From an uncultured Clostridia bacterium (lineage in GTDB: Bacteria > Bacillota > Clostridia > Christensenellales > UBA1750), in contig CALWRM010000042.1 of the NCBI GenBank assembly GCA_944383925.1, positions 1 to 32,408 on the forward strand: a stretch of DNA of 32,408 nt, read 5' to 3'. The notes below the pieces were generated by a model, which saw only the letters and a program-made list of their open reading frames with translations, ran no database searches and was not told where the DNA came from. Both the position numbers and the translations under genes were made by a program. This document shows positions 1 to 32,408 of the stretch, piece by piece. How positions within the stretch are numbered: position 1 is the stretch's first letter; the number at the start of each line of letters is the position of its first letter.

Positions 1-1036
1 AGAAGGCGCAGGTCTTCCCGGTCACCTGGTTCTGAATTTCGTCCAGGGTGAAGCCGACGGCGATCTGCGCGGCCACCTTGGCGATGGGATAGCCGGTGGC
101 CTTGGAGGCCAGGGCGGAAGACCTGGAGACGCGGGGGTTCACCTCGATCACCGCGTATTCGAAGGATTCCGGATCCAGGGCAAACTGCACGTTGCACCCG
201 CCGTTGACCTTGAGGGTGGAGATGATCTTCAGCGCCGCGGAGCGCAGCATTTGATATTCCTTGTCCGCCAGGGTGAGTGCGGGAGCGACCACGATGGAGT
301 CGCCGGTGTGCACGCCGACCGGGTCGATGTTTTCCATCGAGCAGATGGCGATGACGTTGTTGTGGCTGTCGCGCATCACCTCAAACTCGATTTCCTTCCA
401 GCCGGCCACGCTCTTTTCCACCAGGATCTGGCGGATGGGCGAGGCGTCCAGGCCGGTGCGGGCGATCTCGTGCAGCTCTTCCTCGTTCTTGGCGATGCCG
501 CCGCCGCTCCCGCCCATGGTGAAGGCGGGGCGCACGATCACCGGGTAGCCGATCTGCTCGGCAAACACCAGGGCGCTATCCACGTCGTGCACCACGTCGG
601 AGGGGATGCAGGGCTGGCCAATGGACTCCATGGTCTGCTTGAAGAGCAGGCGGTCCTCGGCCTTGTCGATGGTCTCCAGGCTGGCGCCCAGCAGCTCCAC
701 GCCCATCTGCTTGAGGAAACCCTCCCGGGCCAGCTGCATGGATAGGGTCAGGCCGCTCTGGCCGCCCAGGGTGGAGAGTAGGCCGTCGGGCTTTTCTTTT
801 TGTATGATGCGCTTGAGCACGTCCACGCTCAGGGGCTCAATGTAGATGCTGTCGGCGATGGCGTTATCGGTCATGATGGTGGCGGGATTGGGATTGACCA
901 ACACCACCTCCAGGCCAGCCTGCTTGAGCGCCTTGCAGGCCTGGGTGCCCGCATAGTCGAACTCGGCGGCCTGGCCGATGACGATGGGACCCGAGCCGAT
1001 GATCAGAACACGCTTGAGATCCTTTCTAAGTGGCAT
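1..1036 (-). CDS. carB: Carbamoyl-phosphate synthase large subunit, N-terminal part (cut by window edge)
   Basis: This is the large, ammonia-using subunit of carbamoyl-phosphate synthase. It makes carbamoyl phosphate from bicarbonate, ammonia and two ATP for arginine and pyrimidine synthesis in the cytosol. About 345 N-terminal residues are visible; the gene continues beyond position 1. The start reads [17 protein letters not shown], the typical CarB N-terminus with its glycine-rich dinucleotide-like loop. It is followed by [10 protein letters not shown] and by the ATP-grasp segment with [11 protein letters not shown] and [18 protein letters not shown]. The start codon lies directly against the carA stop codon, with no gap, so the two subunits are translationally coupled. 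The family is usually about 1,060-1,080 residues, so roughly two thirds lies outside the window. No frameshift is seen in the visible part. Confidence 0.96.
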
Positions 1037-2113
1037 TTAGTTTTTCCCTCCCTGGATGAGCTTAAGGAAATCGTCGAAGAGAAACGCCGTGTCCCTGGGA
1101 CCGCCGCTGGCCTCGGGATGGAACTGCACGGAGAAGGCGGGCCGATCCGTATAGATCACGCCCTCCAGGGTGTGGTCGTTGGCGTTGATGAACAGGGGCT
1201 TGGCGCAGGCCGGCAGGGAATCGATGTCCAGGGCGTAGCCATGGTTCTGGCTGGTGATGAACAGCCTGCCGTCCCTCTGGTCGATTACGGGCTGGTTCTC
1301 GCCCCTGTGGCCGAACTTCATCTTGGAGGAGCTTGCCCCCATCGCCAAGGCCATGAGCTGGTGGCCCAAACAGATGCCAAACATGGGCAGCTTCTTGTCC
1401 ATCAGGGTGCGGATGGTCTGGATGGGCTTGATGTTGAGGGCCGGATCCCCGGGGCCGTTGGAAAGCATGACAGCACGGGGGTTCATGGCGAGGATCTTCT
1501 CGGCGTCCATGTCCGCCGGCACCACCTTCACGGCCAGGCCCCGGCTCTCCAGGCAGCTGAGGATGCTTTCCTTATAGCCAAAGTCCATCATGACCACGGG
1601 GTTTTCCGGGGTCTCCTCCTTCAGACGCAGGCCCGTCACCTCCGGCACGGAGTTGAGGGCCGGCGTGTCGGCCAACTTTTGCAGCAAGGCGTCCATATCC
1701 TCCGGCAGCTTGGACAGGATGCAGGCCTGCATCACGCCGCTGGAACGCAGCAGCCGGGTGATGGCCCTGGTATCCACCCCGCAGATACCAACCACGCCGC
1801 TCTCCTTCAGGTACTGGTCCAGCGTTTTCTGGCATCTAAAATTAGAGGGCACATCGCAAGCCTCCCTTACGATGTAGCCGCTCAATTGGGGGTATTCGCT
1901 TTCAAAGTCCTCTTCCATGACGCCCACGTTGCCGATGAGGGGAAACGTCTGCACGACCAGCTGCCCATGGTAGCTGGGATCGGTCAGGGTCTCCACATAG
2001 CCGGTCATGGCGGTGGTGAACACGGCCTCGCCGTACACGTCCCCCACGGCGCCAAAACGCCTGCCCTCAAACACGCGTCCGTTTTGCAACACCAGATAGG
2101 CTTTCTCTCTCAT
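1037..2113 (-). CDS. carA: Carbamoyl-phosphate synthase small subunit (glutamine amidotransferase)
   Basis: CarA hydrolyses glutamine and channels ammonia to CarB. The product is 358 residues, normal for the family. The N-terminal CarA-specific domain is followed by a class I glutamine amidotransferase domain. The nucleophile is Cys248 in MFGICLGHQLMALA, with His332 and Glu334 in SVQFHPEASGGP. I chose the start at 2113 because an AAAGGGG ribosome site lies 6-7 nt upstream and because the protein then begins MREKAYLVLQNG, as other CarA proteins do. An ATG 48 nt further upstream lacks such a site. The gene sits 87 nt after argF and abuts carB. Placement inside the arginine operon suggests that this CarAB pair serves arginine synthesis and would follow arginine control. 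Whether a second, pyrimidine-linked pair exists elsewhere cannot be seen. Confidence 0.97.
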   Translation of the reverse strand: MREKAYLVLQNGRVFEGRRFGAVGDVYGEAVFTTAMTGYVETLTDPSYHGQLVVQTFPLIGNVGVMEEDFESEYPQLSGYIVREACDVPSNFRCQKTLDQYLKESGVVGICGVDTRAITRLLRSSGVMQACILSKLPEDMDALLQKLADTPALNSVPEVTGLRLKEETPENPVVMMDFGYKESILSCLESRGLAVKVVPADMDAEKILAMNPRAVMLSNGPGDPALNIKPIQTIRTLMDKKLPMFGICLGHQLMALAMGASSSKMKFGHRGENQPVIDQRDGRLFITSQNHGYALDIDSLPACAKPLFINANDHTLEGVIYTDRPAFSVQFHPEASGGPRDTAFLFDDFLKLIQGGKN

Positions 2114-2164
2114 GTTGTACCCCTTTACTTCGGATTGTCCAAGCGTTGTTTTTTTCCACAAACA

Positions 2165-2183
2165 GGGGGCGTATTCCGCCCCC
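2165..2183 (-). promoter_or_regulatory. GC-rich hairpin between argF and carA
   Basis: The arms GGGGGCG and CGCCCCC form a perfect 7-bp stem with a 5-nt loop, 17 nt after the argF stop codon. Read in the direction of transcription, the stem is followed only by TGTTTGTGG, which is not a good U-tract. It is therefore more likely a leaky attenuator or an RNA-processing or stability element than a full terminator. Confidence 0.4.
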
Positions 2184-2200
2184 TTGTCGTCGCAATTCCT

Positions 2201-3106
2201 TTAGCCCAGGCACAGCACCAGCACGGCCTTTTGGGCATGCAGCCTATTTTCCGCCTCGTCGAAGATTTCCTGCGCATGGGCCTCGAACACCTCGGCGGTG
2301 ATCTCCTCGCCCCGGTGCGCCGGCAGGCAATGCTGCACCATGCAGCCGGGATTTGTCTTTGCCATCAGCGCCTCGTTGACCTGATAGCCCTGGAAGGCCT
2401 TTTCGCGCACCTTCTGCTCGCTCTCCTGGCCCATGGAGGCCCAAACGTCGGTGTAGACCACGTCGGCGCCGCTGGCGGCCTCCAGGGGATCCTGCGTCAG
2501 GCAGAAGCGCTCGCCATAGGCCTTGGCAAAGTCCAGCACCTGCGCGTCCGGCTCATAGCCCTTGGGGCAGGCGCAGGACACGGACATGCCCATCTTCAGG
2601 CAGCCGGCAATCAGGGAATTGGCCATGTTGTTGCCGTCGCCGATGAAGGCCAGCTTCAGCCCTTCCAGCTTGCCCTTGTGCTCGGAAATGGTCATCAGGT
2701 CCGCCAGCACTTGGCAGGGATGGGCAAAATCGGTCAGGCCGTTGATGACGGGGATGGAACCCACCCGGGCCAGGGTCTCGACCTCCTCCTGGGCGAAGGT
2801 GCGGGTCATGATGCCGTCCAGATACCTGGACAACACCCGGGCCGTATCCTCCACGGGCTCGCCCCTGCCGATCTGCAGGTCGCGGTTGGACAGGAACAGC
2901 GCATGGCCGCCCAGCTGGTACATGCCCACCTCGAAGGACACCCGCGTCCTGGTGGAGGATTTCTGGAAGATCATGCCGAGCGTCTTTCCCTCCAAGAGCC
3001 GATGGGGAACGCCCTGCTTTTGCTTGGCCTTCAGCTCCTTGGCCAAGGATAATATAGAGACAATTTCCTCTTGGGTCAAGTCAAGCAGCTTTAAGAGATG
3101 TTTCAT
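2201..3106 (-). CDS. argF: Ornithine carbamoyltransferase
   Basis: This enzyme transfers the carbamoyl group from carbamoyl phosphate to ornithine, giving citrulline, the sixth step of arginine synthesis. The product is 301 residues, typical for the anabolic enzyme. The carbamoyl-phosphate loop is seen as KSSTRTRVSFE near residues 49-59. The ornithine-binding segment with the reactive cysteine is HCLPAHRGEEI near the C-terminus. Both are diagnostic of the aspartate/ornithine carbamoyltransferase superfamily and favour ornithine over aspartate. The start has an AAAGGAAAC ribosome site about 5 nt upstream. It lies 55 nt downstream of argD and 87 nt upstream of carA, whose product supplies its carbamoyl phosphate. 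The catabolic role (arcB) is less likely because no arcA or arcC is present and the whole biosynthetic set surrounds it. Confidence 0.97.
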   Translation of the reverse strand: MKHLLKLLDLTQEEIVSILSLAKELKAKQKQGVPHRLLEGKTLGMIFQKSSTRTRVSFEVGMYQLGGHALFLSNRDLQIGRGEPVEDTARVLSRYLDGIMTRTFAQEEVETLARVGSIPVINGLTDFAHPCQVLADLMTISEHKGKLEGLKLAFIGDGNNMANSLIAGCLKMGMSVSCACPKGYEPDAQVLDFAKAYGERFCLTQDPLEAASGADVVYTDVWASMGQESEQKVREKAFQGYQVNEALMAKTNPGCMVQHCLPAHRGEEITAEVFEAHAQEIFDEAENRLHAQKAVLVLCLG

Positions 3107-3161
3107 TTTTTGTTTCCTTTCCGCTTTTTTCGTCCGCCTTTGTCCCGGTCCGCGCGCGAGC

Positions 3162-4337
3162 TTACAGCTGGGCGAGGGCCCGTTGCAGGCGCTCCAAGCC
3201 CTGGTCGATCTCTTCCTTGGTGATGGTCAGCGGCGGCAACAGGCGCAGCTTGGCCTTGGCGGTCAGCGTCAGCACGCCCTGCTCGATGCCCTTTTCCACC
3301 ACCTCGCGGCTGGTGACGCCGTCCAACTCGATGCCAAGCATCAAGCCCATGCCCGCAACGCCCTTGACGTGGGGCATGGTCAGCAGCTTCTGGCGGAAAT
3401 AGTCGCCCTTTTCCCGAACCTGGGCCAGGAAGGCCTCGTCCATGGTTTCCAGCACGTACTTGGCCCCCGCGCACACGGCGGGGTTGCCGCCGAAGGTGGT
3501 GGCATGGTCGCCGGGCTGCAACACGTCGGCCGTGCGCTCGCCAAAGAGCACCGCGCCCAGGGGCAGGCCGCCGCCGATGCCCTTGGCCATGGTGACCAGG
3601 TCCGGCTGGATGCCAAACTGCTGGAAGCACAGGAAGCTGCCGGTCCTGCCGGCGCCGGTCTGCACCTCGTCCACGATGAGCAGGATGTCCTTCTCCCGGC
3701 AGAGGCGCGCAAGGCCTTGGACGTAGTCGCGCTCCAGGGGCAGCACGCCGCCCTCGCCCTGCACCAGCTCCACCAGCACCGCGCAGACGTCCTGGGTCAG
3801 CTGGGCGGCCGTGGCCTCCAGATCGTTGGCCACCGCAAAGCGGAAGCCCTCGGTGAAGGGGAAGAAGTCCTTGTGGAACACATCCTGGCCGGTGGCGGAC
3901 AGGGTGGTCACGGTGCGGCCATGGAAGGAGTTTTGCAGGGATACGATGGTGGAGCGGCCGGGGCCGTACTTTTGCAGGCTGTACTTTCTGGCCGTCTTGA
4001 TGGCGCCCTCGTTGGCCTCCGCGCCGGAGTTGGCGAAGAACACCTTGCGCATGCCGGACTTTTGCTCGATGAGCTCCGCCGCCTGGATGCAGGGCAGGGT
4101 GTAATAGAGGTTGGAGATGTGTTGCAGGGTGGTCAGCTGCTCGTAGACGGCCTTGGCCCAGCCCTCGTTGGCAAAGCCCAGGGAATTGACCCCGATGCCG
4201 GAGGAAAAGTCGATGTAGTCCTTGCCGTCAAAGTCCACGCAGCGCGCGTTCTTGCCCCGCTGGATGGCCACGGGGAAGCGCGCGTAGGTGTGCATGACGG
4301 CCGCCTGGTCCCTTTGCTGAATGTCGCTGAAGTTCAT
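3162..4337 (-). CDS. argD: Acetylornithine aminotransferase
   Basis: This is a PLP-dependent class III aminotransferase that converts N-acetylglutamate semialdehyde to N-acetylornithine with glutamate as amino donor. The product is 391 residues, the usual size. Seen in order: the cofactor phosphate-binding motif FANSGAEANEGAIKTARK (about 101-118), the LIVDEVQTGAGRTG segment (220-233) whose Asp contacts the pyridine nitrogen, and the Schiff-base lysine Lys252 in TMAKGIGGGLPLGA. The start at 4337 gives the family-like N-terminus MNFSDIQQRD and lies 2 nt after the argB stop, so the two genes are probably translationally coupled. Longer in-frame starts upstream would run inside argB. The same enzyme family also serves lysine synthesis (DapC activity) in some bacteria, which the sequence cannot decide. 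Confidence 0.96.
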   Translation of the reverse strand: MNFSDIQQRDQAAVMHTYARFPVAIQRGKNARCVDFDGKDYIDFSSGIGVNSLGFANEGWAKAVYEQLTTLQHISNLYYTLPCIQAAELIEQKSGMRKVFFANSGAEANEGAIKTARKYSLQKYGPGRSTIVSLQNSFHGRTVTTLSATGQDVFHKDFFPFTEGFRFAVANDLEATAAQLTQDVCAVLVELVQGEGGVLPLERDYVQGLARLCREKDILLIVDEVQTGAGRTGSFLCFQQFGIQPDLVTMAKGIGGGLPLGAVLFGERTADVLQPGDHATTFGGNPAVCAGAKYVLETMDEAFLAQVREKGDYFRQKLLTMPHVKGVAGMGLMLGIELDGVTSREVVEKGIEQGVLTLTAKAKLRLLPPLTITKEEIDQGLERLQRALAQL

Positions 4338-4339
4338 GT

Positions 4340-5227
4340 CTAAGCCTCCTCCTGCGGATCCGCGTGGAACATGGTGCCGATGCCCTCGTCGGAGAACATC
4401 TCGATGAGGATGGAATGGGGGATGCGGCCGTCGATCATCACGGCCTTGCGCACGCCGCCGCGCACCGCGTCGGCGCAGCACTCGACCTTGGGGATCATGC
4501 CGCCGGTGATGGTGCCGTTCTCGATGAGGGCGGGCAGCTCGCCGATGGACACGGAGGAGATGAGGGAGTTTTCGTCCTTGGTGTCGCGCATCAGGCCGCG
4601 GATGTCCGTCATGAGGATGATGTTTTCCGCATGCAGGGCCGTGGCGATGCAGGCCGCGGCGGTGTCGGCGTTGATGTTGTAGACCTGGCCCTGCTCGTCC
4701 ACGCCGACGGTGGCCACCACGGGGATGTAGCCCTCGGCCATGGCGTTGAGGATGGGCGAGGTGTCCACCTCCGTGATGCGGCCGACGAAGCCAAGGTCCA
4801 CGCTGCCGGTCAGCTTTTCCGCCTTGATCATGGACCCGTCCAGCCCGCAAAGGCCCAAGGCCCTGCCGCCGCAGCCGGCGATGAGCTTGACCAGGTCCTT
4901 ATTGGTCTTGCCGCAGAGCACCATCTGCACCACCTTGGCCGTTTCCTCGTCGGTATAGCGCAGGCCGTTGACGAAGCGGGACTCGATGCCAAGGGCCTTG
5001 AGGGTGGCGGTGATTTCCGGACCGCCGCCGTGGACCAGCACCACCTTGATGCCCACCAGGTTGAGCAGCACGATGTCGCTCATCACGGCGGCCTTGAGCT
5101 CCTCGTTGGTCATGGCGTTGCCGCCGTATTTGACCACGACCACCTTGCCGGTGTACTTCTGAATGTAGGGAAGGGCAGCGGTCAAGACGCTGGCCTTCAT
5201 GGAATTGGTCAAGCTTTGCGTGGACAT
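4340..5227 (-). CDS. argB: Acetylglutamate kinase
   Basis: This kinase phosphorylates N-acetylglutamate, the second and usually controlling step of the pathway. The product is 295 residues. Amino-acid kinase family motifs are seen: KVVVVKYGGNAM (28-39), VLVHGGGPEI (64-72) and the ATP-site segment YNINADTAAACIA. The start at 5227 has GGAGGAG 9 nt upstream. Two features match the arginine-inhibited class known from Thermotoga and Pseudomonas: an extra N-terminal helix before the first strand (MSTQSLTNSMKASVLTAALP) and a C-terminal MFSDEGIGTMF segment. I therefore infer feedback inhibition by arginine; this is not proved by sequence. The gene is 46 nt after argJ and 2 nt before argD. Confidence 0.96.
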   Translation of the reverse strand: MSTQSLTNSMKASVLTAALPYIQKYTGKVVVVKYGGNAMTNEELKAAVMSDIVLLNLVGIKVVLVHGGGPEITATLKALGIESRFVNGLRYTDEETAKVVQMVLCGKTNKDLVKLIAGCGGRALGLCGLDGSMIKAEKLTGSVDLGFVGRITEVDTSPILNAMAEGYIPVVATVGVDEQGQVYNINADTAAACIATALHAENIILMTDIRGLMRDTKDENSLISSVSIGELPALIENGTITGGMIPKVECCADAVRGGVRKAVMIDGRIPHSILIEMFSDEGIGTMFHADPQEEA

Positions 5228-5273
5228 AGGGCTATGCTCCTCCGATCTCAAGTCCGTTTCTGGGCCGGCAGGC

Positions 5274-6494
5274 TCAGGTTCTGTAGTCGCCGTTGATGCG
5301 CACATAGTCGTAGGTCAAGTCGCAACCCCAGGCCGTGGCCTTTCCGTCGCCCTGCTTCATGTCGATGCGGATTTGGATTTCCTTTTCCAGCAGGACCTCC
5401 TTGGCCTTTTCCTCGGAAAACTCCACGCCGAAGCCGTCCTTGCACACCTGCACGCTGCCCTTGACAGAGGAAAGGGTCACGTCGATGGTGGAGACGCTGA
5501 ACTGGGCGTCCGCATAGCCGATGGCGCAGAGAATGCGGCCCCAGTTGGCGTCCGAGGCGAACATGGCCGTCTTGAACAGGCTGGAGCAGATCACGGACTT
5601 GGCCACGGTCTTGGCGCAGGCCGCGTCCGGCGCACCGGTGACCAGGCATTCCAGCAGGCGGGTGGCGCCCTCGCCGTCGCCGGCCAGGAGCTTTGCGATG
5701 GTCACGCAAACCTGTTTGAGGGCCGCGATGAACTTTTCCAGCGCGGGCCCCTCGCCCTGGATCCTGGGGTTGCCCGCCAAACCCGAGGCCAAAATGGCCA
5801 CCATATCGTTGGTGGAGGTATCCCCGTCCACGGAGATCATGTTGTAGCTCTGCTGCACGACCTCCTTCAGGGCCAGGGCCAGCGGTTCCCTGTCGATGGC
5901 CACGTCGGTGGTGATGAAGGAGAGCATGGTGGCCATGTTGGGATGGATCATGCCGGACCCCTTGGCGATGGCGCCGATGCGCACGGCCTTGCCGTCCGGC
6001 TCGAGCGCCACGGCCACCTCCTTGTGGATGGTGTCGGTGGTCATGATGGCCTGGGCTGCGGCCAAGCCGCCCTCCTTGGACAGCTGGGGCGCCAGGGTGC
6101 GGATGCCCTGCTCGATGGGGGTTAGATCCAGGGGCTGGCCGATGACGCCGGTGGAGGCCACGATGATGTCCTTGGGCGTAAGGCCCAGGGCTTCCGCCGC
6201 CAGGGCCGCCATGGCCTTGGCCTTCTGCACGCCGTCGGCGTTGCAGGTATTGGCGTTGCCGGAGTTGCAGACCACGGCCTGGGCCGTGCCGTCCTTGAGG
6301 TGCTCCCTCGTCACGGCGATGGGCGCGCCGAACACCTTGTTCTGGGTGTACATGGCCGCGGCCGTGCAGGGCGTTTCGCAGGCGATCATGGCCAGGTCCT
6401 TCTTATCCTTGTTCTTGCGGACGCCGCAGTGCAGTCCGCCGGCCACAAAGCCCTTGGGCGCGCAAACGCCGCCTTCTATTTGCGTAAAAAGCAT
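5274..6494 (-). CDS. argJ: Bifunctional ornithine acetyltransferase / N-acetylglutamate synthase
   Basis: ArgJ moves the acetyl group from N-acetylornithine to glutamate, releasing ornithine and remaking N-acetylglutamate, so the pathway runs as a cycle. Many ArgJ enzymes also use acetyl-CoA to prime the cycle. The product is 406 residues, normal for the family. The self-cleavage site is KGSGMIHPNMATML; Thr189 becomes the N-terminal nucleophile of the beta chain. The oxyanion-hole motif is ASTGVIGQPL (113-122). The C-terminus is YVRINGDYRT, typical of ArgJ. The start at 6494 has AGGGGGAG just upstream. The lack of argA and argE in the operon fits the cyclic route. Whether the enzyme is mono- or bifunctional cannot be read from the sequence with certainty. 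Confidence 0.97.
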   Translation of the reverse strand: MLFTQIEGGVCAPKGFVAGGLHCGVRKNKDKKDLAMIACETPCTAAAMYTQNKVFGAPIAVTREHLKDGTAQAVVCNSGNANTCNADGVQKAKAMAALAAEALGLTPKDIIVASTGVIGQPLDLTPIEQGIRTLAPQLSKEGGLAAAQAIMTTDTIHKEVAVALEPDGKAVRIGAIAKGSGMIHPNMATMLSFITTDVAIDREPLALALKEVVQQSYNMISVDGDTSTNDMVAILASGLAGNPRIQGEGPALEKFIAALKQVCVTIAKLLAGDGEGATRLLECLVTGAPDAACAKTVAKSVICSSLFKTAMFASDANWGRILCAIGYADAQFSVSTIDVTLSSVKGSVQVCKDGFGVEFSEEKAKEVLLEKEIQIRIDMKQGDGKATAWGCDLTYDYVRINGDYRT

Positions 6495-6512
6495 GGTCCT
6501 TCTCCCCCTTCG

Positions 6513-7460
6513 CTATTGCAGGTAGTGGTCCTCGGGCAGGCCGAGGGCGATGTTCATGTTCTGGACCGCCGCGCCGGAGGCGCCCTTGCCCAGGTTGTCG
6601 AACACGCAGACCACGGTCATCAGCTCGTCGTTGCCCAGCACGTAGATGCCCATGCGGTTGGTGCCGGTGAGCAGGTTGGCGGGCAGGAAGCCGTCCTGCG
6701 GCGCGGGCTCCACGCGCAGGAAGGCGGCGCCCTGGTAATGGGCCGTATAGATCTCCTCCAGCTGTTTCCTGCTGGGATGGCCCTTGAGATGGGAGGCCAC
6801 CAGGGGCAGGCTCACCGCCATGCCCGCGTAAAAGTCGCAGACGATGGGGTTGAACACCGGCGGCGTTGCCAGCCCCAGCTGGGCCTGGATCTCCGGCAGA
6901 TGCTTGTGGTTGAGGCCCAGGCCGTACTGCCTGGGGCTGTCCAGGGCCGCATCCCGATCCGCGGCCTCGTACTGGGCGATCATCTTCTTGCCGCCGCCGC
7001 TGTAGCCCGTGATGGAATGGGCGCTGAGGGGATAGTCCTTGGGCAGCACGCCCGCCTGCACCAGGGGATAGGCGGCCGCGATAACGCCGGAGGCGTGGCA
7101 GCCGGGGTTTGCGATGCGCTTGGAGGCGGCGATGGCCTGCCGATGGGCCGGGGACAGCTCCGCAAAGCCGTAGGCCCAGCCGGGGCTGGTTCGGTGGGCG
7201 GTGGAGGCGTCGATGAGGATGGTGTCCTGGTTTTCCATCAGCTCCGCCGCCTCGACGGCGGCCTTGTCCGGCAGGCAGAGGAAGGCGACGTCCGCGGCGT
7301 TGAGCAGACGGCGGCGTTCCGCAAGGTCCTTGCGCTTGTCCGGATCGATGTCCAGCAGCTCCACGTCCGGCCTTTGCTTCAGCCTGTCCTCGATCTGCAG
7401 GCCCGTGGTGCCCTCCCTTCCGTCGATGAACACCCGAAACCTCTTCTTGTCCGCGCTCAT
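6513..7460 (-). CDS. argC: N-acetyl-gamma-glutamyl-phosphate reductase, short (uncommon) form
   Basis: ArgC reduces N-acetylglutamyl phosphate to the semialdehyde with NADPH, the third step of the pathway. The product is 315 residues, shorter than the common form of about 340-350. Its N-terminus RVFIDGREGTTGLQIEDRL and the following LLNAADVAFLCLPD match the second ArgC subgroup as I know it. The catalytic cysteine is in ANPGCHASGVIAAAYPL, near residue 139. The GYSGGGKKM loop follows. The gene starts four bases inside the end of argH (ATGA-type overlap), so it is translationally coupled to argH, and it is 18 nt upstream of argJ. All expected catalytic elements are present; nothing suggests damage. 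Assignment to the short subgroup is by recall of the motif pattern. Confidence 0.95.
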   Translation of the reverse strand: MSADKKRFRVFIDGREGTTGLQIEDRLKQRPDVELLDIDPDKRKDLAERRRLLNAADVAFLCLPDKAAVEAAELMENQDTILIDASTAHRTSPGWAYGFAELSPAHRQAIAASKRIANPGCHASGVIAAAYPLVQAGVLPKDYPLSAHSITGYSGGGKKMIAQYEAADRDAALDSPRQYGLGLNHKHLPEIQAQLGLATPPVFNPIVCDFYAGMAVSLPLVASHLKGHPSRKQLEEIYTAHYQGAAFLRVEPAPQDGFLPANLLTGTNRMGIYVLGNDELMTVVCVFDNLGKGASGAAVQNMNIALGLPEDHYLQ

Positions 7461-8827
7461 ACAAGCTTCCTCCTCGCGTTTTCGATCTGCTTGGCCACCG
7501 CCTCGGCGGCCGGGCCGCCATACACCTTGCGCAGCGACACGCAGCTGAGCAGGTCGATGGCCTGGTACACGCCATCGTCAAAGAGGGGGCTCAGGGCTTG
7601 GTACTCCGACAGGGGCAGGGTCTCCAGGGTGAGGCCCTTTTCGATGCACAGGGCCACCAGCTGGCCGGTGATCTTGTAGGCGTCGCGGAAGGGCAGGCCC
7701 TTCTTCACCAGGTAGTCGGCGCAGTCCGTGGCGTTGATGAAGCCGCCGGCCGCGGCCGCTCGCATGTTTTCGGGATAGAAGGTGGCGCTGTTCCACATGG
7801 GCGGCAGCACGGACAGGCAAAGCTTGACCGTGTCCACGATGTCGAAGATGGCCTCCTTGTCCTCCTGCATATCCTTGTTGTAGGCCAGGGGCAGGGCCTT
7901 CATCATGGTCAACAGGGTCATGTGGTGGCCGTAGACCCTGGCGGTCTTGCCGCGGATGAGCTCGGCGATGTCCGGGTTCTTCTTCTGGGGCATGATGGAC
8001 GAGCCCGTGGAGAAGCGGTCGGACAGGGCCATGAAGCGAAACTCCGAGGAGAACCAGAGGATGATCTCCTCGGCCATGCGGCTTAGGTGCATCATGAGGA
8101 TGGACAGGTCCGCGGACAGCTCCAGCACGAAATCCCGGTCGGACACGCCGTCCAGGGAGTTTTCCGTTACGCCCGCAAGCCCGAGCTTTTCCGCCACCAG
8201 CTGGCGATCCAGCGGGTAGGTGGTGCCGGCCAGGGCACCGGAGCCCAGGGGCGAGAGCCTGGTGCGCTCCCGGGTCTGCTGCAGGCGTTCCCGGTCGCGC
8301 AGCAGCATCTGCACATAGGCCATTAGCTGGTGGCCCAGGGTGATGGGCTGGGCCCTTTGCAGGTGGGTGTAGCCGGGCATCACGGTCGTAAGGTGTTCCT
8401 GGGCCAGGTCGCACAGGCAGGCGCAGAGCGCCTCCACCAGCTCGATCAGCTCCTCCTCCTGGTTGGCCAGGTACAGCCGCACGTCCAGGGCCACCTGGTC
8501 GTTGCGGCTTCTGCCGGTGTGCAGCTTCTTGCCAAGGTCGCCAAGGCGGCTGGTCAGAACCTGCTCCACAAACATGTGGATGTCCTCCCCCTGGGGGTCG
8601 ATGGCCAGCCTGCCCTCCTTCCGGTCCTGGAGAATCTGCTCCAGGCCCTCCACAATCTTGCGGCTTTCCTCCTCCTCCAGCACGCCCACGACGCCCAGCA
8701 TGGTCGCGTGGGCCATGGAGCCCTGGATATCCTCCTCAAACATGCGGCTGTCAAAGCCGATGGACTGGTTCAAGCGGTTGAGGCCCTCGTCCACGTCGCC
8801 GCTGAGGCGGCCCGCCCACATCTTCAT
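7457..8827 (-). CDS. argH: Argininosuccinate lyase
   Basis: ArgH splits argininosuccinate into arginine and fumarate, the last step. The product is 456 residues, typical for the fumarase/aspartase superfamily member. The start MKMWAGRLSGDVDEGLNRLN is characteristic. HTGRSRNDQVALD (103-115) and GYTHLQRAQP (152-161, with His155) are substrate-binding regions. The flexible signature loop GSSIMPQKKNPD carries the catalytic Ser277. AAGGGGAAAAG precedes the ATG. The gene is 87 nt downstream of argG and overlaps argC by 4 nt. Standing next to argG, it completes citrulline to arginine conversion; the fumarate can return to central metabolism. No missing residue was noticed. Confidence 0.97.
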   Translation of the reverse strand: MKMWAGRLSGDVDEGLNRLNQSIGFDSRMFEEDIQGSMAHATMLGVVGVLEEEESRKIVEGLEQILQDRKEGRLAIDPQGEDIHMFVEQVLTSRLGDLGKKLHTGRSRNDQVALDVRLYLANQEEELIELVEALCACLCDLAQEHLTTVMPGYTHLQRAQPITLGHQLMAYVQMLLRDRERLQQTRERTRLSPLGSGALAGTTYPLDRQLVAEKLGLAGVTENSLDGVSDRDFVLELSADLSILMMHLSRMAEEIILWFSSEFRFMALSDRFSTGSSIMPQKKNPDIAELIRGKTARVYGHHMTLLTMMKALPLAYNKDMQEDKEAIFDIVDTVKLCLSVLPPMWNSATFYPENMRAAAAGGFINATDCADYLVKKGLPFRDAYKITGQLVALCIEKGLTLETLPLSEYQALSPLFDDGVYQAIDLLSCVSLRKVYGGPAAEAVAKQIENARRKLV

Positions 8828-8914
8828 CGTTTCTTTTCCCCTTTTTTAGAAAGTGAGCGCCCCCGTGCGCATTTCGCGCGAAGGCGCCCTTTGCAACCGG
8901 CGTGTCTGCGCGGT

Positions 8915-10129
8915 TTACTTCTGCTTCTTCTCCTCCAGCATGGCCTTGATGCGGATGGGCAGGCCGAAGAGGCGGATGAAGCCCTTGGAGTCGAACTGGT
9001 CGTAGACCTGGTCCTCGCCGAAGGTGGCGATGTCCTCGTCGTAGAGGGAGTCGGGGCTGGTCATGCCGGCGCCGATGATGTTGCCCTTATAGAGCTTCAG
9101 CTTCACCTGGCCGTTGACGGTCTCCTGGGTCTTGTCCACGAAGGCGGACAGGGCCTCGCGCAGCGGGGTGTACCACTGGCCGTTGTAGACCAGGTCCGCA
9201 AACTCCAGGGCCATCTTCTGCTTGTAGTGCAGGGTCAGCTTGTCCAGGCAGATCTGCTCGAGCATGTCGTGGGCCTTGTAGAGGATGGTTCCGCCGGGGG
9301 TTTCGTACACGCCGCGGGACTTCATGCCCACCAGGCGGTTTTCCACCATGTCGCACAGGCCGACGCCGTGCTTGCCGCCCAGGGCGTTGAGCTTTTCAAT
9401 GAGCTTGACGCCGTCCATCTTTTCGCCGTTGAGGGAGACGGGCACGCCCTTTTCAAAGCCGATGGTCACATACTCCGCCTCGTCCGGGGCCGCCCAGGGG
9501 GTGACGCCAAGCTCGAGGATCTTGTCGTAGTTGGGCTCGTTGGCGGGGTCTTCCAGGTCCAGGCCCTCATGGGAGAGGTGCCAGAGGTTCTTGTCCTTGG
9601 AATAGTTGGTCTCCCTGGTGATGTTCAGGGGGATGTTGTGCTTTTCGGCGTATTCGATCTCGTCCTCGCGGCTCTTCATCTCCCAGGTGCGCCAGGGGGC
9701 GATGATGTCCATGTGGGGGGCGTAGGCGGCGATGGCCAGCTCGAAGCGGACCTGGTCGTTGCCCTTGCCGGTGCAGCCGTGGGCGATGGCGTCCGCGCCC
9801 TCGGCCTTGGCGATCTCGGTGATGCGCTTGGCGATGATGGGGCGGGCAAAGGAGGTGCCCAGCAGGTACTGGTTTTCATACACGGCGCCGGCCTTGAGGG
9901 TGGGGAATATATATTCGTTGACAAACTCGGCGCGCAGGTCCTCGATGTAGAGCTTGGAGGCGCCGGTCTTGAGGGCCTTTTCTTCCAAACCGGAAAGTTC
10001 CGCGCCCTGGCCGACGTCCGCGGCCACGGCGATCACTTCGCAACCGTAGTTTTCCTTCAGCCAGGGGATGATGACGGAGGTGTCCAGGCCGCCGGAATAG
10101 GCCAACACAACCTTGTTGTACTTCTTCAT
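8915..10129 (-). CDS. argG: Argininosuccinate synthase
   Basis: ArgG joins citrulline and aspartate using ATP, the seventh step of arginine synthesis. The product is 404 residues, normal for the family. The PP-loop ATP pyrophosphatase motif [10 protein letters not shown] (10-19) is at the N-terminus. Further conserved stretches are [17 protein letters not shown] and the TYPGG-equivalent [15 protein letters not shown] chose the start at 10129 because GAAGGAG lies 8 nt upstream and because ArgG proteins begin this way; the in-frame ATG 87 nt upstream would fall in the promoter leader. It is the first gene of the operon, with a consensus promoter about 75 nt upstream, so arginine repression most likely acts here. 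Confidence 0.97.
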
Positions 10130-10204
10130 GCTTTTTTCTCCTTCGCAGTGCATATTCTGCCCGGCCTCGGCCCTGCCGGGCGGGGCGCCGCGCGTTATGC
10201 TTAA

Positions 10205-10232
10205 ATTATACATCATTCCCCGCCGCTGTCAA
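10205..10232 (-). promoter_or_regulatory. Sigma-A promoter of the arginine operon
   Basis: On the minus strand a perfect TTGACA (10227-10232) and a perfect TATAAT (10205-10210) are separated by 16 bp. Transcription would start near 10197, giving an argG leader of about 70 nt. It is the strongest promoter match in the window, as expected for an operon that is then held down by a repressor. Confidence 0.85.
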
Positions 10233-10240
10233 CGGGTTTG

Positions 10241-10258
10241 CACGCATTTTTAAGCGTG
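10241..10258. promoter_or_regulatory. Palindrome next to the argG -35 element, candidate operator
   Basis: CACGCATTTTTAAGCGTG is an 18-bp imperfect palindrome with 5-bp perfect outer arms. It lies 8 bp upstream of the -35 element. The half CACGCAT recurs 32-42 bp away at 10283-10289. It is a candidate site for an ArgR/AhrC-type repressor, although the arms deviate from the classical TGAAT/ATTCA half-sites. Confidence 0.4.
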
Positions 10259-10302
10259 ATTTTGTTATATATACTTAAAAAACACGCATATTCATAGATT
10301 AT

Positions 10303-10318
10303 TGCGAATGTTTATGCA
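10303..10318. promoter_or_regulatory. ARG-box-like palindrome, candidate ArgR/AhrC operator
   Basis: TGCGAATGTTTATGCA reads TGCAT-AAAC-ATTCG-CA on the minus strand. It agrees with the ARG box halves TGAAT and ATTCA at most positions. It lies about 70 bp upstream of the argG -35 element and about 25 bp upstream of the divergent promoter. ArgR hexamers typically bind pairs of such boxes; the partner here may be the palindrome at 10241-10258. Confidence 0.45.
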
Positions 10319-10341
10319 TTCCTCTTCCTTCCTTTTTCCCC

Positions 10342-10371
10342 TTGTGGGCGGGGGCACCGCGCTGGTATACT
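10342..10371 (+). promoter_or_regulatory. Candidate promoter of the TSUP exporter gene
   Basis: TTGTGG (10342-10347) and TATACT (10366-10371) are 18 bp apart. If it is used, the transcript begins near 10378, after the in-frame ATG at 10302. Translation would then have to start at the TTG at 10443. Confidence 0.5.
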
Positions 10372-10442
10372 TAAAAAAGCGCGGCGCGCAGCTTGTCCCA
10401 TGTCCAAAGCAAAAGGCCGCGCGCGGAAAGAAGGGGTTGTCT

Positions 10443-11222
10443 TTGGAGCTTACGCCGCTGCTGTTGCTGACCGTCTGTCCCCTGGTGTTTCTGGCCGGCT
10501 TTGTGGACGCCGTCGCCGGGGGTGGGGGCCTGATCTCCCTGCCGGCCTATTTGCTGGCAGGCCTGCCCGCCCATCTGGCCGCCGGAACCAACAAGTTCGC
10601 CATGAGCCTTGGCACGCTGACGGCCGCCCTCAAATACCTGCGCTCCGGCAAGATCGCCCTGCGGCAGGCGGCGTTGGCCGCGCTGTTTTCCTTTGGCGGC
10701 TCCGCCCTGGGCACCGCCTTGGCCCTGCACATCTCCGAAACGGCCCTAAAGGCCATCATCCTGTTGGCCCTGCCGGCGGTGGCGCTGTTTCTGTTTTTCC
10801 GCAAGGGCTTTGGCCAGGAGCCCGCGCCCAAGTCCCTGCCCCTGTGGCGTGAAACCCTCTACGCCTGCGGCATCGGCCTGTGCATCGGGGCCTACGACGG
10901 TCTGGTCGGGCCCGGCACCGGAACCTTCCTCATCCTCTGCTTCACCTCGCTGTTGGGCTATGACCTCATCCTCTCCTCCGGCTGCGCCAAGCTGGCCAAC
11001 CTGGCCTCGAACCTGGCCTCCCTGGTCCTGTATTGGATCAACGGCAAGGTGTTCTTCGCCTTGGCCATCCCGGCCGCCCTTTGCTGCATGCTCGGCGGCT
11101 ATCTGGGCGCGCGCCTGGCGGTGCGCGGCGGCGCGAAATGGGTGCGGCTGTTCATCTTCCTGGTGCTGGGCCTGCTGTTTGTGAAGACCGGCTACGAGCT
11201 CGTGCAGGGCCTGATGGCGTAG
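10443..11222 (+). CDS. TSUP-family membrane transporter (TauE/SafE type)
   Basis: This is a probable anion exporter of the TSUP family (sulfite, sulfonate or other organic anions); the substrate is not known. The product is 259 residues with about seven to eight hydrophobic segments. Family hallmarks are the N-terminal repeat FLAGFVDAVAGGGGLISLPA with AGTNKFA, and the second repeat with GAYDGLVGPGTGTFLI. I chose the TTG at 10443 because AAGGGG lies 6 nt upstream and because the encoded start fits the family length of about 250. The ATG at 10302 would add 47 residues and lie upstream of the likely promoter. The gene is divergent from argG, with 313 nt between starts and ARG-box-like sites inside, so joint control by arginine is possible. 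A terminator follows at once, so it is transcribed alone. Confidence 0.85.
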   Translation: MELTPLLLLTVCPLVFLAGFVDAVAGGGGLISLPAYLLAGLPAHLAAGTNKFAMSLGTLTAALKYLRSGKIALRQAALAALFSFGGSALGTALALHISETALKAIILLALPAVALFLFFRKGFGQEPAPKSLPLWRETLYACGIGLCIGAYDGLVGPGTGTFLILCFTSLLGYDLILSSGCAKLANLASNLASLVLYWINGKVFFALAIPAALCCMLGGYLGARLAVRGGAKWVRLFIFLVLGLLFVKTGYELVQGLMA

Positions 11223-11250
11223 CGCCTTTTGCGTTCCACCCGTCCAACCA

Positions 11251-11283
11251 AGGAGGCCGGCGACCGCCAGGCCCCTGTTTTTT
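11251..11283 (+). terminator. Intrinsic terminator after the TSUP gene
   Basis: AGGAGGCC pairs with GGCCCCT with a single bulged A. An inner GGC-GACC-GCC stem stacks on it, and TGTTTTTT follows. It lies 28 nt after the stop codon. Confidence 0.75.
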
Positions 11284-11304
11284 ATGGCGGGGCGGAGGGG
11301 AACA

Positions 11305-11313
11305 TGCTATACT
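11305..11313 (+). promoter_or_regulatory. Extended -10 promoter for the creatininase-family gene
   Basis: TGCTATACT gives an extended -10 (TG, one base, TATACT). No good -35 lies 17 bp upstream, which is tolerated with an extended -10. Transcription would start near 11320, leaving a leader of about 290 nt before the next gene. Confidence 0.5.
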
Positions 11314-11319
11314 GAGGAC

Positions 11320-11610
11320 GTCCGCCCGGGGACCGCGCGAGAAAAAAGGGCCGAAGCGGACGGCCCGCCTGCGGCAATGGCCGTTTAGCGCGCGCGCCCT
11401 TTTCTTTGGGACCGCCGCCCTCGCCCGGAAGAGGAAGGGCGCCGCCGCCCGGATGCATTCGCCCAACCGCGATCCCGACCGCTTTGCTTTATGCCCGTCC
11501 GCCTGTCCGCCGAGCGGCCTTGGCAAATGCCCAAGCCCTTGCCGGGCCGTAAACCGGCAGGAAAGGACGGCGCCTTTCCCTTAGAAGCGTCAAGTAAGGA
11601 GGAATCAACG
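11320..11610 (+). other. Long structured 5' leader, candidate cis-regulatory RNA
   Basis: The stretch between the TSUP gene and the creatininase-family gene is 388 nt and holds no convincing gene. Its last 290 nt appear to be transcribed. Arms CGTCCGC (11319-11325) and GCGGACG (11356-11362) can pair. Near the end, GGAAAGG (11560-11566) pairs with CCTTTCC (11573-11579). The bases CCTTA (11579-11583) can instead pair with TAAGG (11595-11599), which overlaps the Shine-Dalgarno AAGGAGG (11596-11602). These two pairings compete, as in a translational switch. It does not match a riboswitch class that I recognise. Confidence 0.35.
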
Positions 11611-12420
11611 ATGCCAAGAACCGTTCGTTACGAGCGCCTGCGGCCGGACGAGCTGCGCGCCGAGCTGGCGCGCTGCCCCGTCTGCTACATCCCCTTTGGA
11701 CCCATCGAGTGGCACGGTCCCCAAAGCGCCATGGGCCTGGACGCCCTCAACGCCGAAACCATCGCCCTGCGCAGCGCGGAGCTTTACGGCGGCGTGGTGC
11801 TGCCAACGCTCTTTGTGGGCACGGAGTCCGAGCGCGACGAGGCCACCTTGGCCAAGCTCGGCTTTGAGGATCCCAGCATCCACGTGGTGGGCATGGACTT
11901 CCCCAAGAACAGCGTAAAATCCCTGTATTACCGCGAGGAGACGCTGCGGCTGTTGCTGCGGGACACCGCCAGGCTGCTGCTGCAAAACGGCTACAAGCTG
12001 CTGGTGTTCGTCAACGCCCATGGGGCCTCCAACCAGCTGCGCGCCCTATCGGAGCTGCAGCTGGAGTTTGACCACACGCTTCGCGGCGCCAAGGTGCTGC
12101 TGGCCACGCCCATCGCCTCGGCGGATCCGAGCCTGGGCGGCGGCCACGCCACGGCCGGCGAGACCTCCCTGCTGCTGCACCAGCACCCGGACCTGGTGGA
12201 CCTGGGCCAGCTGCCGCCCATGGAGGAGCCCCTGTACGTGCGGGACTACGGCATGGCCGACGGCGAATACTTCATGGGCACGGCCGGCGCGCCCTTCACC
12301 GTGCTGGACGATCCCCGCACCAAGACCAGCGCCGCGCGCGGCCAGGCCGACACCGACGCCGAGATCCAATGCCTGCGCGCCCTGGTGGACGCGGAAAAGA
12401 AGAAGCTGGGCATCGCCTAA
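11611..12420 (+). CDS. Creatininase-family metal-dependent amidohydrolase
   Basis: The product is 269 residues and belongs to the creatininase family, which includes creatinine amidohydrolase, the formamide hydrolase of riboflavin/F420 synthesis and the MftE peptidase. Family landmarks are IPFGPIEWHGPQSAMGLDAL, with the metal-site Glu, His and Asp in the pattern E-x-HG...D, then VFVNAHGASNQ in place of the usual NGHGGN, and GGHATAGETSLLL with the HA-x-x-ETS metal-site Glu. A strong AAGGAGG lies 8 nt before the ATG. There is no signal peptide, so it is cytosolic. It is transcribed alone, with a long leader before it and a strong hairpin after. The substrate cannot be named; the family is diverse, and its neighbours (a transporter, a collagen-like gene and sugar-acid enzymes) do not settle it. 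Confidence 0.85.
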   Translation: MPRTVRYERLRPDELRAELARCPVCYIPFGPIEWHGPQSAMGLDALNAETIALRSAELYGGVVLPTLFVGTESERDEATLAKLGFEDPSIHVVGMDFPKNSVKSLYYREETLRLLLRDTARLLLQNGYKLLVFVNAHGASNQLRALSELQLEFDHTLRGAKVLLATPIASADPSLGGGHATAGETSLLLHQHPDLVDLGQLPPMEEPLYVRDYGMADGEYFMGTAGAPFTVLDDPRTKTSAARGQADTDAEIQCLRALVDAEKKKLGIA

Positions 12421-12426
12421 CAAGAA

Positions 12427-12471
12427 GGCCGGGCGCTGCCGCCCCCCGGCGGGGGACGGCAGCGCCCGGCC
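12427..12471. terminator. Strong bidirectional hairpin between convergent genes
   Basis: A perfect 15-bp stem (GGCCGGGCGCTGCCG at 12427-12441 with its complement at 12457-12471) encloses a 15-nt loop. It stands between the convergent creatininase-family and collagen-like genes. The plus-strand tail is CGTTTCTAT, a weak U-tract; the very stable stem probably stops both transcripts. Confidence 0.75.
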
Positions 12472-12476
12472 CGTTT

Positions 12477-14937
<2,461 letters not shown>

Positions 14938-14940
14938 GGG

Positions 14941-16089
14941 ATGAAGATTCGTTCCGTGGAGCTGTTTCAGGTCCCGCCCCGCTGGCTGTTTGTCAAAATC
15001 ACCACCCAATCGGGCCTGGAAGGCTGGGGCGAGCCGGTCGTGGAAGGCCGGGCCTCCACCGTGGCCGCCTGCGTGCGGGAGATGAGCCCCTGCCTCGTCG
15101 GCCATTCCGCCGGCGATGTGGAAGACCTCTTCCAAACCCTTTACCGCGGCGGCTTTTACAGGGGCGGGCCGGTGCTCACCAGCGCCATTTCCGGCATCGA
15201 ACAGGCGCTGTGGGACATCAAGGGCAAGTATTACAACCTGCCCGTGTACGAATTCCTGGGCGGCAAGGTGCGCGACCGCATCCCCGTCTACCGCTGGATC
15301 GGCGGCGACCGGCCGGAGGACGTGCGCGCCGCCGCCCGGGAGGCCCTGGACCAGGGATACTCCGCCGTGAAGATGAACGCCACGGCGGAGCTGAAGTGGA
15401 TCGACGACCACAAGAAGCTGGACGGCGTGGTGGAGCGGGTGGCCGCCATTGCGGAGGAAACGGGCGGCGCGCTCCGGGTGGCCGTGGACTTCCATGGCCG
15501 CGTCCACAAGACCATGGCCAGGCTGCTGATGAAAAAGCTGGAGCCCTACGACCTGCTCTTCGTGGAGGAGCCGGTTTTGGCCGAAAACGAGGAAGCCCTG
15601 GCCGAGCTTGCCCGCAGCAGCAACATCCCCATCGCCACGGGCGAGAGAAACTACACCCGTTGGGGGTTTAAGAGCCTGCTGGCCAGCGGCGCGGTGGACA
15701 TCCTCCAGCCGGACGTAAGCCACGCCGGCGGCATCTGGGAAACCCGCAAGATCGCCGCCATGGCCGAGGCCTTCGACGTGGCCCTGGCGCCCCACTGTCC
15801 CCTCGGCCCCATCGCCTTGGCCAGCTGCCTGCAGGTGGATTTTTGCACGCCCAACGCCTTTTTGCAGGAGCAAAGCGCCGGCATCCATTACAACACCGGC
15901 TATGACCTGCTGGATTACCTCAAGAACCCCGAGGTCTTCCGCTACGAGGGCGGCTACGCCTTCCCTTCGAAGCTGCCGGGCCTTGGCGTGGTCATCGACG
16001 AGGCCCGCGTCCGGCATCTGGCCGCCCAGGGCCACGACTGGCACAACCCCATCTGGCGCGACGGCGACGGCTGCATCGCCGAATGGTAG
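14941..16089 (+). CDS. dgoD: D-galactonate dehydratase
   Basis: DgoD is an enolase-superfamily enzyme that removes water from D-galactonate to give 2-keto-3-deoxy-D-galactonate. The product is 382 residues, the same length as the E. coli enzyme. It matches that enzyme closely from memory, including GWGEPVVEGRA, GFYRGGP, ILQPDVSHAGGI and PHCPLGPIALASC. Metal ligands are Asp183, Glu209 and Glu235. Catalytic histidines are His185 (VDFHGRVH) and His285 (APHCPLGP), at the same numbers as in E. coli. The gene follows larA by 3 nt and is surely co-transcribed. The kinase and aldolase of the De Ley-Doudoroff route (dgoK, dgoA) and a transporter are not in the window. A relative acting on another aldonate cannot be excluded. 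Confidence 0.93.
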   Translation: MKIRSVELFQVPPRWLFVKITTQSGLEGWGEPVVEGRASTVAACVREMSPCLVGHSAGDVEDLFQTLYRGGFYRGGPVLTSAISGIEQALWDIKGKYYNLPVYEFLGGKVRDRIPVYRWIGGDRPEDVRAAAREALDQGYSAVKMNATAELKWIDDHKKLDGVVERVAAIAEETGGALRVAVDFHGRVHKTMARLLMKKLEPYDLLFVEEPVLAENEEALAELARSSNIPIATGERNYTRWGFKSLLASGAVDILQPDVSHAGGIWETRKIAAMAEAFDVALAPHCPLGPIALASCLQVDFCTPNAFLQEQSAGIHYNTGYDLLDYLKNPEVFRYEGGYAFPSKLPGLGVVIDEARVRHLAAQGHDWHNPIWRDGDGCIAEW

Positions 16090-16155
16090 AAAGGCGCAGC
16101 CAGGGGGCCTCGCCCGCCTTCTTTTCACCGGACGTCGAGGGGAGGAGCGTTTTTC

Positions 16156-16638
16156 ATGGCAAAGAGCATCGTCGTCTATTACAGCTGGGCCGGCCACGCC
16201 AAGGAGATGGCGCAAGCCCTCGCCTCCCAGACGGGAGCCGATCTGGCGGAGCTAAGGCCCGCGCTTCCCTATTCCAAGGACTACGGCCAGGTGGTGCGCC
16301 GGGCCAAGGAGGAAATCCTCCAGGGGACGCGCCCCGACCTGCTGCCCCCTTTGCCGGACCTAACGCCCTATGACCGGGTCGATGTGGGCGCCCCCATTTG
16401 GTGCGGCACCATGGCCCCGCCCCTGGCCAGCTTTCTTGCCCTGCAAACCTGGGAGGGCAAGCGGGTCTTTCCCTTCTGCACCCACGGCGGCGGCGGGAAG
16501 GGCCGTCGCGAGCAGAACATACGCGCCCTGTGCGCGGGCGCCCAGGTGGCGGAGATGTTCAGCGCGCGGGAGGGCGACGCCGCCGCGGCGCTGCAGGCGC
16601 TGAAGGCCTGGGGAGCCGCTTCCGGCCGGGAGGGCTGA
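16156..16638 (+). CDS. Flavodoxin-fold protein
   Basis: The product is 160 residues with a flavodoxin fold. The FMN phosphate loop is seen at the N-terminus as VVYYSWAGHAKEMAQAL (6-22), where the usual T/S-x-T/N-T pattern is relaxed to SWAGHAKE. A second flavin-contact region is GAPIWCGTMAPPL (78-90), and FPFCTHGGGGKGR (105-117) resembles the third loop of flavodoxin-like reductases. GGGGAGGAG lies upstream of the ATG. It is 66 nt after dgoD in the same operon and is followed by a terminator. It could be an electron carrier or a small NAD(P)H-dependent reductase. Its role with the sugar-acid enzymes is not clear. Confidence 0.8.
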   Translation: MAKSIVVYYSWAGHAKEMAQALASQTGADLAELRPALPYSKDYGQVVRRAKEEILQGTRPDLLPPLPDLTPYDRVDVGAPIWCGTMAPPLASFLALQTWEGKRVFPFCTHGGGGKGRREQNIRALCAGAQVAEMFSAREGDAAAALQALKAWGAASGREG

Positions 16639-16651
16639 GCGGCTGCGCAAA

Positions 16652-16694
16652 CAAAAAAAGCCAGGGGGAGGATTCCCTCCCCTTGGCTTTTTTG
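16652..16694. terminator. Bidirectional intrinsic terminator
   Basis: A-rich and T-rich flanks surround a stem of AAGCCAGGGGGAGG and CCTCCCCTTGGCTT with a short loop. TTTTTTG follows on the plus strand and a U-tract also follows on the minus strand. It serves the flavodoxin gene and the convergent GH31 gene. Confidence 0.9.
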
Positions 16695-16707
16695 TTTATT
16701 TCGGGAC

Positions 16708-18726
16708 CTATAGCTCCACCTGGCTGCCCTCCCGCACGAAGAGGGGAATGACCTCCAGCGGCGCCTCCGCCTGGACCCATTGGCCGCCCTCGAAGCGCTT
16801 GCCGGTGGCGACCTCGCGCCAGGTCTCGCCCTGCGGCAGGTAGACGGGGCGCTGCACCGCGCCCTCCTCCATCACGGGCGCCACCAGGATGTCGTCGCCA
16901 AAGAGATAGCTATCCTCCACCTCCCAGGCCTTGGCGTCCTGCGGATAGGCGTAGAACAGGGGGCGCATCACCGGCGCGCCCTGCTCGTGGGCCTGCTCCA
17001 TGGTCTTTTTCACATAGGGGCGCAGCTGATCGCGCAGGAAGATATACTTCTTGCAGATCTCCAGGTTCTTTTCGCCATAGCTCCAGATCTCGTTGTCCGC
17101 GCCGGTGCCAAACTGCAAATCGCCGTTGGGCGCCTTGTAGACCATGCTCTCGTTGGGCCAGTGGGGCAATCTCTCCCCATGCAGGCGGAAGACGGGCAGG
17201 AACGCGCCCAGCTCGAACCAGCGGATGAACAGCTCGTGGAACTTGGGGTCGTCGGTGCGGCCCGCCAGGAAGCCGCCGATGTCGCAGGTCCACCAGGGAA
17301 TGCCGGACACGGAGGCCGAAAGCCCGGCGCAGAGCTGCTCGCGCAGGGTGCGCCAGCAGGAGTAGACGTCGCCGGACCAAAGCAGCGCGCCAAAGCGCTG
17401 GCTGCCCGCCCAGGCGCAGCGCACCAGGTTGATCACCTTGTCCATGCCCGCCTGGGTCATGCCGTCGTAGTAGGCCTTGGTGTAGAAGAAGGGATAGATG
17501 TTGGCCACCTGGGCGCCGGGGCCGATGTGGAAGCGCACGTTTTCCATGTCGTTGGCCGCGGTTTCGGGCTCCGCCTCGTCCAGCCAGAACAGATCCACGC
17601 CCTTATCGAAGTAGTTCTGCTTGGACCGGTTCCAGACCAGCTCCCTGGCCTGGGGATGGGTGGAATCGAAATAGGTGGTGTAGCCCATGAAGGTGCCGTA
17701 CAGGTTGCCATGGTCCGGCTGGATCAGGCCGCCCATCTGGGCCAGCTCCGCGTGGTTTTCGCTGGCGATGTCCACGGTGGGCCAGACGGAGACCATCAGC
17801 TTGGTGCCCATCTGGTTCAGCTCCCGGATCATGGCCTCGGGGTCCGGCCAGCACGCCGGGTCGAACTTCCACTCGCCCTGCTTGGTCCAGTGGAAGAAGT
17901 CGATGACGATCACGTCCAGGGGAACGCCCAGCTCCTTGTACTTGCGAGCCACGGCGAGCAGCTCCTCCTGGTTGCGGTAGCGCAGCTTGCACTGCCAAAA
18001 GCCCATCACGTCGTCGCGCATCATGGGCACGCGGCCGGTCACGGCGCTGTAGTTCTCCTCAATCTGCGCGGGCGTGTCGCCGGCGGTGATCCAGTAATCC
18101 AGCTGCTTGGTGCTGTCGGCCACCCATTCGGTGCGGTTCAGCCCCAGCGTCACGCGGCCAAGGGCCGGGTTGTTCCACAAAAAGCCGTATCCCCTGGAAG
18201 AGAGCAGGAAGGGGATGGAGGCCTGGGAGTTGCGCTGGGCCAGCTCCAGCGTCAGGCCCTTGCGGTTGAGCTGCTTCTCCTGGTACTGGCCAAGGCCGTA
18301 GAGCCTTTCGTCGTCGTAGGCCTCAAAGTAGGCGGTCAGCTTCCAATCGCCGCCGATGATGGGCTTCAACTGCCTGGCGTTGTAGTTGAGGGGCACGCAA
18401 TACTCGCTCAGGTCGTTGCGGTTGCGCCAATACTCCCGCAGCAGCTCCTTGCCGTCCTGGTTGTAGAAGGCCAGGTAGCCGTGCCGGTCGATGGTGGCGC
18501 GGATGTTGCCGTTTTGGATGGAGACGCTGCCCTGCGCCTCGTCCCTGGACACCACGGCCCCGGCCTGTTCCTCCTGGGGCAGCAGGGCCCAGTTCTCCGC
18601 CTGGTCGATGCAGCTGTTGCGGCTGACGCGCACGCGCAGGCTGTGCCGGCCCCAGGGCTCGATGAGCATCTTTTCCCGTCCCTGTTGCCAATATAGCTTT
18701 CCGTTGCCGGTTTCGATGATCGCCAT
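16708..18726 (-). CDS. Glycoside hydrolase family 31 (alpha-glycosidase), copy A
   Basis: GH31 enzymes remove alpha-linked glucose or xylose from the non-reducing end of oligosaccharides with retention. The product is 672 residues. After an N-terminal beta-sandwich comes the catalytic barrel: VIVIDFFHW (272-280), the nucleophile region LFWLDEAEPE with Asp383, and the acid/base region LLWSGDVYS with Asp453. RCAWAGSQRFGA lies between them. There is no signal peptide, so it acts on imported sugars in the cytosol. The start at 18726 has GAGGGGG 8 nt upstream. It lies 81 nt after its paralogue, in the same direction, so both probably share a transcript. Alpha-xylosidase, alpha-glucosidase and related activities cannot be told apart from the motifs alone. 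Confidence 0.9.
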   Translation of the reverse strand: MAIIETGNGKLYWQQGREKMLIEPWGRHSLRVRVSRNSCIDQAENWALLPQEEQAGAVVSRDEAQGSVSIQNGNIRATIDRHGYLAFYNQDGKELLREYWRNRNDLSEYCVPLNYNARQLKPIIGGDWKLTAYFEAYDDERLYGLGQYQEKQLNRKGLTLELAQRNSQASIPFLLSSRGYGFLWNNPALGRVTLGLNRTEWVADSTKQLDYWITAGDTPAQIEENYSAVTGRVPMMRDDVMGFWQCKLRYRNQEELLAVARKYKELGVPLDVIVIDFFHWTKQGEWKFDPACWPDPEAMIRELNQMGTKLMVSVWPTVDIASENHAELAQMGGLIQPDHGNLYGTFMGYTTYFDSTHPQARELVWNRSKQNYFDKGVDLFWLDEAEPETAANDMENVRFHIGPGAQVANIYPFFYTKAYYDGMTQAGMDKVINLVRCAWAGSQRFGALLWSGDVYSCWRTLREQLCAGLSASVSGIPWWTCDIGGFLAGRTDDPKFHELFIRWFELGAFLPVFRLHGERLPHWPNESMVYKAPNGDLQFGTGADNEIWSYGEKNLEICKKYIFLRDQLRPYVKKTMEQAHEQGAPVMRPLFYAYPQDAKAWEVEDSYLFGDDILVAPVMEEGAVQRPVYLPQGETWREVATGKRFEGGQWVQAEAPLEVIPLFVREGSQVEL

Positions 18727-18807
18727 GTGCAAAACCCCCTCTATAAGTAGCTGCGTATTCTGCAAACCCAAGTTGCGCGTCTTGCCCCGTTCCTCCGCCG
18801 CGCGGGC

Positions 18808-20856
18808 CTACAGCCCCTGCCAGGCCTCCAGGGTAAAGCCCAGCTGCGCGCCCTGCCTGGCGAAGACGGGGATGCGCTCCAGCGGGGCCTGGGCCAGCGT
18901 CTCCCGGCCGCCCTCCAGAACCTCCCCCGTATCCAGCCGCACCCAGCTTGCGCCGGCGGGCAGATAGACCTTTCTTTGGGTCTGGCCCGCCTGAAACACC
19001 GGGGCCACCAGCAGGTCCTCGCCGAGCATGTACTGATCCTCCGCCTCCCAGGATCGCGGGTCCTCGGGGAACTCGTAGAACATCGCCCGCATGGGCGGGT
19101 CGCCCTTCTCGTGGGCCTGGTCCATCGTCCGGGCCAGGTAGGGGCGCAGCAGCTGCCTTTGCAGCAGGCAGCGCCGCAGGATCTCGCCCGTGCGCTGGCC
19201 GAAGCTCCAGGGCTCGTTGGCGGCGCCCGAGGGCGTCTTGCCCCCGCCGCTGGGGCCCAAGGGGCTGCCGGTGGGCTCCCGGTCGCCGTGGATGCGCATC
19301 ACCGGGCAGAACACCCCCCACTGGAACCAGCGCGTCAGCAGCTCGCGGAAGGCCGGGTCCTCCGGGTCGCCGCCGTGGAAGCCGCCGATGTCCGTGGTCC
19401 ACCAGGGGATGCCGGCCATGCCCATGTTCAGCCCGGCGGCCAGCTGGTTGCGCAGGCTTTCGAAGGTGGAATGGATGTCGCCGGACCAGACCAGCGCCCC
19501 ATACCTCTGGCTGCCCGCCCAGGCGCAGCGCACCAGGCTCAGGGGACGCTCCACGCCGCTCGCCTGCAGCCCGTCGTAAAAGGTCTTGGCGAACAGGGCG
19601 GGGTAGATGTTGCCCACCTGCAGGTCCGTGCCCAGGTGGTAGCGGAAGATGTCGAAATCGTACCTGGTGTATTCGGGCTCGGCCTCGTCCAGCCAGAACA
19701 GGGAAACGCCCTTGTCCAGATAGTTCCTGCGCACCTTGTCCCACACGAAGGCCCGGGCTTCCGGGTTGGTGGCGTCAAAGTGCACGGCGTGGTTTCTGTG
19801 CTCCAAGGCTGCGCGAATGCCCCGGTCCATGCGCACGAGCAGGCCGCGGCTGAGCATCTCCTGGTGGTTTTCGCTGCTCTTCTCCACCGTCGGCCAGACG
19901 GAGACCATGAGCTGGACGCCCATTTCCCCCAGCTCCCGGGTCATGGCGGCGGGGTCCGGCCAATACTCCTCGTCAAACTTCCAGTCCCCCTGGTTTGGCC
20001 AGTGGAAAAAGTCCGCCACGATCACCGAAAGGGGCAGGCCGCGGCGCTTGAATTCCCTGGCCACGCCCAGCAGCTCCTCCTGGGTCTGGTAGCGCAGCTT
20101 GCTCTGCCAAAAGCCCAGGGCCTCCTCGGGAAAGGCCGGGGCGTACCCGGTGGCCCTGGCGTAGTTGCGGCAGATCTCCTTCACGCCCCTGCCGGCCGTG
20201 ATCCAATAGTCCAGCTTGGTGGTCACCTGGGCCTGCCAAAGGCTGAGGTTTTTGTTGAAGGCGGCCCGGCCGATGGCGGGGTTGTTCCACAAAAAGCCGT
20301 AGCCCAGGGAGGACACCGCAAAGGGCACGCTGGCCTGGGAGTTGCGCTGGGCCAGCTCCAGCTCGCAGCCCTTTAAATCGAGGTAGGGCATCTGGTATTG
20401 GCCCATGCCGTAGATGCGCTCGTTCGGGTTGGATTCAAAGCGGGCGGTCAGGGCGTAATCGCCGCCGGGAATGGGGCGAAGCTCCCGGGCCTCGATGTTC
20501 AGGGCCGAGCAATCCTTGGCCCTGACGTCCCAGCGGTTGCGGGTGAATTCCTCCAGCAACAGCCGGCCGCCCTCCTCCTCGAAGCGCAGCCGGCCCGCGG
20601 CGCTGCAAACGGCCCGGATGCGGCCGTTTTGGATGGAGGCCTCCTCCTGGCCGACGCGGATTTGGGCCCGGCATTCCTCCGGCGGCAGCAGCGCCCAGTC
20701 CTCGTCGGGCATGCGCGCCATCTTCGTGGCCCGAACCCGCAGGCTGTCCTTGCCCCAGGGCTCAATCCAGAGCAGCTCGTCGTCGTACCTGCGCACCAGC
20801 CGGTCGCCCACGACGGAAAACACGTTGTCAAAGCGCATGGCCGCCAACAGTCCCAT
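18808..20856 (-). CDS. Glycoside hydrolase family 31 (alpha-glycosidase), copy B
   Basis: The product is 682 residues and parallels copy A along its whole length. Matching segments include ELAQRNSQAS, GYGFLWNNPA, KLDYWITAG, VSVWPTV, LFWLDEAEPE (nucleophile Asp390), VRCAWAGSQRYGAL and VWSGDIHS (acid/base Asp460). Both catalytic acids are kept, so it should be active. The protein has no signal peptide. The two differ around subsite residues, for example PWWTTDIGGFHGGDPEDP here against PWWTCDIGGFLAGRTDDP in copy A, so substrates or chain lengths may differ. The ribosome-site stretch GGGGG-TTTGC-ATG resembles that of copy A, which fits a tandem duplication that included the leader. It is the first gene of the pair, behind a good promoter at 20922-20950. 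Confidence 0.9.
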   Translation of the reverse strand: MGLLAAMRFDNVFSVVGDRLVRRYDDELLWIEPWGKDSLRVRATKMARMPDEDWALLPPEECRAQIRVGQEEASIQNGRIRAVCSAAGRLRFEEEGGRLLLEEFTRNRWDVRAKDCSALNIEARELRPIPGGDYALTARFESNPNERIYGMGQYQMPYLDLKGCELELAQRNSQASVPFAVSSLGYGFLWNNPAIGRAAFNKNLSLWQAQVTTKLDYWITAGRGVKEICRNYARATGYAPAFPEEALGFWQSKLRYQTQEELLGVAREFKRRGLPLSVIVADFFHWPNQGDWKFDEEYWPDPAAMTRELGEMGVQLMVSVWPTVEKSSENHQEMLSRGLLVRMDRGIRAALEHRNHAVHFDATNPEARAFVWDKVRRNYLDKGVSLFWLDEAEPEYTRYDFDIFRYHLGTDLQVGNIYPALFAKTFYDGLQASGVERPLSLVRCAWAGSQRYGALVWSGDIHSTFESLRNQLAAGLNMGMAGIPWWTTDIGGFHGGDPEDPAFRELLTRWFQWGVFCPVMRIHGDREPTGSPLGPSGGGKTPSGAANEPWSFGQRTGEILRRCLLQRQLLRPYLARTMDQAHEKGDPPMRAMFYEFPEDPRSWEAEDQYMLGEDLLVAPVFQAGQTQRKVYLPAGASWVRLDTGEVLEGGRETLAQAPLERIPVFARQGAQLGFTLEAWQGL

Positions 20857-20877
20857 GCAAACCCCCCCGTTTCCTTT

Positions 20878-20896
20878 GCCGGCGCAAGCGTCCGGC
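20878..20896 (-). promoter_or_regulatory. Small hairpin in the GH31 leader
   Basis: GCCGG (20878-20882) pairs with CCGGC (20892-20896). Two more pairs form inside with one bulged base. It lies in the transcribed leader, about 10 nt upstream of the G-rich ribosome site. It could be an operator for a local regulator or simply an mRNA 5' stabiliser. Confidence 0.3.
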
Positions 20897-20921
20897 TTTT
20901 CTATTTCCTTACTTACTTTAT

Positions 20922-20950
20922 ATTCTATTGCATGTTCTCCCCGGCGTCAA
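20922..20950 (-). promoter_or_regulatory. Sigma-A promoter of the GH31 pair
   Basis: On the minus strand TTGACG (20945-20950) and TAGAAT (20922-20927) are separated by 17 bp. The expected start is near 20914, about 58 nt before the ATG of copy B. No clear catabolite-repression (cre) site was seen around it. Confidence 0.75.
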
Positions 20951-21014
20951 GGCGGCCGGCGAAAGGAACGGCCGCCGCCCGAAAATCAAATAACAAAAAA
21001 ACAACCAAAGAAAC

Positions 21015-21044
21015 TTGACAAGGCCTTTGCATCGGTCGTATCGT
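21015..21044 (+). promoter_or_regulatory. Promoter of the PII-like/antiporter operon
   Basis: A perfect TTGACA (21015-21020) is followed after 18 bp by TATCGT (21039-21044). Transcription would begin near 21051, about 75 nt before the first start codon. It is divergent from the GH31 promoter, with about 65 bp between the -35 elements. Confidence 0.65.
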
Positions 21045-21125
21045 AAAATTTAGAATAGGAACTGAAAAGGAAGCCGGCACGCTTTCTTTTTCATGTTCTT
21101 TTTTGCTGGAAAGGTTGGTGTTTGT

Positions 21126-21470
21126 ATGCAGCTGTTGGTGTTCATCGCAAAGAACGCGGACGTGGTCTCGCCCATTTTGCGGGAGCTGATGGAAAACAAG
21201 ATCGGCGGCGGCACCGTGGTGGAGTGCGAGGGCATGCTCCAGGCCCTGTACGAGTCCCAGGTGGAGCCGCCTCCCCTGTTCGGCTCCCTTCGGCAATTTC
21301 TAAACCCCGCCAGCGCCAAGGGCAAGATCCTCTTCGTCGTCCTGGCGGACGGCCAGCTGGACACGGCGCGGGAAACCATCCACCGGGTCTGCGGCGAGCT
21401 GGACAAGCCCAACACGGGCATCCTGTTCACCCTGCCCATCGGCTACGTTGAAGGCTTGCAAAGGGAGTAA
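21126..21470 (+). CDS. PII-like signalling protein
   Basis: The product is 114 residues and looks like a member of the PII (GlnB) superfamily. It has an opening beta strand MQLLVFIAK, a helix, a variable loop at about 36-64 in the place of the T-loop, a second strand KILFVVLA, a helix, and the closing NTGILFTLPIGYVEG, which resembles the end of PII proteins. Classical GlnB signatures, such as the uridylylation Tyr loop, are absent, so it is a divergent member. I chose the ATG at 21126 because GGAAAGG lies 11 nt upstream; an in-frame ATG at 21093 has no close ribosome site. It is 6 nt upstream of an antiporter gene. By analogy with GlnK-AmtB and SbtB-SbtA, it may bind a nucleotide and gate that transporter. 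This is inference. Confidence 0.7.
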   Translation: MQLLVFIAKNADVVSPILRELMENKIGGGTVVECEGMLQALYESQVEPPPLFGSLRQFLNPASAKGKILFVVLADGQLDTARETIHRVCGELDKPNTGILFTLPIGYVEGLQRE

Positions 21471-21476
21471 AGGCGC

Positions 21477-22688
21477 ATGAACATCCTGTTTTCCTTGGCC
21501 ATGGCCATGGCCTTCGGCCTGCTGCTCAGCCGGGCCATGAAGCTGCTTCACCTGCCCAACGTGACCGGCTTTTTGATCGCCGGCCTGCTCATCGGTCCCT
21601 ATTGCCTGCGGCTGTTCCCCTCCCAGTCGCTGGAGGAGGTCGGCGCCATCACCACGGTGGCGCTGGGCTTCATCGCCTTTTCCATCGGCGGGGAATTCAA
21701 GCTTTCCCACATCAAGCAAATCGGGTCCAAGGCCATCTCCATCACCATGTTCCAGGCCCTGATGGCCACGCTGCTGGTGGATGTGACGCTGTACCTGTTC
21801 GGCTTTCCCCTGCCCGTGGTGCTGACCCTCGGCGCCATCGCCACGGCCACCGCGCCCGCCGCCACGCTGATGGTGGTGCGGCAGTATAAGGCCAAGGGGC
21901 CCGTCACCTCCACGCTGTTGCCCGTGGTGGCCATGGACGACGCCGTCGGCCTGGTGGTCTTCGCCATCTCCCTGGCCCTGGCCCAGGCCTTCGGATCCGG
22001 CCAGGCCCTGAGCTTGAAGACCACCCTCGTGGATCACCTGGTGGAGATCGTGCTCTCCCTGGCGGTCGGCCTGGCGCTTGGCGCGCTGGTGGCCATCGTC
22101 ACCCGCTTTTTCCAGTCCCGCAGCAACAAGCTGTGCGTCTGCATCGCGGCCGTGCTGCTGGGCGTGGCCCTTTCGGAAATGTGGGACCTGTCCTCCCTGC
22201 TGCTGTGCATGTCCATCGGCGCGGCCTTCGTCAACCTCAAGAGCGAGAGCGAAACCGCCGTCATCCTGGAGCAGTGCGACCGCTGGACGCCGCCGCTGTT
22301 CATGCTCTTCTTCGTGATCTCCGGCGCGGAGCTGGATCTGGCCGTCATCCCCACGGTGGGCCTGCTGGGCGTGCTGTATCTGCTGGCCCGTTCCCTGGGC
22401 AAGTACTTCGGGGCCTACCTGGGCTCCACCCTGGTCAAGGCGCATCCCCACATCCGCCGCTACCTGGGCATCACCCTGTTGCCCCAGGCCGGCGTGGCCA
22501 TCGGCATGGCCCAGGTGGTCATCGGCGCCCTGCCGGACTACGGCCCCTCCATCCGCGCAGTGGTGCTGTGCGCCACGCTGGTGTACGAGCTGGTGGGTCC
22601 GCTGCTGACCAAGTGGGCCCTGACCCGGGCCGGCGAAATCCTCCCCGCCCCCAAGGCGCGCAAGGCCAGCGGCCTGGCCGCCAAATAA
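21477..22688 (+). CDS. Cation/proton antiporter, CPA2 family
   Basis: The product is 403 residues with about 11-12 hydrophobic helices, the Na+/H+ exchanger domain of the CPA2 group. Family landmarks include LLHLPNVTGFLIAGLLIGPY (22-41), GAIATATAPAATLMVVRQY, the paired acidic VVAMDDAVGLVVF that carries the ion-binding aspartates, and LLPQAGVAIGMAQ near the end. There is no C-terminal RCK/TrkA-N domain, so regulation has to come from elsewhere; the PII-like protein encoded 6 nt upstream is the obvious candidate. It acts in the cytoplasmic membrane, exchanging Na+ or K+ for protons. The ion cannot be decided from the sequence. A terminator follows 20 nt after the stop codon. Confidence 0.88.
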   Translation: MNILFSLAMAMAFGLLLSRAMKLLHLPNVTGFLIAGLLIGPYCLRLFPSQSLEEVGAITTVALGFIAFSIGGEFKLSHIKQIGSKAISITMFQALMATLLVDVTLYLFGFPLPVVLTLGAIATATAPAATLMVVRQYKAKGPVTSTLLPVVAMDDAVGLVVFAISLALAQAFGSGQALSLKTTLVDHLVEIVLSLAVGLALGALVAIVTRFFQSRSNKLCVCIAAVLLGVALSEMWDLSSLLLCMSIGAAFVNLKSESETAVILEQCDRWTPPLFMLFFVISGAELDLAVIPTVGLLGVLYLLARSLGKYFGAYLGSTLVKAHPHIRRYLGITLLPQAGVAIGMAQVVIGALPDYGPSIRAVVLCATLVYELVGPLLTKWALTRAGEILPAPKARKASGLAAK

Positions 22689-22709
22689 CCCCCCTTTCCT
22701 GTGCGGACA

Positions 22710-22740
22710 GGGCCCGGCGCTCGCCGGGCCCTCTTTTTTT
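22710..22740 (+). terminator. Intrinsic terminator after the antiporter gene
   Basis: GGGCCCGGCG pairs with CGCCGGGCCC around a 2-nt centre and is followed by TCTTTTTTT. It closes the PII-like/antiporter operon and insulates the SOS cassette downstream. Confidence 0.9.
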
Positions 22741-22756
22741 GCGAACAAGCGTTTGC
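22741..22756. promoter_or_regulatory. LexA/DinR box candidate (SOS operator)
   Basis: GCGAACAAGCGTTTGC matches the Gram-positive SOS box CGAAC-RNRY-GTTYC in both halves, with a single change at the outer end. It is a near-perfect inverted repeat. It lies 34 bp upstream of the -35 element of the best dinB promoter. It also overlaps the upstream edge of a weaker TACAAT (22757-22762). Confidence 0.65.
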
Positions 22757-22789
22757 TACAATTTGTTCTTATTTTCCAGGGATTCCCCC

Positions 22790-22818
22790 TTGCTTTCGCC
22801 GGCATACCGGGGTATAAT
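22790..22818 (+). promoter_or_regulatory. Promoter of the dinB cassette
   Basis: TTGCTT (22790-22795) and a perfect TATAAT (22813-22818) lie 17 bp apart. The transcript would start near 22825, giving a leader of about 38 nt with AAAGGGGGG before the TTG start. Confidence 0.75.
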
Positions 22819-22862
22819 AGCAACGTAATGAAACGTTTTTCTTCCCAAAGGGGGGATCGGCC

Positions 22863-24134
22863 TTGACGCGCGTCATCCTGCATGCGGACCTGAACAACTT
22901 TTACGCCTCCGTGGAATGCCTGCGCCATCCGGAGCTTCGGGACGGTCCCCTGGCGGTGTGCGGCGACCCGGAGCAGCGCCACGGCATCGTGCTGGCCAAG
23001 AACTACCCGGCCAAGGCCTATGGGGTCAGCACGGGGGAAGCGGTTTGGCAGGCCAAGCAAAAGTGTCCGGGCCTGCGCCTGGTCAAGCCGGACATGCCCA
23101 CCTATCTGCGCTTCGCGCAAGGGGTGCGCCAGATCTACCGGCGCTACACCGATTGGATCGAGCCCTTCGGCCTGGACGAGGCCTGGCTGGACCTGAGCGA
23201 CTGCGGCTCGCTGGAGGCCGGCCGCGACCTGGCCGACCGGATCCGCCGGGACATCGCCTTTGAATGGGGCATCACCGCCTCGGTGGGCGTGGCCGACAAC
23301 AAGGTCTTTGCCAAGCTGGGCAGCGACATGAAGAAGCCGGACGCCACCACGGTGCTCTTTCCCAGCCAATACCGGCAGAAGGTCTGGCGCCTGCCCGTGG
23401 GCGAGCTGCTCTACATCGGTCCGGCCACCACGCGCAAGCTCTACAACCTGGGGCTGTACACCATCGGCGACCTGGCCCAGGCGGATGCCGCCCTGCTCAG
23501 CGGGCTGCTGGGCAAGTGGGGCCTCACCCTGCACCGCTACGCCAACGGCCTGGACGCCTCTCCCGTGGCCCGGGACGGCGCGCGCGACCCCGTGCAGAGC
23601 ATCGGCAACTCCACCACCACGCCCCGGGACCTGACCACCTGCCAGGAGGTGCGGATCACCCTACAGGCCCTGTGCGAATCCGTGGCCGCCAGGCTGCGGG
23701 AGGGCGGCTTTCGCGCCCGAACGCTACAGCTGGGCGTGCGCGACAAGCAGCTCTTCTGGCTGACGCGCCAATGCAAGCTGGAAAGCCCTTCCTGCCTGGC
23801 GGAGGAGCTGTTTGAGGCGGCCTACGGCCTCTTTGTCAAGCATTACCGCTGGGAACAGCCCATCCGCTCCCTGGGCGTGCGCGCGGACGACCTGTTGTCC
23901 AGGGAGAGCGCCGTGCAGCTGGATCTGTTTTGCCGCCAGGCCAAGCGGCTGCGCCAGGAGGCCCTGGAGACCACGGTGGACGGCCTGCGCAAGCGGTTCG
24001 GCTACTACGCCCTCCAGCGCGCCTCCCAGCTTTCGGACCCAAGCCTGGGCCGCCTCAACCCCAAGGACGACCACGTGGCCTATCCCGGCGGCTATTCCCC
24101 CATGTCAGCGGAGGTGAAACGTCGTGACCTGTAA
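22863..24134 (+). CDS. dinB: Y-family DNA polymerase (Pol IV/DinB type)
   Basis: This is a low-fidelity translesion polymerase that copies past damaged bases. The product is 423 residues. Metal-binding residues are Asp9 in HADLNNFYASVE and Asp105-Glu106 in GLDEAWLDLS. The palm/finger segment ITASVGVADNKVFAKLGSDMKKPDA and the little-finger domain follow. A sliding-clamp motif, QLDLF, is at 352-356, followed by an extra tail of about 65 residues. Translation starts at TTG with AAAGGGGGG about 7 nt upstream; this start gives the conserved N-terminus directly. A LexA-box candidate precedes the promoter. The stop overlaps the next gene by 11 nt. The closest relatives are the clostridial DinB proteins rather than phage-type UvrX, judged from the HADLNNFYASVE motif. 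Confidence 0.92.
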   Translation: MTRVILHADLNNFYASVECLRHPELRDGPLAVCGDPEQRHGIVLAKNYPAKAYGVSTGEAVWQAKQKCPGLRLVKPDMPTYLRFAQGVRQIYRRYTDWIEPFGLDEAWLDLSDCGSLEAGRDLADRIRRDIAFEWGITASVGVADNKVFAKLGSDMKKPDATTVLFPSQYRQKVWRLPVGELLYIGPATTRKLYNLGLYTIGDLAQADAALLSGLLGKWGLTLHRYANGLDASPVARDGARDPVQSIGNSTTTPRDLTTCQEVRITLQALCESVAARLREGGFRARTLQLGVRDKQLFWLTRQCKLESPSCLAEELFEAAYGLFVKHYRWEQPIRSLGVRADDLLSRESAVQLDLFCRQAKRLRQEALETTVDGLRKRFGYYALQRASQLSDPSLGRLNPKDDHVAYPGGYSPMSAEVKRRDL

Positions 24135-24372
24135 ACAGTATGTTGCCGTGGATGTGTTTGTGGACCTGGAGGGCGGGCTTCGCCCCACGGTCATCCACTG
24201 GGAGGACGGGCGCCGTTTTTCCATCGACCGGGTGTACGACGTGCGCCAGGCTGCCAGCCTCAAGGCGGGGGGCTGCGGCATGCGCTACACCTGCCGGGTG
24301 CGCAACCGGGTGGTGGACCTGTTTTGCGAGGACGGGCGTTGGTTTCTGGACCTCTCCCGCCGCGCCCAGTAA
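24124..24372 (+). CDS. Small conserved protein coupled to DinB
   Basis: The product is 82 residues, starting at GTG with GGAGGTG 7 nt upstream. It overlaps the end of dinB by 11 nt, so its translation is coupled to dinB. It is predicted to be a small beta-rich barrel: alternating strands YVAVDVFVDLEG, PTVIHWEDGRRFSIDRVYDV, MRYTCRVRNRVVDLFCED and WFLDL, with a GGCG turn. There is no enzyme motif, membrane segment or signal peptide. I do not recognise a named function. Small proteins encoded beside Y-family polymerases, such as YolD/YqjX in Bacillus, are a precedent for a polymerase partner, but this one does not obviously belong to that family. A role in steering or holding DinB is inferred from the gene arrangement alone. 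Confidence 0.75.
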   Translation: MTCKQYVAVDVFVDLEGGLRPTVIHWEDGRRFSIDRVYDVRQAASLKAGGCGMRYTCRVRNRVVDLFCEDGRWFLDLSRRAQ

Positions 24373-24412
24373 GCGTTTTAGGAACGCGGTCTAGGAAAGG
24401 AGAAGGCTCGCC

Positions 24413-25003
24413 ATGTGCGGAAGATACCGTCTGCCCTCTGCGGAGGAGAACTCCCCCCAAGCCCAACGGGTGTTGCAAGCGGTGCGCTCGCTTTACAGCC
24501 AAGCGCCGGAGGAGCGGAAGGAAGGGCAGGAGGATTGCCTGCCCGGCCAAGCCCTGCCCGCGTATACCCCAAACGGTCCCGCCCTGGTCCGCTGGGGCCT
24601 GGCCATGCCGGGACGGCGGGGAAATCCGTTGATCAACCTGCGGGCCGAGTCCGCTCTGGAAAAGCCCTTCTTTCGCCGGGCCCTGACCGGGAACGGCCGC
24701 TGCCTCTTTCCGGCAGCCGCCTACCAGGAAGGCTCAAAGGATGGGCAGCGCCTTCTCTTCCGCCCGGTGGCCGGCGGGCTGCTGTTTCTGGCGGGCGTGC
24801 TCCTGCCTCCGGCGGAGCCCCGAGGCCTGCCCAGGGCGCTGGTGCTGACCACGGAGGCCAACGACTCCGTGCGCCCCTTTCACCACCGCATGCCCCTAAT
24901 CCTCCCCGCCGAACAGTGCAGGCCCTTCCTGTTTCGCCCCGAGCGCCTCGAGGCGCTGTTGGCCCAACGCCCCGCGCTCCTGCAACCCATCCTGCTCCCC
25001 TAA
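24413..25003 (+). CDS. SRAP-domain protein (abasic-site protection, YedK/HMCES family)
   Basis: SRAP proteins form a covalent bond with abasic sites in single-stranded DNA and shield them from cleavage. The product is 196 residues. The catalytic Cys2 is exposed after removal of Met1 (MCGRY). Other active-site residues are Asn75 in LINLRAES, Glu106 in RCLFPAAAYQE and His157 in the FHHRMP motif. All key positions are present, although the usual W after the Glu is replaced by Gly. GGAAAGGAG precedes the ATG. It lies 40 nt after the small DinB-linked gene, with no terminator between, so it appears to be the third gene of an SOS-controlled operon. The older name is SOS response-associated peptidase. 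The protein is cytosolic. Confidence 0.92.
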   Translation: MCGRYRLPSAEENSPQAQRVLQAVRSLYSQAPEERKEGQEDCLPGQALPAYTPNGPALVRWGLAMPGRRGNPLINLRAESALEKPFFRRALTGNGRCLFPAAAYQEGSKDGQRLLFRPVAGGLLFLAGVLLPPAEPRGLPRALVLTTEANDSVRPFHHRMPLILPAEQCRPFLFRPERLEALLAQRPALLQPILLP

Positions 25004-25013
25004 CCTTCCCCCC

Positions 25014-25047
25014 AGCCCCGAAAGGACGCTTCCTTCCGGGGCCTTTT
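25014..25047 (+). terminator. Intrinsic terminator after the SRAP gene
   Basis: AGCCCCG-AAAGG pairs with CCTTCCGGGGC, with a small irregularity in the stem, and CTTTTTC follows. It lies 10 nt after the stop codon and ends the dinB cassette. The next 200 nt up to 25222 contain a TTCCCAAAGGGAA palindrome (25084-25096) and no gene. Confidence 0.8.
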
Positions 25048-25196
25048 TCTTTGCCATCCGCCTCGATCCGGGCGCTTTTTTCGTTCCCAAAGGGAAGCAG
25101 GATCGCCGGGGCGGCCGGGGGGCCTCCCACCGGCGCTGCGCGGGCGGAAGCTCCTTTGGCGGGAAGCCGTCGCCGCAGTTCCTGTCCGGAAATCAC

Positions 25197-25228
25197 TTGG
25201 ACGGCGCCGCGGCGGCCCGTGGTACATT
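25197..25228 (+). promoter_or_regulatory. Candidate promoter of the signalling island
   Basis: TGGTACATT gives an extended -10 with hexamer TACATT (25223-25228). The only -35-like sequence, TTGGAC (25197-25202), is 20 bp away, which is longer than usual. The expected leader is about 40 nt and carries AAAGGAGG. Confidence 0.4.
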
Positions 25229-25272
25229 GGTGCAAAATCAAGGGAACAACAGGGAAAGGAGGTTGCACATCA

Positions 25273-25875
25273 ATGCATACCCTGTTATCCGCCATCGTTT
25301 ATCTTGCCGTTTCCGTCCTTGTCGGCTGCCTGTTCGGGCTGGTTCCTTTCTTCCTCGGCCGCTACCGGTACCGGCCCAACATGGGCCGCTGGGGCTTTAT
25401 CTGGTGCGGCGTTGCCGGACCGTTCCTGCTTCCCTTCCTGGTGATGCTCGGCTTCGTGGTGGGCATCCTGGTGTCGGAGCAGGATTCCCGGCCGCCCCGC
25501 GAGCCTCAGCCCGTTGCCTATCCCCGCCCGGCGCCGCGCCGCGTCGCCGAGCCCATAGCCCAGGGAGGCCTGACGCTCACCTGTCTGGCCGGTCCCCTTC
25601 GCGGCCAAAGCTATCCCATCGGCGCCGCCGGCCTGATGTTCGGCCGGGACACGGATTGCCACGTCCGCTTTCCCTCGCAAAGCACCGGCATCAGCCGCCA
25701 CCATTGCGCCGTCCGTTGGCAGCAGGGCGTGCCCGTGTTGGTGGATCTCAACTCCGCCTACGGCACCTACCTGGGCGACGGCAAGCAGCTGCCTCCCAAC
25801 TACCCCACGCCCGTCGGCCCCGGCAGCCGCTTCTACCTAGGCGGCCCCGCCAACCTGTTCCAAATCACGGTTTAG
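25273..25875 (+). CDS. Membrane-anchored FHA-domain protein
   Basis: The product is 200 residues. Two hydrophobic helices (about 6-28 and 43-66) enclose a short basic loop (GRYRYRPNMGR), so the C-terminal part should lie in the cytosol. After a Pro/Arg-rich linker comes an FHA domain (about 100-200), a phosphothreonine reader. Its binding residues are Gly124-Arg125 (MFGRDTDC), Ser141-Arg142 with His144 (GISRHHC) and the DLNSAYGTYLGDG loop, which matches the classical NGT region. AAAGGAGG lies 10 nt before the ATG. It is the first gene of a run of co-oriented signalling genes and is followed after 40 nt by another FHA gene. It probably brings phosphorylated partners to the membrane; the partners are unknown. 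Confidence 0.88.
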   Translation: MHTLLSAIVYLAVSVLVGCLFGLVPFFLGRYRYRPNMGRWGFIWCGVAGPFLLPFLVMLGFVVGILVSEQDSRPPREPQPVAYPRPAPRRVAEPIAQGGLTLTCLAGPLRGQSYPIGAAGLMFGRDTDCHVRFPSQSTGISRHHCAVRWQQGVPVLVDLNSAYGTYLGDGKQLPPNYPTPVGPGSRFYLGGPANLFQITV

Positions 25876-25915
25876 ATCCAACTACGACCCGAAAGAAAAT
25901 AAGGAGGATTCAAGG

Positions 25916-26545
25916 ATGGAATTTCAGAATCAGCTGACGCCCTGCCCCAATGGCCATTATTACAACGCCGCCCTGCACGCCAAGTGCCCCATTTGCAACG
26001 AGTCCGCAGCGGCCTCCATGCCCCCCACGGAGCCCTTCTCCAGCGCCCCCGGCAGCGTCACCCAACCCATCGACGCCGCATCTTCCATGGGAAGCGGCAA
26101 CTTCGGCCAGACCGAGCCGCCCTTCGCGGATAGCCACGTTCCCTCGGACCACAGCCCCTTCACCTACACCTCCATCGGCGGAGACATGGGCCCCGAGGGC
26201 GGCATCGCGCCCGTGGTCGGCTGGCTGGTGTGCATCGAAGGTCCCATGCGCGGCAACGACTACCGCCTGCATGCCGGCTACAACTACATCGGCCGCGAGA
26301 GCGGGGACATCCGCCTCACCAACGACCAACAGATCTCCCGGCAAAACCACGCCATGATCGCCTTTGACGACGCGGACAACATCTATTACGCGGGTCCTTC
26401 CGCCGGCCGCAACCTCATCAAGGTCAACGGCAAGACGGTGATCAACGCCGTGGAGCTGAACAACCACGACATCCTCTCCATCGGCACCACCAAGCTGATG
26501 TTTGTGGCGCTGTGCGGCGAGCAATTCAGCTGGAAGAAGGTTTGA
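25916..26545 (+). CDS. Zinc-ribbon FHA-domain protein with Thr-rich linker
   Basis: The product is 209 residues and soluble. The N-terminus holds a zinc-ribbon-like CPNGHYYNAALHAKCPIC (10-27) in which one of the usual cysteines is replaced by the Asn-Gly-His turn. A flexible linker of about 70 residues contains three Thr-Glu/Gln-Pro sites (Thr38, Thr49, Thr66). The C-terminal FHA domain (about 100-209) has Gly126-Arg127 (YIGRES), Ser141-Arg142 and His145 (ISRQNHA) and Asn171-Gly172. The classical S-x-NGT loop is altered to SAGRNLIKVNG. AAGGAGG precedes the ATG. The gene lies 40 nt after the membrane FHA gene and 3 nt before a PP2C gene. The layout resembles GarA/OdhI, in which a kinase phosphorylates an N-terminal Thr that the FHA domain then binds; this parallel is inference. 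Confidence 0.87.
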   Translation: MEFQNQLTPCPNGHYYNAALHAKCPICNESAAASMPPTEPFSSAPGSVTQPIDAASSMGSGNFGQTEPPFADSHVPSDHSPFTYTSIGGDMGPEGGIAPVVGWLVCIEGPMRGNDYRLHAGYNYIGRESGDIRLTNDQQISRQNHAMIAFDDADNIYYAGPSAGRNLIKVNGKTVINAVELNNHDILSIGTTKLMFVALCGEQFSWKKV

Positions 26546-26548
26546 TCG

Positions 26549-27733
26549 ATGCGCGTTGTCCAAACGATAGTTCCGTTTCTCCTTCCCAAGGCCTGCGTGC
26601 CGGCCGAGCTGGCGGGCGCGCTGCTGGGGGAAGGCTCCCCCTCCTGGACCCTGACGTGGATCCTGATCGGGCTGGCCGCCCTGCTGGCCGCCGCCCTGGG
26701 CGTCGGGATCACCCTGGTGGTCAAATCCCACCGGCAGCGCCGCCGCCAAGCCTCCTTGGAAACGGAGGGCCCCGCGCCCGACCCGTCCGGGGAGGACAGC
26801 GCCCCTTCCGCAGCGGACGACAGCCCGGCGGCGGCCGCTAAGCCGGCCAAGCGCAGGGCTTCCAAGCCCGCGAAGCTCCCCAGGGCGCGGCGGCAGGCCC
26901 AGCCCCCCAAGCCCGCGCTCAAGCCGAACACCGGTTCCCCTTCGCCGCTTCCCCCGCCCCCCGCCGAGACCGAGTCCCTGGCCGCCGCTTCCCTCCCCCT
27001 GGTGGGCAAGCTGCAGGCCCTGGGCGCCCGGCAATCCCAGCAGGATTGCTTCTCCGTTTCCCCGCCGGAGCTTTACCCCACCCACGGCCTGCTGGCCGTG
27101 GTGGCCGACGGCATGGGCGGGCTGGAGGCCGGCGACCAGGTGAGCCAAGCGGCCGTGGGCGCCATGATGAACACCTACTTCACCCTGCACGGGGACGAGC
27201 CGCCCCAGCAGCGGCTGCTGTTCCTGTTGCAGGCCGCCAACGGCGCCGTCAACCACATGCTCGGCCCCGAGCGCATCGGCCAGAGCGGTTCCACCCTGGC
27301 GGCGGGCCTGCTGTTGGACCATCGCTTTTACTTCGTCTCCGTGGGGGATAGCCGCATCTGCCTCTACCGCGACGGAGCGCTGTACCAGCTCAACCGCGAG
27401 CACGTCTACCGCCACGAGCTGGAGCTGCGCGCCGTCAACGGCGAGGGATCTCTGGAGGCCGCGTCCACCCACCCGAGGGCTTCGGGCCTGACCAGCTACC
27501 TGGGCATGGGCCAGCTGCGATGGATCGACCAGTCCGAGCAGCCCGTGCTGGCGCGCCCCGGCGACCGCTTCCTGCTGATGAGCGACGGGGTATACAACGC
27601 CCTGAGCGAGCAGGAGCTGTGCCACGCCCTGGCCCTGGAGGCTCCCAAGGCCGCCAAGGCCCTGGGCCAGATGGTGAGCGCCAAGGCCTGGCCCGGCCAG
27701 GACAACTACACCGCTGTCATCCTACAGTGCTGA
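26549..27733 (+). CDS. Membrane-anchored PP2C-type Ser/Thr phosphatase
   Basis: The product is 394 residues. One hydrophobic helix (about 34-58) is followed by a basic stretch (KSHRQRRRQ), so the rest lies in the cytosol. A linker of about 85 residues rich in Pro, Ala and Lys leads to a PP2C domain (about 150-394). Metal-site residues are Asp166 (SQQDCF), Asp187 (VADGMGG), Asp267 (VGDSRI), Asp346 (MSDGVYN) and Asp385-Asn386 (QDNYTAV), so the enzyme should be an active Mn/Mg-dependent phosphatase. It starts 3 nt after the zinc-ribbon FHA gene. It probably reverses the action of the kinases encoded downstream, close to the membrane. A long disordered tether of this kind suggests that it works on a partner some distance from the membrane. 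Confidence 0.9.
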   Translation: MRVVQTIVPFLLPKACVPAELAGALLGEGSPSWTLTWILIGLAALLAAALGVGITLVVKSHRQRRRQASLETEGPAPDPSGEDSAPSAADDSPAAAAKPAKRRASKPAKLPRARRQAQPPKPALKPNTGSPSPLPPPPAETESLAAASLPLVGKLQALGARQSQQDCFSVSPPELYPTHGLLAVVADGMGGLEAGDQVSQAAVGAMMNTYFTLHGDEPPQQRLLFLLQAANGAVNHMLGPERIGQSGSTLAAGLLLDHRFYFVSVGDSRICLYRDGALYQLNREHVYRHELELRAVNGEGSLEAASTHPRASGLTSYLGMGQLRWIDQSEQPVLARPGDRFLLMSDGVYNALSEQELCHALALEAPKAAKALGQMVSAKAWPGQDNYTAVILQC

Positions 27734-27765
27734 ATCGCAACGACATGATGGGGGAATGAACGACC

Positions 27766-28479
27766 ATGATGGACTTGGCAAGCTATTCCGACCGGGGAGG
27801 CCGGGCGGAGAACGAGGATAGCGTCCGCGAGCTGCGGCAGGACCCGGACCGGCTATGCCTTGTGGTGGCCGACGGCCTGGGCGGCCATGGCGGCGGAAGC
27901 CTGGCCTCCAGCACGGCCGTGGAGGTCATCTGCGGCGCCTGGCCGGGCACGGCCGACGTGGAGGACCTGACGGACATGGTGCTGCGGGCCAACCGGGCGG
28001 TCCTGTCCAAGCAGCTCCCCGACTGCTGCATGAAGACCACGGTGGCCCTGCTGGCCCTGGAAGGCGCCAAGGCCGCCTGGGCCCACGTGGGGGATACGAG
28101 GCTCTACCACTTTTACCAGGGCCGGCTGGACTTTCAAACCAAGGACCATAGCGCTTCCCAGGTGGCCGTGCTGTTGGGCGAGATCACGCCGGACCAGATC
28201 CGCTTCCACGTGGATCGCAGCCGCATCCTGCGGGCCCTCGGGCAAAAGGACGACATGCGCGTGGAAACCAAGGACCTGGTCCTCTCCCCTGGGCGCCACG
28301 CCTTCCTGCTGTGCTCCGACGGCTTTTGGGAGTACGTGCTGGAGGCGGAAATGGTCCAGGACCTGGCCAAGGCCGGCAGCGCCGCCGCTTGGCTGGATCT
28401 CATGCGCGCCCGGCTGGCCCAGCGCGCCCCCGAGGACAACGACAACAACACGGCAGCCGCCGTTTTGCTTGACATCTAG
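27766..28479 (+). CDS. Soluble PP2C-type Ser/Thr phosphatase
   Basis: The product is 237 residues, a minimal PP2C domain with no membrane segment. Motifs in order: YSDRGGRAENEDS (7-19), Asp36 in VADGLGGHGGG, Asp110 in HVGDTRLY, Asp185 in CSDGFWEY and the closing DNDNNTAAAV. All metal ligands are present, so it should be active. The start is either of two adjacent ATG codons at 27766 and 27769, with GGGGGAA upstream. It is the second phosphatase in a row, 32 nt after the membrane-anchored one. The two differ clearly in sequence, so they are not a recent duplication and may have different targets or locations (cytosol against membrane). Confidence 0.9.
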   Translation: MMDLASYSDRGGRAENEDSVRELRQDPDRLCLVVADGLGGHGGGSLASSTAVEVICGAWPGTADVEDLTDMVLRANRAVLSKQLPDCCMKTTVALLALEGAKAAWAHVGDTRLYHFYQGRLDFQTKDHSASQVAVLLGEITPDQIRFHVDRSRILRALGQKDDMRVETKDLVLSPGRHAFLLCSDGFWEYVLEAEMVQDLAKAGSAAAWLDLMRARLAQRAPEDNDNNTAAAVLLDI

Positions 28480-28503
28480 CGCAAGCGCAAAGGAGTTATT
28501 AGC

Positions 28504-29961
28504 ATGAAAAAGCGTTTCTTGGCCCTAATCCTTAGCTGTTTGGTTTTTCTGCTGGCCCTTCCTGTGCCGGCGTTCGCCTCGGTCCAGATCGCTTCGGCCG
28601 CCGACGCGGCCAACGGCGTGGTGCAGATCTACAGCGAGGTCACGCTGTCCAACGGCGTGAGCAGAAACTCGGTGGGCACGGGCTTTGGCGTCGGCATCGC
28701 GGGCGAGGCCACCAACATCTTCGTCACCAACGCCCACGTGGTCACGGAGGAAAACGACGACGGCAGCTTCACCACCGCCCAACGGGTTTACATCATGCTG
28801 GGAGCGGACTGCGTCACCGTCACCGAGCGGGCCCTGCTGGTGGACGGCCAGTTCATCGTCGACGAGGAGCTGCTGCCGATGCTCTACGACGCCAACACCA
28901 ACAAGATGGTGGCCTGCGACGTCGTTTACATCTCCCAGGAGCACGACATCGCCGTGCTGCAAACCACCGAGCCGGTGCCCGGCCGCGTGGCCCTGCCCCT
29001 GGCGGAAAGCTCCACCGACGCCTCCATCGGCGAACAGATCTATGCCTTGGGATACCCGGCCGTGAGCGACCAAGTCTCCTCGTCCACCGGCCTGATCGAC
29101 TCCGGCAACCTCTTTATCGGCTACCCCGTCTACACCTACTCCTACTCCTACAGCTCGGAAGTCAGCGACGTGACGGTGACCACCGGCGCCATCTCCCGAT
29201 TCACCACCATCACAAGCCAATCCAACGCCAAGGTCATTCAGCACGACGCCACCATCCACGGGGGGAACTCCGGCGGGCCGTTGGTCAACGCCAAGGGCGT
29301 GGTCATCGGCGTGAACAACAGTGGTGCCGCAAGCGTCGATAGCATCAACTACGCCGTCTACGTGGATTACGTGCACGAGGCCTTGGAGGAGTTGGGCATC
29401 TCGACCTCCTCGGGCTTCTCCTTCCTGGTGGTGCTGTACATCCTGCTGCCCGTCCTGCTCCTCACCGCCGTGGTGGTCTTCCTCGTGCTGCGGCGCAGGC
29501 ATAGCGCGCCGGTCGCCCCGGCGGTTGCCGCTTCCGGCAATCCCGTGGATTCCACCGCCGGCGGCACCACGGTCGGCTCCCCTACCGCGACGCCTGCCTT
29601 CGTCCCGCCCGCTCCAGCGGCCGTGCCCGCGCAGGACAACCTGCTGCGCCTGCAGGGCGTATCCGGCACCTTTGCCGGCAGGCGTTTCCCCATGGCCGAC
29701 ACGGTGCGCATCGGCCGCGACCCCAGCCTCAACCAGCTGTCCTATCCGGCCAACGTCAAGGGCATCAGCCGCCAGCATTGCGAGCTGCGCCTGGTGAACG
29801 GCCAGGTGTACCTCAAGGATCTTGGTTCCACCTACGGCACCTTCCTGGGTTCCGGCCAGCGGCTGGCCGCCAACCAGCCCGTGCTGCTCAAGCCCGGCGA
29901 CCGCTTCAGCCTGGCTTCGCCCCAAGAAACCTTCGTCTTGCTCCGCAAGGGAGGGGAATAG
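28504..29961 (+). CDS. Exported trypsin-like protease joined to a cytosolic FHA domain
   Basis: The product is 485 residues. A signal peptide (1-26, MKKRFLALILSC...PAFA) is followed by an extracellular trypsin-like protease domain. Its catalytic triad is His78 (TNAHVV), Asp148 (EHDIAVL) and Ser256 (HGGNSGGPL), as in HtrA/DegP proteins. A single membrane helix (about 305-329, ending LRRRH) leads to a Pro/Ala-rich linker and a C-terminal FHA domain (about 380-482). That domain has Gly404-Arg405, Ser422-Arg423, His425 and GSTYGTFLG. There is no PDZ domain. AAAGGAG lies upstream of the ATG. The gene is 24 nt after a PP2C gene and 1 nt before a kinase gene. The design places proteolysis outside the cell and a phosphothreonine reader inside, so signals may cross the membrane in either direction. 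Confidence 0.9.
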   Translation: MKKRFLALILSCLVFLLALPVPAFASVQIASAADAANGVVQIYSEVTLSNGVSRNSVGTGFGVGIAGEATNIFVTNAHVVTEENDDGSFTTAQRVYIMLGADCVTVTERALLVDGQFIVDEELLPMLYDANTNKMVACDVVYISQEHDIAVLQTTEPVPGRVALPLAESSTDASIGEQIYALGYPAVSDQVSSSTGLIDSGNLFIGYPVYTYSYSYSSEVSDVTVTTGAISRFTTITSQSNAKVIQHDATIHGGNSGGPLVNAKGVVIGVNNSGAASVDSINYAVYVDYVHEALEELGISTSSGFSFLVVLYILLPVLLLTAVVVFLVLRRRHSAPVAPAVAASGNPVDSTAGGTTVGSPTATPAFVPPAPAAVPAQDNLLRLQGVSGTFAGRRFPMADTVRIGRDPSLNQLSYPANVKGISRQHCELRLVNGQVYLKDLGSTYGTFLGSGQRLAANQPVLLKPGDRFSLASPQETFVLLRKGGE

Positions 29962-29962
29962 G

Positions 29963-30988
29963 ATGGCACTCTGTCCCAACTGCGGCCATCCCAGCGAGGG
30001 AAGGTTCTGTACCCAGTGCGGCCATGCGCTGAACAAAACCTCCAGCCGCCTTTCCCTGCCCGCCGGCACCGTGCTGCGCACCCCCTCCTTCCGCTACCGG
30101 CTGGAGCGGGTGCTGGGCCAGGGCGGCTTTGGCGTCACCTACGCCGCGCAGGTGCTGGAGCTGAAGCAGCAGGTCGCCATCAAGGAATACCTGCCCATCC
30201 ACTTTTCCCTGCGCAACCCCGACAAGAGCGTCTCCCCCAAGCCGGGTATGGAGCGGGAATACGAATCCGGCGTGGAAAGCTTCAGCCACGAGGCCCAGAT
30301 GCTGGCCTCCCTACGGGGCTTCGCCAGCGTGGTCCGGGTGCACGATTGGTTTCGGTCCAACGGCACCGCCTATCTGGTCATGGAATTCCTGGAAGGCGTG
30401 CCCCTGCATCAAAAGGCCGCCCAGATGGGCGGGCGCATCCCGGCGGGAGAGCTGCTGCCCAGGTGCAAGCCGCTGATGCAGAACCTGGCCGCCATCCACC
30501 GCCAGGGCGTGCTCCATCGGGACATCACGCCGGACAACATCATGTGGATGCCCGACGGCAGGCTCAAGCTGCTGGACTTCGGCTCCGCCCGCACCATGAG
30601 CGGCAACAAGTCCATGACCGTGCTGCTCAAGCAGGGCTTCGCCCCGGTGGAGCAATACCTGACCCGCGGCCAGGGCACCTTCACCGACGTCTACTCCCTT
30701 TGCGCCACCCTCTACTACTGCCTGACGGGCGTTTCCCCCGTGGACCCCATCGAGCGCTTGGAAAACGACACCCTCGCCGCCCCCATCGGCCTGGGCGTGG
30801 CGCTGACGCCGGAGGAAAACGCGGCCATCCTCCACGGCATGGCCATCCAGCCCAAGCTGCGCACCCAGACCGTGGACGATTTGATCGCGGAGCTGTTTCC
30901 CGCCGCCCCGCCGCCCCCGCCCGCCCCGCCCCGCGCCTCCTTCCTGCGCTGGTTGGACCGGCTGTTGCAGGGGTTTGGCAAGCATTAA
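29963..30988 (+). CDS. Zinc-ribbon Ser/Thr protein kinase, soluble
   Basis: The product is 341 residues. A four-cysteine zinc ribbon (Cys4, Cys7, Cys16, Cys19) is followed by a Hanks-type kinase domain (about 40-312). Catalytic features are the glycine-rich loop GQGGFGVTY (52-60), Lys74 (VAIKEY), Glu110, the HRDITPDN loop with Asp187 and Asn192, and Asp205 of DFG. The activation segment ends in FAPVEQ in place of APE. The C-terminus is a proline run and a short amphipathic helix; there is no membrane segment. The ATG at 29963, 1 nt after the protease stop codon and behind GGAGGGG, places the zinc ribbon at the N-terminus. It probably phosphorylates the FHA partners encoded next to it. The closest relatives are other bacterial zinc-ribbon kinases, not PASTA kinases. 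Confidence 0.92.
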   Translation: MALCPNCGHPSEGRFCTQCGHALNKTSSRLSLPAGTVLRTPSFRYRLERVLGQGGFGVTYAAQVLELKQQVAIKEYLPIHFSLRNPDKSVSPKPGMEREYESGVESFSHEAQMLASLRGFASVVRVHDWFRSNGTAYLVMEFLEGVPLHQKAAQMGGRIPAGELLPRCKPLMQNLAAIHRQGVLHRDITPDNIMWMPDGRLKLLDFGSARTMSGNKSMTVLLKQGFAPVEQYLTRGQGTFTDVYSLCATLYYCLTGVSPVDPIERLENDTLAAPIGLGVALTPEENAAILHGMAIQPKLRTQTVDDLIAELFPAAPPPPPAPPRASFLRWLDRLLQGFGKH

Positions 30989-31040
30989 AAACAAATCAAA
31001 TTTAGTTTCCCCGTGCGGCGCCTGCTGAAAGATGCCCCGG

Positions 31041-31058
31041 CTTGTTGTATACTACAAG
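31041..31058. promoter_or_regulatory. Palindrome over the -10 region of the second kinase gene
   Basis: CTTGTTGTATACTACAAG is an 18-bp palindrome with eight of nine pairs matching. It contains TATACT (31048-31053), a plausible -10, while no convincing -35 is visible. A repressor bound here would block RNA polymerase, so the second kinase may have its own control. Confidence 0.5.
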
Positions 31059-31113
31059 GGAGCAGCTGTTGAACATGGAAATATGCCGATGGGGAGAAAG
31101 GAGTCGATTGCAC

Positions 31114-32408
31114 GTGGCGCAGGAACCACGTTCCCCCTCTTCTGCAAACGGCCGGCAGCCGGTGGCCGAGTTCTGCCCCTACTGCATGAGCCGCGTGGAG
31201 CCCGGACAGAGCTGCCCCGTCTGCGGGCTGACCAAGGGCGCCTACACCCCCTCCCCCCATCATCTGCCCCTTGGCACCATCCTGGCGGGGCGCTACCTGG
31301 TGGGCCGGGCCCTGGGCGAGGGCGGCTTTGGCATCACCTACATCGGCTGCGACCTTCGGCTGGAGATGAAGGTCGCCATCAAGGAATACTTCCCGGTCGA
31401 CCGCGTGTCCCGCTACGCCACCAGCGACCTGTCGGTGATCAGCCGCGTGGGCACGTCCTCGCGGGACTTTGAGCTGGGCTTGAAGCGCTTCCTCTACGAG
31501 GCCAGGACCATGGCCCGCCTGGAGAAGCAGCCCCAGATCGTCATGGTCCGCGACTTCTTCGAGGCCAACAACACCGCCTACATCGTCATGGAATACGTGG
31601 AGGGCACCAACTTCATCGAGCTGGCCGCCCAGCGCGGCGGCCGCATCCCTCCCTCGGAGCTGTTCCCCCTCATCGATCCCCTCTTCACGGCCCTGAGCGC
31701 CATCCACGCCGCCGGGCTCATCCACCGGGACATCAGCCCGGACAACCTGATGCTGGAGCGCGGCTCCGTGCGCCTGCTGGATTTCGGCTGCGCCCGCGAG
31801 TCCGCCGCCCGGGGCACCGAGACCATGACCGTGGCCCTGAAGCAGGGCTATGCGCCCATCGAACAGGACCAGCGCAAGGGCCAGGGCCCCTGGACGGACG
31901 TCTACGCCCTGTCCGCCACCATCTACTTCTGCCTCACCGGCAAGGTGCCGCCCCAGTCCCTGGACCGCATCCTGGAGGACGAGCTGGTGCCGCCCCGCAG
32001 CCTCGGCGTCGAGCTGACGGAGGCCCAGGAGAAAGCCCTGCTCAAGGGCATGGCGCTCCAGCCCCGCCTGCGCTACCAGACGGTGGAGGAGCTCCACGCC
32101 AACCTCTATCCCCACGTCCCGGCCGCCGCGACCGTCCAGCCCGCCCGCGACGCCGGAACGCCGGCCGAGGAGCCCGCCCGGACCGCCTCCCCCAATGGCG
32201 AACCGCCCAGGGAACCGGCCCAAGCCGGCGCGGGCGAACCCGCCGGCGAGGCGCCCGCGGAGGCGCCGGTTCGCACCGCTTCCCTCACGGATGAACCCGC
32301 CGCCGAGACGGACGAGCCCGCCGCCGAGACGGGCGAGCCGCCCCGCCGGGCCAAGCGCCGCTGGCCTTGGCTGGCCGCGGGGGGCGCGGTGGCCCTGGCG
32401 CTGCTGCT
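31114..32408 (+). CDS. Zinc-ribbon Ser/Thr kinase with C-terminal membrane helix (cut by window edge)
   Basis: About 431 residues are visible. A zinc ribbon (Cys21, Cys24, Cys34, Cys37) precedes a Hanks-type kinase domain with GEGGFGITY, VAIKEYFP, HRDISPDN and LLDFGCAR. The activation segment ends in YAPIEQ, paralleling the kinase encoded upstream. After the domain comes a linker of about 90 residues rich in Pro, Ala and Glu, a basic stretch (RRAKRRW) and the beginning of a membrane helix (WPWLAAGGAVALALLL) at the window edge. A part outside the cell is therefore expected. I chose the GTG at 31114, with GAAAGGAG 10 nt upstream; an in-frame ATG at 31075 would add 13 residues and cannot be excluded. 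The gene lies 125 nt after the first kinase, with a palindrome in between. Confidence 0.9.
   Translation, partial: MAQEPRSPSSANGRQPVAEFCPYCMSRVEPGQSCPVCGLTKGAYTPSPHHLPLGTILAGRYLVGRALGEGGFGITYIGCDLRLEMKVAIKEYFPVDRVSRYATSDLSVISRVGTSSRDFELGLKRFLYEARTMARLEKQPQIVMVRDFFEANNTAYIVMEYVEGTNFIELAAQRGGRIPPSELFPLIDPLFTALSAIHAAGLIHRDISPDNLMLERGSVRLLDFGCARESAARGTETMTVALKQGYAPIEQDQRKGQGPWTDVYALSATIYFCLTGKVPPQSLDRILEDELVPPRSLGVELTEAQEKALLKGMALQPRLRYQTVEELHANLYPHVPAAATVQPARDAGTPAEEPARTASPNGEPPREPAQAGAGEPAGEAPAEAPVRTASLTDEPAAETDEPAAETGEPPRRAKRRWPWLAAGGAVALALL
32290..32331 (+). repeat. Two 21-bp tandem repeats in the kinase linker
   Basis: Two adjacent 21-bp units, differing at two positions, each encode DEPAAET. 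A partial third unit encodes GEP. They lie in the disordered linker before the membrane helix and each carries an acidic-flanked Thr. Confidence 0.7.

What the first reader, a model, noticed from the sequence alone, without database searches (positions are those of the whole stretch)
28504..29961. Exported serine protease fused through one membrane helix to a cytosolic phosphothreonine reader
The sequence shows a signal peptide, an intact His78/Asp148/Ser256 triad, a membrane helix near 305-329 and an intact FHA domain. HtrA-type proteases usually carry PDZ domains; here the PDZ is replaced by an intracellular FHA. Phosphorylation inside the cell could gather or switch the protease outside, or cleavage outside could release the FHA part. 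I do not know a described example of such inside-out control.
Basis: partly seen in the sequence, partly recalled or inferred. Interest (0 to 1): 0.72.

Follow-up and report, generated by a model that had tools for sequence, protein, structure and literature searches.

The report
Surface protease wired to phosphothreonine signalling
A gut-type Clostridia bacterium makes a protease that sits outside the cell but carries a phosphothreonine-reading domain inside, and it belongs to a widespread, uncharacterised gene cassette of kinases, phosphatases and phospho-readers, which suggests that surface proteolysis and internal phosphorylation are coupled across the membrane.

Summary
[quoted passage not shown] topology predictions put the two domains on opposite sides. 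It is not a one-off. I collected 58 distinct homologues. Most lie in a compact cassette: zinc-ribbon FHA protein, membrane PP2C, (second PP2C), protease-TM-FHA, zinc-ribbon Ser/Thr kinase(s). This genome holds three such cassettes, in separate clades. Catalytic residues of neighbouring kinases and phosphatases are nearly invariant, and the FHA phosphate-binding residues are kept even where some members have lost the protease triad. In Christensenella the same ectodomain is fused instead to a pseudokinase; a divergent branch sits in type VII secretion loci. The unstructured linker of the zinc-ribbon FHA partner is enriched in T-x-x-[ILV], a published FHA recognition motif (25.7% against 12.4% expected, z = 6), giving a concrete candidate ligand. 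Most likely, kinase-made phosphothreonines on that scaffold dock the FHA tail and so gather the outside protease. Direction of signalling is untested. No PDZ is present, so it is not an HtrA member. I found no published description of the cassette. New variant of a known kind; interest 0.6.

The parts
28504..28578 (+). Signal peptide / N-terminal hydrophobic segment (KKR + LALILSCLVFLLALPVPAFA)
   Evidence: hydropathy peak at residues 5-23, AxA-type site at 25/26; cleavage is inference
28600..29397 (+). Exported trypsin-like (HtrA/DegS-fold) protease domain with H78, D148, S256
   Evidence: Pfam Trypsin_2, PDB sequence and fold matches, triad conserved in most of 58 homologues
29422..29478 (+). 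Transmembrane helix, residues 307-325, positive charges on the FHA side
29497..29703 (+). Disordered Ala/Pro/Thr-rich linker (pLDDT below 50 at residues 334-377) and start of the FHA fold
29704..29913 (+). Cytosolic FHA domain with phosphate-contact positions G404-R405, S422 and H425 kept
   Evidence: Pfam FHA; conservation over 58 homologues
25273..25875 (+). Two-TM protein with C-terminal FHA (recurrent optional cassette member)
   Evidence: Pfam FHA 3.2e-13; same architecture in other loci
25916..26545 (+). Zinc-ribbon FHA protein (ZR-FHA); candidate phospho-scaffold
   Evidence: Pfam FHA 6.9e-6; within 5 kb of 44 of 58 fused proteases
25997..26209 (+). ZR-FHA linker with FHA-type Thr motifs TEPF (T38), TQPI (T49) and TEPPF (T66)
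   Evidence: sequence; family-wide T+3 [ILV] enrichment z = 6.0
26549..27733 (+). Membrane-anchored PP2C phosphatase, catalytic domain predicted cytosolic
   Evidence: Pfam PP2C_2 3.9e-13; metal-binding positions kept in 73-75 of 75 cassette PP2Cs
27766..28479 (+). Soluble PP2C phosphatase
   Evidence: Pfam PP2C_2 1.4e-9; NCBIfam Stp1-like 2.9e-39, below that family's cut-off
29963..30988 (+). Zinc-ribbon Ser/Thr protein kinase (HRD, DFG intact), starting 1 base after the protease stop codon
   Evidence: Pfam Pkinase 1.9e-29; HRD/DFG in 69 of 69 cassette kinases
31042..32408 (+). Second zinc-ribbon Ser/Thr kinase, cut off by the contig end (start codon uncertain)
   Evidence: Pfam Pkinase 1.1e-28

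Best explanation
The protein is the protease arm of a membrane Ser/Thr-phosphorylation cassette. The exported trypsin-like domain acts outside; its FHA tail lies in the cytosol. The neighbouring kinases phosphorylate threonines in T-x-x-hydrophobic motifs, chiefly in the disordered linker of the zinc-ribbon FHA protein; the PP2C enzymes remove the phosphates. The FHA tail binds these phosphothreonines, so the phosphorylation state decides whether protease molecules are gathered at, or released from, the kinase complex. That sets local protease concentration or oligomer state outside, with the kinase ectodomains as plausible neighbours or substrates. Shown here: architecture, predicted topology, kept active-site and FHA residues, conserved cassette, Thr-motif enrichment. 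Inferred: phosphorylation of those threonines, binding by this FHA, and the effect on proteolysis.
For: Topology. PP2C within 5 kb of 52 of 58 fused proteases, kinase 49, ZR-FHA 44, against 1, 5 and 1 of 53 plain trypsins. The nearest upstream cassette gene is a PP2C in 48 of 60 loci. Kinases catalytically intact 69 of 69, PP2C metal sites nearly invariant. FHA Arg/Lys405 56, Ser422 56 and His425 57 of 58. Both domains under purifying selection in all pairs with a usable estimate (dN/dS at most 0.65 for each domain). T+3 [ILV] in ZR-FHA linkers 25.7% against 12.4% in shuffles, z 6.0; acidic +3 not enriched; pTxx[ILV] is a published FHA motif (PMC8786283). Precedent for kinase, phosphatase and FHA acting on a membrane partner: PpkA-TssL-Fha (PMC3953482).
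Against: No direct evidence of phosphorylation or binding. The protease's own TM-FHA linker is also enriched (z 3.1), so the ligand could be in cis or another copy. The motif enrichment could partly reflect repeats shared by descent, although near-identical linkers were removed. Some members have a dead protease triad, so proteolysis is not essential everywhere. The plain-trypsin control comes from other taxa. Nothing sequence-based fixes the direction of signalling.
Confidence: 0.48

Rival explanations
1. Outside-in: the protease domain is mainly a sensor. It binds or cleaves an extracellular peptide or misfolded protein, as DegS does, and the change is passed through the single helix to the FHA tail, altering the kinase/phosphatase complex inside.
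For: Closest folds include DegS, a membrane-anchored sensor protease; a minority of members keep the FHA but lose the triad, as expected if ligand binding can be enough; in Christensenella the same ectodomain is fused to a cytosolic pseudokinase.
Against: The triad is intact in most members under purifying selection; no PDZ or other obvious peptide-sensing domain outside.
Confidence: 0.27
2. The protein is a structural membrane component of a larger assembly, such as a secretion machine, as the mycosin proteases are for ESX systems; proteolysis is secondary and the FHA docks the complex.
For: A divergent branch (L043, L050, L064, L183, L184) lies beside EssC, WXG100 or LXG genes and often has a lost triad; mycosins stabilise ESX complexes without needing protease activity (PMC5082899); kinases, PPM phosphatases and FHA proteins are common in novel T7SS types (PMC11217815).
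Against: No WXG100 gene found in this genome; of 11 sampled class genomes with full-length main-branch hits only one has any WXG100; no secretion genes recur among the main-branch neighbours.
Confidence: 0.13
3. The FHA is a phospho-independent anchor, binding a partner constitutively as the EssC FHA domains bind EssB, and the cassette is only co-transcribed.
For: EssC FHA domains of T7SSb lack the phosphothreonine site and bind a pseudokinase (as summarised in PMC11217815); the Asn of the S-x-N-G-T motif is Tyr in 27 of 58 members including this one.
Against: The phosphate-contact Arg/Lys, Ser and His positions are kept in 56-57 of 58, and partner linkers are enriched for FHA-type Thr motifs.
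Confidence: 0.08

Closest known systems
HtrA/DegP/DegS serine proteases (MEROPS S1C)
   Same: Trypsin-like fold, triad order, GNSGGPL motif, exported and, for DegS, membrane-anchored
   Different: No PDZ domain; C-terminal rather than N-terminal membrane anchor; cytosolic FHA; far below the NCBIfam cut-offs of HtrA/Do/DegS models
MarP (Rv3671c), membrane serine protease of mycobacteria
   Same: Membrane-tethered extracytoplasmic trypsin-like protease; NCBIfam match 4e-13 and fold match 3k6y
   Different: 49 bits against a cut-off of 250; MarP has several N-terminal helices and no FHA (own knowledge)
FHA-FHA-trypsin protein NP_811686.1 of Bacteroides thetaiotaomicron (PMC2605481)
   Same: Trypsin and FHA domains in one protein
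   Different: [quoted passage not shown] no cassette reported and no function tested there
Threonine phosphorylation pathway of the type VI secretion system (PpkA, PppA, Fha; PMC3953482)
   Same: Membrane kinase, PP2C phosphatase and FHA reader acting on a membrane protein
   Different: Output is a secretion machine; the FHA protein is not fused to a protease
LapD-LapG inside-out control of a periplasmic protease (PMC3032545)
   Same: Cytosolic signal controls an extracytoplasmic protease across the membrane
   Different: c-di-GMP instead of phosphothreonine; receptor and cysteine protease are separate proteins
Novel type VII secretion types T7SSc-j (PMC11217815) and mycosins (PMC5082899)
   Same: Kinase, PPM phosphatase and FHA proteins in one locus; mycosins are membrane-anchored serine proteases with partly dispensable activity
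   Different: No trypsin-like TM-FHA component is named in that paper; this genome shows no WXG100 gene
GarA/OdhI FHA proteins
   Same: Small soluble FHA protein with Thr motifs in a flexible segment, beside Ser/Thr kinases (analogy with ZR-FHA; own knowledge)
   Different: ZR-FHA has an N-terminal zinc ribbon, several motifs and a divergent FHA; no NCBIfam match

Membership tests
HtrA/Do protease family | Chymotrypsin-fold serine protease domain with His-Asp-Ser triad | tested here: met
HtrA/Do protease family | At least one C-terminal PDZ domain | tested here: not met
   No PDZ match in Pfam; the region after the protease is TM, disordered linker and FHA
HtrA/Do protease family | Score over curated family cut-off | tested here: not met
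   degP_htrA_DO 49 bits against 416; DegS 34 against 423
MarP family | Score over curated family cut-off | tested here: not met
   49 bits against 250
FHA domain family | FHA fold with conserved GR, SxxH and GT positions | tested here: met
   Pfam 56 bits against 20.7; residues kept in 56-57 of 58
FHA domain family | Phosphothreonine peptide binding | not testable with these tools
   needs calorimetry or pull-down
Type VII secretion component | Encoded with EssC/EccC ATPase and WXG100 proteins | tested here: not met
   No WXG100 in the genome; met only for the divergent branch L043, L050, L064 and in part L183, L184. EssC itself was not searched genome-wide
Kinase/phosphatase/FHA signalling module (TPP-like) | Active Ser/Thr kinase, PP2C and FHA reader in one locus | tested here: met
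   (catalytic residues intact; activity itself not measured)
Kinase/phosphatase/FHA signalling module (TPP-like) | Type VI secretion machine genes as output | not tested
   Not searched genome-wide; no such gene recurs among scanned neighbours
GarA/OdhI-like FHA regulators (for ZR-FHA) | Phosphorylated Thr motif in the flexible segment beside the FHA | tested here: inconclusive
   TxxPhi motifs enriched; phosphorylation unknown

The most novel reading that the evidence does not exclude
A self-contained class of transmembrane signalling system in Clostridia: a kinase/PP2C pair writes and erases phosphothreonines on a zinc-ribbon FHA scaffold, which gathers a single-pass protease through its cytosolic FHA tail, so that surface proteolysis is set by intracellular threonine phosphorylation. 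The same ectodomain was reused on a pseudokinase in Christensenella, and a related architecture within type VII secretion loci.
Probability: 0.35. Interest if true: 0.82.

Novelty: new variant of a known kind. Interest (0 to 1): 0.6.

Why it matters
Phosphothreonine signalling in bacteria is mostly known to act on cytosolic enzymes, cell-wall proteins or secretion machines. A conserved cassette that joins it to a surface protease in one polypeptide would be a new output and perhaps a way for gut Clostridia to trim or sense their surroundings. It is directly testable: cultured species (Christensenella hongkongensis, Hominifimenecus microfluidus, Anaeromassilibacillus) carry it, and the Thr motifs give defined peptides to assay.

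Tried and rejected
Chance ORF or frame artefact: rejected (Pfam, homologues, purifying selection). Degenerate active site: rejected for this protein. Type VII secretion component: rejected for this genome on WXG100 absence, kept for a divergent branch. Anti-phage defence: PADLOC hits are generic kinase and trypsin similarity and no phage record encodes a relative, so no support. The conflict systems of PMC7159879: no trypsin-TM-FHA architecture appeared in the passages read. Phmmer of the FHA part alone against PDB found nothing at E 0.001. Acidic pTxx[DE] motif: tested, not enriched.

Full report
Check of the observation. The ORF 28504-29961 is real and at the stated place. Pfam finds Trypsin_2 at residues 58-270 and FHA at 401-470, both well over cut-off, and no PDZ. 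AlphaFold2 on an alignment of 24 relatives gives mean pLDDT 80.8, with a disordered linker at 334-377 between helix and FHA. Foldseek places the protease part with DegS, DegP, HtrA1 and plant Deg1. Both routes to membrane insertion (cleaved signal or N-terminal anchor) leave the protease outside and the FHA inside.

The same genome. The window is a whole contig (C42) of a 2.38 Mb, 158-contig assembly of class-Clostridia kin. Two further contigs hold complete paralogous cassettes. C43 (L009) has ZR-FHA 5796-6350, membrane PP2C 6354-7313, protease-TM-FHA 7291-8625 and kinase 8860-11169. C12 (L010) has PP2C 3759-4814, protease-TM-FHA 4817-6163, ZR-FHA 6194-6775 and kinase 6823-8739. In a tree of 107 trypsin domains the three proteases fall in different subclades, so they are old paralogues or separate acquisitions, not recent copies.

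Distribution. Ten of 11 sampled genomes of the same family hold fused proteins. In an even sample of 292 genomes of the class, at least 13 hold a main-branch fused protein and three more a divergent one; this is a lower bound because candidates per genome were capped. Named carriers include Christensenella hongkongensis, Hominifimenecus microfluidus, Anaeromassilibacillus sp. An172, Oscillospiraceae and Coriobacteriales.

The cassette. Home-made profiles for the five domain types were run over all fetched loci. Of 58 distinct fused proteases, 52 have a PP2C within 5 kb, 49 a kinase and 44 a ZR-FHA protein; among 53 trypsins without FHA the numbers are 1, 5 and 1 (Fisher p below 1e-15 each). 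The control set is taxonomically broader, so the p-values overstate the case, but plain trypsins of this genome (L011, L012) also lack the neighbours. Cassette kinases keep HRD and DFG in 69 of 69 and PP2Cs keep metal-binding positions in 73-75 of 75. Other neighbours are mostly housekeeping genes that change between lineages, so the cassette looks self-contained.

Conservation inside the protein. In 58 homologues the triad columns are His 48, Asp 54 and Ser 49; the FHA columns are Arg/Lys405 56, Ser422 56 and His425 57. Thus a minority of members are probably pseudo-proteases with an intact-looking FHA. One of the 58, L062, has its FHA N-terminal and aligns poorly there. In all close pairs with a usable estimate, dN/dS is at most 0.65 in both domains, usually well below, and amino-acid change is fastest in the linker in most pairs.

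Swaps. In two Christensenella species the same ectodomain plus helix is fused to a truncated kinase-like domain without an HRD motif, followed by a TM helix and TPR-like repeats (L038; L039/L178). These fall inside the main clade, with full support as a pair. A separate branch (95% SH-aLRT) lies in loci with EssC-type ATPases (L043, L050, L183), WXG100 proteins (L043, L050, L064) or an LXG toxin-type protein (L184), and most of its members have lost triad residues. This genome has no WXG100 hit, and among 11 sampled genomes with full-length main-branch hits only one has any.

A candidate ligand. The ZR-FHA linkers between zinc ribbon and FHA carry short repeated Thr motifs: KTVAA/KTVGI, YTVAK, FTPTEPL, TVPI and, in this window, PTEPF, VTQPI and QTEPPF. 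FHA domains require phosphothreonine, and two ELM classes are pTxx[ILV] and pTxx[DE] (PMC8786283). Testing the first class on 29 non-redundant linkers, position T+3 is I, L or V in 52 of 202 cases (25.7%) against 12.4% in within-linker shuffles, z 6.0; the acidic class is not enriched. Protease TM-FHA linkers show a weaker signal (z 3.1); PP2C and kinase linkers do not reach significance (z 1.4 and 1.7). The tighter pattern T-x-[PAG]-hydrophobic occurs 46 times against 13 expected, but that form was chosen after seeing the data. Hydrophobic residues are also enriched at T+1 and T-3, so the motif is wider than the +3 rule. This is sequence statistics, not evidence of phosphorylation.

Mechanism. 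The parsimonious reading is a kinase/phosphatase-set docking switch: phosphothreonines on ZR-FHA (or on the protease linker or kinases) bind the FHA tail and gather the protease. Outside-in sensing, as in DegS, is the main rival. Sequence cannot choose. T6SS provides precedent for kinase-dependent FHA docking at a membrane protein (PMC3953482), LapD-LapG for inside-out control of a protease (PMC3032545), and mycosins for membrane proteases whose structural role is separate from catalysis (PMC5082899).

Comparison and novelty. By the PDZ criterion and by NCBIfam cut-offs it is not an HtrA, MarP or DegS member, though it has that fold. A trypsin with two N-terminal FHA domains was listed in 2008 (PMC2605481). 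The survey of new T7SS types describes kinase, phosphatase and FHA components but does not mention trypsin, HtrA or DegP (PMC11217815). Ten text searches of the open-access library found no description of the cassette; subscription papers and preprints were not covered. I rate it a new variant of a known kind.

Noticed in passing
L038:7962-10055, L039:7977-10154, L178:7403-9580: Christensenella: signal peptide, intact trypsin, TM, truncated pseudokinase (no HRD), second TM, TPR-like repeats; no cassette partners detected nearby.
   Followed up: partly
L043, L050, L064, L183, L184 (L185): Divergent, mostly triad-dead trypsin-TM-FHA proteins beside EssC ATPase, WXG100 or LXG genes, some also with kinase and PP2C; possibly an unnamed component of T7SS variants, mycosin-like in layout.
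   Followed up: partly
L043, L050, L064, L183-L185, protease TM-FHA linkers: Several TM-FHA linkers printed carry [DE]-T-[TS]-V-L-type motifs (ETSVL, ETTVL, GTTVL) reminiscent of the GarA ETTSV phosphosite; they look like the long linkers of this branch but were not assigned one by one.
   Followed up: no
window 25997-26209 and homologous linkers (L009, L010, L016, L027, L031 and others): Repeated Thr motifs in the ZR-FHA linker, with different lineage-specific repeat units (KTVAA, FTPTEPL, YTVAK).
   Followed up: yes
window 12477-13649, - strand: Collagen-like GPTGPTG repeat protein with a non-repetitive C-terminal domain, perhaps of exosporium type.
   Followed up: no
L062:7938-9620: Solirubrobacterales protein with the reverse order FHA-TM-trypsin, probably an independent fusion of the two domains.
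   Followed up: no
cassette kinases in L009, L010, L026 and others: Kinases bear large variable C-terminal ectodomains after the TM helix without Pfam matches; possible protease substrates or sensors.
   Followed up: no
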